A stretch of 64,000 bases of DNA from a virus: positions 1-64,000 of the IMG/VR virus record IMGVR_UViG_3300044620_000592. One strand, written 5' to 3'. Below the pieces are notes generated by a model. That model worked only from the letters and a program-made list of their open reading frames with translations, made no database searches and was not told the DNA's origin. The position numbers were made by a program, and so were the translations under genes. This document shows positions 1 through 64,000 of the stretch, piece after piece; the first letter of the stretch is position 1; each line of letters begins with the position of its first letter.

Positions 1-612
1 TTTGTCTGTCCATTCATTCCATTGTTCAATTGCTTCTGTATTCCAAATCTGAAGCTGATAAGCAGCTGTTATGATATCGTCATCTTTAAGGTTATAATTA
101 ACATCAACCCCCATGTTATTAGACAATTCATAATACAATGCCTCAGCCCAATCTTCTTTAGTTGTGTCAATCATATCTTTCAGATAATCATCCATGTAAT
201 TAAATGTGCTAATTGCTTCATCATGCTCAAGTTTTAAATAATGATCTTCATCAGCAATTGAATACTCATCTAATTCGTTATGCCAAGTCATTGCAGCAAT
301 AAAAGAATTAGTAATGTTTTCTTCGACAACATCACCTGGACTTTTAAGGATACGGCAAACCAAACGATCAACTGAATTAACAGCCCAATGCTTATAAGTT
401 TCAATTCTAAAATCATTAGGATATCGCTTAATCAAATCATTTGATATAACTTCAAAGTTTGAAATTTCTAAAATATCACTAGCGTCATTTTTATCAATTC
501 CAGTAAAACCCCAGGTTTTAAACATATCGTTATCTCCCCAGTAACCAAAATCTTCAGGCTTTTGCAAAGCTTGGCTTGCATACTTTGGCAATTCATTAAA
601 GTCAATCTTCAT
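1..612 (-). CDS. Unknown phage protein, 3' part outside the window
   Basis: An open frame starts at the ATG at 612-610 and runs without a stop for 204 codons to the window edge, so the C-terminus is missing. Its start overlaps the upstream stop in a TAATG junction. The product is acidic and rich in Asp, Glu, Asn and Tyr. It has several Trp residues and opens with MKIDFNELPKYA. I see no catalytic motif, membrane segment or cysteine cluster and do not recognise the family. It lies at the end of a run of small early-type genes. The frame is convincing because it stays open and shows coding composition throughout; the function is unknown. Confidence 0.8.
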   Translation of the reverse strand, partial: MKIDFNELPKYASQALQKPEDFGYWGDNDMFKTWGFTGIDKNDASDILEISNFEVISNDLIKRYPNDFRIETYKHWAVNSVDRLVCRILKSPGDVVEENITNSFIAAMTWHNELDEYSIADEDHYLKLEHDEAISTFNYMDDYLKDMIDTTKEDWAEALYYELSNNMGVDVNYNLKDDDIITAAYQLQIWNTEAIEQWNEWTDK

Positions 613-929
613 TAGATACCTAATTCCTTCTTTGCTTCTTCATCCCAGTTTTCTGGCAAGTTTCTTTCAATAACATATACATATCCATCAGCTATTTCAT
701 CATCAGTATTCCAATAGCAACAAACTTCACCATAAGAACCAAAATCATGACTAAACCACTTAATCTTAAAGTTAATTCCCATGTTTTCAGACTCTGGAAA
801 GAGACGATTAAGTTGATTAATATACGCTTTCATTTCTTTTGTTGCTTTTGAACTATAATCAACAACTCCAACTTGAGTACAATCTTCGCCATAAGGAGTT
901 GAACCAAATTCCATATATTCCATATTCAT
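612..929 (-). CDS. Small unknown acidic protein (105 aa)
   Basis: This 105-residue protein is joined at both ends by TAATG overlaps, to the Cys-rich 37-residue gene upstream and to the partial gene downstream, so it is almost certainly translated with them. It contains two clusters of aromatic residues (around WFSHDFGSYGEVCCYW) and an acidic C-terminal half. No domain is recognised. Met4 is a second possible start only three codons in. It is a typical small early phage protein of unknown function. Confidence 0.75.
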   Translation of the reverse strand: MNMEYMEFGSTPYGEDCTQVGVVDYSSKATKEMKAYINQLNRLFPESENMGINFKIKWFSHDFGSYGEVCCYWNTDDEIADGYVYVIERNLPENWDEEAKKELGI

Positions 930-1042
930 TACATATACCTTCTATTTCTATCTTTTACTACTTCTTGCTCCATACACTGTGTACAAACTGAATCTTCAGG
1001 TAGTTCTTCATACATAGCTTCACAGTTTTTACAAATATACAC
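929..1042 (-). CDS. 37-residue zinc-ribbon microprotein, GTG start
   Basis: A short frame fills the gap between two larger genes. It starts at GTG (1042-1040) one base inside the TAG of the upstream gene and ends in a TAATG overlap with the next. A GAGGA Shine-Dalgarno-like element lies just before the GTG. The product has two knuckles, C-K-N-C near residues 4-7 and C-T-Q-C near residues 20-23, the pattern of a minimal treble-clef or zinc ribbon. This suggests a metal-binding role in protein or nucleic acid contacts. The overlaps on both sides are the main evidence that it is real. Confidence 0.7.
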   Translation of the reverse strand: MYICKNCEAMYEELPEDSVCTQCMEQEVVKDRNRRYM

Positions 1043-1302
1043 TATTCCTCATCCTCGTCATAATCTTCATCCCAATCTCCAAACATTTCATCCCAACATT
1101 TAGGATGAGTTCCGCTAATCATAACTTCACGCTCTTCCGCAGTCAAATGAGGAAACACAACGTGAATAAATTCATTTTTAATGAACAGTCTTTCATATTC
1201 ATCTTTGGTTAATGCAAATAAAGTTATTTCTTTACAATGAGTACATTTCTTTGTAAACTCATAAGCTGAGTCTCCAAGGCTATAAATACTATCTGCTCTC
1301 AT
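1042..1302 (-). CDS. Small Cys-containing protein with acidic tail (86 aa)
   Basis: The protein has a C-T-H-C pair near residue 20, then a region ending in a K-C-W-D-E-M-F motif and a strongly acidic tail (DWDEDYDEDEE). A Cys pair followed downstream by a G-x-x-P-x-CW-D type motif is familiar from small actinophage proteins, but I cannot name a family. The Cys residues could bind zinc. The start ATG is 2 nt downstream of the previous gene's stop. Confidence 0.75.
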   Translation of the reverse strand: MRADSIYSLGDSAYEFTKKCTHCKEITLFALTKDEYERLFIKNEFIHVVFPHLTAEEREVMISGTHPKCWDEMFGDWDEDYDEDEE

Positions 1303-1304
1303 TT

Positions 1305-1628
1305 TTACTCTCTTCCTTTAAAGTGTTCTTCAGTTCCATAAATAGTTTCATCATTTTCAATACCCCAAGAATATTCACAACAAAGTGGATAATCCTTATT
1401 GTCAGTAGCAACAGAATGGCTACCGCGCATTTTATCTGCAGACAAATTAGGAACTGTTCTAAAAAACTCAACCGCACAAGAATGGCAGAACAATAGCTCA
1501 ACCATTTCTAAATCAATAAACATTCCATAACCCCCGGTCAATGTCACATACAATGCATTGTCTGGATTTGGATTAAATTCGATAGTGCTGTTGCACTTAT
1601 CACAAATAATTGTTTCTTTAGGCTCCAT
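1305..1628 (-). CDS. Zinc-ribbon-like protein (107 aa)
   Basis: CxxC (C-D-K-C, near residues 9-12) is followed about 35 residues later by C-H-S-C, giving a four-cysteine zinc-binding arrangement. Between the knuckles is a conserved-looking TGGYGMFIDLE stretch. The role is probably structural zinc in a small regulatory or host-interaction protein, which is inference from the motif alone. It is closely packed between neighbours in the same orientation. A 70-residue alternative frame over the same DNA lacks these features. Confidence 0.75.
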   Translation of the reverse strand: MEPKETIICDKCNSTIEFNPNPDNALYVTLTGGYGMFIDLEMVELLFCHSCAVEFFRTVPNLSADKMRGSHSVATDNKDYPLCCEYSWGIENDETIYGTEEHFKGRE

Positions 1629-1961
1629 TTAATTCCTCACATAATTTGGATTGTTTCTGTAAAACAAAAACATATTTATTTCATACATCATCATTTGATG
1701 AACATAGTTACTAGCCATTTCTACTCTTGTAGAAAAGGCATATCTCTTATTTTTTGCAATGTTTTGAACTGCTAAATTCTTAACTCTTTGTGCATAAAAA
1801 GTATGACGTTCTTTTTTAATTTCAAAAGAATCAATGACTTTAATAATCATTTTGCCAACTGTTTTATTGCCAGATTTTGAATTAATTCCATAATCAGCCG
1901 AAAGAAATATTTCAATCTCTTTTTTAGTAAGTTCATACTTTACATATTCATCTATTTTCAT
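1629..1961 (-). CDS. Unknown basic protein (110 aa)
   Basis: I place the start at the ATG at 1961 rather than at the upstream ATG at 1979. It is preceded by GGAGGA and overlaps the stop of the 30-residue upstream gene in an ATGA junction. The protein is rich in Lys and Tyr, mainly helical by eye, and has no cysteine cluster or membrane span. No family is recognised. The longer form would add six residues (MFHGGA) encoded inside the upstream gene and its Shine-Dalgarno. Confidence 0.7.
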   Translation of the reverse strand: MKIDEYVKYELTKKEIEIFLSADYGINSKSGNKTVGKMIIKVIDSFEIKKERHTFYAQRVKNLAVQNIAKNKRYAFSTRVEMASNYVHQMMMYEINMFLFYRNNPNYVRN

Positions 1962-2050
1962 TGCTCCTCCATGAAACATTCAATTACCAGTCCAACTACT
2001 AATAAAATAAAAGGACTCATTACGACTCCAAATACTAAATACTCAATCAT
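1958..2050 (-). CDS. 30-residue single-span membrane microprotein
   Basis: This short frame lies between two genes and is joined to both by overlaps: TAATG with the upstream stop and ATGA with the downstream start. The product begins MIEYLVFG and is almost entirely hydrophobic from residue 4 to 25 (Val, Leu, Ile, Phe, Gly), enough for one transmembrane helix, with a short acidic tail. Small membrane peptides of this type are common among phage early genes. The function is unknown. The overlaps at both ends make chance unlikely. Confidence 0.65.
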   Translation of the reverse strand: MIEYLVFGVVMSPFILLVVGLVIECFMEEQ

Positions 2051-2232
2051 TAACTTAAATCCTTCCCAGATTCAATTTGTTTTGTTTTTTGTTCTCCACA
2101 ACCATTAGGGCACTCTGTAAGTTGTCCTTTTTTTAATTGAAAAGAATGCATTGCTTTTTCTGTTTTAATTTTATGTCCACAAAATAGAATTTGAATTGCT
2201 TCAAATCTACCGGGAGCTTTTGTTTTAATCAT
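2050..2232 (-). CDS. Small Cys-containing basic protein (60 aa)
   Basis: I choose the ATG at 2232, because AAGGAG lies 9 nt upstream and the upstream gene stops just before it. An upstream start at 2271 would lie entirely within that gene. The protein has one C-G-H near residue 18 and a C-P-N-G-C-G motif near residue 42, together a possible zinc site. It is Lys-rich and has no recognised family. Confidence 0.65.
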   Translation of the reverse strand: MIKTKAPGRFEAIQILFCGHKIKTEKAMHSFQLKKGQLTECPNGCGEQKTKQIESGKDLS

Positions 2233-2236
2233 TCTA

Positions 2237-2473
2237 TTAATCTCCTTTTTGTAACATATCTGCTCTAACATTTAGTTCTCGCAAATCTTCTTTTTTAATC
2301 CAAAAGTAATTGCATTTATGAAGTAAAGCCGGAGTATAAATCTTACGAAATTCTCTTTCTCTTTCATCAAGGCCAATACGATTACATACTTCATCTAAGC
2401 AGTAATCATAACCAGCTTCAAATCTTTCATCAATAAAATCACAATTGCATATTTTACAAATTGCCATTGTCAT
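2237..2473 (-). CDS. Cys-rich small protein (78 aa)
   Basis: The N-terminus has C-K-I-C-N-C (residues 6-11), followed by two further cysteines near residues 25 and 30 (YCLDEVC) and one near residue 54. This is compatible with a zinc finger. The middle is charged (DEREREFRK). The start is ATG at 2473 or two codons later. The 5' end overlaps the upstream coiled-coil gene by 20 nt, suggesting translational coupling. The function is unknown. Confidence 0.7.
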   Translation of the reverse strand: MTMAICKICNCDFIDERFEAGYDYCLDEVCNRIGLDEREREFRKIYTPALLHKCNYFWIKKEDLRELNVRADMLQKGD

Positions 2474-2630
2474 AACTCGCTTTCATTTCTTCCATAATGT
2501 TTTGATAAACTTTAATCAAAGTTGTAGACGCTTCTTGACGCTTTTCCATTATCTCGATTTTTGCTTTCAACAAAGCGTTATGCTCTTCGAGCAGCTCAAT
2601 CTTTTGCAATAGGGAATCCATATTTAACAT
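2454..2630 (-). CDS. 58-residue coiled-coil protein
   Basis: This frame was found by reading the gap upstream of the Cys-rich gene. It starts at the ATG at 2630, with AGAAGGA before it directly after the upstream stop, and runs 58 codons to a TAA at 2456-2454. Residues 5-50 carry regularly spaced Leu, Ile and Met among Glu, Lys and Gln, as in a two-stranded coiled coil. It probably forms dimers. No domain is recognised. Confidence 0.65.
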   Translation of the reverse strand: MLNMDSLLQKIELLEEHNALLKAKIEIMEKRQEASTTLIKVYQNIMEEMKASYDNGNL

Positions 2631-2633
2631 TTT

Positions 2634-2897
2634 TTATCCTTCTACTATTAATGTAATGTAAGTTTTATCTTTTGACCAACGCTTGTGAAGATCAATATTG
2701 TTATACAAAGCTGATTGATTAATCGCTCTAATTACTTCTTTCTTTTCAGCATTAGACGTAACAACTATTTCAACTTTAATTTGATCACCAAATCTCATAC
2801 CTGAGATAATCTTATGGAACTTCTTTTCAATATCTGTTTCAAACTTGATTTGTTCTTTTTGGTATGAATAATGTCCAATAACATCTCTTGTTCTCAT
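2634..2897 (-). CDS. Unknown small protein (87 aa)
   Basis: The ATG at 2897 is preceded by AGGAGG, an ideal Shine-Dalgarno. The longer frame from 2933 would read through the terminator hairpin just upstream and is rejected. The protein begins MRTRDVIGHYSY and alternates charged and hydrophobic residues in an alpha/beta pattern (VEIVVTS, TYITLIVEG strands). It is the first gene of the group that follows the hairpin. No family is recognised. Confidence 0.7.
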   Translation of the reverse strand: MRTRDVIGHYSYQKEQIKFETDIEKKFHKIISGMRFGDQIKVEIVVTSNAEKKEVIRAINQSALYNNIDLHKRWSKDKTYITLIVEG

Positions 2898-2911
2898 TTT
2901 TCCTCCTAATA

Positions 2912-2941
2912 AGAAAAGGTTGGCATATGCCAACCCTTTGT
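2912..2941 (-). terminator. Rho-independent terminator with palindromic stem
   Basis: A perfect 18-bp palindrome (GGTTGGCATATGCCAACC) is flanked by A-rich and T-rich arms. On the minus strand the stem is followed by TTTTCTT. It lies exactly between the 124-residue gene and the next Shine-Dalgarno. The symmetry also allows protein binding, but the T-tract favours termination. Confidence 0.75.
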
Positions 2942-2972
2942 TTAATATTACTTTTTCTTTATGGGCTAACTA

Positions 2973-3347
2973 TTAGATTGATTCTTCAACCAGATCTAAA
3001 GGCTGTACTAATTCCAAAAGCATTTCGCCTCTTGAATCTTGGACAATAATGTATTTGTCTTGAGTAATCAAAACATTTAACATTTCCAATTGATACATGC
3101 GCAGCTCATCTCGACACTCTTTAGCCAATACGCTAGTCATATCATCAGTATCAACATTCATCAAACGCAAATTCTTAATAGACTTACGAATCTGAATACG
3201 AGCCAATGCCATAACCAATTCAGTACCAGGATCATTTCCCCAATAGTTTCTGTCAATTAATGGACTATCAAATAGAGAAGGTGTTTTCTTTTTTCTTGGA
3301 GTAGAAGAATATTCAATCTCTGATTCATCTATAAACTCAAATTCCAT
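2973..3347 (-). CDS. Unknown protein (124 aa)
   Basis: The chosen ATG at 3347 lies 2 nt after the upstream stop and has AAGGTG before it. The longer frame begins with TTG at 3365 inside the upstream gene. The N-terminus is acidic and disordered-looking, followed by a basic RKKKTP patch, then a mostly helical body (residues 45-105) and a hydrophobic C-terminal segment. No motif or family is recognised. It ends just before the terminator at 2912-2941. Confidence 0.7.
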   Translation of the reverse strand: MEFEFIDESEIEYSSTPRKKKTPSLFDSPLIDRNYWGNDPGTELVMALARIQIRKSIKNLRLMNVDTDDMTSVLAKECRDELRMYQLEMLNVLITQDKYIIVQDSRGEMLLELVQPLDLVEESI

Positions 3348-3348
3348 T

Positions 3349-3522
3349 TCATTCACCTTTCCCAAATTTATTTATTCCGTCAATAACTAAATCAACAAGA
3401 ACACAAAGTCTTTGCTGTTCATATTCGCGAGGAATAATCAATCCTTTTGTTAATTGCCTTTGCAAATTCTCTAATTGAGAAATTGCCTTATCATAAATAC
3501 TAATGTCAATGTTAGTTTCCAT
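3349..3522 (-). CDS. 57-residue unknown protein
   Basis: An open frame fills the gap between the 124- and 70-residue genes, from the ATG at 3522 to a TGA at 3351-3349. The product begins METNIDISIYDK and is helical, with heptad-like Leu and Ile spacing in its first half and a hydrophobic VLVDLVIDGI stretch too polar for a membrane anchor. The fit to the gap is the main evidence. The function is unknown. Confidence 0.6.
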   Translation of the reverse strand: METNIDISIYDKAISQLENLQRQLTKGLIIPREYEQQRLCVLVDLVIDGINKFGKGE

Positions 3523-3536
3523 TGTTTTTTATCTTT

Positions 3537-3749
3537 CTACTTTACTTCAATAATTTCAATAGTCTCAATGTCTAAGTTTGAGAATTTGTAATCACGATGA
3601 CTTTTAGCAAACCATTGAGCTAATTCCAAAGTTGGAAAAGTGTTCAATACATAAACCTTGTCTTTAATCATGTCCCAAATATTAGGGTCAAGACCATCAC
3701 AATTTTTGTACTTTTGCTCATCCAATTTTGCTATGATTTGATATTTCAT
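3537..3749 (-). CDS. Unknown small protein (70 aa)
   Basis: The start ATG overlaps the stop of the upstream 172-residue gene (ATGA), so the two are probably translationally coupled. The protein has an alpha/beta pattern with several Trp and Tyr residues and a C-terminal beta-rich repeat of Ile and Glu (IETIEIIEVK). No cysteine pair, membrane span or known motif is seen. Confidence 0.7.
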   Translation of the reverse strand: MKYQIIAKLDEQKYKNCDGLDPNIWDMIKDKVYVLNTFPTLELAQWFAKSHRDYKFSNLDIETIEIIEVK

Positions 3750-4264
3750 TCTGTTTCTTCTTTCTTTTTGTTTGCGAAATATTCATTAGTGCTAAGATTA
3801 GCACGTTCTAAAATCTCATCGATTGTCAAACCGTTAGGGTTTGTCTTACCCTTAGGCGGAACAAAATCTTCAGGAAAAGCACCAGCAGAAGTCACAGTAG
3901 AACTAATATTGATACTCTCATCTTTACTAACATTTGCAACATTAGTAATACTTGCACCCGTAACTGAATGCATACCTGAACGGCGAACTCTCATCACACG
4001 CTTACGAATAACTGAATCAGCACCATCAGGAAAAACAATAGCCGGGGCATTAGCCAATTTCCTACGATAAGCCTGCATAAAACGCATAGCCGAACCCGAA
4101 TCTATTTTGCGGCCTGTATCTGTAACAAATACAAAACGGATACTCATGTTTTCCGTAATCTTGATATAATCGACAATCTTGCCGAAATCTTTTACGCCAT
4201 TTGATAACTGAGTATTTAGCATGGCAATTACCTTAGCTTCATACGCATCATTTAGAGAAGTCAT
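3746..4264 (-). CDS. Unknown protein (172 aa), first large gene after the control region
   Basis: This is the first sizeable gene downstream of the repeat-rich non-coding region. The N-terminal half is an alpha/beta domain containing FVFVTDTGRKIDSGSAMRF. The middle is very basic (RRKLANAP, RKRVMRVRRSG), suggesting nucleic-acid binding. A Ser/Thr-rich linker and a helical acidic C-terminus follow. The start ATG overlaps the stop of a 25-residue leader frame (ATGA), and AAGG lies upstream. I do not recognise the family. A DNA- or RNA-binding role is inference from charge and position. Confidence 0.75.
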   Translation of the reverse strand: MTSLNDAYEAKVIAMLNTQLSNGVKDFGKIVDYIKITENMSIRFVFVTDTGRKIDSGSAMRFMQAYRRKLANAPAIVFPDGADSVIRKRVMRVRRSGMHSVTGASITNVANVSKDESINISSTVTSAGAFPEDFVPPKGKTNPNGLTIDEILERANLSTNEYFANKKKEETE

Positions 4265-4338
4265 ACCTCAACCTTATCGTTTATACAATGAAATACCACG
4301 TGCAATTCGTAACCTAATTGTTGCGCTATTTGTGGCAT
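4261..4338 (-). CDS. 25-residue candidate leader peptide
   Basis: A short frame begins at the ATG at 4338, begins MPQIAQQLGYEL, and ends in a TGA that overlaps the ATG of the 172-residue gene by four bases. It has no Shine-Dalgarno. A TAGACT hexamer lies exactly 6 nt before the ATG, the spacing seen at other apparent leaderless starts in this window. It could be a coupling or attenuating leader for the gene behind it. The short length keeps confidence moderate. Confidence 0.4.
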   Translation of the reverse strand: MPQIAQQLGYELHVVFHCINDKVEV

Positions 4339-4344
4339 AGGGAT

Positions 4345-4350
4345 AGTCTA
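4345..4350 (-). promoter_or_regulatory. Candidate -10 hexamer TAGACT, leaderless spacing
   Basis: The arrangement is TAGACT-ATCCCT-ATG on the minus strand. Transcription would begin at or next to the ATG at 4338. No clear -35 is seen. Confidence 0.4.
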
Positions 4351-4673
4351 TACGCTCAAAGAATAGATTCGCTACTCAAAAAACAGATTTCTTTTGGAAA
4401 ATTTAATTGGTCAATAAATGACTCAAACAAGGGATCAGAAATTAAGAAGCCCAGGGGTAAAAGATGATCTGTTCTTTTACATAAAAAATGAGCTATAGCT
4501 TTAGCCCCAGAGGAGCGTGTAACTTTAGCCCATTCTTTTAGCGTGTAATTTTAGCAATTGTTTGAGGCAATTCACACCACGCAATCTTTTAGCAAATAAT
4601 GCACAAATTTTAGTATATTTTTCTGAGCCTATATATGTATTGCAAATCTTTACAAAAAGGTAAACAAATTGAA
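4351..4673. other. Non-coding control region, about 320 bp
   Basis: There is no convincing frame on either strand. The region holds a perfect 8-bp stem with an 8-nt loop at 4457-4480, an AGCTATAGCT palindrome near 4491, five TTTAGC hexamers and a 15-bp direct repeat. It separates the small-gene block (1-4264) from the glycosyltransferase gene. An early control region or a replication origin are both possible. I see no tRNA. Confidence 0.6.
4500..4593. repeat. Iteron-like TTTAGC array
   Basis: TTTAGC occurs at 4500, 4524, 4537, 4550 and 4588. A longer unit, GCGTGTAA(C/T)TTTAGC, is repeated at 4515-4529 and 4541-4555 with one mismatch. The intervals are 24, 13, 13 and 38 bp. Regular short repeats in a non-coding, AT-rich setting are typical of iterons or clustered operators. 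Confidence 0.6.
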
Positions 4674-5486
4674 TTAATCAGCTGGCTTAGCGTTATCAAT
4701 AAGGAATTGCATAAGAGTTCCTGTATATTTCATCCGGCCCATATGCGTTAACTCAATAGATGGGTCAGTCCAAATGTCGCCATCCATCTTTTGCCAATAA
4801 CGACAGAAGCCATAATCCTCAGATAAGAATCTATTGTCTTCGTCTACATACGAATTAAATAATGCGTAAGAATGTTTTCTTTCTTCCTCAGAAAGTAAAG
4901 ATGTATCGTCATCATATTTCAATTCAGGATACTGAGCAAACATCTTTTCAAATGCGCTACGCTTAATCATCATAAAACCAGTACCAGCATCGTGAACAGC
5001 AATCGCACCATTTTCTACAACAATTTTGTCATCTCCAAATCTAACTGGATTGACAACAAATCTTGTACTCAAACCTAAAAGCTTATCTGGTTCAGTACCA
5101 TTCTTAGCAGCTTTAGCAACCTTCTCCCAATTTATATCCTTTATGGGGTATGCACCAGTAACAATTTCTTTATCATGCCATAACATTTTAAGAATATCAT
5201 CCGGGTTAAATGCTAAGTCAACATCAATAAAAACCAAATGAGTAAACTCAGGGTTTGCCATAAACTTGGCTACAAGCTGATTTCTTGCTCTGCTGATTAG
5301 AGAGTCTGATAATGTACTAATTGAAAACTTTAAACCAATGTCTTTAAAACCCATTGCCGTTCTTAGCATTGACATAAAAAACGGTTCTGTTAATTGTTGA
5401 TCATAACAAGGCAAAGCAAAAAGTGGATGCCAACCTTTTATTTGTTCATGTGTAATTTCAATTTCTTGCTCTTTTGATTCAATCAT
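4674..5486 (-). CDS. Glycosyltransferase-like protein (GT-A fold, 270 aa)
   Basis: Residues 1-130 resemble a nucleotide-sugar-binding GT-A domain. There is an early SRARNQL segment, and a hydrophobic strand leads into a D-x-D-type motif (FIDVDLAF), followed by PDDILKML. A second acidic region (FLSEDYGFC) resembles the catalytic ED motif of family-2 transferases. It probably moves a sugar onto a phage or host acceptor. I start it at the ATG at 5486, because the longer frame runs into the terminator at 5508-5539. There is no Shine-Dalgarno, and TATACT lies 7 nt before the ATG. It sits alone, away from the main glycosyltransferase island. Confidence 0.7.
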   Translation of the reverse strand: MIESKEQEIEITHEQIKGWHPLFALPCYDQQLTEPFFMSMLRTAMGFKDIGLKFSISTLSDSLISRARNQLVAKFMANPEFTHLVFIDVDLAFNPDDILKMLWHDKEIVTGAYPIKDINWEKVAKAAKNGTEPDKLLGLSTRFVVNPVRFGDDKIVVENGAIAVHDAGTGFMMIKRSAFEKMFAQYPELKYDDDTSLLSEEERKHSYALFNSYVDEDNRFLSEDYGFCRYWQKMDGDIWTDPSIELTHMGRMKYTGTLMQFLIDNAKPAD

Positions 5487-5493
5487 AGTTAAG

Positions 5494-5499
5494 AGTATA
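5494..5499 (-). promoter_or_regulatory. -10 hexamer TATACT, leaderless spacing
   Basis: TATACT-CTTAACT-ATG lies directly after a strong terminator and before a gene with no Shine-Dalgarno. Both facts support a leaderless promoter for the glycosyltransferase gene. Confidence 0.6.
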
Positions 5500-5507
5500 C
5501 ACAATAA

Positions 5508-5539
5508 AAAGACCCCGTGTGTTTCCACACGGGGTCTTT
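5508..5539 (-). terminator. Strong bidirectional-type terminator
   Basis: A perfect 14-bp stem (AAAGACCCCGTGTG and its complement) encloses a 4-nt loop, with A/T arms on both sides. On the minus strand it follows the 113-residue gene by about 20 nt. It is the cleanest hairpin in the window. Confidence 0.9.
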
Positions 5540-5560
5540 ATGGGATTATTTATTAAATAA

Positions 5561-5902
5561 TCACTTGGATGTTGTAGACTTTGCCTTTGTCTTTACGCCA
5601 GCAACTTCGTTTGCCATTACAGAAGAGTTATCTGATGTGTCAAGGGTTGCCTTAAAGAAGAGGCTGCTCTCATTTGCATCAAAACGGATAACAATATTGT
5701 AACCCAACTTCTTAGCCTGAGCACGAATACGCTGTTGCATTGAATTGTAAGCCTTACCTTTTTCAATTCCCTTAATGCAGAACTTATCGCCGGTCTTAAC
5801 AGAATCGTTAAGAGCTTCAATAATCATTTGCAATTCTTCAGACACTCTACCACTACGAGAGATTTCTGGAAAATTATCTACTTTCTGAATGCTGATTGAC
5901 AT
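5561..5902 (-). CDS. Unknown protein (113 aa), possibly nucleic-acid binding
   Basis: AAAGGAA precedes the ATG by a suitable distance, so the start is well supported. The central part (YNSMQQRIRAQAKKLGYNI) is a basic helix like those that contact DNA or RNA. It is followed by a beta strand pair and a Ser/Thr/Lys-rich tail. The gene has its own terminator and about 150 nt of non-coding DNA upstream, so it may be separately transcribed. That upstream stretch has only weak A/T-rich hairpins. No family is recognised. Confidence 0.7.
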   Translation of the reverse strand: MSISIQKVDNFPEISRSGRVSEELQMIIEALNDSVKTGDKFCIKGIEKGKAYNSMQQRIRAQAKKLGYNIVIRFDANESSLFFKATLDTSDNSSVMANEVAGVKTKAKSTTSK

Positions 5903-6050
5903 TTTATTATTCCTTTATGGTATTTGGATTTTTTACGATGTGAGAAGGTGTTCCCTACCTCGTTGAAAATCAGCATATCATCATCATTCGGAAGATGTAG
6001 CCAGTTTGTGAACTTTCTTTAAAAAAGTTTTTTAACCAACATAATTGAGA

Positions 6051-6251
6051 TTAAAATGTAAGGGTATTACTGCTACCAGTTTCTTTATGAGCCTCTGCGT
6101 GTTTTACAAACTCATTTTGCAACTTTTGCAAAGCCAGTCTCGTAACAATTAAATCAAAGTTTAATGTACTAATTTGCTTGTTCAATTCTGCAATGATTTC
6201 ATCTACAGTTACCTGCAACGAAGAATCATGCTCTAAATCATGTCTATCCAT
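6051..6251 (-). CDS. Small coiled-coil protein downstream of TerL (66 aa)
   Basis: The start overlaps the end of the large terminase gene by 19 nt. The protein is an acidic N-terminal segment followed by one long amphipathic helix (residues 14-55) with heptad-spaced Ile, Leu and Val, and then a short tail. Position suggests a packaging accessory factor, but no family is recognised. Confidence 0.65.
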   Translation of the reverse strand: MDRHDLEHDSSLQVTVDEIIAELNKQISTLNFDLIVTRLALQKLQNEFVKHAEAHKETGSSNTLTF

Positions 6252-7963
6252 CTTTCTGCACCTCCAATCTCTTTCCTATCAGTTCCTTGGAACATTCCTA
6301 AATCATTATTGAATACGCTTACCGTAGAAAAGTCTTCAAATTCGTCATCCATTTCAAATACTGGACTAGGACTTAATATCTCAATCTCAACCTCTGAGTC
6401 AATTGCTGCCATACTCATAGCTTTAAATACAGAACCGGCCAATGCATCAGCCAAGTCTTTAGAGCCAGTAGAAGGGTGATCAATTTTGTTATTTCCAAAA
6501 AGTTTTAATTTAAGAAGTTCTTCTTCAACCAATAACTCATTCCAATAACCACGCAATCTCGTATCATACATACAAGACATTAGGGTGTCGTAGTCGGTCT
6601 TTTTAACGCTATGGAAGTCTGAATTAATTCCCATGCTTCTAAGGCTCTGAATCATTTCAATAGATTGCCAACGGTCAAATGTAACCAACCCAACATCAAA
6701 TTTTCTATGAAGATCAACAATCATTTGTCGAATTGACGCAAAGTTAATTTCTGCACCGACTGTTGCTTCCCAAGAATAAACCAAATCAACATTAATAATA
6801 GGAAGTTTTTCTACGCCCATTGATGTTTTAATTTCCTTAAAGCCAGCGCAATGCGACATGCAAAGAGCAGCCCTATCTCGTTTCAAAGCCAAGTCAACAT
6901 GAATAAATCTTGTAAACCCATCTTTATTATTAAACCAAGGTTTAAACATGCCCTCATCATCAACCGGGTCTTCTCTATATGTAAAAGCTTTTCTAACTAA
7001 ATCAGCATCCCTAAAGTATGCGTCTTCCATGTTAGGTGGTTCACATTCAAATCTTGCTCTTGCTTGAATAGGATTGCGAACATATTCTGATTCTAATTGC
7101 TCTCTCTTAATCGTAGGGTTAACTTCCCAAGTAGCAGCTTTCATTGACCAGGTTTTTGGTTCATTATTATTTCTAGAATCAAAATATCTCTGTTGGATAA
7201 AGTCACCTTTATAGCGGGGGAATGAAAGAAGAATAACTTTCCCTATTTCTGGGAAACGAGACATAACAGATAACTTACTCATGTTATAAATTGCAGAAGC
7301 AGAACCTTTTGATCTTGTTTCTCCCTTTAATTCCACATCTGTTTTAAAAGCTGCAATCTCGTCAAGAATAATAGTCATAACTTCATAACCTTCCCAACCT
7401 TCACTTTCAGAGTGACCTGAGAAGCATCTAACTGGTCTACTAAAGAAAAAGATTTCAGAAACTCTTGGTTCAAATCCAACATCATTAAAGAATGGTGAAC
7501 CTAGTAGTAAGTTTTTAAAAGGCTCAAAGAAAACTCTTTGCGCTTGTTGTGCGTTAACAGCAAGGTTTAGCAAGTCAATATATACACCTTTTGCTTTACC
7601 GTAATAACCCAAAGGATCTCTAAGGCAATGCATCATATAAGCTGTATAGGCCATTGATATTCTTGCACAATGGTCTTTACCAGATCCTTTACCCAACATG
7701 CAAATCACTTCGTTGTCTGTATAGTTATCATAATACGCTGACCCGGCTTCTTCACCCATCAGATCTATTAACGTATGTTTTTTTAAAACTTGTGTAGAAT
7801 GTCGTACAATCTCCAACTGAATAGGCGATAATGGTGGAAGCCCAAGATATTTCTTATCTTGAACAAATACCTCAATGGAAACAGGTTCCTCTACGAATTC
7901 CTCTTTCCTAAGCAAACGGTCAAAGTCAGAATATTCTAAATTCATACCCATAAAATCAGACAT
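6233..7963 (-). CDS. terL: Large terminase subunit (576 aa)
   Basis: This is the DNA-packaging motor that pumps DNA into the prohead and cuts it. The ATPase domain has a Walker A-type motif GKGSGKD (residues 91-97) and Walker B ILDE (199-202). The C-terminal RNase H-like nuclease domain has its first Asp in FIHVDLAL (about residue 357), later acidic residues in VTFDRW, and a final Asp in DLADALAG. The start is the ATG at 7963, which overlaps the small-subunit gene and has AGGTGG upstream. The 24 further N-terminal residues of the longer frame lie inside that gene. Length is normal for the family. Confidence 0.93.
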   Translation of the reverse strand: MSDFMGMNLEYSDFDRLLRKEEFVEEPVSIEVFVQDKKYLGLPPLSPIQLEIVRHSTQVLKKHTLIDLMGEEAGSAYYDNYTDNEVICMLGKGSGKDHCARISMAYTAYMMHCLRDPLGYYGKAKGVYIDLLNLAVNAQQAQRVFFEPFKNLLLGSPFFNDVGFEPRVSEIFFFSRPVRCFSGHSESEGWEGYEVMTIILDEIAAFKTDVELKGETRSKGSASAIYNMSKLSVMSRFPEIGKVILLSFPRYKGDFIQQRYFDSRNNNEPKTWSMKAATWEVNPTIKREQLESEYVRNPIQARARFECEPPNMEDAYFRDADLVRKAFTYREDPVDDEGMFKPWFNNKDGFTRFIHVDLALKRDRAALCMSHCAGFKEIKTSMGVEKLPIINVDLVYSWEATVGAEINFASIRQMIVDLHRKFDVGLVTFDRWQSIEMIQSLRSMGINSDFHSVKKTDYDTLMSCMYDTRLRGYWNELLVEEELLKLKLFGNNKIDHPSTGSKDLADALAGSVFKAMSMAAIDSEVEIEILSPSPVFEMDDEFEDFSTVSVFNNDLGMFQGTDRKEIGGAERWIDMI

Positions 7964-8618
7964 GATTTCCACCTTTATGAGAGCTATTTTCCGTCTCAAA
8001 TTGTGAGGCTTTATGAGAGTCATTTTCCGTCTCAAATTCTGGAGAATCTACGATTTCTGCGTCTTCTATGTCATCATCATTTGTCATAATCTCAAAAGCA
8101 GCAGAAAGTTCTCTTCTTACCTCGTCTGCAATTTCCGGATACTTTGATATAACATCTCTTAATACTCTTGATAAAGTCTGATTCACATTCTCAGCCTTCT
8201 GCATTCGTGCAATGTAATCAGAGTCACCACTTGTTCCGCTCATTAACTTATGAAGTTGGGCCTTCTTGTTTGCAATATCAGCAGCAAGTTTCAATGCTTG
8301 AATCCTCGCAGGAACCATCCCATGATCTGTTGCAATATTAACTGTCTCCCAAGCTTCTTTGCTTAATTGGTCAAACTCTTGTAGAGCTTTGATTGTATTA
8401 AATTGTATTCTCTCAAGGAAATAAGGGTCATCCTCTGCCTGTCTATTAAGAATCTTTTTATACTCATTAATATATTCTTTTGCTTCCCCGACCTTAAGGG
8501 AGAGAAGTGTTGCGATTTCGTGATACGAATATCCTTTAACATGAAGTTGTCCCGCATCTTCAATGACGCGCATCTTGTCAAAAATATTTTTTTCACCTAT
8601 TGGTTCAATATTTGACAT
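7956..8618 (-). CDS. terS: Probable small terminase subunit (220 aa)
   Basis: It lies directly upstream of terL and overlaps it by 8 nt, the usual terS position. Residues 25-55 form a helix-turn-helix (GYSYHEIATLLSL then KEYINEYKK) of the kind used to recognise the packaging site. A long helical middle (70-170) fits the oligomerisation core, and the acidic C-terminal tail would touch TerL. The tail carries a duplicated FETEN-SHK segment from a DNA tandem repeat. There is no Shine-Dalgarno. TAAACT lies 7 nt before the ATG. The assignment rests on position and the HTH. Confidence 0.75.
   Translation of the reverse strand: MSNIEPIGEKNIFDKMRVIEDAGQLHVKGYSYHEIATLLSLKVGEAKEYINEYKKILNRQAEDDPYFLERIQFNTIKALQEFDQLSKEAWETVNIATDHGMVPARIQALKLAADIANKKAQLHKLMSGTSGDSDYIARMQKAENVNQTLSRVLRDVISKYPEIADEVRRELSAAFEIMTNDDDIEDAEIVDSPEFETENDSHKASQFETENSSHKGGNHV
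7973..8038. repeat. Tandem repeat in the terS 3' end
   Basis: Two 30-bp copies at 7973-8002 and 8009-8038 have a 36-bp period and differ at two positions. They encode two FETEN(D/S)SHK segments at the C-terminus of TerS. The recent duplication is in frame. Confidence 0.85.
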
Positions 8619-8625
8619 AATATAT

Positions 8626-8631
8626 AGTTTA
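8626..8631 (-). promoter_or_regulatory. Candidate -10 hexamer TAAACT for the terminase operon
   Basis: TAAACT-ATATATT-ATG lies just after a strong terminator and before a gene without Shine-Dalgarno. No clear -35 is seen. Confidence 0.45.
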
Positions 8632-8649
8632 GCACACTAACCTAGAAAT

Positions 8650-8678
8650 AAAAGCAAAAAGCCCCGCCGAAGCGAGGC
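8650..8678 (-). terminator. Rho-independent terminator with TTCG loop
   Basis: On the minus strand the stem is GCCTCGC-TTCG-GCGGGGC, followed by TTTTTGCTTTT. It ends the 28-residue gene transcript before the terminase promoter. Confidence 0.9.
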
Positions 8679-8697
8679 AATTCACTATTTCTATTTA

Positions 8698-8784
8698 TTA
8701 ACGAGATACAACTCTGTAAATAGTAATCTTGTCGTTCTTAGCGAAAACAACAAGTTCTTCTTGGACTTTAATTGGTGAATTCAT
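8698..8784 (-). CDS. 28-residue monocistronic microprotein
   Basis: A short frame (opening MNSPIKVQEEL, ending IYRVVSR) lies alone between the cysteine-cluster gene and the terminase operon. It has its own TATGAT -10 hexamer 6 nt before the ATG and a strong terminator 20 nt after its stop. A private promoter and terminator around 28 codons argue that this is a real transcription unit. It resembles a small beta-hairpin with a basic end. A regulatory small RNA with an incidental frame is the alternative. Confidence 0.6.
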   Translation of the reverse strand: MNSPIKVQEELVVFAKNDKITIYRVVSR

Positions 8785-8790
8785 ACTGAT

Positions 8791-8796
8791 ATCATA
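8791..8796 (-). promoter_or_regulatory. -10 hexamer TATGAT, leaderless spacing
   Basis: TATGAT-ATCAGT-ATG on the minus strand, immediately before the 28-residue gene. No Shine-Dalgarno is present. Confidence 0.6.
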
Positions 8797-8847
8797 TCAC
8801 TCTTTCAATCGTTATTTAATCGTTTGTTTTAGTTAATATAAAAGTTA

Positions 8848-9600
8848 TTATTCGTCTTTAAATCCGAGAACTTCGCCATCTTTTTCTGCATGTTTACCAA
8901 GAGTATTATAATCATAACCATGCATTTTAGTAAATGTTAATCGGTAGTTATACCAACCTCTAACCCCATCCCAGAATTTAGGTTCTGTTTCGTCAGCTAA
9001 TTGAGCAAGTTGATCTGAATCCAATAAAAAACTTAAAATTCCTAATGGCATGTATACAACGCTGTTATATGATTTATCCTTGTCATTAGCATACTCTGCA
9101 AGAATGTCTTGATATTGTTTGATAACTCTAGCAACACCCTCTCCTGCAAAGTAATCGACTTGACCATGAGCATTTCTAATTCTTGGACAATAATCATCAA
9201 CTGGAGTTACTGTACCAAATGTTCTACACACCATCGGCCTGTATCGGTAGATTGTACAACCACCTTTGTAGAATACGCAATGCCTCTCTGTTTCTCCATC
9301 AACATTCCAATTGGGGTCATGCATAGCTTCTTTAAGAGACTCAATCATTGTTTCCATCCACTCATTGGCTACATCTTCACCTTCAGACTCCATTTTGAAA
9401 TAGAAATCTTGTGTGAGCCTGTAGGCAATGTTTGCACATTCAGCCAATGGGATTCTTAACCCAATACGACAACACAGACCTGAGCCCAAGCATTTATACT
9501 CGGCATTGTTTTGTTTTGACTCAATAATCCGAACCTGATTGTAAATCATATCAAGTTTTGAAAATGTTGTCATATCTTTTGCAGTTACGCTTCTTCTCAT
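8848..9600 (-). CDS. YkgJ-like cysteine-cluster protein (250 aa)
   Basis: The signature of the YkgJ/zinc-or-iron-chelating cysteine-cluster family is clear: C-x5-CC near residues 37-44 (CLGSGLCC), then C-x-F-Y-K-G-G-C-x-I-Y-x-x-R-P-x-x-CR-x-F in the middle. These cysteines probably bind a metal. Members occur in bacteria and phages, without a settled biochemical role. The C-terminal third is helical and rich in Trp and Tyr. The gene starts inside the end of the upstream HTH gene (4-nt overlap). Confidence 0.8.
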   Translation of the reverse strand: MRRSVTAKDMTTFSKLDMIYNQVRIIESKQNNAEYKCLGSGLCCRIGLRIPLAECANIAYRLTQDFYFKMESEGEDVANEWMETMIESLKEAMHDPNWNVDGETERHCVFYKGGCTIYRYRPMVCRTFGTVTPVDDYCPRIRNAHGQVDYFAGEGVARVIKQYQDILAEYANDKDKSYNSVVYMPLGILSFLLDSDQLAQLADETEPKFWDGVRGWYNYRLTFTKMHGYDYNTLGKHAEKDGEVLGFKDE

Positions 9601-9893
9601 TTTAATTTACCTTTCTTTTTAAGATCATTCTGCTTTCGCATTTCCATCCTCTTTCTCTCAACCATTTTCTGTGCTGGAGACTTGGGAGCTTTTTGCCTAC
9701 CGGCAGATAGATTTCTTCCTTTACCTCTAAATTTTAAGAGATCATATTTTTTGCACCAGTTATAAACTGTCTGCGGACTTGTTTTGATATTGTAATTCTT
9801 TTCAAGAAGTTTAACAATGTCTGTTAAATTCATTCTTTTAGTAACGTAATGCTCGTACAAGAAGGCCTTGTCTTTATATGGCTCAAGTGCCAT
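9597..9893 (-). CDS. Small helix-turn-helix DNA-binding protein (98 aa)
   Basis: Residues 12-55 form a homeodomain-like HTH (MNLTDIVKLLEKNY then SPQTVYNWCKKYDL), like the N-terminal domain of transposase or resolvase families. The C-terminal half is a highly basic tail ending in KKKGKLK, likely to contact the DNA backbone. It overlaps its neighbours at both ends by 1-4 nt. It is probably a regulator or a DNA-binding accessory to the resolvase gene before it. Confidence 0.75.
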   Translation of the reverse strand: MALEPYKDKAFLYEHYVTKRMNLTDIVKLLEKNYNIKTSPQTVYNWCKKYDLLKFRGKGRNLSAGRQKAPKSPAQKMVERKRMEMRKQNDLKKKGKLK

Positions 9894-10465
9894 TAGTTAC
9901 CACCTGTTTTATAATACCATAAAGCAATGCCCAATGCGTCTACGATATCTTCATCTTCAAGACCGGGAGTGTCGTCACCATAAGCAATAGAAACAATCTC
10001 TCTTACCCTTTGTTTTCTCTCGTTCTTCATTTTAATCTGGATAGAGCCTTTCTGTCCATTCTCTTCTAGAACCTTCCTGTCTTGCTTTGTAAGGTTCTTA
10101 TAGCCAATATTAGGCTTCCAACTCAGGGGGTTGATATCTCGCGTCTTAACGCCATTCTGATACAGAAGACCCCAAGTAAATCCAATCATGTACGAAATTA
10201 TTCTGCTTGACTGAAAGTTCTGGATATAGACGGATTGCTCAATAGCAGCAACATCCGGTTTGTGTTCATTTATTACAGCAATAAGCTCTTCAGCAATAAC
10301 CTTAAACTTATCATAAGGCTCTTTCTGCTTTGACAAAACAATCTTACCTGTCGCTAATACATTCTTTTGATTATCAATAACTGCCCAAGCCAAAGAGTGA
10401 GAAGCTGGGTCTATCGCTATTAACTTATTCCACCCTTGATGGTTGACGATTGATCTTAAACTCAC
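9893..10465 (-). CDS. RuvC-like Holliday junction resolvase (190 aa)
   Basis: An RNase H-fold resolvase: catalytic Asp19 in LIAIDPAS, Glu76 in VAAIEQSVY and the final acidic pair in EDEDIVDALGIALWYY. Two basic helices in the middle fit junction binding. It would cut branched recombination intermediates before packaging. The start is GTG at 10465. There is no Shine-Dalgarno, and TATACT lies 6 nt before the GTG. Length matches RuvC. It heads a unit with the HTH and cysteine-cluster genes. Confidence 0.88.
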   Translation of the reverse strand: MSLRSIVNHQGWNKLIAIDPASHSLAWAVIDNQKNVLATGKIVLSKQKEPYDKFKVIAEELIAVINEHKPDVAAIEQSVYIQNFQSSRIISYMIGFTWGLLYQNGVKTRDINPLSWKPNIGYKNLTKQDRKVLEENGQKGSIQIKMKNERKQRVREIVSIAYGDDTPGLEDEDIVDALGIALWYYKTGGN

Positions 10466-10471
10466 TTATAT

Positions 10472-10477
10472 AGTATA
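10472..10477 (-). promoter_or_regulatory. -10 hexamer TATACT before a GTG start
   Basis: TATACT-ATATAA-GTG on the minus strand, in the short gap between the zinc-finger gene and the resolvase gene. This would give a leaderless transcript beginning with GTG. Confidence 0.6.
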
Positions 10478-10485
10478 GCGCATAA

Positions 10486-10797
10486 TTAACGCTGTTCTTC
10501 CCTGAGTTTGTTTTCATCCCAACCCCAGCCAACAAGTCTTTGAATATATCTTTCATTCTTACATTGCTCACAGATATCTTCTTCATTATAAGAAGAGAGT
10601 ACCGTATTACAGTTGTCTGTAATACATACTCTCTTTCTTTTTTTATTGTCTTTTTTTCTGTAGTAGTTTTCTAATAGCTTTTTATTTGTAACAACTTTTC
10701 TACACTCTGGAGAGCAGTATATAGTGTTATAAACTTTTGCTATAAACTCTTTTTTGCATTCATCGTTTTGACAAATTCTTGCTTCACTATCAAACAT
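10486..10797 (-). CDS. Double zinc-finger protein (103 aa)
   Basis: Two metal-binding modules are visible. The first is C-x4-C followed by C-x3-C (CQNDEC, CSPEC), the second C-x4-C and C-x2-C (CITDNC, CEQC). A basic linker (RKKDNKKRKR) between them suggests nucleic-acid binding. The ATG at 10797 overlaps the upstream nuclease gene by 8 nt. The longer frame (from 10836) would add 13 residues entirely inside that gene. The function is unknown, probably regulatory. Confidence 0.7.
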   Translation of the reverse strand: MFDSEARICQNDECKKEFIAKVYNTIYCSPECRKVVTNKKLLENYYRKKDNKKRKRVCITDNCNTVLSSYNEEDICEQCKNERYIQRLVGWGWDENKLREEQR

Positions 10798-11509
10798 TCC
10801 CTGACCAGCATTTATCAGCCAACGCACAGTCTGCACATTTTGCAGAACTACGCTTGTATGGCTGAGTAGGGATTTCTCGGTTTAGGAACGCCTCGTAAAT
10901 ACCCTTGTACTTCTTAAATAGTTTATCAATAAAAACATCATCTCTCTCTACAAAAATAGGAAGAATCTCTTGATTATTCTTATTTTCATAAATAACAAGC
11001 CCAGATGGTAAGTCAAGACATCTCATATAGATTTGTGCTTGTCTGAAATGGTCATCTTTGGGCTTATTATGGAGCTTCCTATAATGGAAACCTTCATTGG
11101 AGATTGACTTCAACTCAATCAGTTTATGACCATCAAGGTCAATAATACCGTCAGCAGTTCCTTCAATTGGTGGATCATCATGAGTCACCGGAATTTCTTC
11201 AGCAACAAGAATACCCATCTCTCTCATATAACTATACAATCTTTCATGGACAGCATGACCATTATCAAAGATACGATATGTCTGAGGGCGGAAGATTGTT
11301 GTCATCTCTGTTCCCTCAAATAAGTAATACCAATATCTAGCACATTGGTTTGTATAACTAGGATGGAACCCGCCAACCTTCTTTGTCGCAGGAGCGTTAC
11401 GCTTCTCTAAGAAGTCATCTATAGCCTGTGCAAAGTCAATAACAATATCATCGCCAGTCTTTTGAATAGTAGGCTCTTTAGGTTGTCTAAGGGCATTTAA
11501 AGATTTCAA
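10790..11509 (-). CDS. Cas4/RecB-like PD-(D/E)XK exonuclease (239 aa)
   Basis: The nuclease core is present: GTADGII then LIELKS (the D and E-x-K of PD-D/ExK) and QAQIYM (the Q-x3-Y motif). One cysteine near the N-terminus (NQCARYWYY) and three near the C-terminus (C-A-D-C-x4-DKC) match the four ligands of the 4Fe-4S cluster in Cas4 and AddB. It probably resects DNA ends for recombination together with the RecA-like protein. There are no CRISPR arrays or other cas genes in the window. Confidence 0.87.
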   Translation of the reverse strand: MKSLNALRQPKEPTIQKTGDDIVIDFAQAIDDFLEKRNAPATKKVGGFHPSYTNQCARYWYYLFEGTEMTTIFRPQTYRIFDNGHAVHERLYSYMREMGILVAEEIPVTHDDPPIEGTADGIIDLDGHKLIELKSISNEGFHYRKLHNKPKDDHFRQAQIYMRCLDLPSGLVIYENKNNQEILPIFVERDDVFIDKLFKKYKGIYEAFLNREIPTQPYKRSSAKCADCALADKCWSGNV

Positions 11510-11824
11510 TTAATTCCCCTTTGATGCAAGTTTAAGAACATTGATATTCTCTGACAATGCCTCATACATTGTCTTCCAAATATCATTCACTAACTTATCC
11601 TGTTCACTCATTAGACTTGACCTTCTCTTAAAGGCCTGTGATTTAATAATCATTTGCGTTCTATAGGCTGCTAATAGATTAGCATACTTAATAGCTTGTC
11701 CACCGATATAATGATTAGGGTTGTCAATTATATCTTGCACAATCCTCATGCAATCAATAAACTCTTTTGACCTATCGCCCATGTTATCGGCAATAAAGTT
11801 AATATCTACAATAATGTCAGTCAT
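11510..11824 (-). CDS. Unknown helical protein in the recombination module (104 aa)
   Basis: Mostly alpha-helical with a conserved-looking YIGGQAIKYANLLAAYRTQM core and mixed charges. There are no cysteines in a pattern and no membrane span. Its ATG overlaps the end of the DpdA-like gene by 8 nt and its stop abuts the Cas4-like gene, so it is co-translated with DNA-processing enzymes. A recombination accessory role is guessed from context only. Confidence 0.7.
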   Translation of the reverse strand: MTDIIVDINFIADNMGDRSKEFIDCMRIVQDIIDNPNHYIGGQAIKYANLLAAYRTQMIIKSQAFKRRSSLMSEQDKLVNDIWKTMYEALSENINVLKLASKGN

Positions 11825-12599
11825 TTTTCTTCTTTCTTGATGTTTTTACCGACTCAGCCCATTTCATAGCCCAAGCATGGCAGTTACCACATGAGATAGC
11901 TTTCTCATGAGTAGTACCACAAAGGTAAATATTTTTCCAACCAGCAGCCCTCCCTGTGAAAGACCACGCCATTGAATCTGATGAGACAAGTTTATCACCA
12001 AATAGTGTCAACCCGTCTTTCTTTAATCCAAAACCATGCATTCTTATTCCATAGTTATGCAGTTCATTAACTAATTCGTTAACTCCCTGAACATTTGCCC
12101 TACGGCAGAACGAACCCATCCCAACGGTATCGTACTTGCGTAAATCAACTCCATAATCAGAATACATATCTAAGTGCTTTAAGTAATCAGATGGATCCCA
12201 TCCTTGCAATACAGGAATAATTGGCAAATCAGGGCCAAGTTCTTGCAATCTTAAAAAGTTCTCACATGATAATTTCTGATGTTCATCAACACTCTTGCCA
12301 GTTTTAACAATCATATGAGGCTCGCACATCCAATCCTGCGGTGAAGCCCAGTCCATCATTCCTACCTCTTCACGAAGTCGGTATAATTCTTCAATGTATT
12401 GCTCAGGAGTAGTAACCCATTTATCATAAAGAGATAGTTCAGTAAAACCTCCACTATCGCAAGCCCATCTTGCTAAGGATTTTTTATACTTTTTATATTT
12501 GCGAAAACGGCGAATTGATATGAATAGAGGCGTTGTATTCTCTCTGCCCCATAACCATGATGGGTTGTGACTCCCAACATAAAACTGAAAGTCTTCCAT
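11817..12599 (-). CDS. dpdA: DpdA/TGT-like 7-deazaguanine transglycosylase (260 aa)
   Basis: The TIM-barrel pattern of tRNA-guanine transglycosylases is visible. It has ACDSGGFTELSL (residues 46-57), IPVLQGW (128-134), GMGSFCRR (160-167), HGFGLK (188-193) and SSDSMAWS (206-213), whose Asp is a candidate nucleophile. The C-terminal zinc site is C227, C237, C240 plus a nearby His. In phages this family (DpdA) swaps guanine in DNA for a 7-deazaguanine such as preQ0, protecting against restriction. No queuosine-pathway genes are in the window. The ATG at 12599 overlaps the methyltransferase stop (TAATG). Confidence 0.8.
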   Translation of the reverse strand: MEDFQFYVGSHNPSWLWGRENTTPLFISIRRFRKYKKYKKSLARWACDSGGFTELSLYDKWVTTPEQYIEELYRLREEVGMMDWASPQDWMCEPHMIVKTGKSVDEHQKLSCENFLRLQELGPDLPIIPVLQGWDPSDYLKHLDMYSDYGVDLRKYDTVGMGSFCRRANVQGVNELVNELHNYGIRMHGFGLKKDGLTLFGDKLVSSDSMAWSFTGRAAGWKNIYLCGTTHEKAISCGNCHAWAMKWAESVKTSRKKKND

Positions 12600-13978
12600 T
12601 AAGCGCTTTCTATTAGTTTCTTTAGCTCTATACCAATCCACTCGGCTACTGGTGATGCAATTGCATTTCCACACATCTTGTAACGATTAGTATCGGCAAT
12701 CTTCTTACCGGTATAATCAATTGCTGTATGGTCATCAGGAAATCCCATCAATCTTTCACATTCAACAGGTGTCAATCTTCTTAAAATTAATTCAGGTGTC
12801 ATAACTCCATGCTGAGAGATTGTATCCAATGTATAAGATGGATCTCCCTCATCTCCAAAGCCTTTACCTTGTGGACCGGAAGTATCTGCACGACCAATAA
12901 TTGTCCCTTGAATTGGGATTGCAATATGATCTCCTGAGTCAATACCTGTGCGGATTGTGCGATAAATATCTTCGCTAACTTTATTATTATAACCATCATA
13001 GGCTAGAACAGGAACTTGTCCACCACCAGTACCCATGCGATGCTTTAATGTTGGAACCATATCGTCATCATAAACACGAACATCATTAACTCTTGTGCCA
13101 TCAACAACAAGAACCGTTGCTCTTGCCTCTCCGGTATTATCAAAAGCATTCAATGTTGGAGCTACTGCATTATCAATCCATGATTCATCATCAGTAGGGT
13201 TTTGTGCTCTTCTAGACTTTACAAATGGCTCAAGTACAAAGTTTCTCTCAGGGCGCTTGTAGTCACTAGCAGCAAGAGTTACTCCTCCTTCTGTCCACTT
13301 TGCGTGTCCAGATTGTCCGTACCAGATAGTTTCTGTAGTGCTACTCTCAGCAGTTCTGGCAGACTGTTTCCTTTTCTTTCTGCCCTTCTTAATATCCCCC
13401 CTGCTGTCTTCGGGGACAGGTAATATTTTTCCGCTACTTCGCTCAAGGGCTGAAGAGTCCCAGCAAGCGATGACAAAGATTCTTCTTCTGCGTTGTGCGA
13501 CTCCGAACCATTGTGCATCCAAGATGTGCCATTCAATTCCCAATGCCCCGATGTCAGCCATTTGGTTGAGGACTTCTGCGAAGTCTTCTCCTTTATTACT
13601 TGTGAGGGCGCCGGGTACATTCTCCCAGATTGCCCATTTAGGAAATTCTCCATTAGTTGCTTCTCTCATTTCTTTAATTATTCTTATACCTTCAAAGTAT
13701 AAGCCTGAACGGTCTCCATCAAGACCTGAACGCTTACCTGCTACAGATAAGTCCTGACATGGTGAGCCAAATGATATTAAATCAACTGGCGGTAACTCTG
13801 CACCATTTACATCTCTTACATCTTCAAATTTTGGAACATTAGGCCAATGCCTTTTAAGAACGCTTTGGCAATTCTTATCCCATTCAACTTGAAATGAACA
13901 TTCCCAACCTGCGGAATCAAATCCCAAGTCAAAACCACCTACTCCTGCGAATAGACTTCCGTAAGTTAATTGTTTCAT
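12599..13978 (-). CDS. DNA cytosine-5 methyltransferase (459 aa)
   Basis: Motif I is FAGVGGFDLGF (10-20), motif IV GSPCQDLS with catalytic Cys74, motif VI ENV (119-121), motif VIII QRRRR (162-166) and motif X GNAIASPVAEW near 440. The target-recognition region is long (about 190-400), suggesting a distinct specificity. It methylates C5 of cytosine, probably for protection against restriction. No matching restriction endonuclease is nearby. AAAGGAAAG precedes the ATG. It forms a modification block with the Dam-like and DpdA-like genes. Confidence 0.93.
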   Translation of the reverse strand: MKQLTYGSLFAGVGGFDLGFDSAGWECSFQVEWDKNCQSVLKRHWPNVPKFEDVRDVNGAELPPVDLISFGSPCQDLSVAGKRSGLDGDRSGLYFEGIRIIKEMREATNGEFPKWAIWENVPGALTSNKGEDFAEVLNQMADIGALGIEWHILDAQWFGVAQRRRRIFVIACWDSSALERSSGKILPVPEDSRGDIKKGRKKRKQSARTAESSTTETIWYGQSGHAKWTEGGVTLAASDYKRPERNFVLEPFVKSRRAQNPTDDESWIDNAVAPTLNAFDNTGEARATVLVVDGTRVNDVRVYDDDMVPTLKHRMGTGGGQVPVLAYDGYNNKVSEDIYRTIRTGIDSGDHIAIPIQGTIIGRADTSGPQGKGFGDEGDPSYTLDTISQHGVMTPELILRRLTPVECERLMGFPDDHTAIDYTGKKIADTNRYKMCGNAIASPVAEWIGIELKKLIESA

Positions 13979-13980
13979 TG

Positions 13981-14376
13981 CTACTTTCCTTTGAAGATAA
14001 TAAGAGCGGATGGGAACGGCGCAGAGTTCTTCTGGTCGTCAAATTTAAGCCTACCCTTGATAAAACGAATTTCATCAGCGTTCATGACAAAGTTATGCCA
14101 CCACCGAGTATCTGTACGGCTAGGAATCAAGAATACAGAGGTCTTTCCTTTGCTCTGTTCGTCAACGGCTTTTTCTAACCACTTGGCAATAATGTTGCCA
14201 TAAGGAGGGTTAACAAAATTACAGTTACCCCATTCAATTTCCAAACCGTCAAACTGAGGGTTAGGAGGGCAAGGATCAAAGTCAAAGTTAAATTCCTCAT
14301 TGAGTTTTTCATAAAATGCCTTTGGTGTTTTCCAGTTATCTCTAGCAGCAGTAAAATGGACTTTGTGCTTATTCAT
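13981..14376 (-). CDS. Phage N6-adenine methyltransferase, Dam family (131 aa)
   Basis: Matches the short phage DNA N-6-adenine-methyltransferase family: W-x-T-P near residues 15-18, DFDPCPPN (32-39) and the catalytic NPPYG (57-61), followed by a strand with FLIPSRTDTRWWH. The full domain is present at usual length. It transfers a methyl group from S-adenosylmethionine to adenine in DNA. It ends 2 nt before the C5 methyltransferase start. Confidence 0.88.
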   Translation of the reverse strand: MNKHKVHFTAARDNWKTPKAFYEKLNEEFNFDFDPCPPNPQFDGLEIEWGNCNFVNPPYGNIIAKWLEKAVDEQSKGKTSVFLIPSRTDTRWWHNFVMNADEIRFIKGRLKFDDQKNSAPFPSALIIFKGK

Positions 14377-14668
14377 ATTCTGAATCCTTAATTAGTTCTT
14401 TGAACACTTCCCACTCGATGATAGCAACCTTCACATCGGAATCCTCCCCAAGAACGACAGAAATGCAAGGATATTTATGATTTGCTTTCCATGCGTCTTT
14501 ACGCATCTTAAGCCATCCTAGACGAGTAAGGGTGAATGAAGACCCATTGTGCTTGTAATCTAAAAGAAAATTATGAAACTCAGCATCGCCTTTCTTCAAA
14601 CCCCTTCCGGAATTCTTGACAGCCTTTGCTTTGTCTTTCTTAATCTCTTCTTTTTCAGTTCTTTTCAA
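14369..14668 (-). CDS. Hjc-like / PD-(D/E)XK-type resolvase-like protein (99 aa), TTG start
   Basis: The pattern NSGRGLKKGDAEFHNFLLDYKH, then SFTLTRLGWLKM and ISVVLG, resembles small phage proteins annotated as Holliday junction resolvases with a D-Y-K catalytic core. Residues LLDYK (about 35-39) would be the D-x-K. The start is TTG at 14668, with GGGAG at ideal spacing. It overlaps the Dam-like gene by 8 nt. The family assignment is from pattern memory and is moderate. Confidence 0.6.
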   Translation of the reverse strand: MKRTEKEEIKKDKAKAVKNSGRGLKKGDAEFHNFLLDYKHNGSSFTLTRLGWLKMRKDAWKANHKYPCISVVLGEDSDVKVAIIEWEVFKELIKDSEYE

Positions 14669-14671
14669 CTG

Positions 14672-14794
14672 CTACTCCCAGAAGTATTCGTTGTCCTCTG
14701 CTCTGGCAATTGTATCAAGAATGACATATAGAGCAACTACGCCAATTCCTGTCAGGGTAGCAAACCCAGCTAATATCTTAATTAAAAGTTTCAT
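14672..14794 (-). CDS. 40-residue single-span membrane protein
   Basis: A frame found in the gap after the recombinase: its ATG overlaps the recombinase TGA (ATGA) and it ends 3 nt before the TTG of the next gene. Residues 3-26 are hydrophobic (Leu, Ile, Gly, Val), giving one membrane span, followed by an acidic C-terminal tail (RAEDNEYFWE). The function is unknown. The overlap with recA-like coding DNA supports it. Confidence 0.65.
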   Translation of the reverse strand: MKLLIKILAGFATLTGIGVVALYVILDTIARAEDNEYFWE

Positions 14795-15705
14795 CCCAAT
14801 ATTTTAGCATTAATATCTTCGATTTGCTCATCTGTAAGTTCGATCTTAGCCATACCGTTCCACTTCTCTTCTTGATAGAAGAACCAAGCGCCTCTGCGCT
14901 CAATGATGCCCATCTCAATAGCGATATCAAGCATTTCACGATACTTATCAATAGATGCTTCCTGAGGAAGAACATAGTATTCACCCTTAGTTCCGATACT
15001 GGCCATCTGCTTTGTTTTTTCAATTGTCCAAGCAACCTTCTGAGAAGTAATCATGCTTCTGTCGTCTCTCTCCATCTCTTTGGATGATTGAGATAAGAAC
15101 AACTTAACAATGTTATGCATATTATGGAATACAGAGTTGCCAATCTTAGCCTTTGTAACTGCATACATACCGCTCAAATCCATAGTCTGGTGAGCAATAA
15201 AAATCATAATGTTTCTCTCTTTATGGAGATAGTTCACCAATTGCTGAAGAAGAGCACCTTGTGAGCGAGCAAGCAAGCCAATCGCTTTACTTCCTTCAGG
15301 CTTGTCGTATGCTTCTTGTCTAATAATATTAGAAAGAGAGTCAAAGAGAAAGATATGCTTCTCTTCTGGGTGGTTGAGATACGGATGAAGATGCTTTAAG
15401 ATATCTTCAACAACTGTTGATTGGATTACAACAATGTCATCAACATTGATACCGCATTTAGCAGCATACTCTTCATTGAATGAATACTCTGAATCAACAA
15501 TGACCGGTCTAAACCCCTTAGCCTGAGCTTCTGCGAGGATTCTAAAACAGATAGTTGACTTACCAACAGATGGGTTTCCCCAAAACAAGTGAGTAGCACC
15601 TGTGTTCAATCCTCCACCTAATGCACGATTTAATCCTACACTTGGAGTTTCAATAACCTCATGAACAGGCATGAGGTCGCCTTTGCGCTTATCTACAATT
15701 AACAT
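14791..15705 (-). CDS. RecA/UvsX-like recombinase (304 aa)
   Basis: Walker A is GNPSVGKST (43-51) and Walker B HIFLFDSL with Asp122. A further strand with FIAHQTMD fits motif 3 of RecA-fold ATPases. It would form filaments on single-stranded DNA and drive strand exchange during recombination-dependent replication. It is shorter than bacterial RecA and lacks an obvious C-terminal domain, as usual in phages. AGAAAGAAG lies before the ATG, with TATTAT-like sequence further up, so it may have its own promoter after the hairpin at 15746-15767. Confidence 0.85.
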   Translation of the reverse strand: MLIVDKRKGDLMPVHEVIETPSVGLNRALGGGLNTGATHLFWGNPSVGKSTICFRILAEAQAKGFRPVIVDSEYSFNEEYAAKCGINVDDIVVIQSTVVEDILKHLHPYLNHPEEKHIFLFDSLSNIIRQEAYDKPEGSKAIGLLARSQGALLQQLVNYLHKERNIMIFIAHQTMDLSGMYAVTKAKIGNSVFHNMHNIVKLFLSQSSKEMERDDRSMITSQKVAWTIEKTKQMASIGTKGEYYVLPQEASIDKYREMLDIAIEMGIIERRGAWFFYQEEKWNGMAKIELTDEQIEDINAKILG

Positions 15706-15745
15706 TTAATCTTCTTTCTACTATAGATTTATGTAATAATAACAC

Positions 15746-15767
15746 ATGGGAACTACAGAGTTCCCAT
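15746..15767 (-). terminator. Hairpin at the end of the glycosyltransferase operon
   Basis: A perfect 9-bp stem (ATGGGAACT and complement) with a 4-nt loop overlaps the stop codon of the last glycosyltransferase gene. It is followed by T-rich but interrupted sequence on the minus strand, so termination may be partial. Confidence 0.55.
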
Positions 15768-16787
15768 CCAGTTATAAACTTTTTCCGCATCGTATGCGAA
15801 ATCAACATTATTTTTAAATGCTTCATATGCCTTAATTGACATGTTATTTAATAGCTCTTCATCAGATAGAACTTTTTTAACTTTATGAGCAGCATCTTCA
15901 ATTGAAATGCCATCAAGATTGATACTACTTTCATCATTAAATAATTCTTGAGCCAGCTGATTATCATATAAAGATCTTCTAATAATTGTTGGTCTACCGC
16001 ATGCATAAGCATTATAGATTATATGACCATAACCATCTCCATGATCTTTAACATGAAAAACTAAATCATCATTACTCATTGAGTCTGCTAAATCATGAAC
16101 TCCTGTCATATTTCCATCACGACATTGACCACCATAACTTCTGAATGTAAAATCAGTTAAATATGATTCTAATTTTATAAAATCATTCCATCCAAAATGC
16201 ATCTCTTGCAGTAAATTAATATAGCTGCTTACTGTTTTAGAACTTGTATGCTTTTTTGGTTTAAAAATATTAGTATCAAATTCTTGATGATAATAAACAA
16301 CATTAGCATCTTGAAGACTATCCGGCTTTACAGAGCCCAAAACATTCAGACCTCTAAAGATATTAGGATTCCAATTATTGCCAATTTGGACAATTAATTT
16401 AGCCTTTGGCTGGAACTCTTGTATTAATCTCTGGAATAGGCCAATGTGCTGTGGTATTGAAGCAATTATATAATCAAACTGCATATTCTTAAATGCCTCT
16501 AATGTTATTGCATTATGTGTTGTGATATTTCCAGGGTCATATACGCTATATACACCATCTGAATACTCTTTAACAATGTTAAGAGGAGGAGTGTTATCTG
16601 CTAATACTTGAGTTTCAACATCCAGAAATTGTTTAGCAGTATCTAATTGGTCATTGATAGCCCAATACCCCTCATAGAACCATTCAAGCCCTATTGGTCT
16701 ATAGACATTCATTCCCAGCCTCTCCTCAAATAGCATTACAAATGAACGCAAAAGAGAGTTATGATGAAAATCAGTTAAGATATTCAT
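15753..16787 (-). CDS. GT-B glycosyltransferase-like protein (344 aa)
   Basis: The C-terminal domain carries the nucleotide-sugar pattern of GT-B enzymes: DGYGHIIYNAYACGRPTII, followed by helices ending in AYEAFKNNVDFAYDAEKVYNWM. The N-terminal half (YIIASIPQHIGLFQ, LIVQIGNNW) is Rossmann-like. It is the last gene of a four-gene island with an FkbM-type methyltransferase. Its ATG overlaps the upstream TGA. The acceptor could be modified DNA, a virion protein or a host glycan. Confidence 0.75.
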   Translation of the reverse strand: MNILTDFHHNSLLRSFVMLFEERLGMNVYRPIGLEWFYEGYWAINDQLDTAKQFLDVETQVLADNTPPLNIVKEYSDGVYSVYDPGNITTHNAITLEAFKNMQFDYIIASIPQHIGLFQRLIQEFQPKAKLIVQIGNNWNPNIFRGLNVLGSVKPDSLQDANVVYYHQEFDTNIFKPKKHTSSKTVSSYINLLQEMHFGWNDFIKLESYLTDFTFRSYGGQCRDGNMTGVHDLADSMSNDDLVFHVKDHGDGYGHIIYNAYACGRPTIIRRSLYDNQLAQELFNDESSINLDGISIEDAAHKVKKVLSDEELLNNMSIKAYEAFKNNVDFAYDAEKVYNWMGTL

Positions 16788-17533
16788 TGTTTTTCAAAAT
16801 ATGCTAAACCAATTGTTTCATAATTTTGCACATCTGCAAAAAGATTGCTTGTTACATCTTTAAACTGACTGCCAATAAGTGTATTAAATTCTTTGTACAT
16901 TTCTTTGGTTGTTGGCAAAGCATGAAGTTCTGCAACAATCCTGTCAATCTTCTCCAATGTCTCAGGTGATGCTCCCTTAAAAGCACTCCACTCAGCACCT
17001 TCGCAATCAATCTTAAGAATATTTACATTCTCAATAGCCTCAAGAGCATCATTTAAACTAATTGTGCTTACCTTAATTTCGCGGCCTTCTGTCCAAAGAT
17101 CCTTTTGCCATTCTGAAGAGTCAATAGTATTCCCAATAAAGCGATGATGAGAACCTGAATCTGTATTTTCATTGCCATATCTTAATACAACTTCTTTACC
17201 AGATACTTCATTAATAGCCTTGTGATGGAGAGTAAAATTATTTTCCCATCCATTAGCTTTAACATTCTTCATGATAAGTTCAGCGTTCTCCGGTAATGGC
17301 TCAACTGCAATTACTTTAAATCCACGACTAAGCATTGCGAGTGAGCAACCTCCAGCATGTGCGCCAATGTCTACTGCTGTAGAATTTCCCGCGTCAACCT
17401 GTAAGTCGCCAATCTTATATTCATCCTCGGCAATGCAGGAGTACAAAGTATTCCAGTCATTAGTACCTTCTCTTGTAAAGATGGTTACTTCTACACCCCA
17501 AGGTGTTTTAATTTTGTCTTCTTTATATTGCAT
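16784..17533 (-). CDS. FkbM-family methyltransferase (249 aa)
   Basis: The SAM-binding fold is clear: TAVDIGAHAGGCSLAML (motif I), VIAVEPLPENAELI (motif II), then NILKIDCEGAEWSAFKG. The DCEGAE segment is characteristic of FkbM-type methyltransferases, which usually O-methylate sugars. Neighbouring glycosyltransferases on both sides suggest it caps or decorates the glycan they build. It overlaps both neighbours. Confidence 0.88.
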   Translation of the reverse strand: MQYKEDKIKTPWGVEVTIFTREGTNDWNTLYSCIAEDEYKIGDLQVDAGNSTAVDIGAHAGGCSLAMLSRGFKVIAVEPLPENAELIMKNVKANGWENNFTLHHKAINEVSGKEVVLRYGNENTDSGSHHRFIGNTIDSSEWQKDLWTEGREIKVSTISLNDALEAIENVNILKIDCEGAEWSAFKGASPETLEKIDRIVAELHALPTTKEMYKEFNTLIGSQFKDVTSNLFADVQNYETIGLAYFEKQ

Positions 17534-18521
17534 TTAAAAATTCCTCCCATTGTTTAATTATTTTCTTTTTACCAAATACATCAATAGCGTAAGCTCTTTG
17601 CTTTTCACTAATTTCTTTTGCATATGCATCGTTGTCAAGCAACTCTTGTGTTTGTGAAATCATTTCTTCAACGCTTCCACAAACAATTCCACCAAGACTC
17701 CTAAGAATCTCCTCAACCTCATAGAAGTCAAAGTTATAAATTATATTAGCCATTTGATTATTAATAGCAACAATTGGCAATCCCATCATTAAAGCTTCAA
17801 TAAATGAAAGAGTGTATGAAGCAGGAGCAGTTCCACCATATGGCATAACCCTTGCCTCTTGCATTCTCTTTATTTGTGCTTCATACGGAATTGCACCACC
17901 ATTGTAATGACCTAAATCATCATTACCAGGGCCATACACAGTTCCATCAAATTTCTCTATTACAGCCATTACTTCATCGTAATGACAATGGCTTCTTCGC
18001 CCCTTCAAGGACTGGGCAAAGTTAACAACATTACGACCATCCCCAGTCCATCCGAATAATTCATCTTCGTCTTTATAGAAACGAATAAGAACATCTTCTC
18101 CGATGTAATTAGATAACCTTCTTTCATTTGGAGAATATCTAATAATCTTTAATCCCTCATCACGCATTGGCTTTAAAGTTGCCTCAACGCCTTCGGTTGA
18201 CTGACCGATTGTTCTCCAGATAACTTTCTTATGCTTAATCCTATCCCAGTTATGAACAATAACATCAGGAGAATGCATAACTATAAGAACATCAAATGGT
18301 TCAATCAATTCATTAGGCAAGTTAGTTTTAGGAAAATTAGTCGCAAAAGGAACATATTCTTCATAATACTTAGCACCCTTAATTCCGGGTCTTGGGTGTG
18401 TTATATGCCCCGCAGGATCGATATACGCACCATTAGAGAATACTTCATGCCCTAAGTCTGTCAGTAGCTGTACTTCATCATATTCCAGAATAGAATGGCA
18501 GCTTAAATAATGTATTTTCAT
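17523..18521 (-). CDS. GT4-like glycosyltransferase (332 aa)
   Basis: GT-B fold: N-terminal Rossmann domain with FDVLIVMHSPDVI and KKVIWRTIGQS; C-terminal domain with YTLSFIEALMMGLPIVAINNQ, where the E-A-x-x-x-G-x-P-I-V pattern holds the nucleotide-binding Glu. The C-terminus is helical and basic. It overlaps the upstream glycosyltransferase by one base and the FkbM gene by 11. It is probably the middle step of one glycan pathway. Confidence 0.85.
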   Translation of the reverse strand: MKIHYLSCHSILEYDEVQLLTDLGHEVFSNGAYIDPAGHITHPRPGIKGAKYYEEYVPFATNFPKTNLPNELIEPFDVLIVMHSPDVIVHNWDRIKHKKVIWRTIGQSTEGVEATLKPMRDEGLKIIRYSPNERRLSNYIGEDVLIRFYKDEDELFGWTGDGRNVVNFAQSLKGRRSHCHYDEVMAVIEKFDGTVYGPGNDDLGHYNGGAIPYEAQIKRMQEARVMPYGGTAPASYTLSFIEALMMGLPIVAINNQMANIIYNFDFYEVEEILRSLGGIVCGSVEEMISQTQELLDNDAYAKEISEKQRAYAIDVFGKKKIIKQWEEFLNAI

Positions 18522-19600
18522 CAGCCCTTAACCTCTTGTAAAATCTCTTCTGCTCTTTTAATGTATGGCTGGGATACTTTCTCCCAAGTCATATTCTCAT
18601 TAATATAAATAGCGCTCTCATATGTTCTCCGAGCAACTTCTTCGTAGTGCTCAGCAACATATAGCATCTTATCACATAAATCATCAAAGATTGGCTCCGC
18701 CCATTCACCACAGTTCTCATATCTTCCAAACATTCTCCATGTCCCCCATCTAAAATCAAGAGGGACAGACATATGAGCAAACTCTGTACAGGCTAATACA
18801 TTTGTGCAAATTGTTGGAATACCTTTTGCAATTGCTTGGAATGGAAGGTTACCCCATCCTTCTCCGCTAGTCGGATACAAGACGCAATCAGCCATGTCAA
18901 ATATTCTGCCGAGTTCTTCATGAGATACCTCTTCGTCAATAACTTCAATCTGAGGATGCCTAAGGCCATTGACTTCTCCATTGCGATAGATTCTGCCATC
19001 AGGATCTCCATTAGATTTATAAATTAAACGGTAGTTATCATTGCCCTCAAACATTCTTAAAAATGCATCAACAGACATCTGAGAATTCTTACGACTAGAA
19101 GGTGAGCCAATGGATAAGAATGTGAATGTTGAATGAGGAGTTCTTAGCTTTGGATAATAGATTGTTGGGTCAACACCTAACTTAAATTCATGGATAGGAA
19201 CGCGCACTCCGGAATTTTTAAATACCTTACGCATCTCTTCACTGCATGTCCAAACCTCATCCATATCATTGCATAGCCTTACCCAATGGTCAGGGAGTTT
19301 ATTTGTTTCCCAGAATGTAAAACCAACGGAATAAATCCGTGACTTAACAAAGGCTTCCGGTACGGAATGATTGATTACAATCTCTTCAGAACAGCTATCC
19401 TTTTCCATGTATCCAAAGCCAATTCCTTCCATTGCAGCAATTTCGGGTGGCACTTGAATCTTACCAATCTCTCCCCAATGCGTGGGCTTACTTCTACGGA
19501 TCGGCAATCCGCTTGTGCCAATAAAATCCCATAGACGGTCAGGCGTATAACCATAGCCCTCACTAAATTTTGGTATCTGATTATCAGACCATACCAGCAT
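18521..19600 (-). CDS. GT4-family glycosyltransferase (359 aa)
   Basis: The C-terminal half has the hallmark E-x7-E region (PTSGEGWGNLPFQAIAKGIPTICT) and FTFLSIGSPSSRKN, the start of the GT-B C-domain with sugar-nucleotide contacts. The N-terminal domain has SVGFTFWETNKLP and EVWTCSEEMRKVF. The ATG at 19600 sits inside the polymerase 3' end (17-nt overlap) with AAAGGATT before it, so the glycan island is coupled to the replication operon. Confidence 0.88.
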   Translation of the reverse strand: MLVWSDNQIPKFSEGYGYTPDRLWDFIGTSGLPIRRSKPTHWGEIGKIQVPPEIAAMEGIGFGYMEKDSCSEEIVINHSVPEAFVKSRIYSVGFTFWETNKLPDHWVRLCNDMDEVWTCSEEMRKVFKNSGVRVPIHEFKLGVDPTIYYPKLRTPHSTFTFLSIGSPSSRKNSQMSVDAFLRMFEGNDNYRLIYKSNGDPDGRIYRNGEVNGLRHPQIEVIDEEVSHEELGRIFDMADCVLYPTSGEGWGNLPFQAIAKGIPTICTNVLACTEFAHMSVPLDFRWGTWRMFGRYENCGEWAEPIFDDLCDKMLYVAEHYEEVARRTYESAIYINENMTWEKVSQPYIKRAEEILQEVKG

Positions 19601-22600
19601 TCTTTAATCCTTTCATGTCGATATATTTCTCAATCGGAATCATCGCTCGCTCATTTTCAATCTTGTATGAGTCCAAGCGTGTAAGCGTTTTCTTGTCTTC
19701 AATTTTAGCAAGTTTTGCAGCATACCAAGAGCCCTTTTTGATAATACTTTTCAGTTTTCCAAAGACTCCAGGAAAGACCACAATCTTAAAGATCTGTTTC
19801 CCATCCCAGCAATATAGGTTTGCCATATCCTTACCAGTCTGTGTTGTAAAGAATCTTGTATGGAAGATATACAACAGCGTCTTTTCGTTGTCAGCATCTC
19901 CCAACCCCGATGGATACAGCCACCCATAGTCATGCTCAAAGCCCTTAGCTCTCAACTTAATGAACTCATGTAGTGGTGAATCAATATAGTTAAAAGCGTC
20001 ACTAAATGAGTGAAGCGTTCTGTCACCGATAAGGGCATAGAGATAGTCTCTGACGGCCACCTCTGTATCACGCTCTGCAAACACCGTAGCCGAGCCTGAG
20101 GCATCTTCAAATTCAATACGGAGGTATTGTGGTGTTTTCTTAGTAGAACGAACGACAGCCTTAACCAGCGTCAATGGAGAGTTAATCTCATGGAAGTTTG
20201 CTATATCCTCTACGAATTCATCCATTTCGTTTCTATCCGAAACAATAGTGATGGGGAATCCTAAGATTGGGAGATAGTAACGCTCATGTTCGTATTGCGA
20301 TTCAAACCCGATTGATTTGAATGCACCTACCTTCTCTAAGTTTTCTTTAACATTGGATCTTACGGCTCTCTTAGAGCATTTGTTATTGAATTCATCGTAA
20401 GAGTTAAATGGTCGCTTAGAGACAATCTCATCAATGGCAGTTCTACCGCAAGCTTGGACATTACTCAGACCGAATCTAATACCCTCTTCTCCATCTTCAT
20501 GACCGATAGTAAAGTATTCATCTGACTCATTAATATCAGGAGGAAGAACCTTAACCCCAAGTCGTTGAGCATCCATAAGATAAGCAGTAATCTTATCTGT
20601 TGAATCTTCGTTGTACAGCAATGACCATACGAACTCAAGAGGATAATAAGTCTTTAACCACATTGTCTGATACGAAAGCATTGAATAAGCAACAGCATGA
20701 GACTTGTTAAACATATACAAGGCTGCTAATTCAAAGTCAGCCCAGATCTTCTCAGCCTTCTCTCTCGTAATATACTTGTTATTTACGAACTTCTCTTTAT
20801 ACTCATCAAATCCGGCAGCATCACGCTTCTTACCAATGATCTTACGAAGCTTGTCAGCCTCTGACCATGTGAAGTCAGCAATTAGTACAGCCATCTGCAT
20901 AAGTTGTTCCTGAAAGATAACCGTACCGTATGTTTCACGAAGAATATCTTCTACAATTGGGTGAGGATACTTAGGCTTCTTTTCACCCTTTTTGCATTCG
21001 ATATAAGTCTTACCCTGTGAAAGCAAAGCACCAGGGCGAACTAGAGCGTTGCTAACAACCAAGTCATTGAAATTATCAACGCCCATTCGTTCAATAAGAT
21101 TCCTGTAAGCAGCGGCATCAGTTTGGAATACGCCAACGGTATTACCTTCTGCAATATTCTTGTATACAAGGCTATCACCGAGTTCAAGAGATTCTTCTGT
21201 AACATCTTTTCCTGTTCTTTCTTTAATCTTTGCAATGCAGTCTTTAATGACTGATACAGTTTTAAGACCCAATACGTCAATCTTAATTAGACCGACTGCC
21301 TCAGCGTCTTCCATGTCAAATGCTGTAACGACAGATCGTACACCAGCATTAACATCTTTTCTAGATTCTACTGGGCACACATCAGTCAGCGGAATTGATG
21401 ACACAACCATCCCGGCAGCATGAATGCCAGCATTGCGAATACGACCTTCTAATCTCTTTGACAAGTTTGCAACATCGGGATACTTCTTACAGAAGATTTT
21501 TCCCTTATCAGATGTTTCAAGTTCTTCAAGAGTCTCAAAGTATGGAGTGATTGCGTTAATCTCTTGGAATGGAACTTGATAAACTCTGGACACATCTTTA
21601 ACAGCAGACTTAGGCTTGTATGTTCCATAAGTTGTAATAGCAGCTACCTTGTCATGTCCCCATCTATCACGAAGATAGTTTCTAACCTCACCTCTACGCT
21701 TGTCTTCAAAGTCTAAGTCAATGTCAGGGTAGTCATTACGGTCAGGGTTAATAAATCGGGCAAAGAGAAGGCTGTACTTAATAGGGTCAACCTTAGAAAT
21801 ATCTAAAAGATAGGCCAAGATACTTCCTCCAACAGAACCACGACCAGTACCACGACCAATGTTATTTTGGTCAGCCCATTTAACCAAGTCCCAAACAATT
21901 AAGAAGTAATCAGAAAACCCAAGTTGCTTAATGATTGAAAGTTCTTCTTCTAATCTTGCCTTGTACTCTTCACCAAGCCCTCTGCTTTGTAATTCAAATT
22001 CAGTAATCTCACGAAGGTAATCGTCAGAGTTAAATAATTTAGAATACTTTGGAAGAAGATTCTTTCTCTTCTCAACTCTTGCTGAACACTTCTCTGCTAC
22101 TTCAATTGTATTCTCTAAGAAGGATACATTTGAATATCCGGCATCCTGAAACCAACTGTGCACAGTATCGGCATCTGCGACATATGGATTAATCTCATCA
22201 AATCGCAATGAGCGATTTGGATACATCTTATTAATCTTATCCACAACAGACGCGCTAGGGTCATTAATGATTGCACTATTCTCTTTAGCCAATCTTTCTT
22301 CTGCTGCACCCATACTTGGATACTGAGAGACCATAAGAAGGACTTCTTCACAACCCCTATCTTCATGTGTTGGGAAATGGCAATCAGCAGTAGCAACAAC
22401 CTTTTTCCCAAAGTGTTCAGCAAGATCAATTAAACCATCATTGATGTGCTTAGGATTCCAAGCTTGTATCTCAAAGTAAAAGTCATCCTTAAAGATTTTA
22501 ATAAACCGCTCTGATAACTGCTCTGCTCTTGCGTAGTTTTTATTATCAATAGCCTTTGAAATAGCACTACCCATACAACCTGACAACGCAACAATGTCAT

Positions 22601-22985
22601 CATCTACAAGACTCTCAAGAAGGTCAAAGTCCATTCTTGGCTTGTAGTAAAAGTTGTCTGTCCAGCCAGTTCTTGAAGCCTTAAATAACTTCTGAAGGCC
22701 TTCATTATTCTTAGCCAAAAGAATAAGGTGATATCTCTCATGCTTACCGTCTCCATCTGAATTCACAGATGGAACAAAGTATGCTTCAATACCGAAGACA
22801 GGCTTTACATTTTGCTTATCGCAAGCATCTTGAAACTTTAAAACACCGCCCATTGTTCCATGATCGGTGATGGCAGTTGCGTACTGCCCATTACGGCTAG
22901 ATGTTCTAGCAATCTCCTCTGGAGTAGACATTCCATCGAGCAACGAATACTCTGAATGGCAATGTAAATGTACGAAATCAGTCAT
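19584..22985 (-). CDS. dnaE: DNA polymerase III alpha subunit, DnaE type (1133 aa)
   Basis: A family C replicative polymerase. The N-terminal PHP domain opens with VHLHCHSEYSLLDG and has AITDHGTMGG. The polymerase active site has GRGTGRGSVGG and PDIDLDF (about residues 423-429), with the third Asp in LIKIDVLGLK (about 570). The palm, thumb and fingers continue through FNKSHAVAYS. Full length for the family. It would replicate the phage genome with the helicase and primase upstream. It overlaps the HAD nucleotidase gene by 8 nt. Confidence 0.95.
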   Translation of the reverse strand: MTDFVHLHCHSEYSLLDGMSTPEEIARTSSRNGQYATAITDHGTMGGVLKFQDACDKQNVKPVFGIEAYFVPSVNSDGDGKHERYHLILLAKNNEGLQKLFKASRTGWTDNFYYKPRMDFDLLESLVDDDIVALSGCMGSAISKAIDNKNYARAEQLSERFIKIFKDDFYFEIQAWNPKHINDGLIDLAEHFGKKVVATADCHFPTHEDRGCEEVLLMVSQYPSMGAAEERLAKENSAIINDPSASVVDKINKMYPNRSLRFDEINPYVADADTVHSWFQDAGYSNVSFLENTIEVAEKCSARVEKRKNLLPKYSKLFNSDDYLREITEFELQSRGLGEEYKARLEEELSIIKQLGFSDYFLIVWDLVKWADQNNIGRGTGRGSVGGSILAYLLDISKVDPIKYSLLFARFINPDRNDYPDIDLDFEDKRRGEVRNYLRDRWGHDKVAAITTYGTYKPKSAVKDVSRVYQVPFQEINAITPYFETLEELETSDKGKIFCKKYPDVANLSKRLEGRIRNAGIHAAGMVVSSIPLTDVCPVESRKDVNAGVRSVVTAFDMEDAEAVGLIKIDVLGLKTVSVIKDCIAKIKERTGKDVTEESLELGDSLVYKNIAEGNTVGVFQTDAAAYRNLIERMGVDNFNDLVVSNALVRPGALLSQGKTYIECKKGEKKPKYPHPIVEDILRETYGTVIFQEQLMQMAVLIADFTWSEADKLRKIIGKKRDAAGFDEYKEKFVNNKYITREKAEKIWADFELAALYMFNKSHAVAYSMLSYQTMWLKTYYPLEFVWSLLYNEDSTDKITAYLMDAQRLGVKVLPPDINESDEYFTIGHEDGEEGIRFGLSNVQACGRTAIDEIVSKRPFNSYDEFNNKCSKRAVRSNVKENLEKVGAFKSIGFESQYEHERYYLPILGFPITIVSDRNEMDEFVEDIANFHEINSPLTLVKAVVRSTKKTPQYLRIEFEDASGSATVFAERDTEVAVRDYLYALIGDRTLHSFSDAFNYIDSPLHEFIKLRAKGFEHDYGWLYPSGLGDADNEKTLLYIFHTRFFTTQTGKDMANLYCWDGKQIFKIVVFPGVFGKLKSIIKKGSWYAAKLAKIEDKKTLTRLDSYKIENERAMIPIEKYIDMKGLKNAGMV

Positions 22986-23514
22986 CTATCTTCAATTCTA
23001 ATAGGCTTCCAATTGTTGGAAGCTCTTCCCAATATGGCTCATTGTACCATGCTCTTCTAAGATAGGCGTTCACGCCTTCATCTAATAAAGTTTTTACTTC
23101 ATTAGGGTTATCTTCAACCATAAACAATGGATTGATTTCTTTAATCACATGGTGTTTCTCACCCATCTTGCAGAAAATTGGAATCATTGTATTAATCTTC
23201 CATTCATCAAGCCATTGTTGAGTGACACTCATAGAGGCTTCTGCTCTTCTTGCAGTGACGATATAAACATCGTATCCTCTGCTAAACCAGTCGTTAACTT
23301 GATGCCAAGCATCTTCAAAAGGCTTAAGGTTTTTCCAGAAAACACTTGTGCCCATCATCTCATTTGATAATTCACAATCATGATGTGTTGTTAACCATTT
23401 TGTATAGTCATAGTCATTCTTCGCAAAACCGTATTGATTGACTAAAGACTCTTCTATCGCACCACCAATGTCTGCGATTACACCATCTAAATCTAATGCT
23501 ATATTTTTTGTCAT
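22978..23514 (-). CDS. HAD-family 5'(3')-deoxyribonucleotidase-like phosphatase (178 aa)
   Basis: HAD motifs are in order: I LDLDGVIAD with Asp8 and Asp10, II IVTARR, III Lys in CKMGEKHH, IV MVEDNPNEV. This matches NT5C-type nucleotidases, which remove phosphate from deoxynucleotides and could adjust nucleotide pools or discard unwanted nucleotides during phage DNA synthesis. It lies immediately before the polymerase and after a terminator, so it may depend on read-through. Confidence 0.85.
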   Translation of the reverse strand: MTKNIALDLDGVIADIGGAIEESLVNQYGFAKNDYDYTKWLTTHHDCELSNEMMGTSVFWKNLKPFEDAWHQVNDWFSRGYDVYIVTARRAEASMSVTQQWLDEWKINTMIPIFCKMGEKHHVIKEINPLFMVEDNPNEVKTLLDEGVNAYLRRAWYNEPYWEELPTIGSLLELKIDD

Positions 23515-23520
23515 ATAAAT

Positions 23521-23552
23521 AAGGAACAGGGGAGGCTTTTACCCCTCCCCTG
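23521..23552 (-). terminator. Rho-independent terminator after the SSB-like gene
   Basis: A 9-bp GC-rich stem (CAGGGGAGG and complement, at 23527-23535 and 23544-23552) with an 8-nt loop is followed on the minus strand by TTCCTTATTTAT. It may allow the abundant SSB to be expressed above the polymerase. Confidence 0.8.
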
Positions 23553-23568
23553 CATCACTTTCTGTTAT

Positions 23569-24216
23569 TTACCACTCGTCTTTTGAAATTTCACCAGTGG
23601 TGAAAAAACGCTCTTGCTTATCGTATGGCAATGTCAAATATACATTGTCAAGATCATGCATTGGCAATTCTGCAATATCCTTTGGTGTTTCTGAAACACT
23701 CAATGGAATAAGGCTATAGTTGGTATCTGAAGCACCCGAACCTGTACGAGAATACTTGTACTCTCTATCGGTAATGCTACCAAATTCCTTTGCGTATTCA
23801 ATCAAGATTGCACCGATATGGCGCTGATTAAATGTTGTGTCAATAATGCGTGGTTCCCAAACTCCCGGCTCAACCTCAACTGCAACATTGATGACTAAGT
23901 GAGTCTTAGGCTTCCAAGCCTTATCCTTGTAAACTTGCTCTGAACCCCAGCAACGGAATCCGAACTTCTCAATTCCGGAAGTTGAAGCTGCTCGCCACTT
24001 CCAGTTAATTGGGGATGTAATAACGGGAACCATAATGCCTGTTCCGAACTTCTCATCGTAGTTCTTAGCATCTTCGGTAAGTTCCTGACGGAAGCGAACC
24101 TTAATGGATTCTCCTGATTGGATAGTTAGGTACTTCTTAGTACCAGTCTTGTTTGCTCCTTGTGCTGGTGCAACTGACTTTTCTAACTCTGATAGTGTTT
24201 TTACTGATTTAAACAT
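23569..24216 (-). CDS. Probable single-stranded DNA-binding protein (215 aa)
   Basis: It lies between primase and polymerase, has an excellent AAGGAAGG Shine-Dalgarno and is followed by a strong terminator, consistent with high expression. The protein is beta-rich with many aromatic residues (INWKWRAAS, KFGFRCWGS, YKYSRTG) and a short acidic C-terminal end (EISKDEW), like phage SSBs that contact partners through the tail. I cannot confirm the OB fold by eye. Confidence 0.6.
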   Translation of the reverse strand: MFKSVKTLSELEKSVAPAQGANKTGTKKYLTIQSGESIKVRFRQELTEDAKNYDEKFGTGIMVPVITSPINWKWRAASTSGIEKFGFRCWGSEQVYKDKAWKPKTHLVINVAVEVEPGVWEPRIIDTTFNQRHIGAILIEYAKEFGSITDREYKYSRTGSGASDTNYSLIPLSVSETPKDIAELPMHDLDNVYLTLPYDKQERFFTTGEISKDEW

Positions 24217-24230
24217 TGTTTATACCTTCC

Positions 24231-25175
24231 TTATATATGTATTTTTTTGTTTGTTAATGTATTTATTATTTCTTCTTGTGTCATCTCTCCTGCATCCTTT
24301 TTGTCCGCAGGCAATTCCACTGTGTAGAGTTCTTTACCACTACACGCATTGAGTATATCATGTTTCATCTGCTCACCAGCAGCATCATTGTCAGAAAATA
24401 TAGTGATTGAATCAAAGTATCTTCTCATCAATTTATATTGGTATTCCGACACTCTTGAGCCAAGTGTAGCAACGACATTGGGGAATCCAGCCTGATGAAT
24501 GAACATCGCATCAATACTGCCTTCCACAATTATGCATGAGTTATACGCTTTAGCATTCTGAATATTAAATAATACATCGGCTCTTTTAAAGCCTTTGTTG
24601 TATAAGTATCTTGGCTCTTGTTCGCTTTTTACTGCACGACCAATAAAGCCAACTAACTTATATTGTGCATCCCTAACGGGAATAACAACTCTTTCTTTTG
24701 GCATTGAATAACCAACTTCAAATGTCTCCAAGGTTTCGTATTCTAGGCCTCTCTCGGAAAGTGTTATCAGATTAGATAACATGTCCTGATTGTCATAGTC
24801 TATTTCAACATCGGAAATATTCAGTTGGTCTTTCTCCCCCTCTTCATAGTTCAAATCTCTGTCAATAGTATTCTGAAGAGCTTGATGGTCGAGCTTTATA
24901 TCCTTTGTAAACGGCTTACCAGTAACTTGCTTATAGAGTTGTCTAAAGTTACCTTTCTTACCGCATGAGGGGTTAAAGCATTGCCATAAGCCAGTCTTAA
25001 TATTAATGTAGAAAGCCGGACTATGAAGGTTCTTATGGAAGGGGCAAAAGATATTTACTTCATTCATACCCTCTGAATGGATATGAATGTTGTAGTTATC
25101 AAATAACTCCCTAATATTCCGTTCAATATTACTTGATGAAGTATAGTTTGAATTTGAAAATGTTTGATTGCGCAT
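24231..25175 (-). CDS. DnaG-like primase (314 aa)
   Basis: The N-terminal zinc finger (CHC2 type) has Cys44, His47, Cys66 and Cys71 (CPFH, WQCFNPSCG). The TOPRIM domain has CIIVEGSIDAMF with the catalytic Glu, then ATLGSR and IFSDNDAAGEQM. It would synthesise RNA primers on the lagging strand. It is shorter than bacterial DnaG and lacks the helicase-binding C-terminal domain, as is common in phages. Its start overlaps the small gene behind the helicase. Confidence 0.92.
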   Translation of the reverse strand: MRNQTFSNSNYTSSSNIERNIRELFDNYNIHIHSEGMNEVNIFCPFHKNLHSPAFYINIKTGLWQCFNPSCGKKGNFRQLYKQVTGKPFTKDIKLDHQALQNTIDRDLNYEEGEKDQLNISDVEIDYDNQDMLSNLITLSERGLEYETLETFEVGYSMPKERVVIPVRDAQYKLVGFIGRAVKSEQEPRYLYNKGFKRADVLFNIQNAKAYNSCIIVEGSIDAMFIHQAGFPNVVATLGSRVSEYQYKLMRRYFDSITIFSDNDAAGEQMKHDILNACSGKELYTVELPADKKDAGEMTQEEIINTLTNKKIHI

Positions 25176-25305
25176 CGTAGTCTGTTGTTAAATTAGTCTT
25201 GGTAAAGTTTCCGTGTACTTGTTTCCACTCATCCTCTATCCACTTTCTTAATCTTACAATTGTCTCAATGTCCTGTGCTTCGCCAGCGACAAACTTCTTA
25301 GGCAT
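25129..25305 (-). CDS. Small unknown protein between helicase and primase (58 aa)
   Basis: The ATG at 25305 forms a TAATG overlap with the helicase stop. The next four residues upstream in the longer frame lie inside the helicase. The protein is helical and charged (IETIVRLRKWIEDEWKQV), with a beta-rich end. The 47-nt overlap with the primase start makes it less certain than its neighbours. Its position suggests a link between helicase and primase, but there is no motif to show it. Confidence 0.55.
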   Translation of the reverse strand: MPKKFVAGEAQDIETIVRLRKWIEDEWKQVHGNFTKTNLTTDYDAQSNIFKFKLYFIK

Positions 25306-26522
25306 TATAGCTCCCATTCTTCATTCCACTTTCCTGTTTCAAGGTTCCATCTTAGATAGAAACCAAAATGTGTTGATCTTCTTACTTTTCTTGATACTAC
25401 TTGGAATACATCTGAATTGTATTCACGGTGAATTGCTAACACTAGGTCAGCGTCATAAGCTAATTGCTTACTCCATGCAACTTCTTCAAGTTCAGGCGGT
25501 CTTTCCGCATGTCCTTCATTCATTGTTACTGCTGCTACGTCAATGATTGGAATACCATTCTTAACAGCAATACGCTTGAATGCTTTAGACAAGTTCTTGG
25601 CCTTCTCTGTTTCAGTTTTTGCACCACTTGCATCGTCAAACAAACCATGATAGTCAAGGATTACCATGTCAGGGCGATACTGGTCAATCTTTGCTTGAAC
25701 CATATTCTGGTCGGCAGTCTCAAGACCTTCTGAAGTAACCAAATAGATTGGGTGCTTACCTTCAAATGTCTTCTCAGCCCATTTCTCATATCCGTCAACG
25801 ATTCCTCGGTTAGCCTTAACAAGATCGGTATTTGTAAAGTGACCTTCTCCATTGTTTAACAATGTATCAAGTCGCTGTCCTTCTTGCTGTTTATTCATTT
25901 CCAATGAAATGATAAGCGGTCTATAGCCAGCCCTCCACGCATTAGCAGCAAATAAGCGAGCAATAAAACTTTTACCAACGCCTGTCCATCCTAAAAGGAT
26001 AACAAAGTCTCCCGGTTGCCAACCACCAAACGATTTATCAAGGACACTAATGCCACTTGGAATACCAGGGATATCCCTAGCTTCCTGCATTGATCTCTCA
26101 CGCAAATCTCCAGCTCTGTCTTTCCACTCACCTACTAAGTCAGTATCTTTTAGACTGCTGGAGAATTTATAGAGTTGCGATGTTGATTGCATTAGATATG
26201 CCATCGCCTCTTTTGGTCCCATATCTTTAAGCATGTTATTAGCTTTAGAGATAATTTGCCGTGTCTGATAAGAAAGTGATTCTTTCTTAGCCTCAATCAA
26301 GTAATAAGAAAGAGGTTCAGGGGTGTTGATAAATTCAAAGTCAGGATAATGATGTTTTACAGTATCCTTAGATGGAGTCTTTTTATGTTCATCATAATGC
26401 TGAATAATAAAGTTCCAAATATCACGGTATTCAATGAAGACATTTTCAATGCCATCATTTACAGCCTCTACATAATTGCCAGAATTAAGCAACGAGTTAA
26501 TAACTCTTAACTCATAATTCAT
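25305..26522 (-). CDS. DnaB-like replicative helicase (405 aa)
   Basis: The N-terminal helical domain is followed by a RecA-like motor. Walker A is GWTGVGKS (about 175-182), LIISLEMNKQQ fits the helicase H1a region and MVILDYHGLF is Walker B. DVAAVTMNEG and DLVLAIHRE follow, as in DnaB family C-terminal motifs. It unwinds DNA ahead of the DnaE polymerase and pairs with the primase downstream. Confidence 0.9.
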   Translation of the reverse strand: MNYELRVINSLLNSGNYVEAVNDGIENVFIEYRDIWNFIIQHYDEHKKTPSKDTVKHHYPDFEFINTPEPLSYYLIEAKKESLSYQTRQIISKANNMLKDMGPKEAMAYLMQSTSQLYKFSSSLKDTDLVGEWKDRAGDLRERSMQEARDIPGIPSGISVLDKSFGGWQPGDFVILLGWTGVGKSFIARLFAANAWRAGYRPLIISLEMNKQQEGQRLDTLLNNGEGHFTNTDLVKANRGIVDGYEKWAEKTFEGKHPIYLVTSEGLETADQNMVQAKIDQYRPDMVILDYHGLFDDASGAKTETEKAKNLSKAFKRIAVKNGIPIIDVAAVTMNEGHAERPPELEEVAWSKQLAYDADLVLAIHREYNSDVFQVVSRKVRRSTHFGFYLRWNLETGKWNEEWEL

Positions 26523-26820
26523 CTGTCATTCTCTTTCTTGTTTCATCTAATATCTCTTTAAAGCGCATATCAGATTTGTTATTAAATTGGACTCTATCAA
26601 TATATGTTTTTGATTCAATTGCAAAATCAAACACTAAAACAGGGCCGGTTCTTGCCTTGACAAAAGATTCAACTGCCTTAAACAAAAGGTCTGATTCATA
26701 GAATTCAGATATTGCTTTTGCAACTGGCTCTTGTCGTGGAGAATCCGGAATGAATAGTTTATTGTATTTTTTGCAACAATCCTGGAAATATAGAATCGTC
26801 TGTTCTCCAGTTGCTTTCAT
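26512..26820 (-). CDS. Unknown protein upstream of the helicase (102 aa)
   Basis: An alpha/beta protein with one CC pair near residue 15 and a strand-turn (GPVLVFDFAIESKTYIDRV). It overlaps the WhiB gene by 62 nt and the helicase by 11 nt, an unusually long upstream overlap. Loader or adaptor proteins often sit beside phage helicases, but no ATPase motif is present, so this is only a positional guess. Confidence 0.6.
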   Translation of the reverse strand: MKATGEQTILYFQDCCKKYNKLFIPDSPRQEPVAKAISEFYESDLLFKAVESFVKARTGPVLVFDFAIESKTYIDRVQFNNKSDMRFKEILDETRKRMTDEL

Positions 26821-27061
26821 CTTCTTCTGTTACTTTCTTCCAAGAGTGTAGCAGGTAATCATACTCTGATATACCTGCTACCACTCCAATAAATGAATCA
26901 TTCTTGAATGCCATTATCAGGCATTCTTTTCTTACATTGCATTTTGCACATCCTTTTTTTGCATACTCAATATCATCAAGATTATATGAAACCCATTTTG
27001 GTGAATTGGTATCAGATGCACAAACTGCTTCGTCTTTCCAATTACTTAGAAGTTCCATCAT
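26759..27061 (-). CDS. whiB: WhiB-family iron-sulphur regulator (100 aa)
   Basis: Four cysteines at 14, 38, 41 and 47 (C-x23-C-x2-C-x5-C, with GCAKCNVRKEC) and the following VVAGISEYD turn match WhiB-like proteins, which bind a 4Fe-4S cluster and act with the sigma factor in Actinobacteria. The G-(V/I)-W-G-G turn is changed to GVVAGI. WhiB proteins are essentially restricted to Actinobacteria and their phages, so this gene is the best host marker in the window. It may switch host or phage promoters. Confidence 0.88.
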   Translation of the reverse strand: MMELLSNWKDEAVCASDTNSPKWVSYNLDDIEYAKKGCAKCNVRKECLIMAFKNDSFIGVVAGISEYDYLLHSWKKVTEEDESNWRTDDSIFPGLLQKIQ

Positions 27062-27245
27062 CCAGTTCTTTTAGTTTTGCTTCGATCTGCATATCAATTG
27101 CATCCCAAAGCTTCTTCCAAGCACTTTCATCTTCCAATGATACTGCCATTGTCTTTGCTCCTGCATCGAGTCTCAGCGATTCATAATTGCCGAGGTTCTT
27201 GGTAATACCAAGGGATGCCCAAATTTCAACTTTATCTTCTGCCAT
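27042..27245 (-). CDS. Unknown small protein (67 aa)
   Basis: Starts with a GAGGTAATT Shine-Dalgarno and contains a SLGITKNLGNYESLRLDAGA beta-hairpin, then a helical, charged tail (DAIDMQIEAKLKEL). The SLG-x-T-x-NLGNYES pattern seems familiar from other phages but has no function I can name. It overlaps whiB by 20 nt, so the two are probably co-regulated. Confidence 0.7.
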   Translation of the reverse strand: MAEDKVEIWASLGITKNLGNYESLRLDAGAKTMAVSLEDESAWKKLWDAIDMQIEAKLKELDDGTSK

Positions 27246-27252
27246 AATTACC

Positions 27253-27687
27253 TCAGAATTTTAATTTTACTTTCTCTTGAATTGATTTAATTTTTGAGTT
27301 TAAATCAATGTTGTTTTTTTGTACTGGTCTACCGGGGGTTCTATCATTGAAGAATTCAATCATCTCATAAATGTCCGATTCTTCATAGTATCGCCAACTT
27401 TGGTAACTTTGATACTTCTCACCAAATTTATTTGGTGATGGTATCAAATTCTTTTTCTCATACTTTCTTAGAGTATCAGATCTTTTTTCTACAATCTTGG
27501 CGACCTCTCCGACAGTATACAAGCGAATGAGTAATATTTCGCACTGCTCGTATGGTATCAGGATTGCTTCGCCATTATCAATCCGCTCAGCAAAAATCTT
27601 ATTTGATGATTTACTGATTTTTTTTATCTTGACGATTGTATCTGAATATTTATAAAACTTATTCAGAACTGGTTTTTTTGTTATCAT
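27253..27687 (-). CDS. MerR-type DNA-binding protein (144 aa)
   Basis: Residues 55-115 form a winged HTH of the MerR type: LYTVGEVAKIVEKRSDTLR, then KYEKKNLIPSP and SWRYYEESDIYEMIEFF. The first 50 residues are a small beta-rich domain rich in Lys, and the C-terminus is basic. It has a good AAAGGTGG Shine-Dalgarno. It probably regulates phage transcription or acts in plasmid-style segregation or replication control. There is no effector-binding domain. Confidence 0.78.
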   Translation of the reverse strand: MITKKPVLNKFYKYSDTIVKIKKISKSSNKIFAERIDNGEAILIPYEQCEILLIRLYTVGEVAKIVEKRSDTLRKYEKKNLIPSPNKFGEKYQSYQSWRYYEESDIYEMIEFFNDRTPGRPVQKNNIDLNSKIKSIQEKVKLKF

Positions 27688-27871
27688 TAATAACCACCTT
27701 TTCTTGCTTTAGCTTTTTTAAAAATTTATTGAGTTTATCAAGTTCAATATCTTTTGAATGACTACATACAACACATGTAATGTCTACATAATAAGAGCCA
27801 TGTGCATAATACGGAGACCCAATAAACTTAGGTCCACCACATGTAGCGCACTTAAGCCTTAAAGTTTTCAT
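27659..27871 (-). CDS. Small zinc-ribbon protein (70 aa)
   Basis: Two CxxC knuckles, C-A-T-C near residue 8 and C-V-V-C near residue 33, with aromatic residues between them, form a classic zinc ribbon. The basic, Lys-rich tail would suit nucleic-acid binding. It overlaps the MerR-type gene by 29 nt and starts just after the phosphoesterase stop. Confidence 0.7.
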   Translation of the reverse strand: MKTLRLKCATCGGPKFIGSPYYAHGSYYVDITCVVCSHSKDIELDKLNKFLKKLKQEKVVINDNKKTSSE

Positions 27872-27872
27872 A

Positions 27873-29039
27873 TCAATCTAGCCAACAAGTATATTCAGCA
27901 GTGACAATTCCCCTCTCAGGATGAACAAACATCAGCGGTTGCGATGCCTTACCGACAGCAGCAAGACTTTCCATTGCGTATGTATTTGTAGACTCAGGGC
28001 TTCCTGAGATACGGCATTGCACACTGTTGAATGTCATCTTAGTAGGGGTATGGAAATGACCAAAATAAACATCATCAAAGTCTTCTTCAATAGCTCCGAC
28101 CTTCCATCCATAAACTTTCTTCTGGAATGAGTAGAGAGCCGAGAGGCTCCCAAACTGATCTCCATGAATCAGCAATGACTTATAGTTACCAATTGTGTCA
28201 ATTGCATACCAGTTTCTTTCTCCACGACCATCGGGGATTACAAACTTAATACGCTTTTCGTTTTCAAACATCAACTGGACAATGCGATAAAGCATTCTGT
28301 CACCATTTGTTTCTGGGTCGTGATCTCGTCTTGCTCTACCGCCAATTGAGCCATGATTACCAATTACACCTACGAATGTAACTGTCTCAAAATGCTCAAG
28401 CATCTTCGTTAAGAAGTTCTTAATAATTCTTGGCCCATCAACAGTAATCTGACGATACAAACCTCCATCAACTAAGAAGCTCTGACCAGGAAAGATTAAC
28501 TCACCCTCAACAATGTCTCCTAAAGCCCATACATGCAAGTGCCGTACAGGATGCTCTGCTCTTTGAATTTCAGTCAAGCGAATAACACTATCTGCATACT
28601 GCTCAATACGCCTTTCACAAATCTCGGAGTTGTAAGTAGGTGTAACCTTTGCTAACTGCCAGTCTGCAATAACAGCGACAGCAACCTCTTCTGAGTGCTT
28701 TCTCTTATCCTTAAACGGGGCAGGGACACGGGTAATCTTGTTATCCTTAATATCCTCTTTCACCGCGCGATAAACAGCATCAGCAATTGCATCCTGCTTT
28801 GTCTTAATCTTTTCATACTCCTGCAATAGCTTTGCATATGAAACTTTTAATTCAGATTCAGTTGTCGGGGCTTTCCCTATAACCGGATTTACGGGGATTT
28901 CTACAAGCCCATTTTCTTTTCTAAACTTGCACAAGCCAAGAGAATCAATTGATTTTCTACAACTTGCATCTGCATATTTTTGGTTTTTTGTATTTGGCTC
29001 AAAGGTCTGATTACAGCCTTCTGCTTCACATTCTTTCAT
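27873..29039 (-). CDS. SbcD-like metallophosphoesterase (388 aa)
   Basis: The calcineurin-like motifs are in order: AVIADWQL, ALGDIVEGE, GVIGNHGS, LIHGDQFG and YFGHFHTP, giving the metal-binding Asp, His and Asn residues. The N-terminus carries a zinc finger (C-x4-C ... C, residues 4-27), followed by a coiled-coil linker. It is probably a nuclease or phosphodiesterase in replication and recombination, though no SbcC partner is visible here. AAAGGAG precedes the ATG. Confidence 0.82.
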   Translation of the reverse strand: MKECEAEGCNQTFEPNTKNQKYADASCRKSIDSLGLCKFRKENGLVEIPVNPVIGKAPTTESELKVSYAKLLQEYEKIKTKQDAIADAVYRAVKEDIKDNKITRVPAPFKDKRKHSEEVAVAVIADWQLAKVTPTYNSEICERRIEQYADSVIRLTEIQRAEHPVRHLHVWALGDIVEGELIFPGQSFLVDGGLYRQITVDGPRIIKNFLTKMLEHFETVTFVGVIGNHGSIGGRARRDHDPETNGDRMLYRIVQLMFENEKRIKFVIPDGRGERNWYAIDTIGNYKSLLIHGDQFGSLSALYSFQKKVYGWKVGAIEEDFDDVYFGHFHTPTKMTFNSVQCRISGSPESTNTYAMESLAAVGKASQPLMFVHPERGIVTAEYTCWLD

Positions 29040-29063
29040 TCGGACTCCTTTACAGTCACGAAT

Positions 29064-29069
29064 ATAATA
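29064..29069 (-). promoter_or_regulatory. Candidate -10 hexamer TATTAT for the replication operon
   Basis: TATTAT lies about 25 nt before the start codon, leaving room for a short leader that carries AAAGGAG. It heads the run of genes from phosphoesterase to polymerase. Confidence 0.45.
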
Positions 29070-29080
29070 CCATAGGATAT

Positions 29081-29524
29081 TTAGATGTTAGGTCTTTTAA
29101 GCCTGTTTTCTATGGGTTTATTTTGAGCGTGATTACGCTTTCGTGTATGGGGTTTTGTATTCTTAACAACTTCTCTCATTTTCTCTTTTCGCGCAGCAGA
29201 GGCTCTATGCCCTTCTTTATGAACTGCACTATGCTCTGAGTGTGTGCATAGGAAAAGGTTATCTAATCTATTATCAACTTTAATTTCATTGATATGATGA
29301 ACTGTTTCCCAAGGCTCTAGATAGCGGCCTAAGTACTCTTCCATAACAAGACGATGCTCATAAGCATATCCACGAATATTTTTAGGATGATCGGTCTTTA
29401 AGACTCGTACATAACCTTTATCATCAATGTATTTACCACCGTTATAGTTTGCACTATCTTCACCAGATGGCATTTCATCGGACCATTTTACATCATTTCT
29501 TTGAGATGCAAGTCCTCTACTCAT
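29081..29524 (-). CDS. HNH homing endonuclease-like protein (147 aa)
   Basis: The HNH core is VHHINEIKVDNRLDNLFLC, followed by THSEHSAVHK, with the His and Asn metal ligands in place. An AYEHRLVMEE segment precedes it, as in many phage HNH enzymes. A basic C-terminal tail (RKEKMREVV then KPHTRKRN) suits DNA binding. I start it at 29524, just after the tail-gene stop. It sits at the junction between tail and replication modules, a typical homing site. Confidence 0.87.
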   Translation of the reverse strand: MSRGLASQRNDVKWSDEMPSGEDSANYNGGKYIDDKGYVRVLKTDHPKNIRGYAYEHRLVMEEYLGRYLEPWETVHHINEIKVDNRLDNLFLCTHSEHSAVHKEGHRASAARKEKMREVVKNTKPHTRKRNHAQNKPIENRLKRPNI

Positions 29525-29525
29525 T

Positions 29526-30200
29526 TTAAGCGATTCCGCCAGCATCCTCTATATAGAACTGAAGAGCGCCAGACGAAGCCAGCACTGTCCAGTTTGAAGC
29601 GTTATTAGGGCCAGTTGTAGGAGGTTGACTTCTTTGCAACTCAACAAAGTAGCTTTGGTTTTGCAAAGACTCATTCGCAATAATATATTGATAAGTCCCA
29701 GCACCAAAAGAATAACCATCCCTCGCACGAAGATTTCCAATTGCAATATTCGCAGGGGTTGTCGCTGATGTATCCCAATAGGTAGACGAACCAGAACTTA
29801 AAACAAAAGCAGCAACAATATCACCACTGCCTGCGGTATTACCTTTCCGAAATCTGAGATAGTAGGTGCTATCTTCACCGCCCAGATCATCTTGTGCAAT
29901 GCCGGGAAGATTTAAAACCAGTCTATAATATCTAGAACTTTCTATTGTCACTCTATTATCGTAAGCAACATTGCCAATAGTTTCCTGAGTTAATGCAATA
30001 AGTTTTGTATTTGCAAACATATTGTTTGGAGTATTAGTTATATTGGTATTAGCAAGAGCAAGTTTTAAAATACCTCTTGGCTTATCGTCATTGACAATCT
30101 TAACTTGGTCAATATTAATTGACATCTGGTTAAGACGAACACTTGTAATCGGAGTTGTGTCTGCCCATGAGACAATTGAGTAGTTAGTGTAATCAGCCAT
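29526..30200 (-). CDS. Tail/fibre virion protein (224 aa)
   Basis: A beta-rich protein with Asn/Thr/Ser repeats, DDKPRGILKLALANTNITNTPNN and a C-terminal segment rich in Tyr and Phe. Its composition matches neighbouring fibre proteins. It is the last gene of the tail module. It has no Shine-Dalgarno; a consensus TATAAT lies 6 nt before its ATG. The receptor-binding role is inferred from position. Confidence 0.65.
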   Translation of the reverse strand: MADYTNYSIVSWADTTPITSVRLNQMSINIDQVKIVNDDKPRGILKLALANTNITNTPNNMFANTKLIALTQETIGNVAYDNRVTIESSRYYRLVLNLPGIAQDDLGGEDSTYYLRFRKGNTAGSGDIVAAFVLSSGSSTYWDTSATTPANIAIGNLRARDGYSFGAGTYQYIIANESLQNQSYFVELQRSQPPTTGPNNASNWTVLASSGALQFYIEDAGGIA

Positions 30201-30206
30201 TTAAAT

Positions 30207-30212
30207 ATTATA
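30207..30212 (-). promoter_or_regulatory. Consensus -10 hexamer TATAAT, leaderless spacing
   Basis: TATAAT-ATTTAA-ATG on the minus strand, overlapping the stop of the fibre gene upstream. This is the best match to the bacterial -10 consensus among these sites. Confidence 0.6.
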
Positions 30213-31653
30213 CACCCTCAAGGGTTTGAACCCTAGTCTGCAATGAATTAACTTTATCTGAAAGTTCTTGAATTGCCTTTACACACAGCACAAGGACATC
30301 GATATCCTCCCACATTGTAGGTTTCCATGAGGAAAAGTCAAAATATCCCCCCTCACCATATGGATCATCTGTTGTGTATTCATGAGAATAGCTGACCAAC
30401 TCTGGTCTTGTATCAAAAACTTCTTCAACAATAAAACCGTATTTTAAGTCAAGTTGAGCGAAAGCTCTTGCTTCTTCTGTCCAAGGCTGTTGAGTATTCG
30501 GGTCAACTGGATAGAAAGCATCAACTTTAAAATTATAAGTTCTTGGTCTTAAATCAGAGAGAATGCTCAAAGCATCTTGAATGTCTTCTATGTTTTCTTT
30601 AAGTTCTCTCAAAGATGACGGTCTGCAGAGATTATCGAACCCAGCTTCATCACCTTGGGTTACACGGGCTGTTGTGCTTGAGCCAGTTGTTCTAAAAGAT
30701 GTAGTTGCTTTAATGTTAAATCCATTTCCAACTTTAACTCCGCCATTTGTGGTAATAGCATCAGCGTTGGTACTGTTTGCGCTTAAAGTTGTGGAGTATG
30801 CACCATTGTTTACAAATATCTGGCTTGTATCAATTCTTGAACCTGTAATTGTAGTTGCTGACTCAGAAGCATATGCGTATATCCTTCCAGGATGGACATA
30901 TGATGTCGCATATTCATCATCATAAACTCCATGCAAATTTAAAGTAGCATCTGTGCCTAATCTTGCTGTATAGTTTGTACCAGCAATATTTATTGTTTTA
31001 AATAAACCAGATGAGTCAATGCTCCATCCGCCAATTGTTCCTGAATTTGATGTTATAGTTCCAGTTATATCTGCGTTAACTGCTGTTACATTTCCGGTTG
31101 CAGTAACATTAAAGTTAGTGCTTGAAATAGAACCATCTGAAAGAATATCAATACCAGGAGTACTAACGGAGTTGGCTATAATAGCTCCACGAATTGAAGC
31201 GCTGGAGAACTCTGCACTACCAGCATGTGTTATTGCCCATCCAGCATTGCCTTGCGCTGTTATAGCCCCATCTGAATTAATGGTGCCATTGTAGTTTTTA
31301 CTTTTAATAACATTATTAACAAGTATGATGTTTGAAGCAAGCTCCCCAGAAGTAATTGTTCCAGAAGCAATCTCCCTAGCGGTGATTGTGTTAGCTTGAA
31401 TTGCAATACCTCTTGGGTTAAGAACCCTATTCTCAATAGTGCTAATAATAAAGCTTTCTAAGTTTTTAACATTGGTATCTTCAAAGTTTCTTCTTGGAGT
31501 TCCAACAGGTGCAACTGGGTATACTGGGAAGTCAAATATAGAGTATCTTGTATAATCAATTAAACTAGATGTAAGACCATCGTGTTTATGTCCGTTGTCT
31601 CTTTTAAATATAACTTGATTTTCATTTATATTAATTTTTTTATCAGTTGTCAT
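30208..31653 (-). CDS. Tail fibre with C-terminal S74 intramolecular chaperone (481 aa)
   Basis: Residues 100-340 are beta-rich repeats with many Gly, Thr and Ser (ITGTITSNSGTIGGW), typical of trimeric fibre shafts. From about 345 comes the peptidase S74 signature: S-S-L-R-E-L-K-E-N, LSDLRPRTYNFK, YGFIVEEV and a coiled-coil end (IQELSDKVNSLQTRVQTL). In this family the domain helps trimer folding and then cleaves itself off at a Ser. The mature fibre would be shorter than the gene predicts. Confidence 0.85.
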   Translation of the reverse strand: MTTDKKININENQVIFKRDNGHKHDGLTSSLIDYTRYSIFDFPVYPVAPVGTPRRNFEDTNVKNLESFIISTIENRVLNPRGIAIQANTITAREIASGTITSGELASNIILVNNVIKSKNYNGTINSDGAITAQGNAGWAITHAGSAEFSSASIRGAIIANSVSTPGIDILSDGSISSTNFNVTATGNVTAVNADITGTITSNSGTIGGWSIDSSGLFKTINIAGTNYTARLGTDATLNLHGVYDDEYATSYVHPGRIYAYASESATTITGSRIDTSQIFVNNGAYSTTLSANSTNADAITTNGGVKVGNGFNIKATTSFRTTGSSTTARVTQGDEAGFDNLCRPSSLRELKENIEDIQDALSILSDLRPRTYNFKVDAFYPVDPNTQQPWTEEARAFAQLDLKYGFIVEEVFDTRPELVSYSHEYTTDDPYGEGGYFDFSSWKPTMWEDIDVLVLCVKAIQELSDKVNSLQTRVQTLEGV

Positions 31654-34600
31654 TACACTACCTTCCTTAAAGTAAGAGATTGAGAGATTGATTCACCATA
31701 GGAAAACTCTTGAGAAATGACCCAGTAATCTTGATTGGATATATCGAATGCATCAAGAGATGCAATCCTAATTCTATCACCTAATTGGATTTTTGGCACA
31801 CACATTGTATTAATTGTCATAATGGGAACCGGATCGCTAACTTTATCAATAATAAACTTAGCTATTTTTTGTGCATGGTCTACTGAAGTTATGTAGGGGC
31901 TTTCAATTGTTAATTCTTTTAATCCATATTTTCTAATATTTTCAGAAAGAGATTCTTTCTTTTCGGTAACTTGCGCGGTGTTTTCAACAGATATTACAGG
32001 TATGCCATAAATGGCAAATCCAGAAACAATATTTGATCTAGGGTCTTCGCCTTGAAGATACACATGCGTATCATATGCAACATTTGCAGAAGCAGATACA
32101 ATTACTCTTGCGGTATATGGGTTGCTTTCAAATTTTAGAATGTCAATAGTATTAGGCTCGTCATCAATTATTCCGGTTGCAATTGGGGATAAAACTGTAA
32201 CAGCTGGCTTTTTATCATATGTAACTTCATAATATCTAGCCTCTCTAATCTTTGTATCAATGGGTACTTCGTTAAGAATAGGAGTTCCAAACTTACCTCT
32301 TTCTACATCCAAAAAGAAGTTATCCGATTTTGAACCATATCTGACAATCTCAGTTTGATTACCCTTAGTAAAGGCAAGAAAACCAACATTAGCAAACACA
32401 GGTTCGTTAGTTGTTGATACCCTAATACCCGCAGTATCAGTTAAAATTTCAGTCTGCAGTTTAACAACACCTAAAGAAACACCATCATCAACAGTCCACA
32501 AAGTTTCTGGCTGATCTGAAAGCTTTGATACGCTCGATATTTTTACAACAACTTTATTAGTCTGTATTTGAACATCCAAACTTGAATCTATTATGTTTGT
32601 AGTATCGCTAAAGTCATATTGCTTTATAGCATGCTGATTAATTGATGGTTCAAAAAAACGGTTGTAGTGTTCATATCGGCCATAACCCTCTTCATCAATA
32701 TAGAATCTCCCAAGGTCTGCAAGAGTGATTTCATCAATAGCCCCTCTTAAGTGCTCTTGCTCAGAGTACAGGTATGGAAAGACTGCGACATACTCAACCT
32801 GAGATGAGATGTACCTGTCCAAAATTTCTCCTGAGGTAAGGCATCTTTTATAAATAGCGTATTCGTCAATAATAAATTGCCTTGCAATGGCAGGGGCAAC
32901 CTCTTGTGTTGAGAATCTTGCGCCCCTACCTCCGATTGTTGTATCAAAAATATTTGTAACAATCGTGCCATTAATAACATCTGTATCTTTTAATTCACCA
33001 TTAACATAATAAGATAATGTTTTTGTTGCAACTTTATAGGTTACAGCAATATGATAAAACTCGGATTGCAAAAGTTCTGTATTATCCGAAACAAATGATG
33101 TAGTTGTAGTAGGGCCAGTTGTTTTAATTTTAAATCCATGACTTGATACATTGTTATAATAAAACTCAAAGCCATTTGTCGGATTAGAGTTAGCCCAAGA
33201 TGATAAATACTCGCCATCTCCAATGTCAAAATGACCATCATTAAATTTTGCAAGAAGTTCTATCGTAAAATCTTCTTCTTTTATTGCAATAGATGTGTGT
33301 GTAGGTATTCTAATGTAGCCATCGTCAATAAGAAGAATTCCTTTATCAGAATTATCAGAATCTATTCTTTGAGAATAACTTAATTGTGCATTGCTATGAA
33401 TAAAACCATCATTTTGATTATGGACTTCTGAGATATCATAGAGAGAGTACGAGGTAGGGACAGTGCCTGTTAAGTTTCTTGAACCTAAACCATCTCTTGC
33501 GACAACGGATCTAACTTGACTTGCAGGGATAAGAGCCTTTGTTGCTCCAATGAGGGAATGAAGGCTCATTGAAAAATTAGCATTTCCAGAACCATGAAAA
33601 AATTCAATTCTTATGCGGTAAGGATTTCCAGCGATTAATGAAATAGGGTTTGAGGCAAGAGAGATAGATGTATTTTCTTCACTTGAGCTGGCTAACAAAA
33701 GGTCGTCAAGGTACAGACGACCTCCCCCATTTAAGATATCAACAATAAGGCTTTGAGACCCAGTTGTTGTAGGGAAATAGTATCCATCAATAACGCCATT
33801 AAAATATTTTGCATAGGTAGCAGAATTAATAATGCTTACAAAAGTATAATTAGTTAAATTCAAAGCATTAAGTGATGGTTCCCCTGTCTCACGGGGTAAT
33901 GAAATATCAGGAGAATTTACTGTAAGGTCTGGAGCTGCGTAAGCGTTGATGCCTTTAATTCTTTCTTCTACTGATAGATTCTTTTCTAAGGCATCGGCTT
34001 TAATGGTTTTATATGTTAATTCTTTTCCTTCTCTCATACCCCAAAAACGACATCTTAACCCCGGAGCAAGTGTTGTCAAATTCCCATTTTTATCAATTGA
34101 ATCTTCACTAAATGAATATCTTGCAACTCCTCCGAGTTGAGATATCCCTCTGCTATAAGGAAGAACTTGTTTAAAATCTCCCTTGGGGAAGTTTCTTCTT
34201 GAAAGAAGGTTGTTAACAGCCTCGCTTACAGTCTTTCCTTCCAGTAAGAATCCATTTGTAAGTTTTTTTTCGGTTAAATACTTTGACCAATCACTTGCAG
34301 AAACAGATACTGTCATGTCAGAACTAGATGATGACCATTCATCAACGTAAAATTCCCCCATGCTGACATACTCGTATGGGTCAAATGTAACAACTGAGCC
34401 AGCAATGTGAGTTTCTGCATCCGTTTGACCAACTCCTCTTTCAGATACACTAACTGTGTTTGTTGATGTAACGGCATTGCAAAGAATAACTTCTCTATTT
34501 TCTTTATTTGGATTAATTGTAACAATAAAATTATTATTAACCCCTCCTGCTGGGAATATGTCAGAATTGTCAACTGTGAAAGATGATGCTGAATTACTCA

Positions 34601-35576
34601 TATTAGATCTTAAAACGGTGTTAGAAATTACATCATTTGTTTTTTTAATTCGCCATCCAGTTGAAACATTTATTTTTAAATCTTTTTTCATGTATTTTCC
34701 ATACAACGAAGAGTTATTAAAGATATTCCAATCTTTTCCTGTGTTATCTAACTTCAAAGTAAGCTTAGGACTTGAAGAACCGCCGATTGGGAGGTTGCTT
34801 TCATGAATGTCTCTTGCTCTTGAGATGCTGTAGTCAATTACATGGTCTGTAATATCGACTTCATATATTGGGGAAATTTCATGAATTCTTGCATAGTCTA
34901 ATCCATTCTTCGTAGAGAGAATAGTTATTTCAATTCTCTTTGCTAAAAATGAAGATGCTATAGCGTTATTACTATTTAAATAAACTTCTTTATAATACTC
35001 ATCATCATTTAAGGTGAATGTCTTATCTAAGATGTCGACTAATGAAGAGTTCTTTACTTTAACTCTAAAACTTTTAACTTGTCCATAGTATTCAGATGTT
35101 GTAATTTTAATCTTATTAACTTTTCTTTCTTCAAAAGCAAAAGTAATAACTGGCGATGAGGCAAATACGCCATTAGCAGCGCTTCTTGTTTTAGACCACC
35201 ACCCAAACTCATAATCGCCATCAAGTTTGCTATCTGTATCAACACTTGTTGGCATACAATGCCAAGTACCATCAGCCGTAATAATCTTGCCATTTTTAGC
35301 AAGAGCATCTGTTACGGCCCATGTAAAAGATTCTCTTTCGTAGCCATTAATCATCTGCTCTTCTGTGCAGTAATAACCAATTGAGCCTTCTGATTTTACA
35401 ATGTGAGCATCGGTATTGGTAATATTCGCATTCCCCGTCAGGGCATTTTCCAAGGTGATATGTCTGCTATCCAACAAGTCAATTGTAATTTTTGGCTTAA
35501 CATTCTGAGCTGTTGCTTCAATAGCATTATTGAAATAATTTGATAAATTTGCTCCATATGTATTTTTTGTTAACAT
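31653..35576 (-). CDS. Large minor tail protein with PA14-like and LamG-like domains (1307 aa)
   Basis: The N-terminal 240 residues are beta-rich (carbohydrate-binding-like), followed by a MSNSASSFTVDNSDIFPAG module also seen in a small virion protein at 63166-63510. Residues about 570-675 resemble a PA14 lectin domain (YFPTTTG, GGRLYLDDLLL, IRIEFFHGS). Residues about 755-915 match a LamG/concanavalin fold (FTIELLAKF, FYHIAVTY, YYVNGELKD). Two sugar-binding-type domains suggest a host-glycan adhesin at the tail tip. It overlaps both neighbouring genes by one base. Confidence 0.8.
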   Translation of the reverse strand: MLTKNTYGANLSNYFNNAIEATAQNVKPKITIDLLDSRHITLENALTGNANITNTDAHIVKSEGSIGYYCTEEQMINGYERESFTWAVTDALAKNGKIITADGTWHCMPTSVDTDSKLDGDYEFGWWSKTRSAANGVFASSPVITFAFEERKVNKIKITTSEYYGQVKSFRVKVKNSSLVDILDKTFTLNDDEYYKEVYLNSNNAIASSFLAKRIEITILSTKNGLDYARIHEISPIYEVDITDHVIDYSISRARDIHESNLPIGGSSSPKLTLKLDNTGKDWNIFNNSSLYGKYMKKDLKINVSTGWRIKKTNDVISNTVLRSNMSNSASSFTVDNSDIFPAGGVNNNFIVTINPNKENREVILCNAVTSTNTVSVSERGVGQTDAETHIAGSVVTFDPYEYVSMGEFYVDEWSSSSSDMTVSVSASDWSKYLTEKKLTNGFLLEGKTVSEAVNNLLSRRNFPKGDFKQVLPYSRGISQLGGVARYSFSEDSIDKNGNLTTLAPGLRCRFWGMREGKELTYKTIKADALEKNLSVEERIKGINAYAAPDLTVNSPDISLPRETGEPSLNALNLTNYTFVSIINSATYAKYFNGVIDGYYFPTTTGSQSLIVDILNGGGRLYLDDLLLASSSEENTSISLASNPISLIAGNPYRIRIEFFHGSGNANFSMSLHSLIGATKALIPASQVRSVVARDGLGSRNLTGTVPTSYSLYDISEVHNQNDGFIHSNAQLSYSQRIDSDNSDKGILLIDDGYIRIPTHTSIAIKEEDFTIELLAKFNDGHFDIGDGEYLSSWANSNPTNGFEFYYNNVSSHGFKIKTTGPTTTTSFVSDNTELLQSEFYHIAVTYKVATKTLSYYVNGELKDTDVINGTIVTNIFDTTIGGRGARFSTQEVAPAIARQFIIDEYAIYKRCLTSGEILDRYISSQVEYVAVFPYLYSEQEHLRGAIDEITLADLGRFYIDEEGYGRYEHYNRFFEPSINQHAIKQYDFSDTTNIIDSSLDVQIQTNKVVVKISSVSKLSDQPETLWTVDDGVSLGVVKLQTEILTDTAGIRVSTTNEPVFANVGFLAFTKGNQTEIVRYGSKSDNFFLDVERGKFGTPILNEVPIDTKIREARYYEVTYDKKPAVTVLSPIATGIIDDEPNTIDILKFESNPYTARVIVSASANVAYDTHVYLQGEDPRSNIVSGFAIYGIPVISVENTAQVTEKKESLSENIRKYGLKELTIESPYITSVDHAQKIAKFIIDKVSDPVPIMTINTMCVPKIQLGDRIRIASLDAFDISNQDYWVISQEFSYGESISQSLTLRKVV

Positions 35577-36568
35577 TACACCTCTTCCAAAGTTAAATTA
35601 CAGTCATACAAGTATACACCTTCATTAACATATCTTCTAACAAGTGTCTCTGAATACCCCCTGACAAAGACTGTATAAGAGGTCTCAGTATACGCTGTAA
35701 GGCCATTCTCGTCTTGATTAAGGACTTTTAAAACATGTGCATCTGGGTCTTCAGCTATTGAGTTTAGAAAATCCCTGCCGTGTCTGAGGTCAACTGTGTC
35801 CTCCATTGAGTTAGGAAGCATTGACCAAGAAAGATTAAATGTTCTTCTTCCAGAACTTGTAGCTCTTTTATAGTATCTATTACTTCTATTATCCCAATTT
35901 CTATTTTCAATAAATAATGGAGACAATGAAGAATCAAAAACTCTATTGTGATTAGTCAATGGCTTATTGTCTAAAGTGAATAATGTTCTTATTGACGTAT
36001 CATCAATATAAGATGGAGAGAGCCTAATAGGGGGTTTTACAATTGACTTAACTATTATTGGCAACTGCGCTTCTAGAGTTGAAATTGTTTTAGTTCTAAA
36101 GTCTGCAGAAGCAGAAATTGAAGCAACTGATTTTAATAAGGTGAGTTTTATAGCACTTGTTGTCGAAGTAGAGACAATATGAGCATCTGATACGAATCTA
36201 GTCACCTTTTGGCATGAGGCCGATGCCGATGTTTCTATATTAACCGTAGAAGATGCTGTTGCTATTTTCTGAGTTGTCCCAGTAAGTTCAGATTGGATAT
36301 GAACAATTGATAAAACATTTAAAATCTCTAATAAGATTGTATCTTTTACTCCCTCAATTTCAATTGAGGATTGAATTTCAACAATCTTTCTTAGGAAGGG
36401 CGTATCAAAAGATGACTCTATTGCAATTGATGAAGATACACATGCAACACGGACAGCAGATGATTCAACTTGAGAATTTACTTGAATGAATGTTTCGACC
36501 TTGACTCCGCCAATATAGAAGTCAATATCATTAACTTTGGGGCTTATCTCGTAATATTCATCAGCCAT
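35576..36568 (-). CDS. Distal tail-like protein with repeated N-terminal beta segments (330 aa)
   Basis: The N-terminal 170 residues contain several degenerate beta repeats ending in S-(A/S)-x-I-x-(S/T). The C-terminal 130 residues are paralogous to the next gene: H-N-R-x-F-x-S-S, R-x-T-F-N-L-S-W, LPN-x-x-x-DTVD-x-R-x-GRDFL and ETLVRRYV. It follows the tape measure in gene order, so it probably forms a tail-tip ring. Confidence 0.75.
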   Translation of the reverse strand: MADEYYEISPKVNDIDFYIGGVKVETFIQVNSQVESSAVRVACVSSSIAIESSFDTPFLRKIVEIQSSIEIEGVKDTILLEILNVLSIVHIQSELTGTTQKIATASSTVNIETSASASCQKVTRFVSDAHIVSTSTTSAIKLTLLKSVASISASADFRTKTISTLEAQLPIIVKSIVKPPIRLSPSYIDDTSIRTLFTLDNKPLTNHNRVFDSSLSPLFIENRNWDNRSNRYYKRATSSGRRTFNLSWSMLPNSMEDTVDLRHGRDFLNSIAEDPDAHVLKVLNQDENGLTAYTETSYTVFVRGYSETLVRRYVNEGVYLYDCNLTLEEV

Positions 36569-36987
36569 TATTGTTCACCCAATTCAACAGATACATCGTA
36601 ATAAGAGCATGCAGATTTTATATCTCTTCTTACTAACTTTTCAGTATAAGAATTAACAAAGCAAGTGTATGTCTTGAAGTCGTCTGCGGGAGAGAGCTTT
36701 ATTGAAACCGTTACTGTTCCTCTTGTATTTGCGAGGGCTGACAGATAGTCTCGACCTCTTCTCCCATCAACCGTGTGGTCAGTATTATTTGGAAGATATG
36801 TAAAATCTAAACTAAATGTTCTTTTATTCTTTCTAATGTATCTTCTAATTTTTCCTCTTGAAAGTTCAACATCAGATCCGGCCTGCTCAACGGATGAGTT
36901 AAACTTGCGATTATGTTCTGTAATCTCTTGTCCATTAATTGACAATAGATGGATTAGACCTGTCTGCTGGTTTGGAATTGGTGCCAT
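36568..36987 (-). CDS. Distal tail-like protein, paralogue of the next gene (139 aa)
   Basis: Almost the whole protein aligns by eye with the C-terminal part of the 330-residue gene: EHNRKFNSS, KRTFSLDFTYLPNN, HTVDGRRGRDYLS, and YTEKLVRRDI. It sits directly after the tape measure, the usual place of Dit-type proteins that connect the tube to the baseplate. A tandem duplication within the tail operon is the simplest origin. Confidence 0.75.
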   Translation of the reverse strand: MAPIPNQQTGLIHLLSINGQEITEHNRKFNSSVEQAGSDVELSRGKIRRYIRKNKRTFSLDFTYLPNNTDHTVDGRRGRDYLSALANTRGTVTVSIKLSPADDFKTYTCFVNSYTEKLVRRDIKSACSYYDVSVELGEQ

Positions 36988-39900
36988 TATAGACCTCGAT
37001 TAATTCCGCTATAGGTTGAGATTGTTGTATTATTCAACCCCGCTGCTTTTTGATTTTGCGGAGCAATAGTAACATTATAGTCTTTCATCATTGACTCAAA
37101 CCACTGCTTTTCGCCAATAAAGTTCTCAACATAGATATGGGTTGTTGATGTGGAAGTAGATTGACCATTTACTGGACCAGAGTAAGATGGGGCTTTAGGA
37201 GTATTGAATCTCATGTTGTTCATTGCTTGCAAAGCAGCAATGCCAATGTTCTTAACTGCTGATGCATTGACTACATATTCACCGCCATGAAGAAGAGCAG
37301 GAACACCTTGCGAGCCAAATCCTGGAATTATTCCTCCATTAGCTCTGCTGATCAATCCGCCATTAAAATTACCAATTCCAAAATCATCTTCTTTATTTTT
37401 CATAGCCTTACGAAGAGCAATTCTGGCTAATGCAATCCTTTTCGTAGCAGCAGTAATTCTAGCTTCAATTTCAGGTGTTGAAATACCACCTCTTCCAACA
37501 GAAAATCCAAGTAAATTATTCCTTAATTCATTGGCACTTGTAGTGAAAGGTCTAGAGAACCCAGTAAAGCCTATTCCATTAAATGAATCACCACGCTCCA
37601 ACCTTTGAACAGCATCTGAGTAATCACCAATAATTTCAATACTTGGGTCTATTGATTTCATTGTTTCTGAAAGTTCAGATGCAACCTTAAAAGAATATTT
37701 GCTCATACTTCCAGGATAAATAACCTTTGCACCTAATGGCTTCATTACCATTTCATATATTGCACCAAGAATTCTATTAGAAGCAATTGATGCTAAAGTC
37801 GTTTGTTTTCCACTCGTATCGGCATAAGAATTCCACATTCCAACCTTAAAACCTGTAACGGGATAATGATTTTTATCATACATTTGACCGATTTCAAACG
37901 ACATTGAACTTAATTGTGAAATACCATCATCTAGAATTTGACCAACAGTAATTCTTCCAGAAGTAGCAGTATCCATTACTAGTGATGTTCTCATTTTGCC
38001 TAATAACTCTGGATCAACTACACCAGCTTTCATTAATGATTCAAATGAATCCATATTATTAAAAATAGGAGATTTTGTAAAAAACTTTTTATTAGAATAA
38101 ATTATTGCAGATCTTTGATAATGGTCCGTAAGCGAATTGGTTCTTTGTACAATTTGATTTACTATATTACTTGCATAATTAGGATCAACAATATGCTCTT
38201 GACTTCTTACTGCTTCAAAGAAATTAGACATAGTAAAATCGTTTTCTCTGAAGTCTTTCATCATTAGATCAATATGAGTTTTTCTTTTTGGCATATTTGC
38301 TGGCATATTAAATCCCATGCCTGACATATAATCATAGTGTTGTTCAATATATTTTCTTACAAATTGATTAGGGTTTTTACTATTTAAAAATAAATTTATT
38401 AAATCATCAAACTGCATAGGTCTAACTTGGTTCAAGTTGTCAATAGTTATTGCTGGGTAACTAAAAGCATTTCTATCACCCATAATTTGATCAATTAAAG
38501 TTTTAATTCCAACTTTTGTGCCAGGTTTTATAGCCCTTTTACCATTTGAAAGTATCCTTCCAGAATAGTCTTCAAAATCAATCATTGCTCTTGTAAAACT
38601 TCCAGTACGACCTTTTTTACTTTCTAAAATATTTGAAAGAACATTTTCTTTTATTAATCTATTTTGTTCAACTCTTAAGAAAGATGGGCTTACTAGATAG
38701 TCATTATACATAGAGAGCCAATCTTCACTAGTATTTCCAAAATTAGAGAAAGTTTTTGAAGGGATTAAATAGTCAGATATTTTAGAAATAATCTTTTTCT
38801 GTGGTTTTGGTGTTTTTGGTAGCCCTAATTTATTTCCATACCTTGTACCAAAAATTTTTGAAACTAAGTTTGGATAACTTCTAGTAGTTTGAGCTGGATT
38901 AAACTCCTTTATTGATTTAACCATTGGAGATCTTTCATCAAAATAGTGGAACCATGCTTCGGGACCAACTTTTATAGGCCTGCCAGCAATGTCGACAGTA
39001 GGAGTTGGCGGTTTAATAACCTCTTTTAAATGCCTTGCTTCAGAATAAATTCTGTTCAAAGGTTTGTTATTGTTAATAAATGTCCAATAACTATTTGATA
39101 AAGAATCTTGGACTCTTGGCAAGAAGGTGCTTGGGTTTCTTGGAGCGTTAAGCCCAAAGACAGTATCAGGTCCAATCAATGAAACAGCAGATTGAAGACC
39201 GGCTAAGGTTCTATCCTTACCACTAAGACCTTCATTATGAATATCAAATGTTCTTTCTAGAGGGAAATAAGCGCCAGTGATTGGGTTAAATTCAGTTAGG
39301 GTTTTTGCCAATCCAGCGCCTGCTCTTACCGATGGCAAATCCAACATGGTTGGTTTTCCACTTGGATGAACATGTTCATATTTTGGATTAGTAGCTCTAT
39401 TAAGCATAACTGCAGAACCTGTAAAGCCGGAACCAGTTTGTGAACCATATATCTCAGCCATCAATCGATTACTAGCCCAGTTTTTAGCAGCAACAAAAGG
39501 CTTCTTAACAGCCGACTTTATCTTTCCCCAGATACTCTTTTTCTGCTCTTGCGCTTGTTCTTTTGCCATTTCACCAATGCGTTGCATCTCAAAAGCGGAT
39601 AAAAAATCAGCCTTTCTAAAGTCAGCAGCAGATGCAGGTTTCTTTTCATCAGGCTTCTTGCCCTTTACAAGACCACCCTTGTAGTAGCCAAAAGCGCCTA
39701 CAGCGTCAGCATCAGGAGAATAGGCACCAAAGCTATCAAAATTTCTTGCATTTTTTGGCCCTTTTACTATTTTTTTAAAACTATCAATCCAAATAGGCTT
39801 ACTAAAAGGCATTGTAATCTTGTCGAATCCTTTAGGTTTGTTTCTAAAATAATTAACATAAGCATCTTTAGATGCTTTAGTATTAAATGCCCCCTTGTCG

Positions 39901-42900
39901 GAGCCAAAATTTTTAAATGGATCATATCCAAGTTGACTTATATAACTCATATTTGGGTTAAAGTTTTCTGGGAGAGGGAATTCCTGCTCAGGAGAACGGT
40001 ATTTCTTTAATTTTTCAGGTTTGCCTTTGAAAAGCCCTCTTTCAAGACTTAATAAATGACTTCTATCAAAACCGTGCTTACCTGTACCAAGTGGAGGATT
40101 TAGAAGCGTGGCCCCAGCAGGAAAACCAGGGGAATTTACTGGAACATTTCTTATCCAGCCAAATATTGCAATTCTATTTTTAACAACCATTTGTTGAAGT
40201 TTTGTTGCTAAGTCTGCTGTTTTTCCAAATTCAAGACCTCCATATGCAACCCATGTATCGTCAGCAGTACGCAAACCACCGCCCATCCATCCATCGCTTG
40301 TTTTTGCGCGACCAAACCAATCTGGTTTCTTACCCCAATTTTTTCCTCGGCTAGATTCGCCTTTGCCAATCGTATCCATATAGGCTTCAGTAAAACCACC
40401 ATTGTTTTGTTGCCAATTCCACTCTGCTTGTGCTGGATCTTCTTTTATCTTTTTATCGGGTGCTCTCTCAGGTGCTTTAGATTTACCACCCGTGACCATC
40501 TTCTTCGGTTTCTTAATAGCACCACCCTTTGCAAAAGAATCAATCATTCCACCATTTGCAAAAGGCTTTGGCTTATATGTTCCTTGGTTGATTTGTTGCA
40601 TCATTCCCCAGCCGTACTTGTTAACGGCTGAGTTTCTTACAACAAATTCACCACCATGAAGAATTGCTGGTATACCTTGCTGTACTGGGCCTTCTGTTGG
40701 GCCGCCCTTTGAGTATGGCAACATACCGCCCATTTCATAAAGTTTATATCCGTCATACCCTTCACTTCTGGAACCGGTGTTATAAGCATTCCTAACCATC
40801 GTAAGAATTCTTGAATTCTTCGTTTGCTTTATTGCAGGGTTTTCTGTAAGGAATTTTTTAAACTTATTAGCGGATGAATCGACTGGGGGTTTTGTGAAAA
40901 TTGTAAATGCGTCTGTAAGATAATCAACTAATAGATTTCTATCAGCATTGCGATAATTAGCAAACATAACGCGAGCCAGTTGATTTGGAGTAACTTTACC
41001 TTTTTTAAGATTATTAAGACCTGTTTCATTACCGGTTCCTCCCCCAGTGCCAGTTCCACCAGCGCCAGCTCCAGATCCACCAGCGCCAGTTCCACCACCA
41101 CCGCTACCACCGCTACTGCTAGACCCACCCGCACCAGCAGGGTTTACAATGTCTTGATAGGCTGTATATGTCGTTAGAAGTTTGGAGAAAGCTTCACTAT
41201 TTGTATCAATAACTGTTGTTAAAGTTTGTGAAAGGCCTGTGTACTTTCTTGTTAAGGCATCAATACTTGCGTCAATTGTCTTGCTCCAAATCCCAGTAGG
41301 ACCAAAAGGATTATTTTCAGTAAGTGTTTTGCCAATTGCTGCAAGAGAAGATGTCAAAGGACCAGAAGCATTAACTCCAAGTTGACCTAATGCGCCACCA
41401 AAGGATTCTGAAAAAACTGTTCCCATACTGTTAGCAATAGATTTTGCTCCAACAAAACCATTACCACCATCAATTAACTGATTGAGCATTGTGTTGAATT
41501 CTTCAGCAGTGGTTGGAGGGAATTGTGTAATCTTCTTTGCAGCCTCTGTAAAGGACTTAATCATTTCATCAAAGTACTTGGAAGCATTTTCTTTTGCTTC
41601 CTTGATTGAATCAATCATCACCTTACGGTTTTCTTCAGCAAGCTCCTTTACGCGCTCATCTCTAATTACACCAATACTCTTAGTATCTTCTGTGTCTTGC
41701 CTTGCCCCCGCATCGGCAATTGCTCTTGCTTCATCAATTTGCCCAGCATAAACTGCCATCGCATAATTACGTCTAGTATTAAGACGGTTAAGGGCTCTTT
41801 GCTCTTCGGCTTCTCTAAGTTTGTTTTGGTATTCTTGCTCTTTTGTAAGTTTTTCTTCAGCTTTTGCAACATCCTCAATTTTTTTAATTTGAGCATCATA
41901 AATTAAAAGAGATGCTTCTTTTTGATCTTTCAACGAGTTTGTTATAGATTCAACAACAGCAGTCATTGCATCCTTAATACGGCTTGCAATTTCTTCTTGG
42001 ACTTCTTTCTTGATGTCTTTTAGCGCTTGAGCTGCTCTCTTTGCTAATTCCTTAGCGCCTTCATCAGCGCCTTCAGATAAACCTTCACCAGTTGCATTGG
42101 CAATTTGCTCTTGCATTGGGTCTGTATCAACCTCAACATTATCGTCTTTCTTGCCCTTGCCGCCTAGTGTGACTTTTCCTTTTGAAGCATCAATACCGCC
42201 CTTCTTTAAACCACCAAGTTTGTTTTTGATACCCTTAGCAGATTTATCAATAAGGCCATTAACAGCACCTGTTGCTTTATCAACTGTGCTATTGACAACG
42301 CTAGTTGCTGAATCGACCATTCCTTTTGCGCCATTTACTACGCTTCTAAATTTATTATTAATACCTTTAAATTTGTCACCAATTCCAAAAGGTAGCATTG
42401 ATGCGAGTTTTAATACTCCAGTTATTGGCCAAACTAGATATTCAATCATCCCTTTAGCAAGAAGGCCAATAAGGCTAACAACTCCCTTTACAAGACCACC
42501 AGCAAGGCTGACTATAACTTTAAATCCAATTGCAAAAGCATTAACAAAAAATTCAGCAGCAAAAGCTACAGCAGCCATTAAGAAAGAGAATGCTTTCTTC
42601 CAATTACCTTGGAATAGCGATACAACTGCTCCAACAATGTTTATAATCATATAAAGGTATGGCTTAATGAACTTCTCAACAATCATTTTGAAAACATTAG
42701 CTACAAACTTAAAGACTACTGCAATACCAGAGAATGCTTTACCAAGACCTTGGACAGCACCTTCTGAGCCTTTTGCTCCGTTTCCAAAATGAGCAAACAA
42801 GTCAATAATAGGGCGGACAAGTTCAAGAACTGCATCTTTAACAGTAGTAAATGCCTCTTTAACAGTTTTAATTCCAGAAGATCCCGCTTTCTTAAAACTG

Positions 42901-45900
42901 TCTAGATTCTTCATTACAAGCATTACAGCAACGCCGATTGCAAGAATTATAATTCCAATACCAGAAGCGATAAGTGTTAACTTCATTATCTTCAGAGCAG
43001 CTGTCCCAAGATTTGTTGATGTTACAAAACCTTTCATCGCAGCAGACATTCTTGCAAAGAATCTTGGCGCTTCAACGCCAGCAGCAGCATGCTGCATTCT
43101 TAATGCAAGCATTGCATCTTTAGCGCCTTTTACACTCTTCTTGTATCCTTCTATTGGAGCAGTTGCAAGACCCTTGGCTGTACCGCCAAGTTCTTTTATT
43201 CTGTCGGGAGCAGCTTCTCTTGATCTTCCTACTGCTTCTGCGACTTGAGCAGCTCTTCCTTTAATTCCACCTCTGTAGATATCCGATGCTCTGTCAGCAG
43301 TAATTTCTCTGCCCTTATACATATTTTGCCCAGTGAATACATCAAGATCTAAATTTTTTCTACTAAGCGTTCTCTTGGCTAATGTTCTCTTTTCAAGAGT
43401 CTCTCTAGTATCCTCATAAGCCTGCAGAGCATCTTTCTCTCCAGTGGTCATTCTTCTAAAACGACCACTCGCTCCTCTGATACCGGCCGCTCCTGAAGTA
43501 ACACCAGATGCCTGCAGAGCGACTGCCTCCTGCACCATGTCGCCTACGGACTTTGAGAATCGACCACCAGGACCTCTACCACCTGTAGTTGGATAACCTT
43601 TAGCCAACAAACTTTGTTTGATCATCTCTTCAGTTTTTCTTAGGATTTCTCTTTCATCTGCATCCATTGGCCCCATACGACCACTGGGGCCTCTTACTCC
43701 CGCAGCGCCAGACATAACCCCAGTTTTCTGAAGCTTCAAAGCAGATTTCATTTGGGATGTAAAAGAAGGTTTTGCAGCAACAGGTGCGCCAGTAATTGGG
43801 TCAATAACTGAAGTACCAGTAATTGGAGCTAATGATTCTCTAACTGCTTTTTGAGCATTAACTTGTCTAGACAATGCCATTGGAGCAGTGCTTTGCTCTT
43901 GCAAAGCACCAGTCATTAATCCAATTTTATTTGCGAGTCTTCCAACCGGACCTTCACCAGATGCAAGAGTTGCAAGGAATGTCGCAAACTTCCCATTTGT
44001 ATTAACAACGGTATCACCAACAACAGTTAATGGCTTAGATAGTCTAAGCATTGCTGATGAACTAGCAACAGCTTCAACTGACAATGTTTTAAGGGATGGC
44101 AAAAAGGAGAGAAGGACTTTCGCAACGCTACCCATTGCAAGTCTAAACTGACCGAAGACAAAGATGAGTGGTCCAATTGCAGCAGTTGCTCCAGCAACAA
44201 GAAGAGCAACAGTTGATATTAATTGCTTAGTTCTACCATCAAGACTAGACCATGCAGTAATCAACTTATTTGAAATATCTGTAATTTTTTCTATTGCAGG
44301 TCTTGCCCCTTTGATGATATCAGTAGCAAAAGCTTTAAAGTTGTTTTTAAGAATTGATATTTGTGTGTCAAGAGAACCTAATGCGACATCTAATTCTCTT
44401 TGTGCAACCTCAGCAGCGTTGGCTGCGCCTGCAAGTTGAATAAAGCTAGCTCGACCAGCCTCCGTATTAACTTGACCAATTAAGTCTACTCCTTCTGTTC
44501 TTTGAGCTTTTACAATCTCATCAGTAACAGCTTGTCTAACTTTTCTAGCTTCTTTAACTTGCGCTAGAGTTACTCTACCAAAACCATCAATTTGCGCCGT
44601 TTCTCCCTCTTTAATCTGAGCTGTTGCAATTCTGGCAATAATTCCAATATCTTGATAACTCTTAATAAGAGGAAGGTTTGCATTAGATGACTTATTAGCC
44701 GAAATTATTGCTTGGTTTGCAAATCCTTGGAGTTTCTTTTCTGCAGACTCTAAACTTACAGTATTTGATTTAAGAACTTCATCAAAGTCTGCCATCTGAG
44801 CAAGTGCAACTTCCATTCTTGGACCTTGACGAACACCAAAAACTTTTGCAAAGAACTCCATTGCGCCTTCTTGACCTGCTGCGCTGTTCTTTAGTTCATT
44901 AAAACCATCAATAAGAGATTGAATAGCATCAAGACCAGTACCTTTAATTGCGGTAAAGTTAGTATCATACTCTTTTGATAATCTTCTAAACAAGTCAGCA
45001 TTTTGCTTTGTTGGAGCAACAAGTCTCTGCAAAGAAACTTTAATTGAGTTAGCGGATGCTCCAACTTCAAAACCAGCAGCCTTCATTGGAGCAAGCATTC
45101 CAGCAAGTTCAGTCATTGAAAGACCAAATGAGGAACCAGCAGCAGCGACTTCTGGGAAAGCATCTCCCAAGTCTCTTAGAGTCAATGCAGTTACGTTTTC
45201 AACAGAGTTGAAAAGATTTAATTGAGCAGTTGCTGCGCCGATTGCAGCAATTTCTCTTTCTTCAAAGGTCATCTTTCTAGATTGACCCGACATTTGCATA
45301 GCTCGCTGAGCTTGGAAGTAAAGGCTTTGTACAAGATCTTTGGCTGCACCAATATCCATGTCACCAAGTTTTTCAGTAACAGCAGCTAATTCAGTAATCT
45401 TTGCAATGCTCTCTTCGCTTTGGATACCTAATTCAGCAAAGTCTCCTGCCAATCCGACTGTTAAACTCTTGGCAAGACCGAATCTATTGCTAATTTTTCC
45501 AAGAGATTTATCAAGCCTGTCATAGCGATCAACCATTCCTTGAAGTTGCTTAGATTGCTCCTTAGTTGCCCCAACAAGGTCAACATTCATCTTCTTCGCA
45601 GCGGCCTCAAGATTTGGTGCAACATTTTCAAGAACTTTATTTAATCTTACAAATTCTTTATCAACTGACACAAGAGCTTGGAGACCGTATCTTGCAAAAC
45701 CAACCATTGGGGTTGTAAGACCAATAATAAGACTTCGACCAACGAACTGCGCATCCTTGCCAAGACGCTTCTGCTCTTGCGCTACGCTCTTTAAGTCCTC
45801 TGTAAGACCTCTTAGACGAATTCCCTTTAAAGCAGACTCATAAGCCTTAAGGTCGGAAACAGCGGCTTTTCTGAATGAGGCAGATGCTCCAGTAGCAAAC

Positions 45901-46190
45901 TTAAACTCTGTGCCCATTCCGGCAATTTCTTTTCTTACCCTTCCAATCTCATTGGTAAGAACAGAGTTGTTTCTAGAAAGTTGATCAATTGTTTTAGCGT
46001 GAGCTTTTAATGATGAGTCAGCAGAGCCTACAGCAGCAGAGAGAGCCTTGCTTCTTGCGCTAAGGTTGTTCATTGGGGCTACAGAACCCCTTACAACAGC
46101 ATTGAGCTGTTGCATAGCATTGCTAAGCTTATAAACATCCGCTACGCCCGCAGTCGCTACGGCAATTACAATATCTACATCACTAGCCAT
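36987..46190 (-). CDS. Tape measure protein with a large internal insert (3067 aa)
   Basis: This protein sets tail length. The N-terminal 650 residues are helical with phage tape-measure motifs, followed by Ala/Gly-rich linkers. Membrane-like segments lie near residue 1075 and at about 1180-1280, a coiled coil at about 1450-1620 and a Gly/Ser linker at about 1685-1720. A GIPAILHGGEFVV motif at about 1845 normally marks the C-terminal part, but a similar GVPALLHGGEYVV occurs at about 2968. The roughly 1,100 residues between them are hydrophilic and unlike the rest. AAGAGGT precedes the ATG. Confidence 0.92.
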   Translation of the reverse strand: MASDVDIVIAVATAGVADVYKLSNAMQQLNAVVRGSVAPMNNLSARSKALSAAVGSADSSLKAHAKTIDQLSRNNSVLTNEIGRVRKEIAGMGTEFKFATGASASFRKAAVSDLKAYESALKGIRLRGLTEDLKSVAQEQKRLGKDAQFVGRSLIIGLTTPMVGFARYGLQALVSVDKEFVRLNKVLENVAPNLEAAAKKMNVDLVGATKEQSKQLQGMVDRYDRLDKSLGKISNRFGLAKSLTVGLAGDFAELGIQSEESIAKITELAAVTEKLGDMDIGAAKDLVQSLYFQAQRAMQMSGQSRKMTFEEREIAAIGAATAQLNLFNSVENVTALTLRDLGDAFPEVAAAGSSFGLSMTELAGMLAPMKAAGFEVGASANSIKVSLQRLVAPTKQNADLFRRLSKEYDTNFTAIKGTGLDAIQSLIDGFNELKNSAAGQEGAMEFFAKVFGVRQGPRMEVALAQMADFDEVLKSNTVSLESAEKKLQGFANQAIISANKSSNANLPLIKSYQDIGIIARIATAQIKEGETAQIDGFGRVTLAQVKEARKVRQAVTDEIVKAQRTEGVDLIGQVNTEAGRASFIQLAGAANAAEVAQRELDVALGSLDTQISILKNNFKAFATDIIKGARPAIEKITDISNKLITAWSSLDGRTKQLISTVALLVAGATAAIGPLIFVFGQFRLAMGSVAKVLLSFLPSLKTLSVEAVASSSAMLRLSKPLTVVGDTVVNTNGKFATFLATLASGEGPVGRLANKIGLMTGALQEQSTAPMALSRQVNAQKAVRESLAPITGTSVIDPITGAPVAAKPSFTSQMKSALKLQKTGVMSGAAGVRGPSGRMGPMDADEREILRKTEEMIKQSLLAKGYPTTGGRGPGGRFSKSVGDMVQEAVALQASGVTSGAAGIRGASGRFRRMTTGEKDALQAYEDTRETLEKRTLAKRTLSRKNLDLDVFTGQNMYKGREITADRASDIYRGGIKGRAAQVAEAVGRSREAAPDRIKELGGTAKGLATAPIEGYKKSVKGAKDAMLALRMQHAAAGVEAPRFFARMSAAMKGFVTSTNLGTAALKIMKLTLIASGIGIIILAIGVAVMLVMKNLDSFKKAGSSGIKTVKEAFTTVKDAVLELVRPIIDLFAHFGNGAKGSEGAVQGLGKAFSGIAVVFKFVANVFKMIVEKFIKPYLYMIINIVGAVVSLFQGNWKKAFSFLMAAVAFAAEFFVNAFAIGFKVIVSLAGGLVKGVVSLIGLLAKGMIEYLVWPITGVLKLASMLPFGIGDKFKGINNKFRSVVNGAKGMVDSATSVVNSTVDKATGAVNGLIDKSAKGIKNKLGGLKKGGIDASKGKVTLGGKGKKDDNVEVDTDPMQEQIANATGEGLSEGADEGAKELAKRAAQALKDIKKEVQEEIASRIKDAMTAVVESITNSLKDQKEASLLIYDAQIKKIEDVAKAEEKLTKEQEYQNKLREAEEQRALNRLNTRRNYAMAVYAGQIDEARAIADAGARQDTEDTKSIGVIRDERVKELAEENRKVMIDSIKEAKENASKYFDEMIKSFTEAAKKITQFPPTTAEEFNTMLNQLIDGGNGFVGAKSIANSMGTVFSESFGGALGQLGVNASGPLTSSLAAIGKTLTENNPFGPTGIWSKTIDASIDALTRKYTGLSQTLTTVIDTNSEAFSKLLTTYTAYQDIVNPAGAGGSSSSGGSGGGGTGAGGSGAGAGGTGTGGGTGNETGLNNLKKGKVTPNQLARVMFANYRNADRNLLVDYLTDAFTIFTKPPVDSSANKFKKFLTENPAIKQTKNSRILTMVRNAYNTGSRSEGYDGYKLYEMGGMLPYSKGGPTEGPVQQGIPAILHGGEFVVRNSAVNKYGWGMMQQINQGTYKPKPFANGGMIDSFAKGGAIKKPKKMVTGGKSKAPERAPDKKIKEDPAQAEWNWQQNNGGFTEAYMDTIGKGESSRGKNWGKKPDWFGRAKTSDGWMGGGLRTADDTWVAYGGLEFGKTADLATKLQQMVVKNRIAIFGWIRNVPVNSPGFPAGATLLNPPLGTGKHGFDRSHLLSLERGLFKGKPEKLKKYRSPEQEFPLPENFNPNMSYISQLGYDPFKNFGSDKGAFNTKASKDAYVNYFRNKPKGFDKITMPFSKPIWIDSFKKIVKGPKNARNFDSFGAYSPDADAVGAFGYYKGGLVKGKKPDEKKPASAADFRKADFLSAFEMQRIGEMAKEQAQEQKKSIWGKIKSAVKKPFVAAKNWASNRLMAEIYGSQTGSGFTGSAVMLNRATNPKYEHVHPSGKPTMLDLPSVRAGAGLAKTLTEFNPITGAYFPLERTFDIHNEGLSGKDRTLAGLQSAVSLIGPDTVFGLNAPRNPSTFLPRVQDSLSNSYWTFINNNKPLNRIYSEARHLKEVIKPPTPTVDIAGRPIKVGPEAWFHYFDERSPMVKSIKEFNPAQTTRSYPNLVSKIFGTRYGNKLGLPKTPKPQKKIISKISDYLIPSKTFSNFGNTSEDWLSMYNDYLVSPSFLRVEQNRLIKENVLSNILESKKGRTGSFTRAMIDFEDYSGRILSNGKRAIKPGTKVGIKTLIDQIMGDRNAFSYPAITIDNLNQVRPMQFDDLINLFLNSKNPNQFVRKYIEQHYDYMSGMGFNMPANMPKRKTHIDLMMKDFRENDFTMSNFFEAVRSQEHIVDPNYASNIVNQIVQRTNSLTDHYQRSAIIYSNKKFFTKSPIFNNMDSFESLMKAGVVDPELLGKMRTSLVMDTATSGRITVGQILDDGISQLSSMSFEIGQMYDKNHYPVTGFKVGMWNSYADTSGKQTTLASIASNRILGAIYEMVMKPLGAKVIYPGSMSKYSFKVASELSETMKSIDPSIEIIGDYSDAVQRLERGDSFNGIGFTGFSRPFTTSANELRNNLLGFSVGRGGISTPEIEARITAATKRIALARIALRKAMKNKEDDFGIGNFNGGLISRANGGIIPGFGSQGVPALLHGGEYVVNASAVKNIGIAALQAMNNMRFNTPKAPSYSGPVNGQSTSTSTTHIYVENFIGEKQWFESMMKDYNVTIAPQNQKAAGLNNTTISTYSGINRGL

Positions 46191-46238
46191 TTGGTACCTC
46201 TTAAATTATCGCATTTTATATTGCAAAACGCAATGAAT

Positions 46239-46571
46239 TTATCCAGCAATTTCAAAGCCAAGGCCAATTGGAATATCTCTATAGTTATCTGCGGTGATTG
46301 AGTTATCCTCTGGAGGAAGTGGATCGTACCAGTCATCATCAAAGTCAACTTCTCCTCCAAATGCAACAGCAGATGCTTTGATTGTTTTTGTATATTCATT
46401 ACCACATGCGCGGTAAAGCAAAAACAACTCATGCAAAAGCAAAGAGTCTTCTAATTCTTCTAAACTTTTCCACGCACCTATTTGTACAAAAACTTCTGAT
46501 TCATACTTCAATAGGGGAAGATCATCCCAAGCGGTTACTTCGCCTGAACTTGCTGACCCTCCCTCTACTGG
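46239..46571 (-). CDS. Tail assembly chaperone, -1 frameshift extension
   Basis: This frame has no proper start of its own (the first candidate is TTG at 46511), but it is open from the slippery CCCAAAC in the upstream chaperone gene. A -1 shift there would add 110 residues (beginning PVEGGSASSGEV) to the first 103, giving a 213-residue fusion. This is the G/GT arrangement of many siphoviruses. The short and long forms load onto the tape measure before tube polymerisation. It stops just before the tape measure start. Confidence 0.85.
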   Translation of the reverse strand, partial: PVEGGSASSGEVTAWDDLPLLKYESEVFVQIGAWKSLEELEDSLLLHELFLLYRACGNEYTKTIKASAVAFGGEVDFDDDWYDPLPPEDNSITADNYRDIPIGLGFEIAG

Positions 46572-46879
46572 TTTGGGTCGCCACCCATAGCAACTGCCAT
46601 GAGTTCTTGGAATGAACGGAGGTCGAGAGCGTCTTCCAATGCATCATCATCAGCTGCCAACTCTGGGTCAACCTTCTTGAGTGCAATTTTTGCTGCTGCA
46701 ACCATCTTGTCAATGTCCTCATCTGTGAGGTTACCTTCGTCAGTTGTCTTCATATCATTTGCAACCTTCATAAAGTCTCTCAGTGAGCGAATGGTCAGGG
46801 GTTTAATTGTGCGAACTTTTCCGTCAGCAAACACAATGTCTGTACCCTTATACATATCTACATTCTTATTATTAGCCAT
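46565..46879 (-). CDS. Tail assembly chaperone, short form (104 aa)
   Basis: A small acidic helical protein between the tail tube and tape measure genes, the standard place for the G-type chaperone. It is rich in Asp and Glu (LAADDDALEDALDL). It ends two codons after the slippery heptamer CCCAAAC. Its start has AGGTAGGA upstream, and a terminator separates it from the tail tube gene. Confidence 0.87.
   Translation of the reverse strand: MANNKNVDMYKGTDIVFADGKVRTIKPLTIRSLRDFMKVANDMKTTDEGNLTDEDIDKMVAAAKIALKKVDPELAADDDALEDALDLRSFQELMAVAMGGDPNQ
46571..46577 (-). promoter_or_regulatory. Programmed -1 frameshift site CCCAAAC
   Basis: On the minus strand the heptamer reads C-CCA-AAC in the chaperone frame and fits X-XXY-YYZ exactly. 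Slipping back one base gives CCC-AAA and continues in the open -1 frame for 110 codons. The zero-frame stop comes one codon after the heptamer. Confidence 0.85.
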
Positions 46880-46903
46880 TTTAAAATGTCCTACCTTTGT
46901 CTA

Positions 46904-46949
46904 TAAAAAGGGAAAATCCCTTGTGCAATATATTATCACACAAGGGATT
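46904..46949 (-). terminator. Terminator after the major tail protein gene
   Basis: An 11-bp stem (AATCCCTTGTG and complement, 46915-46925 and 46939-46949) is followed on the minus strand by TTCCCTTTTTAT. It would raise tail-tube expression above the genes that follow. Confidence 0.8.
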
Positions 46950-46978
46950 GCCCTAAGTACCAGTTTGTAGTTTTTTAA

Positions 46979-47572
46979 TTACAGGTCGTCAATAATCTTG
47001 CCGTACTCGTAGTTAGTGTCTGTTGACACTGGGAGGATACGGAAAGAGACTGCAAAGACGGATGCCTCTGCTCTCTTCATGCTGATTGTTGATGATTCCA
47101 TTGAGATTGCTCTCTTTGTTCTGAACTTACGCAACTTCGTTACTGAAGCAGTTGAACCAGGGGCATTGCCCTCGATTTGTACTGCCTTTTCGAATGGGTA
47201 AACGCCTTGTCCACCAAACTTGAAAGTTCTTGTATTTAAACCGTCAAGTGTATTAACGATGTCTGCGCCACTTGAGTCGCTGTTTGCGATTTCCGTGTTG
47301 TAGCTCCACGCAATAGCGAGGTTTCTCAATGTACCTTCAGCCATAGTTGTCTTAACCATAACCTTAACTTTCGATTGAATAACCTTTGCTGCGTCACCGA
47401 ATTGATCAACCTCAATGTCAACCATGTCTGGCTGCCAAGAGATTTCCACACCACCTTGGGTGTAGCCAACATCGGTAAGAGCATCGAAATCTACACCTGT
47501 CATTGTTGTGTTGGAAGCTCCAACTTTAACGACTGCTTCACCGACTACGATATTTGCTGCTTCTGTTGCCAT
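46979..47572 (-). CDS. Major tail (tube) protein (197 aa)
   Basis: A beta-rich protein of typical tail-tube length with strands such as VEISWQPDMVDIEVDQF and KVMVKTTMAEGTLRNLAIAW, the usual core of siphovirus tube proteins. It has a strong GGAG ribosome site and its own terminator, consistent with high expression. It lies between the connectors and the chaperone/tape measure genes. Confidence 0.85.
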   Translation of the reverse strand: MATEAANIVVGEAVVKVGASNTTMTGVDFDALTDVGYTQGGVEISWQPDMVDIEVDQFGDAAKVIQSKVKVMVKTTMAEGTLRNLAIAWSYNTEIANSDSSGADIVNTLDGLNTRTFKFGGQGVYPFEKAVQIEGNAPGSTASVTKLRKFRTKRAISMESSTISMKRAEASVFAVSFRILPVSTDTNYEYGKIIDDL

Positions 47573-47587
47573 TTTTTTTCTCCTAAA

Positions 47588-47782
47588 TTATTCGAGGAAG
47601 AAAATTTTCTTTCCTCTTCTGTCACGCCATTTAGCGATCTTTTTTACATGGTCTGGGTTGACCTCATCTTGCTTTCGACCTATTCCTAAGCCCTTTTGCC
47701 ATTCAAAATCGTAAGTTTTGGAACCCATCCTGACGGTATAACCTTCAGTTTTACCTATGTATGTAATAGTAGTATACTTCAT
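47588..47782 (-). CDS. Small unknown protein before the tail tube (64 aa)
   Basis: A small beta-rich, basic protein (YTVRMGSKTYDFEWQKG, DRRGKKIFFLE) between the tail terminator and tail tube genes. Small proteins with a G-x-x-Y-x-F-E-W-x-x-G pattern are seen near phage connectors but have no settled role. There is no Shine-Dalgarno; TATGCT lies 8 nt before the ATG. Confidence 0.65.
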   Translation of the reverse strand: MKYTTITYIGKTEGYTVRMGSKTYDFEWQKGLGIGRKQDEVNPDHVKKIAKWRDRRGKKIFFLE

Positions 47783-47790
47783 ATCTTATT

Positions 47791-47796
47791 AGCATA
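47791..47796 (-). promoter_or_regulatory. Candidate -10 hexamer TATGCT
   Basis: TATGCT-AATAAGAT-ATG on the minus strand, in the 20-bp gap after the tail terminator gene. The spacing is consistent with a leaderless or near-leaderless transcript for the small gene and tail tube. Confidence 0.4.
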
Positions 47797-47803
47797 CCAT
47801 ACT

Positions 47804-48220
47804 CTAATAAGAAGTTGAGTATATTCTAAAGCTTAAATCCATTTGATACCAGCCTTCTTTCTCCAAAGGCTCCAGCAACCCAGAACCTACAAATATTGCA
47901 GACTTAAATCTATGGTTACTACTCTCAATTCCACCACTATCTCCAATTGTATCACCTCTGCCCAAGAGATAAATCATTCTTTCAGATATTTTAAACATTC
48001 TATCAACATCACTATCATAAATTGAGTAAGTAATATTATCAAACCTATTCCAGTAGGACTCAACTGAAGGAATTGATGGATTAAAATAATAAACAATAAA
48101 CGGAGGAGGCTCTGTTCCATACCCAATAATTGGGAAGAAGTTCATGGTTTTTCCGGCAATCTGTTGAAGGACTGTATCTTCTTTTAGAAAAGTATTAACA
48201 TCATAAACACTTATTGTCAT
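47804..48220 (-). CDS. Probable tail terminator protein (138 aa)
   Basis: The alpha/beta pattern with PPFIVYYFNPS, YSIYDSDVDRMFKISERMI and a final beta strand pair (WYQMDLSFRIYS) matches tail terminator or completion proteins that cap the tube. Gene order (connector, stopper, gp10-like, this gene, tube) supports it. It overlaps the upstream gene by 4 nt. Confidence 0.6.
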   Translation of the reverse strand: MTISVYDVNTFLKEDTVLQQIAGKTMNFFPIIGYGTEPPPFIVYYFNPSIPSVESYWNRFDNITYSIYDSDVDRMFKISERMIYLLGRGDTIGDSGGIESSNHRFKSAIFVGSGLLEPLEKEGWYQMDLSFRIYSTSY

Positions 48221-48768
48221 CTTCCACCTGCTCTACTTCTAATTGATGGCAAATCTGACAAACCAGTTGAACCACCTCTTGGACCAAAGCCAAATCTCTT
48301 AATTGCATACTGCAAGTTCTCTAAAACAATTCTACGAGCATCCTGCTTCACTTCGTCAGCATGACCGCGCATGCTTGGTATCTTTGCAGACCATAAAGCA
48401 CTTGGGTATGGAGGAACAGACTCCGGCCTTAAAACCATTCTGTAAGCACCTCTAGATTTAACTCTATAGGCTTTTCGACCTTTCAAGAAAACCGAGGCAA
48501 CAATAAAGGCATCTGCTCCATTTCTTGTTTTCATACCTTTTTCTGGCTTAATTGTCAACTTATATCCTAAATCTCCACTTGGAGAAATTTCATATGCCAA
48601 GTATCTTGAAGCAGGATACATTGCATAAAGTTTTTGAGATATATTATCTGCGCTTCTGTACAAGCCAGATTGCTGAATTGACGCAATACGATTAGGAAAG
48701 CTATCAATCTTATTAATAAGCGCATCCATTTGCCTTGTTGCATTGGAGTTAATATTCATATTATACAT
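48217..48768 (-). CDS. HK97 gp10-like head-tail joining protein (183 aa)
   Basis: Position and pattern suggest the gp10-type connector: an N-terminal helix, then FIVASVFLKGRKAYRV, PYPSALW and a basic C-terminal helix. I use the ATG at 48768, with AAGGGTGG at good spacing. A longer frame begins with TTG at 48774 and a shorter one with ATG at 48759. The basic Gly/Arg-rich end (RSRAGGR) is disordered-looking. Confidence 0.6.
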   Translation of the reverse strand: MYNMNINSNATRQMDALINKIDSFPNRIASIQQSGLYRSADNISQKLYAMYPASRYLAYEISPSGDLGYKLTIKPEKGMKTRNGADAFIVASVFLKGRKAYRVKSRGAYRMVLRPESVPPYPSALWSAKIPSMRGHADEVKQDARRIVLENLQYAIKRFGFGPRGGSTGLSDLPSIRSRAGGR

Positions 48769-49135
48769 TCTCAACCACCCTTCTTGTAGTGATTAGATAA
48801 TGATGTAATTTGCCTTTATAGCCCATGTACTTGCGAATGCTTATAATCTCTAATGGTCCAGACTCAAGGACAACCCCGGCTCTATCCACGACATTTTGAA
48901 TCCGATTGTTGTAAGTAATATACTGAGCATCTTGGTGTGAGACATAAAACTCATACTGATCAATGTTGTCAATATATGGCTCAATTCTTCTTTCGCTTCG
49001 CTGGGATTGGAATACCGCAGGTATCGTAGCAGCCTTGCTAAAAGTTATTGTCTTTTGACCAGCAGCATTATTACTGGTTATTTTTTCGTATACATCAATC
49101 TTGTGTACAAATCTTAAATAAGTTTTTGCACTCAT
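48761..49135 (-). CDS. Head closure / stopper-like protein (124 aa)
   Basis: A beta-barrel pattern (HKIDVYEKITS, ATIPAVFQSQRSERRIEP, LEIISIRKYMGYKG) fits SPP1 gp16-like stoppers that close the portal after DNA packaging. The gene lies directly after the adaptor and overlaps it by one base. Gene order is the main support. Confidence 0.65.
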   Translation of the reverse strand: MSAKTYLRFVHKIDVYEKITSNNAAGQKTITFSKAATIPAVFQSQRSERRIEPYIDNIDQYEFYVSHQDAQYITYNNRIQNVVDRAGVVLESGPLEIISIRKYMGYKGKLHHYLITTRRVVENV

Positions 49136-50046
49136 TAGACAACATAATCCATCACAAACAATGTGTAATCCATAAGCAGAACATCAGCCTCGATGTTCCC
49201 AGTTGTCTCATAGAAAGAGTCTTTCATGTAAACAGTAAGAGCATCCATTTCAACTCTTGTCATGCCATGCATTCTGTATTCCGAATCATTATTCATTGCA
49301 TCGGCAATCAGCAAAGAAGCGGCCTGCTTAACATTGTCGGGAATAAATCTCCAGCCAAAGTTGCCAATAATCTGGTATGTAGAGTCAAGATCCCATTTGC
49401 CCAAAACAAAGACTTGCTCTGGCAGGGATGTCTTCCTAAAGCGGATGTTATAGGTTGTATCAAAATTGAAAGGCTGTCTTACCTTCTCAACTTTATCAAC
49501 CGTTTCACTAAGAAGGATTAATTCATCGCTTGTTCCAAAGTCTTGGATAACAGATACTAGATCAGAAACCGGAATTGGGAGTCTCATGCTCGAATAGTTA
49601 TTGCCATTCATCAGCAAGGTTTTATTTTCATAATATTCAAAAGACTGTCCACAGTAGGTGTCAATTGTATTTTTTACCCTTTTGGCAATTGCCTCAAACT
49701 TGGACTCAAATTCATTCTCAAGCTCTGGATATTCATCAAAGAACTCAGCTGCCGTAATGTAGGGGGTAAAGACATTGATGTACTTAGATTGGGTGTATGT
49801 CACCCCAGAAACCGCATAGGTGAAATCAGCCTTGTAACGCCCTGAGGAATTTAAAATATAGATTCCAGAGCTTTGTTGACCAAAGGTGATTGTATAAACC
49901 CCTGTGCCTGTTCTGGTGGCGCTGGTTGGTCCTGAAACCAAATCCCCAAGCTCATGATACAGGGATACCGATACCAGATTTGATGTTGGGTCACTTGGTA
50001 GCGTTAGCGTAAGGGTTTTAGATGTGTTGATCTTTACTTCATCCAT
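49135..50046 (-). CDS. Head-tail adaptor with N-terminal Ig-like domain (303 aa)
   Basis: Residues 1-95 look like an immunoglobulin-type beta sandwich (SKTLTLTLPSDPTSN, GVYTITFGQQ, RYKADFTYAVSG). The rest resembles HK97 gp6-like adaptors: YITAAEFFDEYPELE, VKNTIDTYCGQSFEYYENK, LPIPVSDLVSV, then a helical end. The added Ig-like domain could project from the neck. TATAAT lies 9 nt before the ATG and no Shine-Dalgarno is visible. Confidence 0.72.
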   Translation of the reverse strand: MDEVKINTSKTLTLTLPSDPTSNLVSVSLYHELGDLVSGPTSATRTGTGVYTITFGQQSSGIYILNSSGRYKADFTYAVSGVTYTQSKYINVFTPYITAAEFFDEYPELENEFESKFEAIAKRVKNTIDTYCGQSFEYYENKTLLMNGNNYSSMRLPIPVSDLVSVIQDFGTSDELILLSETVDKVEKVRQPFNFDTTYNIRFRKTSLPEQVFVLGKWDLDSTYQIIGNFGWRFIPDNVKQAASLLIADAMNNDSEYRMHGMTRVEMDALTVYMKDSFYETTGNIEADVLLMDYTLFVMDYVV

Positions 50047-50055
50047 TATGCTTTA

Positions 50056-50061
50056 ATTATA
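50056..50061 (-). promoter_or_regulatory. -10 hexamer TATAAT for the connector/tail operon
   Basis: TATAAT-TAAAGCATA-ATG on the minus strand. It precedes the head-tail adaptor, in the gap after the accessory island. The expected start of transcription lies within a few bases of the ATG. Confidence 0.6.
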
Positions 50062-50087
50062 CAGCATATAGGTTTAGTTGGTAAATC

Positions 50088-50378
50088 TCAAAACCCCCAA
50101 AAATGTTTCAATATCGATAAACTTGCCAAAACCACCCAAGCGACATTGAAAAGGATGATTGTTGGAAGGGTCTTGCGTGTTGAAGTCCAAATAAGAGCAA
50201 CGCTGGAAATGATGGCAAAAATATATAACCACCAGAATTGCTTGCCGAGAAGAAGCCCTGGGAAGATAATTGCAATCTTGGTAGCAAAGCCACAAGCCTC
50301 TACTGTATTAACACTTGTCCAGTATGAGCGATTACTCATGGTCTTGACAGCATTAATTATTTTTTGAAAAAATTCCAT
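50088..50378 (-). CDS. Small membrane protein at the end of the accessory island (96 aa)
   Basis: Three hydrophobic segments are visible, at about 28-45 (ATKIAIIFPGLLLG), 48-66 (WWLYIFAIISSVALIW) and 71-92. The N-terminus has basic residues. A holin-like role is possible, but it is far from the lysis genes and may serve the halogenase island instead. It overlaps the upstream gene by 22 nt. Confidence 0.65.
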   Translation of the reverse strand: MEFFQKIINAVKTMSNRSYWTSVNTVEACGFATKIAIIFPGLLLGKQFWWLYIFAIISSVALIWTSTRKTLPTIILFNVAWVVLASLSILKHFWGF

Positions 50379-51160
50379 TTTTTATTTTCTTTTTCTAAAA
50401 TTTCTAAGTCTGTTGATTTTTGTTTTTTTCTATAAAACAAATTTCTATCAGGGGCAATCAAAGAACCTTCTCCAAGTCCTGAAGCCTCTAAGAATCTACT
50501 ATAACTCTCATTACCCCAAACAATTCTCTTAAAAGAATCACGCCTAGTGATGGGAACAAGGTATTGCATCGGAGTTCCTGCGGGGATAGTGAATTCCTTA
50601 TCTGTGGTTATGTTCAACACAACATGTATGTGATGGTAATAATCTGTATGCACAACCCCAGGTACAACCGTGTAGTTAGGATTTGGCTCATGCAACATTG
50701 GCAATGCCATTAATGAAACACCTTTGTGAGTAATATAAAGCCAAGGGGAAACCAGTTTGGGGTATTGCGCCGTTGGTATTTTCTTCAGAGTTGAGAACGG
50801 ACATCCTTCAGAACTTTCATTATCAAATCCTTCAACTGCAAATCCCTTATCCCCATACCTAGACAGTTTTAACTCAAAACGCTTGCCATCAATTGCTGGC
50901 CTTACCGTAACATCTGTCCATAGGGGGATGACAATTCCATGAGTTATATAATCATACGTTCCTTGGCATCGTCTAATTGAACCTTTTTTCTTTGAAAGAT
51001 TTTTCCACCATGAGGGGAGCTGACTCCAAGGGAGGTATGGGGGCAGATGCATCAAACGATTATCAGTAGGAATGACAACAATCTCACCACGCTTGGGCTT
51101 AGGAATGTCTTTTTTATATTGAATAATTTTATATTTGTATTTGCCTGAGCGCCTCAGCAT
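50357..51160 (-). CDS. Unknown protein next to the halogenase (267 aa)
   Basis: A beta-rich protein with YITHGIVIPLWTDV, SPWLYITHKGVSLMALP, VVPGVVHTDYYHH and FTIPAGTPMQYLVPITR. This pattern (a fixed W-L-x-T-x-x-G-x-S turn, then GVV-x-TD-x-Y and G-T-P-x-x-x-x-x-P) resembles an uncharacterised phage and bacterial family, possibly DUF6065, which I cannot check. Conserved Trp and His residues suggest an enzyme or metal site. The ATG at 51160 has AAAGGTTG upstream and lies inside the halogenase 3' end. Confidence 0.65.
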   Translation of the reverse strand: MLRRSGKYKYKIIQYKKDIPKPKRGEIVVIPTDNRLMHLPPYLPWSQLPSWWKNLSKKKGSIRRCQGTYDYITHGIVIPLWTDVTVRPAIDGKRFELKLSRYGDKGFAVEGFDNESSEGCPFSTLKKIPTAQYPKLVSPWLYITHKGVSLMALPMLHEPNPNYTVVPGVVHTDYYHHIHVVLNITTDKEFTIPAGTPMQYLVPITRRDSFKRIVWGNESYSRFLEASGLGEGSLIAPDRNLFYRKKQKSTDLEILEKENKKWNFFKK

Positions 51161-52589
51161 GATCAACCTTTGCTTGTGATGTTTGGTCTAGTTTAATATC
51201 AGAAATCAATTTATGAACATATTCTTCTGTTCCGTATGCTTTTATCATTTCTCTAGCCTTTTTTGCTGAGAGCAGTTTTTGACCTTGAGCGACATGGTAA
51301 AAATGAGGAACCAAAAACATTTCATAATTGACCGATGGGATATCATACAAGAAAGGAGGTCTCTCTTGCCATAGTTCTAAAAGATTTGTTAAATACCCTG
51401 GCTTCTTCATTAACTTTTGCTGTCTCCACATTGGGGTATCATCTCTATCTGAGATGTAATGAAGGGATATCATTGCCAATATATTTTCCATCATCATATT
51501 CATCTTATTGTTATAATCTTCTTCTATCTTCTTAGAGCCGTGATTATAAGTACTCAAGTTATGCATTAAGTATCTTGCTTGTTGGATTGTTGAGCCAATA
51601 GATGTTGCCTCAATAGGTTCAACAAAAGCAGCAGCAAGACCTACTGCTACGCAATTCTTTGACCAGAATTTCTTCAAGTGACCAGGATCAAATTTAAAAC
51701 TTCTTTTTGGTTCAACTTCACGACCTAAAAGTTCAGACACTTCTCTAACTGCTTGATCATCGGTGCAGTGATTTGAAGAATAGATATATCCATTACCCCT
51801 TCTGTCTTGAGTTGGTATTTCAAAGACCCATCCATTGGCTATTGCTCTTGCCCTTGTGTATGGTCTAATCTGACCGGAAGGGTCACTTTCAGTTGGGAAA
51901 GCTATTGCAGAATCCATTTGTAGATAATCTTTATAAGAAACCCATTCGGTATTGCCAATCTCTGACATCAGAGTTCTTTTAAAGCCTGTAGCGTCAATCC
52001 AGAAATCAGACTCAAAAGCCTCAAGATTATCTAGAACAACAGAATCGATATATCCACTTTCTGGATTTAAATTAACCTTAATCACTTCTGCGTCAATTAT
52101 TTTAATATTTCTAATAACGCACAATTCAGATAAATAATTATTCAAAGCAAAAGTATCAAAATGGAATTGATTTACTGATTGATGAGGATGGTTTGCATTT
52201 ATTTTATTTTCAATAATTCCTCTAGAGATCATATTTTCAGTCAGAGTTTTTCCGTCTTGGATCAATCCGTTATAGGCAGCATAATATCCAACAGGCTCAT
52301 GAACTTCAGTCCTTGAAACACTGTGGATATAGTCAGGGGTATGATTAGTCCAGTTCTCAAAACGAATACCGTATTTATGAGTAGCTCGCGATTTAACAAT
52401 CATCTCTCCAAGCGGAATATCGCAAATGTCCATAAACATGCGCCAGTGCTCAGTTGAGCCTTCGCCAACCCCAACTATGCCAATTTTAGAAGAAGATATC
52501 ATATTTATCTCCCTAAATGGGAATGCTTTTCTTAACATTAATGCAGTAACAAGCCCAGCCGTTCCGCTACCTACAATTGTTATTTTCAC
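51129..52589 (-). CDS. Flavin-dependent tryptophan-halogenase-like enzyme (486 aa)
   Basis: The FAD-binding Rossmann motif is GSGTAG (7-12), and GVGEGST (40-46) matches the conserved flavin loop. The catalytic Lys of PrnA-type halogenases corresponds to Lys72 in ATHKYGIRF. The GWxWxIP signature is GWVFEIP (253-259) with one Trp changed to Phe, and the Glu region is FVEPIEATS (322-330). Members chlorinate or brominate aromatic rings using reduced flavin, halide and oxygen. No flavin reductase is nearby. The start is GTG at 52589, overlapping the upstream TGA. Confidence 0.88.
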   Translation of the reverse strand: MKITIVGSGTAGLVTALMLRKAFPFREINMISSSKIGIVGVGEGSTEHWRMFMDICDIPLGEMIVKSRATHKYGIRFENWTNHTPDYIHSVSRTEVHEPVGYYAAYNGLIQDGKTLTENMISRGIIENKINANHPHQSVNQFHFDTFALNNYLSELCVIRNIKIIDAEVIKVNLNPESGYIDSVVLDNLEAFESDFWIDATGFKRTLMSEIGNTEWVSYKDYLQMDSAIAFPTESDPSGQIRPYTRARAIANGWVFEIPTQDRRGNGYIYSSNHCTDDQAVREVSELLGREVEPKRSFKFDPGHLKKFWSKNCVAVGLAAAFVEPIEATSIGSTIQQARYLMHNLSTYNHGSKKIEEDYNNKMNMMMENILAMISLHYISDRDDTPMWRQQKLMKKPGYLTNLLELWQERPPFLYDIPSVNYEMFLVPHFYHVAQGQKLLSAKKAREMIKAYGTEEYVHKLISDIKLDQTSQAKVDHAEALRQIQI

Positions 52590-53638
52590 AAATAAATCAA
52601 CCTTTCTATTGCAAGATTTGGATCAATTGCATAATCATCTTTATTATAACCTTTCGGACCCCTTATATCTTCAAGAAGATCAAAAAACCCTTTGCTTTCT
52701 GTATCAATATCATTTGCAAAACAGAATTGGTATACAACCTGTTCACAAATTCTTTTTTCTTCTTCAAGAATAGAGGAGGGAATTTGTGGTTTTTGTGGAT
52801 GGTTTAAAAACAAAGTGTTCAGCGACTTATATCTGCATTTATTATAGATATATTCTTTAAGAGATTCAGGCTCTTCAAAATTTTCGAATGGAATACTGGC
52901 TGAAAAATCAATTCCTTTTATATACCTAGCCAACTGCATATCAGGCTGTGAGGAAAGAATCTCCTCAAGAGTCTCTTGAGGCATATCGAGAGATTCCAAA
53001 AGCTTAACGGCTGCTAGGGCGATTTCCTCTGTGTTGTTGAATGGTTCTTTAGTTGACTCTGCCCATTCATGGATTAATTTAAACATCCCAGAAAGAGTTC
53101 GTGAACCAGAATACAAACTATGATGATCTGCATTTTTATTTTCTGTAGCTGTTGTTTCAAGTCTTGCAATATGGCCAATACCGCTAAAGTTTAAAATATT
53201 AAAAACTTTGGTATATGTGTACTGATTAGGAGCTGGCTCAAATGTAATACCGCCATACCTACCTGCATCACACCTTGTAAAATTAAATCTATTCACTTCA
53301 CTTCCATAATTTGAAGGAACAACACCGGAATTGGCAAAAATATAAAAATTAAATTTATCTAAACTTTTATTATTAAAAGTAGTAGCGCAATCTTCATATG
53401 TTGTTAGTTCAATAGGTCTAATTTGTTCACCCTTCTTGAAAATACAGTCATGAAAACTAACTGTTGCAAGAGGGTGAAAAGCAACTATTGAACCATTACT
53501 TATCGAAAAAATTTCATAACCAGAATCAAGATTAATATATCCATCTGGGGTGTTGAATTGAACTTCAAAATCATCAGTTAGGTCAGTAAAAGCGTAATAG
53601 TAGTATTTTGTTAAATCAGCTTCAAAGATATTTTTCAT
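52586..53638 (-). CDS. Unknown protein in the halogenase island (350 aa)
   Basis: The N-terminal half is beta-rich, like a cupin or jelly-roll (GYEIFSISNGSIVAFHPL, VSFHDCIFKKGEQ, KFNFYIFANSG), and the C-terminal half is helical and acidic. Its ATG overlaps the oxygenase TGA and its stop overlaps the halogenase GTG, so the three are translated together. It may carry or bind the substrate. No family is recognised and there is no complete metal-site motif. Confidence 0.7.
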   Translation of the reverse strand: MKNIFEADLTKYYYYAFTDLTDDFEVQFNTPDGYINLDSGYEIFSISNGSIVAFHPLATVSFHDCIFKKGEQIRPIELTTYEDCATTFNNKSLDKFNFYIFANSGVVPSNYGSEVNRFNFTRCDAGRYGGITFEPAPNQYTYTKVFNILNFSGIGHIARLETTATENKNADHHSLYSGSRTLSGMFKLIHEWAESTKEPFNNTEEIALAAVKLLESLDMPQETLEEILSSQPDMQLARYIKGIDFSASIPFENFEEPESLKEYIYNKCRYKSLNTLFLNHPQKPQIPSSILEEEKRICEQVVYQFCFANDIDTESKGFFDLLEDIRGPKGYNKDDYAIDPNLAIERLIYL

Positions 53639-54234
53639 ATAAACCACATTACCATACTATATTTTATACCATTCGTAACAGGGTGAGCTATATGGGTATA
53701 AGGAAAATTAGATGGGAATAAAACTAGACTATTCTTTTCTAATTTAATAGTTTTATTAAAGTATGGGAATTCCAACTCTCCTCCTTCAAAATCCTCACCA
53801 AAACATGCAACAAGGCTTAAAACCCTCTGGTTCTCTGAGCTATGGTCATGATGTGCATGATATTGAGCATTATTCTCATATTTAAGAAGTTGCATTCCAT
53901 CTGCTCCTCTCAAGAATAAATCATAGGATTTTCTATAATCCCAAATACACTGGTCAATTGATAGAAAAATTTTCTTATAAGAATCAGAAATCTCTTTTAT
54001 ATCCTCTACAACTTCATCCTGCAGAAGCGGGGATAAGGGGGCTTCAAGAGAGCTTCTATGTTCTGACTCTTGGGTACCGTAGTCACCCCCATCGCCAGTT
54101 ATAGATCTTTTCCAATCAAGATAGGGCCAAGGTTGTTGCGCTTGTTCTTCGAATTTTTCTATGAAGTTCCCAACATCAAAATAGTTTTTGTAAATCCAAA
54201 CGGCTGGCATTTCTTCTATTTTTTCAATCAACAT
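53635..54234 (-). CDS. 2-oxoglutarate/Fe(II) oxygenase, prolyl 4-hydroxylase-like (199 aa)
   Basis: The double-stranded beta-helix pattern of the P4H family is present: the iron site H128-x-D130 (in YHAHHDHSS), then FEGGELEFP, and the distal His184 with Lys191 for 2-oxoglutarate (AHPVTNGIKYSMVMWF). The Arg usual at that position is Lys here. It hydroxylates a protein or small molecule side chain with oxygen and 2-oxoglutarate. It is coupled by overlap to the genes on both sides. Confidence 0.87.
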   Translation of the reverse strand: MLIEKIEEMPAVWIYKNYFDVGNFIEKFEEQAQQPWPYLDWKRSITGDGGDYGTQESEHRSSLEAPLSPLLQDEVVEDIKEISDSYKKIFLSIDQCIWDYRKSYDLFLRGADGMQLLKYENNAQYHAHHDHSSENQRVLSLVACFGEDFEGGELEFPYFNKTIKLEKNSLVLFPSNFPYTHIAHPVTNGIKYSMVMWFI

Positions 54235-54625
54235 TATAACTAAAACTTTCTAATATGTTATTATTTTGAATAATATTACAATTCTTAATTCCACTAAGGT
54301 TCTCTAAAATTAAGAATCTAGCTTTATGCTTTTCACAAAGAATAGGTCTATATTCAACTTTATTTACTTCTAATAAAATACCTTTATTAAATGAAATAAA
54401 ATCATTTTCATAAGATACTACTTGATGAAAATGTTTTTTTGCATTTTTATTATAAAAAATATAATTATTTTCTGGGACTTCCAGCACTTGAGATTTGGTT
54501 CTATCAAAATCTAGATTTTTAATTCCATCAAAAAGACCAATGTTTACTGGTAGATTATTGTCTTTAGCCAATATTTGCGCTTCAGCAATATTAGATTCGT
54601 TTGGACAAAAAATTATCCTTCTCAT
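54224..54625 (-). CDS. Unknown protein (133 aa)
   Basis: An alpha/beta protein with an N-terminal IIFCPNESNIAEAQILAKD segment and many Asn residues. The C-terminal half has ILCEKHKARFLILENLSG. It overlaps the oxygenase by 11 nt and so belongs to the same operon. A nucleotide-binding or SAM-like fold cannot be judged by eye. Confidence 0.65.
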   Translation of the reverse strand: MRRIIFCPNESNIAEAQILAKDNNLPVNIGLFDGIKNLDFDRTKSQVLEVPENNYIFYNKNAKKHFHQVVSYENDFISFNKGILLEVNKVEYRPILCEKHKARFLILENLSGIKNCNIIQNNNILESFSYNVD

Positions 54626-54626
54626 T

Positions 54627-54860
54627 TTAAAGGTTCGAAATTTTCTCTTTAATTAAGTTATAGCGATTGTACAAAGTAAACAAGCGATACTCATTGCTTG
54701 GCGCTTCTCTTTCTGAGAGGGTACTTATTAGTGATTGGTCATAAGTATCAGGATCTTCACCAATGCTTAAAATTAAATTATAAATACTCATTTCAAGACC
54801 GGTTAAGGTAGATTCAAGAGCTTGCCTTTTTTGCTCATTTGTTAGTGAAAAATTAATCAT
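54627..54860 (-). CDS. Small helical protein (77 aa)
   Basis: Predominantly helical (NEQKRQALESTLTGLEMSIYNLILSIG) with a conserved-looking middle (DPDTYDQSLI) and a basic-aromatic end. It has a good GGAGTAATA ribosome site. It lies between the Gly-rich adhesin and the oxygenase cluster and could belong to either. Confidence 0.65.
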   Translation of the reverse strand: MINFSLTNEQKRQALESTLTGLEMSIYNLILSIGEDPDTYDQSLISTLSEREAPSNEYRLFTLYNRYNLIKEKISNL

Positions 54861-54868
54861 TATTACTC

Positions 54869-56392
54869 CTATGCGTTAAGAATGGTAAGAACAGTTCCAT
54901 CACTACCAGACACTCCACTAAGTGTACCACCAGAAACGCTTGTTGTCACGCTTACTGGCTGGGTTTCTGTTAGGATAAGAATTCCTCCACCACCGCCAGA
55001 TCGACCATTGGCACCTGCTGTTGTTGATCCATTTGTTCCGGAAGTTCCTGCAGATCCTGCAGAGCCTCCAGCGCCACCAGATACAGGAAAATGCCCAGTG
55101 TGTCTTGCTGAACCAGCATAGCGATAATCATCATTGCTATGAACACCTTGTTGGTCGTGCCTTCCTCTAGCCTGATGTCCTCCATCTACAGGGTTTCCTT
55201 TAAAATCTACATGGTCTGGGCAGTTGTCATGCTCATGATAATAAACTTCAAAAATTGCTCCGCTTGTGTGAGCATGGTTGTAGGCTGTCCCCCCGCTGTG
55301 ACCGAATGGACCTCCGATTGTATGGTTTAAACCATTTTGATGGAAATAATCAGAAGCCGAAGCTCGCGGATAATGTGTCGTTGAAGCATGCCCATAGGCG
55401 GGAGAAGAACCCCCATGATGATTAGCAGGGTAAAGACATGTAGCGCCATGATGAGTTGTTGTCCAATAACCAAATGCATGATTTGATTGTATAGCGGAGA
55501 CAGGAGTGGTCGGTAATGCAGGGGCGGGAGTGCTGGCATGTGCCCCATGTACACCATCACCAGTTCTGTAATGGGCAATGTTGTCAGTAGTGTAAGAAAG
55601 ATGTTCAGTTGGAGCTGCTGACCCCGGACTTCCTGCTGCTCCATTTGTTGCGCCCGTTCCGGTAGCAGATGAGCCTCCTGTTGAAGCATTTGAACCTCTA
55701 GACATGATAGTACCAGAGCCAGTAATTAATTTGGCAATGACAACAACAACACCGCCCCCTCTTGCTCCTAATCCGCCTGCTGCGGCTGGAGGCGTTGAAC
55801 CAGCAACGCCGTTTGTTCCAGGGGTTCCTGCAGATCCAGGACCGCCAGGTGCCAGTGCATTTCTATTAAGAGTGCCTGCCCCCCCTGGACCTCCTGAAGT
55901 CGCACCAGAGCCATTAGCAGCAGGAGTAACTGTTCCAGCAGCACCAGTTTCTCCACCTGCACCACCTGTGAAAGCATTGAAGTTTCCAGATGCACTTACA
56001 TGACCACCATTTAAAATATTTTCAACATAAGCGCGAACGCTTGAGGAAACTTGTGATGCTGTGTATGTTACACCAGCAGCATTTCCTCCAATTGAGTTTG
56101 TTGTACTTGTTGCAAGAGGAGTTGTTCCAGCAACTGTGCCAGTATTAACAGTTGCTCCAGTATCAATTCCAATAGTTCCATTAAGAGTCAATGTGTTTTT
56201 TACAAAGACTTTAAAACCATTTGTGTTAAGATGAACACTATTGTTTACTGTTAAATTATCGTAATACATATCTCTAGTAAGAGATGTATTTGAGGCAATT
56301 ACAACGGTGCCATCTTGACCGCCTCCATACACAGAGTCATTACCAATTCTTTGAACTTTTGCCGGTGAGTTGTATCTTTCTATGCCAGTCAT
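54869..56392 (-). CDS. Gly-rich adhesin with a His-rich insert (507 aa)
   Basis: The N-terminus (YGGGQDGTVVIASNTSLTRD, LTLNGTIGIDTG) and C-terminus (GGGGGILILTE, GSDGTVLTI) match the next gene upstream, so the two are paralogues. Between them are long Gly/Ala/Ser/Thr segments (about 140-260 and 430-475), compatible with polyglycine-helix bundles of phage adhesins. A region at about 265-425 holds some 24 His and many Tyr residues. It probably binds a host surface, and the His may bind metal. Confidence 0.75.
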   Translation of the reverse strand: MTGIERYNSPAKVQRIGNDSVYGGGQDGTVVIASNTSLTRDMYYDNLTVNNSVHLNTNGFKVFVKNTLTLNGTIGIDTGATVNTGTVAGTTPLATSTTNSIGGNAAGVTYTASQVSSSVRAYVENILNGGHVSASGNFNAFTGGAGGETGAAGTVTPAANGSGATSGGPGGAGTLNRNALAPGGPGSAGTPGTNGVAGSTPPAAAGGLGARGGGVVVVIAKLITGSGTIMSRGSNASTGGSSATGTGATNGAAGSPGSAAPTEHLSYTTDNIAHYRTGDGVHGAHASTPAPALPTTPVSAIQSNHAFGYWTTTHHGATCLYPANHHGGSSPAYGHASTTHYPRASASDYFHQNGLNHTIGGPFGHSGGTAYNHAHTSGAIFEVYYHEHDNCPDHVDFKGNPVDGGHQARGRHDQQGVHSNDDYRYAGSARHTGHFPVSGGAGGSAGSAGTSGTNGSTTAGANGRSGGGGGILILTETQPVSVTTSVSGGTLSGVSGSDGTVLTILNA

Positions 56393-56393
56393 A

Positions 56394-57143
56394 TTAAACC
56401 AATTGAGAGTATATCACTGTACCATTGGCACAACCTGTACCACCTGTAACATCAGTTGTAAGACCTGATGGCAATGTTGCACCACTGGAAATAACGATTA
56501 TTACTCCACCGCCTCCTCCACCACTGCCAGCTAAGCCAGCAGCGTCAAAATAAGATGTAGCAGTTGCAGAGATATAACGAGATGCAATAATTAGAACTCC
56601 ACCACCTGCACCGCTAGAACCACCTGCACCACCTCTTAAGAACAGCGGGGTTGTATTGCTTGCATTAAGTACATAGCCTCTTACAGATTGAGTTGGCTGA
56701 TACCAATACCCTGTAAGAGTCGCTGAGTTTGCCAAGTCAGGCTTTACACCAGTGCCTCCTTGTGCAACGGTTGGAGGAGTTGCAGTTTGAGATGCGCTGT
56801 TACCGCCAAGACTATTGGTAACAGCCGTGTTAGTAGCACCGCCTCCTGAAATCGTTCCAGTTCCTGAGAAGCCAGTTGTCATCGTGTAATTATTCGCCGT
56901 TCCAACTCCGATAGTAGAGTTGGAGTTAAGTGTTAAAAGATTCTTTACAAAAACTCTATAACCAGCAGTGTTTAAAACAACATCAGAGTTGACAGTAAGA
57001 TTGTAATAAAACTTATCAGTTGTCAATGTTGTATTAGCAGAAATTGTTACTGTCCCATCAGAGCCAGTTCCATAAATTGGGTCTGGGGCATCGATAAATG
57101 ATCCAAAAGCGTTTAAAGCAGGGAACCTAGATATACCGGCCAT
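56394..57143 (-). CDS. Gly-rich adhesin paralogue (249 aa)
   Basis: Shares with its neighbour the YGTGSDGTVTIS ... NLTVNSDVVLNT ... VFVKNLLTLN head and the GGGVIIVISSG ... GGTGCANGTVIY tail, but lacks the long Gly/Ala spacers and the His-rich region. Gly-rich clusters (GGAGGSSGAGGG, GSGGGGGG) suggest a smaller polyglycine-type domain. It overlaps the preceding small beta protein gene by one base. Role: tail or fibre adhesin (inferred). Confidence 0.75.
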   Translation of the reverse strand: MAGISRFPALNAFGSFIDAPDPIYGTGSDGTVTISANTTLTTDKFYYNLTVNSDVVLNTAGYRVFVKNLLTLNSNSTIGVGTANNYTMTTGFSGTGTISGGGATNTAVTNSLGGNSASQTATPPTVAQGGTGVKPDLANSATLTGYWYQPTQSVRGYVLNASNTTPLFLRGGAGGSSGAGGGVLIIASRYISATATSYFDAAGLAGSGGGGGGVIIVISSGATLPSGLTTDVTGGTGCANGTVIYSQLV

Positions 57144-57502
57144 TATGACTCCTCAACTCCAAAGATTGTCACATTCAATGCAGAGTTTGCAGAGCATAGG
57201 AATGTAATCTGATCACTTGTTGTATTGCTTGCCGTGTTACCATTATTGATTAAAACCATCGAGCAGTTAAAAGCAAGAGTTTCATTAGCATTAATAGTAA
57301 TATTGCTTAAGATATCGTGAGTATTCGCCTCAGCAACATTGAGGGGTTTTAAACGGATTGTTGCAGTTCTTGCAGATGCTGTTGTATTTGTAATAAGAAT
57401 TTGTTTAACGATTGTGGTTGTGTTAAGAGGGACAGTATAAGCAACAGCAGTAACTGTTGATATTTGTGTTGGGCCAGCTAATCTTTTCTGAATTACAGCC
57501 AT
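57143..57502 (-). CDS. Small beta-sandwich virion protein (119 aa)
   Basis: Pure beta pattern with Thr/Asn turns (TTTIVKQILITNTTASA, ITINANETLAFN, VTIFGVEES). It resembles the 110-residue gene at 62834-63166 in order of strands and in the NTT and TINA-x-ET motifs, so the two are probably paralogues. It has GGAGG upstream. Likely a decoration or fibre-attachment protein. Confidence 0.7.
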   Translation of the reverse strand: MAVIQKRLAGPTQISTVTAVAYTVPLNTTTIVKQILITNTTASARTATIRLKPLNVAEANTHDILSNITINANETLAFNCSMVLINNGNTASNTTSDQITFLCSANSALNVTIFGVEES

Positions 57503-58305
57503 TATATAACCTCCATATAGAATCTGATCATGTTGTCACGAACAGTATTTCTATTTACCCATAAACTACCATTATACTCCAAAACCTCTCCAGAAGATGG
57601 GGAATCGATGCTCACATCATGCATCCATTCAAGGTGATTATTTCCCGGAAGGACTCTGATAACTATTTGACCATTTGAGCTGCCAATGATTGTTACAAAG
57701 GCAACTGCGAAATCATGCTGTGGTTTTACTTTTGTTAATTTTCCTGCAACAGTTGGGTGAGCATAAAGAATATCTCCGGCAGCCCATGTTTCATCTCCAA
57801 CAGCAAGACCGCTAGATACAGTTCCTCTTGTGTCCAAACCACGCAATGTCCCAAAGCTCATTACTTCACCACTTTGACCATCCGTCAAGGTTTGAGTAAG
57901 AATTCCTATTGCCCTAAGTTCCGAATTTTCTGTTCCCGTTGTTTCAAAGGGGACTATGTTAATTCTTCCACTGCCTTCTGCTCCATTAGCGGAAACAAAA
58001 GTTCCTTTTACAATTGTTGAACCACTATCATTCCGAACAAGAAAGGTATTTGGGATACTACTGTTGACCCATTCTGTACCGTCATACATCAGACCTTGAT
58101 AAGTCAAAGGAGTATCTATTACAACATCTGTTAGTTCATCAAGTAACGATGCACCGCCCGAACTTCCGAACTCAACAATTGTATTAGAACTATTTTTATA
58201 ATAAAGTTTTCCATCAGCATAGTTAAGACCCAACTCACCGAATTCAAGGGAAGAGGGGACATTAGAAGCGGTACCTGAATTTTTAATTTTAATGGTATTA
58301 GCCAT
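57502..58305 (-). CDS. Fibre-type virion protein with IKIKNSG head (267 aa)
   Basis: The first 40 residues (MANTIKIKNSGTAS then LEFGELGLNYADGKLYYKN) form a virion-attachment motif widespread in phage fibres. Residues 90-200 are a beta-rich domain (NGAEGSGRINIVPFE then GEVMSFGTLRG), possibly a knob. It shares the head with the next gene upstream. GGAGGTT precedes the ATG. Confidence 0.75.
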   Translation of the reverse strand: MANTIKIKNSGTASNVPSSLEFGELGLNYADGKLYYKNSSNTIVEFGSSGGASLLDELTDVVIDTPLTYQGLMYDGTEWVNSSIPNTFLVRNDSGSTIVKGTFVSANGAEGSGRINIVPFETTGTENSELRAIGILTQTLTDGQSGEVMSFGTLRGLDTRGTVSSGLAVGDETWAAGDILYAHPTVAGKLTKVKPQHDFAVAFVTIIGSSNGQIVIRVLPGNNHLEWMHDVSIDSPSSGEVLEYNGSLWVNRNTVRDNMIRFYMEVI

Positions 58306-58317
58306 TACTTCCTCCTA

Positions 58318-59415
58318 CTAGAAAGTACCGCCATCTACTGTATCAGACCATGCAGGTACACCTGCTACAACTTTTAAGAACTGACCTGTTGTTCCGATTC
58401 CAAGATTAGAAAGGGTGTTCCCAGATGAGGAGTAAAGTAAATCACCAGTTGTGTAAGAAGTAAGACCAGTACCACCAGATGTTGAAGCAATTGCTGTGCC
58501 ATTCCATACACCAGTCACAATAGTGCCAAGTGTAGTCAAACTTGAGTATATGACTCCTGACCCTAAAGTTGTATTTGAAAGAACTGAAGTTCCAGCGATT
58601 TCGTAAACTTTTCCTGCAACGAGATTTAAATCTTCAGATGAAGTCCATGCGTCTGTTGCATCAACCCAGTTGAAGGTTTTGTTTGTTGCGCCAAGAATTG
58701 TAATACCAGCGCCATCAGCCGTTGTATCTGTTGGAGTAGCAACATTTGCAAGAACAATATTCTTATCCTCAACAACCAGAGTTGCGGTATTAAGAGTTGT
58801 TGTATTCCCATTAACAATCAAGTCTCCTGTAACGGTAAGTGTATTTCCAATTGTTACATCATCTGGAAGACCAATTGTTACAGCACCAGTCCAAGGACCA
58901 GTGCCAGTGCCAGAGACAGTAACTTCATTTGATGTTCCTGTGACTGATGTAACAGCAGCTGTTCCAAGATCGCTAATTTGTGAACCAGTAATTGAAATCG
59001 TTGTATTACCAGCAGCAGTTAGACGACCATCTCCTTGTACAGTGAATGTAGCAACAGTATTTGCACTACCATAAGAACCGACTGTGACTGCTGTATTGCC
59101 AAGAGTAACTCCAGAAATTGCATTGTCAACATAAAGTTTTGTTGCAGCATGAGTGTTTGCTGTTGGAGTAGGTACAAGAACAAGACCATTGAAAGTCTTA
59201 TTTCCTGATACTGTTTGAACACCAGAGAGGGTCAAATATGCGCCTGCACCACCAATTGCCTCTACTGTTGTAGCAGTGCCTCCTGCACCGCCTGAACCTT
59301 TACCGTAGTAAAGAACATCATCTACTTCGTTATATGCAAGCTCTGCATTCTCTAACGAACCTGGAGCCCCAGCATTACCGGAGCCTCTTCTTTTAATTCT
59401 AATTGTATTTGCCAT
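58318..59415 (-). CDS. Fibre-type virion protein, IRIKRRG head (365 aa)
   Basis: The same attachment head (MANTIRIKRRGSG then LENAELAYNEVDDVLYYGKG) leads into a long beta-repeat shaft with many Gly, Thr and Val (TVSGNKTFNGLVLVPTP, LTVTGDLIVNGNTTTLN). This is typical of trimeric tail fibres. No S74 chaperone domain is present. It has a good GGAGGAAA ribosome site. Confidence 0.78.
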   Translation of the reverse strand: MANTIRIKRRGSGNAGAPGSLENAELAYNEVDDVLYYGKGSGGAGGTATTVEAIGGAGAYLTLSGVQTVSGNKTFNGLVLVPTPTANTHAATKLYVDNAISGVTLGNTAVTVGSYGSANTVATFTVQGDGRLTAAGNTTISITGSQISDLGTAAVTSVTGTSNEVTVSGTGTGPWTGAVTIGLPDDVTIGNTLTVTGDLIVNGNTTTLNTATLVVEDKNIVLANVATPTDTTADGAGITILGATNKTFNWVDATDAWTSSEDLNLVAGKVYEIAGTSVLSNTTLGSGVIYSSLTTLGTIVTGVWNGTAIASTSGGTGLTSYTTGDLLYSSSGNTLSNLGIGTTGQFLKVVAGVPAWSDTVDGGTF

Positions 59416-59690
59416 TAATAATTTCCTCCGTCTAATAGCGTGTTTGCAATTGAGTGAACATGGTCACTTCTGCTAAACAGGGTTGACACCCCAGAAGAAG
59501 CTGCTCTTGCAATATCCGCTGGATCTCCACCACTTAAAAAAGGCTCACCACCCAAAACGATTGTTGCGGGGGCGGCCAAAACTGTTGTAACCTCAGATGA
59601 CTGAACACTAAGCGCAGTGATATCTGATTCTGAAATTGTTACATTGGTAATATCACCAGACGTAACAGTTACATAGGTAACTTCACCCAT
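59415..59690 (-). CDS. Small fibre-associated protein (91 aa)
   Basis: I use the ATG at 59690, which overlaps the upstream stop, with AGAGAGG before it. The longer frame adds 11 residues inside the upstream gene. It consists of Thr/Ser/Val-rich beta repeats ending in an SRSDHVHSI motif, the D-H-x-H pattern often seen where phage fibres attach or bind metal. Confidence 0.65.
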   Translation of the reverse strand: MGEVTYVTVTSGDITNVTISESDITALSVQSSEVTTVLAAPATIVLGGEPFLSGGDPADIARAASSGVSTLFSRSDHVHSIANTLLDGGNY

Positions 59691-60015
59691 GATTAACCTC
59701 TCTTGAAACAACTGCTGTTCCACTTATCAAAGTGGTTACAATTGAACCGTTAAGCTCTTGCAAGTCATAAATATATGAACCAGCATCTATGTTAGATGTT
59801 TGCTCTGGAGTTAAACTAAATGTTAAAACACCGTTAGCAGCATTTGTAATTGCCGTTGTGAATGTTACAGCAGTATCTGAAGACTTACTCTTCCTAAGTT
59901 GAGCAGTATATACACGCCCTGTTATATTAATAGCAGTATTACTACTATTTCTAATCCTTAATTCGTGGAGATATGTATCTCCTTGATATATACTAATTTC
60001 TCTTTTAGCAGCCAT
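59683..60015 (-). CDS. BppU/fibre-base-like beta protein (110 aa)
   Basis: Begins with the phage pattern ISIYQGDTYLHELRIRNSS, then ITGRVYTAQLRKS and GSYIYDLQE, an Ig-like fold common at the start of baseplate upper proteins and fibre bases. It is short and stands alone, so it may be a single-domain connector for the fibres that follow. The ATG is 2 nt after the Cys-rich gene. Confidence 0.7.
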   Translation of the reverse strand: MAAKREISIYQGDTYLHELRIRNSSNTAINITGRVYTAQLRKSKSSDTAVTFTTAITNAANGVLTFSLTPEQTSNIDAGSYIYDLQELNGSIVTTLISGTAVVSREVNHG

Positions 60016-60017
60016 CG

Positions 60018-60098
60018 TTAGCAGTCACATTCCTCGCAACCACAATCGCATTGGTCAACACACTCACAACCGCAAGCACATGTTTTGTTTCTAGACAT
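60018..60098 (-). CDS. 26-residue Cys-rich microprotein
   Basis: A frame in the gap between the fibre-base gene and the peptidase. The ATG at 60098 has AGGAGA in ideal position. Of 26 residues 9 are Cys, at 7, 9, 11, 13, 17, 19, 21, 24 and 26, forming repeated CxC and CxxC units separated by Gly, Glu and Asp. This looks like a minimal metallothionein able to bind zinc, copper or cadmium, or a scaffold for an iron-sulphur centre. The stop lies 2 nt before the next ATG. Confidence 0.7.
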   Translation of the reverse strand: MSRNKTCACGCECVDQCDCGCEECDC

Positions 60099-60110
60099 AG
60101 AATCTCCTAA

Positions 60111-60644
60111 TTAAGCAGCACCAGGCTTAGGCAATGCTCTCCAAGCTGCTTCAAACTTTGCAGCGTCTTTTGCCATCTCTGGAGAAAGCTCTAAATGTAA
60201 CCACTTCCCTCCAAAACTACCAGCATTATCAGACTCGGTAAAAATTTTTACCCCAGCCTCATTCTCACCTCTTGAGCACCTAAATCCGCGACCATACCCT
60301 TGATTCTTGTCCTTAGGGTTTGCATCAAATGCATAGTCATGAATTTCTTCAATACCTAACTCTTTAGTGTACTTAATGAACCAGTTCCACATTTCGACTC
60401 CAACTTTACGGTCTTTGTAGCCGATGTCGCATGCTGCACCAGTTGCGTGAACGCTCAGGAATTTCTCCATGCCTGGGTCGCCAATCTTTTTACCAGCGGT
60501 CTTGGAATTTCTCATCAATCTTGGGACATAAATCCCCATGTTGGAAGTTTTCCATCTTTTTCCACAAAGTTCAACTAACTTCTGGGTTCCAGGCTGTGCG
60601 CCCTTACCATCAAAACTTGGATAATAGCTATACTTTCTTGGCAT
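60111..60644 (-). CDS. M15/VanY-like peptidase, probable endolysin (177 aa)
   Basis: The zinc site of M15 D-Ala-D-Ala carboxypeptidases is present: S-V-H-A-T-G-A-A-C-D (S-x-H-x-x-G-x-A-x-D) in the middle and W-L-H-L-E near the C-terminus. It would cut peptidoglycan peptides to release progeny. No separate cell-wall-binding domain is seen. It has no signal peptide, so it depends on a holin. It overlaps the small membrane-protein gene upstream (TAATG). Confidence 0.85.
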   Translation of the reverse strand: MPRKYSYYPSFDGKGAQPGTQKLVELCGKRWKTSNMGIYVPRLMRNSKTAGKKIGDPGMEKFLSVHATGAACDIGYKDRKVGVEMWNWFIKYTKELGIEEIHDYAFDANPKDKNQGYGRGFRCSRGENEAGVKIFTESDNAGSFGGKWLHLELSPEMAKDAAKFEAAWRALPKPGAA

Positions 60645-60844
60645 TATTTACCAGCCTTGACTTTACCAAATGCTAAATCATTTGGGTTTACATAGCGTAA
60701 AATCACTGGAAGAGCTGCAGCCCAGAGTGCGTTTGCAGCCATCTTTACATCACCGGTTGAAACATAGACAGCAACAGCTGCGCCTAAAACACTTCTACCG
60801 TAGGAGGCAATCATTGCCTTATTTTCTTCTGAAATCTTAATCAT
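60644..60844 (-). CDS. Holin-like small membrane protein (66 aa)
   Basis: Two hydrophobic stretches, at about 14-30 (YGRSVLGAAVAVYVS) and 33-52 (MAANALWAAALPVIL), with charged ends, directly upstream of the peptidase. Small membrane proteins beginning with a similar ISEE-x-KAM-x-ASYGRS segment accompany lysins in actinophages. AAAGGAG precedes the ATG. Confidence 0.7.
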   Translation of the reverse strand: MIKISEENKAMIASYGRSVLGAAVAVYVSTGDVKMAANALWAAALPVILRYVNPNDLAFGKVKAGK

Positions 60845-60880
60845 AAAATTCTCCTTTGCGGCCTAAAACCACTTATTTAC

Positions 60881-60886
60881 AGTATA
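60881..60886 (-). promoter_or_regulatory. Candidate -10 hexamer TATACT with a short leader
   Basis: TATACT lies about 37 nt before the ATG of the holin-like gene, leaving room for an AAAGGAG Shine-Dalgarno. It would drive holin and lysin. No clear -35 is seen. Confidence 0.4.
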
Positions 60887-60894
60887 CATTAGTC

Positions 60895-61137
60895 TCATTC
60901 TTCAGGCTTACTTTTTGCCTTGCTGAATATTGACTCAATTTCATCTTCAGATAACTTTCCGTCATCAAGAAAGGCATTTGCAAGACCTTCTACGACTTTA
61001 GCAACACCGCCAATTCCGGCCATAAAAATAGCCTTTGGCAAGCTAACGCCAGCAACAGCACCAGCGCCAATAACGCCAAGACCTGATGCACCGAAAACAG
61101 CAAGTATTCTCAATAGGATATTATTTACACTAGACAT
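60895..61137 (-). CDS. Small membrane protein, lysis region (80 aa)
   Basis: Residues 8-55 are hydrophobic and Gly/Ala-rich (GASGLGVIGAGAVAGVS, AIFMAGIGGVAKV), compatible with two membrane helices, followed by an acidic-basic tail (DDGKLSEDEIESIFSKAKS). Probably a holin or anti-holin. It has AAGGAGG and a TAATG overlap with the 55-residue gene upstream. Confidence 0.65.
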   Translation of the reverse strand: MSSVNNILLRILAVFGASGLGVIGAGAVAGVSLPKAIFMAGIGGVAKVVEGLANAFLDDGKLSEDEIESIFSKAKSKPEE

Positions 61138-61304
61138 TAATCCTCCTTTTTAATTAATACACCAAACATATGAACAACAAAAGCAGCAACAGTTAGCCAC
61201 AATCCATAAGTTTGAGTTTTACCAGATAATGTAATTAAAACAATTACACCTCCGGATAATGTCCATGCCAAAGCATGGAGTTCGTTTAAGATTTTTTTAA
61301 ACAT
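61137..61304 (-). CDS. Two-span membrane protein, holin candidate (55 aa)
   Basis: A frame found in the gap between the secreted protein and the next membrane protein. It forms TAATG overlaps with both neighbours and has AAGGAG before the ATG at 61304. Two hydrophobic segments (LAWTLSGGVIVLITL and GLWLTVAAFVVHMFGVLI) flank a short polar turn, with basic residues at the N-terminus and KKED at the end. This is the size and layout of class II holins. Confidence 0.7.
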   Translation of the reverse strand: MFKKILNELHALAWTLSGGVIVLITLSGKTQTYGLWLTVAAFVVHMFGVLIKKED

Positions 61305-62809
61305 TATTTTCTCCTTGATCGACTGCTACCTCGATCTCCATTTCCAGAACCACCATCTCCTGATGGTCCACCAGCACCTCCACCTGATGGCGCAGAACCG
61401 CCTCCAGAGGGCATGGGAGCCGTTGTAATCGTTGTTAACACCGTTGTTACGGCAATCAGGGCTCTTCTTGCTTTTACATCTATCTCAGAACCTGTAGGAA
61501 CATAATCATCAAGCCCCTCTCCAAAGATGTCAATTTCTGTTTCAAATTCTTCTTTGATGTCATTTGGGGCATTCGTCAGGGCTTCAACAAGGGCATTCTC
61601 TTGCTCTAACGACAAGTCAGAAACTGTTATCTCAGCAAAAATTTCCCCGGCTTGCTCTGGAGTGATGCTCTCCAAGACTTTTTCACTTGTCGCAAGTTCA
61701 CTTGCTTGATCTGAAGACAGTTCAGAGTCAAGAATTTTATCAACAATATTTGCTACTTCTTCTTGCGATACTGAATCTGAATCAATAGCACTTATAACTT
61801 CAGTAACCTGCTCATCATTTAGCCTTTCATTTGAATTAAGTATCTCAATAACTTCTTGAACAATAGCTGCTGTTGGAGCAATTGTTGTTGTCGTAGTTGT
61901 AGTAGGTGCTACTGTTGTAGAAACGACTGTGGTTGTTGTAGTTGTTGGAATTGGCACAGTTGTTGGAGCAATTGTTGGAAATACAAAAACACTTGTAGTT
62001 GTAGGCGGTATAGTTGTTGTTGATGAAGTTGTTGTGCTTGTGGTTGTTGTGGTTGATGTTGTACTTGTGGTTGTCGTAGGGATTGGCAAAGTCAATCCAG
62101 ATACCTCATTGCTCCAACCCGAATAGACCGGAATAGAGTCGTTATCAGCACGAACTTTAAACTTATATTCAGTATTTGGTGCAAGATCCTCAACGACTGT
62201 AGATGTTTGAATGGATGACGCTGCCCAGCCAGTAAGCCAATTGTCATTTGAGAAAAAAACAGCATATCTTTCCACCTGTACATTGGATTGTTCTGGGGCA
62301 TCCCATGATAAATAAACTTTGTTTTGGTTTGTAGATGTGACTATAAGATTCTGTGGACTATTCAAATATGGAGCAATAGTGGTTGTAGTTGTACTGCTCG
62401 TTGTGGTGCTTGAAGTTGTTGTTGATGGAATTTGAGTTGGTACCGAGTCGGTTTCAATATCGTAGAAATTTCCATACCACCTATTAGGGTCTCCACAGCA
62501 AACACCTGTGCGTAAACGATAGGTTCCAGATTCTTGCACATTATAAGAAATATAGGAATCTAAACCAAAATGGTCATCATTCGCAGCTAACAGCCCGTCA
62601 TTGCTGTCGTAAAGCCAAAACATGCTGTCAATCCCGTATTGCTGAGCGGTTGCTCGCACGGTGAAGGTTGTTCCAGATTCAAGTTGGAAATAAAAATCTC
62701 CAGCACTTTCAGTTCTAAAAGTCTCGGCTTTGGCGGGGCTTGAAAAGAAGGATAAGATTAATATAGGTGCTAATAACCATGAGCCTTTTTTAAATCTTAA
62801 TCTTCTCAC
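61304..62809 (-). CDS. Secreted Thr-rich protein with PPC-like and FN3 domains (501 aa)
   Basis: A signal peptide (basic start, hydrophobic 11-24, cleavage after PAKA at 28) is followed by a pre-peptidase C-terminal-like beta domain (SMFWLYDSNDGLLAANDDH, ESGTYRLRTG), a Thr/Ser linker, an FN3 domain (SPQNLIVTSTNQNKVYLSW then PNTEYKFKVRA), a long poly-Thr region, a helical acidic segment and a Gly/Ser/Arg end. Such linkers are typical of actinobacterial surface proteins. Start GTG at 62809, with TATTAT 6 nt before it. Confidence 0.75.
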   Translation of the reverse strand: MRRLRFKKGSWLLAPILILSFFSSPAKAETFRTESAGDFYFQLESGTTFTVRATAQQYGIDSMFWLYDSNDGLLAANDDHFGLDSYISYNVQESGTYRLRTGVCCGDPNRWYGNFYDIETDSVPTQIPSTTTSSTTTSSTTTTTIAPYLNSPQNLIVTSTNQNKVYLSWDAPEQSNVQVERYAVFFSNDNWLTGWAASSIQTSTVVEDLAPNTEYKFKVRADNDSIPVYSGWSNEVSGLTLPIPTTTTSTTSTTTTTSTTTSSTTTIPPTTTSVFVFPTIAPTTVPIPTTTTTTVVSTTVAPTTTTTTTIAPTAAIVQEVIEILNSNERLNDEQVTEVISAIDSDSVSQEEVANIVDKILDSELSSDQASELATSEKVLESITPEQAGEIFAEITVSDLSLEQENALVEALTNAPNDIKEEFETEIDIFGEGLDDYVPTGSEIDVKARRALIAVTTVLTTITTAPMPSGGGSAPSGGGAGGPSGDGGSGNGDRGSSRSRRK

Positions 62810-62815
62810 ATAACA

Positions 62816-62821
62816 ATAATA
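62816..62821 (-). promoter_or_regulatory. -10 hexamer TATTAT before a GTG start
   Basis: TATTAT-TGTTAT-GTG on the minus strand, just after the stop of the small beta protein gene. It would begin the transcript of the secreted protein and the membrane proteins behind it without a leader. Confidence 0.5.
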
Positions 62822-62833
62822 CTAGATTATTGA

Positions 62834-63166
62834 TTAAGCGGAATACTCAACTCCACTAATGGTAAAAGTACATTTATTATTGGCATTTACAACATGAATT
62901 TTATATCCAGAGTCTAAAACTGTTGTTGTATCAACAGAAACAGTCTCACTAGCGTTAATTGTAAAAGATTTAAAGAGTGCATTATTATTTCCAGGAGTTC
63001 CAGAAGGAGTTAAGATGTGCATATCAAATAATACAGAAGCACCTGTCGTATTGCATATAGTAATTGTTTTTAAGATTGTATAAGAACCTGTGTCTGTTGA
63101 CACGGTATAAACATTGGATGCTGTATCGTTTCCAATATATAAAGATTTTGGTGTTAAATTAGCCAT
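62834..63166 (-). CDS. Small beta-sandwich virion protein (110 aa)
   Basis: Beta-rich, with TILKTITICNTTGAS, FTINASETVSVDT and TFTISGVEYSA strands. It resembles the 119-residue gene at 57143-57502 and probably shares its fold and role as a small decoration or attachment protein. It overlaps the upstream gene by one base and has GGGGGT before the ATG. Confidence 0.7.
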   Translation of the reverse strand: MANLTPKSLYIGNDTASNVYTVSTDTGSYTILKTITICNTTGASVLFDMHILTPSGTPGNNNALFKSFTINASETVSVDTTTVLDSGYKIHVVNANNKCTFTISGVEYSA

Positions 63167-63510
63167 TAGACCCCCATCCAGTTAAGTATTTGATTATCAT
63201 ATACAGTTGTATTCATTGATTGAACAGTAGTCGCATCAAGAACATGATCTACTAATTCACCAACTGTATGATCTATTGCAGTTGTGCCATCGTAACCTCT
63301 GCTTAAAACAGTAAATGTATTAGCACTTCTGCTTGATATTAAAACCTTTTCTTCATATGGGTTTCCACGACCTATTGACACAACGAAGCTGTTTAAATCG
63401 CCAGATGGAAATGTTGAGCCATCTGTCACAGAGAAAGATGTAGCGGAGTTTGAAATATTCGCACTTAAAGCCTGTGCAACAACTGCACCAGCAAATTCTC
63501 TTCTTTCCAT
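63166..63510 (-). CDS. Small virion protein with a tail-adhesin module (114 aa)
   Basis: Most of the protein is one module: NISNSATSFSVTDGSTFPSG, then SFVVSIGRGNPYEEKVLI, SRGYDGTTAIDHTVGELVDH. A divergent copy of this module (MSNSASSFTVDNSDIFPAG ... ERGVGQTDAETHIAGSVV) occurs inside the large tail protein at 31653-35576. It probably packs against virion proteins. The ribosome site is AGAGGT. Confidence 0.75.
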   Translation of the reverse strand: MERREFAGAVVAQALSANISNSATSFSVTDGSTFPSGDLNSFVVSIGRGNPYEEKVLISSRSANTFTVLSRGYDGTTAIDHTVGELVDHVLDATTVQSMNTTVYDNQILNWMGV

Positions 63511-63518
63511 ATTACCTC

Positions 63519-63905
63519 TTAGTCAATTGTGATATCAAGATCGCCAGTTGCAACTCTAAGAGTGTCACCAGCGTCAAGAACTTTGTTTGCAGTTAATGTT
63601 CCGTAAACTAAAAGATTTCCACCTGTGCTGTTGTCCATGATTCCAATTGCAACGATTGTGCATGCTGGCATGTCAGGGAAATCAATGTTTGCATTGTTTG
63701 ATGTAGCACCACCGCTTGAGGCGGTAAAAAGACCTGCAAGGGCTTTTCTTGAATAAGAAGCACCAGTTGCTTCTGTGCCCGCTGTTGAATCAGTTGGAGC
63801 AGTTGTAAACAACGCTAGATGAGTTGTTGGCATTGTATATGATGTAGTTCCAACTACATGATCAAGAATTTTGTTTTCAGCATAATCGCTAAGGCTACCT
63901 GCCAT
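63519..63905 (-). CDS. Small virion/fibre protein (128 aa)
   Basis: Has the pattern NKILDHVVGTTSYTMPTTH, LALFTTAPTDST, ASYSRKALAGL and then beta strands ending in LRVATGDLDITID. It resembles small tail-fibre or decoration proteins in many phage genomes that carry a -LYLALFTT-type strand. Function is otherwise unknown. AAGGAGG precedes the ATG. Confidence 0.7.
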   Translation of the reverse strand: MAGSLSDYAENKILDHVVGTTSYTMPTTHLALFTTAPTDSTAGTEATGASYSRKALAGLFTASSGGATSNNANIDFPDMPACTIVAIGIMDNSTGGNLLVYGTLTANKVLDAGDTLRVATGDLDITID

Positions 63906-63907
63906 AA

Positions 63908-64000
63908 TTAATCCTCCTTAGAATTAAGATAATCTTCCAATTCTAACTGATCTGGAAGTCTGAAGTTTTCAAGGGTAAGAAGGAAAGCGGCCTCTGCTTC
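63908..64000 (-). CDS. C-terminal end of an unknown protein, 5' part outside the window
   Basis: The last 30 codons of a frame that enters from beyond 64000 and stops at a TAA 2 nt before the next ATG. The visible end is acidic and rich in Leu (FLLTLENFRLPDQLELEDYL). It is too short for identification; neighbours are virion proteins. Confidence 0.6.
   Translation of the reverse strand, partial: EAEAAFLLTLENFRLPDQLELEDYLNSKED

What the first reader, a model, noticed from the sequence alone, without database searches (positions are those of the whole stretch)
11817..14376. Three DNA modification enzymes in a row: DpdA/TGT-like, C5 and N6-adenine methyltransferases
A TGT-like transglycosylase (DSGGF, LQGW, zinc site) overlaps a C5 methyltransferase with an unusually long target region, followed upstream by a Dam-type enzyme. 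Known DpdA proteins put 7-deazaguanines into phage DNA. Having all three suggests layered protection against restriction. There is no preQ0 synthesis gene here, so the precursor would come from the host or from genes outside the window.
Basis: partly seen in the sequence, partly recalled or inferred. Interest (0 to 1): 0.65.

Follow-up and report, generated by a model that had tools for sequence, protein, structure and literature searches.

The report
Phage DNA-modification trio with salvage-type DpdA
A virus of an actinobacterium carries three DNA-altering enzymes side by side, and one of them belongs to a neglected branch whose relatives travel without the genes that make its building block but often with a gene that may import it, which suggests the virus takes a rare guanine substitute from its host to disguise its DNA.

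Summary
The three genes are real: DpdA (PF23859, E 9e-71; TGT fold, Z 16.9), a C5-cytosine methyltransferase (PF00145) and a phage Dam (PF05869), in one tight minus-strand operon. The claimed dpdA/MTase overlap is a start-codon artefact; the junction is a 1-nt TAATG. Both catalytic Asp are invariant. The 105.7-kb record holds no FolE, QueD, QueE, QueC or YhhQ gene. This DpdA is not the phage 9g/Rosebush type found in preQ0 operons but a 'singleton' clade: 0 of 40 related phage records carry QueC or QueD, and Orion, of a genus carrying this type, had no 7-deazaguanine. New here: in 44 of 129 dereplicated relatives on phages and actinobacterial elements a YhhQ-family (7-deazaguanine importer) gene sits beside dpdA, almost always directly upstream; N6 and C5 methyltransferases recur in the window's order; and actinobacteria carrying this DpdA have QueC more often than family-mates (11/21 vs 51/369, p=7e-5). 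Best reading: a salvage-type DpdA putting host-made or imported 7-deazaguanine into DNA, alongside 5mC and 6mA. Modification itself is untested. Reader partly supported.

The parts
11817..12599 (-). dpdA, PF23859 (salvage/singleton clade), 260 aa from ATG at 12599; the GTG-started ORF to 12674 is over-extended
   Evidence: PF23859 9.4e-71, phrog_1279 4.4e-75, TGT fold Z 16.9 over 246 residues, invariant D48/D89/H188/D208, start codon
12599..13978 (-). C5-cytosine DNA methyltransferase, 459 aa, 229-aa target region with four TL motifs, possibly multispecific
   Evidence: PF00145 5e-61, TIGR00675 over cut-off, PCQ/ENV/QRR motifs and TL spacing, M.HhaI alignment
13981..14376 (-). Phage N6-adenine methyltransferase (Dam, PF05869), 131 aa, NPPY motif
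   Evidence: PF05869 1.6e-19, phrog_111 1.5e-41
14369..14668 (-). Holliday-junction-resolvase-like protein, first gene upstream, overlaps dam by 8 nt
   Evidence: phrog_2002 7e-13
14791..15705 (-). RecA/UvsX-like recombinase of the same replication/recombination block
   Evidence: PF00154 3e-19, phrog_97 1.9e-41
11510..11824 (-). Unknown 104-aa protein, overlaps the dpdA end by 8 nt; conserved in close relatives
10790..11509 (-). Cas4/PDDEXK-like exonuclease of the same gene block
   Evidence: phrog_1706 2.6e-39

Best explanation
The locus is a phage DNA-modification cassette. DpdA replaces guanine in phage DNA with a 7-deazaguanine base (preQ0 or a derivative), using TGT chemistry: D208 attacks the glycosidic carbon, D48 acts as acid/base, and guanine is exchanged for the free base. 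The phage does not make the base; it takes it from the host cell, which either synthesises preQ0 or imports it. The C5 MTase, translationally coupled to dpdA, adds 5mC at one or several target sequences and the Dam adds 6mA, so that the DNA carries three kinds of mark against restriction. Shown: the genes, folds, catalytic residues, operon structure, absence of preQ0 genes in the held record, clade membership and clade-wide coupling to YhhQ-family importers and MTases. Inferred: that the substrate is DNA, which base is used, host supply in this phage, MTase specificities, and protection.
For: TGT fold, Z 16.9 over 246/260 residues. Catalytic Asp pair and the DpdA-type His (9g H196 = H188) invariant, alignment to experimentally validated 9g DpdA (PMC6884629). 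No FolE/QueD/QueE/QueC in this record nor QueC/QueD in 40 relatives' records, with 9g as positive control. YhhQ-family gene beside dpdA in 44/129 dereplicated loci, 42 of 45 hits directly upstream with the stop codon mostly within 21 nt of the estimated dpdA start; Pfam over cut-off for all ten checked; same pairing on Streptomyces, Embleya and Nocardia plasmids and phage phiLM21. E. coli YhhQ is needed for preQ0 transport (PMC5372724). Host QueC enrichment 11/21 vs 51/369. N6-MTase, C5-MTase, dpdA in the same order on Pseudonocardiales elements. Dam and C5 MTase next to dpdA in close relatives.
Against: Orion, of a genus (Pegunavirus) carrying this DpdA type, had no 7-deazaguanine in its DNA (PMC6884629), although its host makes no preQ0. 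The window phage has no YhhQ in the held record and its host is unknown beyond Actinomycetota, so precursor supply is unproven. The clade keeps TGT-like features (LQG, CxxC) that the validated DNA DpdAs lack, so a tRNA substrate is not excluded. Palindromes GATC, ACGT and CCATGG are still depleted in the genome, so protection, if any, is not complete. The QueC statistic is not corrected for relatedness within the family.
Confidence: 0.6

Rival explanations
1. The PF23859 protein is a minimal tRNA-guanine transglycosylase: it inserts a host or imported 7-deazaguanine (preQ0, preQ1 or queuine) into tRNA anticodons, for translation during infection, and its place beside DNA methyltransferases is coincidence of cargo.
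For: TGT fold; LQG and CxxC aligned with E. coli Tgt but absent from DNA-acting DpdAs; YhhQ plus TGT is a known queuosine-salvage pairing (PMC5372724).
Against: The nucleophile neighbourhood (S-x-D-S-x-x-W) and H188 match DNA DpdAs, not Tgt. Repeated neighbours are C5, N6/N4 and Dam DNA methyltransferases. No Q-maturation gene was noticed among the sampled neighbours, though these families were not searched for one by one.
Confidence: 0.17
2. DpdA is idle in this phage: an inherited gene whose base is missing in the present host, as in Orion on M. smegmatis, while the two methyltransferases do the protection.
For: Orion DNA unmodified (PMC6884629); no precursor gene or importer in the held record.
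Against: Catalytic residues are invariant across the clade and the frame is intact in near-identical and 83%-identical relatives, so selection persists.
Confidence: 0.13
3. DpdA exchanges guanine for a base outside the preQ0 family (another imported purine analogue) that the published LC-MS panel would not have seen.
For: Orion was tested only for five named compounds (PMC6884629); the YhhQ/COG1738 family is heterogeneous (PMC5372724) and these members score under NCBIfam's queuosine-transporter cut-off; a PAPS-reductase-like gene is a recurrent partner on Pseudonocardiales elements.
Against: Enrichment of QueC in genomes carrying this DpdA points to preQ0; a related importer sits beside queC on a Microvirga plasmid.
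Confidence: 0.1

Closest known systems
Phage DpdA with preQ0 operon (Enterobacteria phage 9g, Escherichia phage CAjan, Mycobacterium phage Rosebush; Hutinet et al. 2019, PMC6884629)
   Same: DSG-F, HGFG and DS motifs, conserved His (9g H196), phage gene, profile alignment over 149 columns
   Different: Those carry QueC/QueD/QueE/FolE with dpdA; 9g DpdA does not match PF23859; those compared have His where this clade has Gln of LQG, and lack the CxxC pair
Singleton DpdA of Mycobacterium phages (Pegunavirus incl. Orion, Weiservirinae); 'group 3' of Hutinet 2019
   Same: Same PF23859-type clade, 39-46% identity, no QueC/QueD in the ones searched
   Different: No adjacent DNA methyltransferase annotated in the ones read; host M. 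smegmatis lacks preQ0 genes (PMC6884629)
Bacterial dpd islands (dpdA-dpdK; PMC11888242)
   Same: TGT-like DpdA that modifies DNA with preQ0/ADG
   Different: Those islands are defined by dpdA plus dpdB with dpdC and restriction genes; no such partners were seen here
Multispecific C5 MTases of phages (SPbeta/phi3T type, own knowledge)
   Same: Long region between motifs VIII and IX with repeated TL motifs 41, 35 and 73 aa apart
   Different: Specificities unknown; the presumed modules align poorly to each other
Stanwilliamsviridae (Streptomyces phages such as NootNoot)
   Same: Major capsid 50.6% and terminase 41% identity
   Different: Window phage is 38% GC, shorter record, host unknown

Membership tests
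DpdA (7-deazaguanine DNA transglycosylase) | Match to the DpdA profile PF23859 above cut-off | tested here: met
   238.6 bits vs 27
DpdA (7-deazaguanine DNA transglycosylase) | TGT fold | tested here: met
   Model pLDDT 84.8; best re-ranked PDB matches all TGT, Z 16.9, 246 residues. Foldseek's own top list gave other TIM barrels.
DpdA (7-deazaguanine DNA transglycosylase) | Catalytic Asp pair and conserved His (9g H196) | tested here: met
   D48, D208, H188 invariant
DpdA (7-deazaguanine DNA transglycosylase) | 7-deazaguanine present in the DNA, dependent on the gene | not testable with these tools
   Needs mass spectrometry; Orion, of a genus with this type, was negative (PMC6884629)
preQ0-operon type phage DpdA | FolE, QueD, QueE, QueC encoded with dpdA | tested here: not met
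   None in the 105.7-kb record; record may be incomplete
yhhQ-dpdA salvage type | YhhQ-family importer next to dpdA | tested here: not met
   No PF02592 in the window's record, although 44/129 clade relatives have one
Classical tRNA TGT | CxCxxC..H zinc site | tested here: inconclusive
   260 aa; CxxC retained, other ligands uncertain, region pLDDT 59-66
C5-cytosine DNA methyltransferase | PF00145/TIGR00675 over cut-off, PCQ, ENV, QRR motifs | tested here: met
Phage Dam (PF05869) | Profile over gathering score, NPPY motif | tested here: met
   70.6 bits vs 28.1; below TIGR01712 equivalog cut-off
Multispecific C5 MTase | Several independent target-recognition modules | tested here: inconclusive
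   Four TL motifs in 229 aa; modules do not align well to each other

The most novel reading that the evidence does not exclude
PF23859 defines a distinct, mobile 7-deazaguanine-salvage modification system: yhhQ-dpdA as a coupled pair, expanded on Pseudonocardiales integrative elements to an N6-MTase, C5-MTase, PAPS-reductase-like, yhhQ, dpdA cassette, which installs an imported (possibly undescribed) 7-deazapurine in DNA. The window phage carries a transporter-less version with the MTases.
Probability: 0.35. Interest if true: 0.75.

Novelty: new variant of a known kind. Interest (0 to 1): 0.58.

Why it matters
Hutinet 2019 left the largest group of DpdA phages (76 'DpdA only' genomes) with unknown modification status and saw no link between YhhQ and any phage group. 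The coupling found here gives much of that group a concrete hypothesis, salvage instead of synthesis, and a cheap test: feed preQ0 and look at the DNA. It would also explain why Orion grown on M. smegmatis looked unmodified, and it predicts that DNA marks of phages and mobile elements can depend on what their hosts or neighbours make.

Tried and rejected
A 76-nt gene overlap: rejected, start-codon artefact. preQ0 genes elsewhere in the record: none. PDB sequence search with the DpdA profile: no hit; Foldseek's own ranking gave generic TIM barrels and only the VIA-align re-ranking put TGT on top. hhalign against E. coli Tgt alone aligned only the DSGGF stretch. The tree with E. coli Tgt and 7-11 DpdA has very long branches, so its root and the placing of the 9g group are not trusted; the clade split rests on PF23859, residues and gene content instead. 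Orion and Rosebush records are not held; genus mates Numberten and Arbiter were used. YhhQ in the cultured mycobacteriophages of this clade: the near neighbours checked are not PF02592. The host could not be named: WhiB and Stanwilliamsviridae-like capsid and terminase point to Actinomycetota only.

Full report
1. What is there. On the minus strand, in transcription order, lie a RecA/UvsX-like recombinase (15705-14791), a Holliday-junction-resolvase-like protein (14668-14369), Dam (14376-13981), a C5 methyltransferase (13978-12599), DpdA (12599-11817), a 104-aa unknown and a Cas4-like exonuclease. From the resolvase-like gene down to the exonuclease the junctions overlap by up to 8 nt or are only a few nt apart, so this stretch is probably one operon inside a replication/recombination block. 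The DpdA/MTase junction is TAATG. The first-stage overlap of about 75 nt came from an upstream GTG; the 83%-identical relative L005 starts at the conserved Met. Near-identical and related contigs keep Dam, dcm and dpdA together, so the arrangement is not an assembly accident.

2. The proteins. DpdA: PF23859 238.6 bits and phrog_1279. The AlphaFold model (pLDDT 84.8, pTM 0.84) aligns best to tRNA-guanine transglycosylases, Z 16.9 over 246 of 260 residues at 11% identity; this list is a re-ranking of Foldseek candidates, and Foldseek's own top rows were other TIM barrels. D48 and D208, aligned with the two catalytic Asp of Tgt, and H188, aligned with the 9g DpdA His196, are invariant in 15 relatives, and profile comparison pairs DSGGF, HGFG and SSDSMAW with 9g's DSGAF, HGFG and SCDSSSW. 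C5 MTase: PCQ at 73, ENV at 119, QRR at 162, RRLTPVEC at 400; 229 aa lie between motifs VIII and IX, with four TL dipeptides, against about 100 aa in M.HhaI. By the TL rule for multispecific phage enzymes (own knowledge) several targets are possible, but the modules do not align well to each other. Dam: PF05869, NPPY present.

3. The genome. The record is a 105,669-bp virus contig, 38% GC in the window. Its capsid and terminase are nearest to Stanwilliamsviridae of Streptomyces, mostly 128-134 kb, so part may be missing. A WhiB gene agrees with an actinobacterial host. QueC, PTPS/QueD, radical SAM, GTP cyclohydrolase I and YhhQ/Vut_1 are all absent (control genomes ring).

4. Two DpdA clades. 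The preQ0-operon DpdAs (9g; CAjan; Arbiter of Rosebushvirus; also Finch and Dp-1, and Hilltopfarm without an annotated queC) sit with queC, queD, queE, folE genes. 9g DpdA does not match PF23859. The members of that group that were compared have His where the window clade has Gln of LQG, and 9g, CAjan, Arbiter, Finch and Dp-1 lack its CxxC pair. The window clade includes Pegunavirus, Weiservirinae and Phrappuccino phages. In 40 records with this clade's DpdA (33-136 kb, five of them complete phages) neither QueC nor QueD occurs, while 9g scores in both searches. In published LC-MS data Orion, a Pegunavirus whose genus mate Numberten carries this type, had no 7-deazaguanine, whereas Rosebush had about 28% of G as dPreQ0 (PMC6884629). 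Orion's own sequence was not held, so its DpdA type is inferred from genus.

5. What travels with this clade. A scan of bacterial genomes found 109 relatives; the 80 kept are nearly all actinobacterial, beside tyrosine integrases, prim-pol, FtsK-like and conjugation genes (several identities are read from sequence only), that is, on integrative elements; only 9 of 395 sampled genomes of the class have one over the cut-off. Across 129 loci dereplicated at 90% DpdA identity (72 from genome contigs, 57 viral), 25 have a C5 MTase, 22 an N4/N6 MTase and 20 a PAPS-reductase-like gene, nearly always on the dpdA strand and mostly upstream. Unprompted Pfam scanning of 100 neighbours in viral contigs gave PF02592 (YhhQ) as the commonest family. 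A profile from these then found a YhhQ-like gene in 44 of 129 loci (25 genome contigs, 19 viral); 42 of 45 hits are directly upstream, with the stop codon mostly within 21 nt of the estimated dpdA start. All ten checked individually pass Pfam's cut-off, though they stay below NCBIfam's stricter queuosine-transporter cut-off. The same pair lies on Streptomyces, Embleya and Nocardia plasmids and in phage phiLM21. On Pseudonocardiales elements the order is N6/N4 MTase, C5 MTase, PAPS-reductase-like, yhhQ, dpdA; the window has the same order without the two before dpdA. Other DpdA-like proteins, too distant for this clade's profile, in Arthrobacter phage Aoka, Mycobacterium phage StevieRay and Pseudanabaena phage Pam5 also lie beside or one gene from a YhhQ-like gene.

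6. Hosts. QueC over cut-off occurs in 20 of 50 genomes with this DpdA against 12 of 395 of the class. Matched by family: of the 21 DpdA-bearing Pseudonocardiaceae among the 50 (family assigned from record titles), 11 have QueC, against 51 of the 369 other family members; Fisher p = 7e-5. Relatedness within the family is not corrected for, so the p-value is optimistic; the comparison group may hide further DpdA carriers, which would make the true contrast larger. In the two cases read (G024, G050) queC is on another contig than dpdA, so it looks like host background.

7. Mechanism. Most likely the clade uses a 7-deazaguanine base it does not make, taken from a preQ0-making host or imported by YhhQ (E. 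coli YhhQ is needed for preQ0 transport, PMC5372724). The window phage lacks the importer in the held record and would depend on its host. DNA as substrate is inferred from the DNA-DpdA-like residues and the DNA methyltransferase neighbours; tRNA is not excluded because LQG and CxxC are TGT-like. Depletion of GATC, ACGT and CCATGG suggests that restriction still shapes this genome; it does not test modification.

8. Verdict. Observation confirmed with corrected boundaries; interpretation partly supported and sharpened. The locus is a member of a little-studied clade; what is new is the clade-wide tie to import and to MTases. I found no report of it in the held library, and Hutinet 2019 stated no correlation of YhhQ with any phage group; subscription papers, and later work on phage 7-deazaguanines that is not held, could not be read.

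Noticed in passing
L028:14324-15559 (record 77823-79058), + strand: Cytochrome P450 gene (PF00067, 1.9e-26) in a phage; rare, not studied.
   Followed up: partly
L030:1421-1717, - strand: WhiB-family regulator (PF02467, 8e-22); WhiB-like genes also lie near dpdA in related viral loci L006, L010, L016, by sequence.
   Followed up: partly
window 15753-19600, - strand, and L028:7917-8930: Glycosyltransferase-like genes and an FkbM methyltransferase next to the cassette, another glycosyltransferase elsewhere; could decorate virion proteins or DNA.
   Followed up: no
window 36987-46190, - strand: Single 3067-aa ORF, unexamined.
   Followed up: no
whole record (window, L028-L030): Palindromes depleted: ACGT 0.25, GATC 0.53 of expected, CCATGG 0 of 14 expected; CpG 0.61 with TpG/CpA 1.17.
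   Followed up: partly
L116, L072, L066, L060, L056, L084, L096, L076: Pseudonocardiales elements with N6/N4 MTase, C5 MTase, PAPS-reductase-like (phrog_424), YhhQ, DpdA in a row; a possible modification cassette in its own right.
   Followed up: partly
L189, L190, L194 (phages StevieRay, Aoka, Pam5): YhhQ-like genes beside or near DpdA-like proteins of other clades, annotated as hypothetical, membrane or VUT family protein.
   Followed up: partly
L145:6809-7855: 349-aa protein 2 bp after dpdA whose C-terminal half is a phage Dam (phrog_111); a Mom-family protein (PF25680) is also among the neighbours.
   Followed up: no
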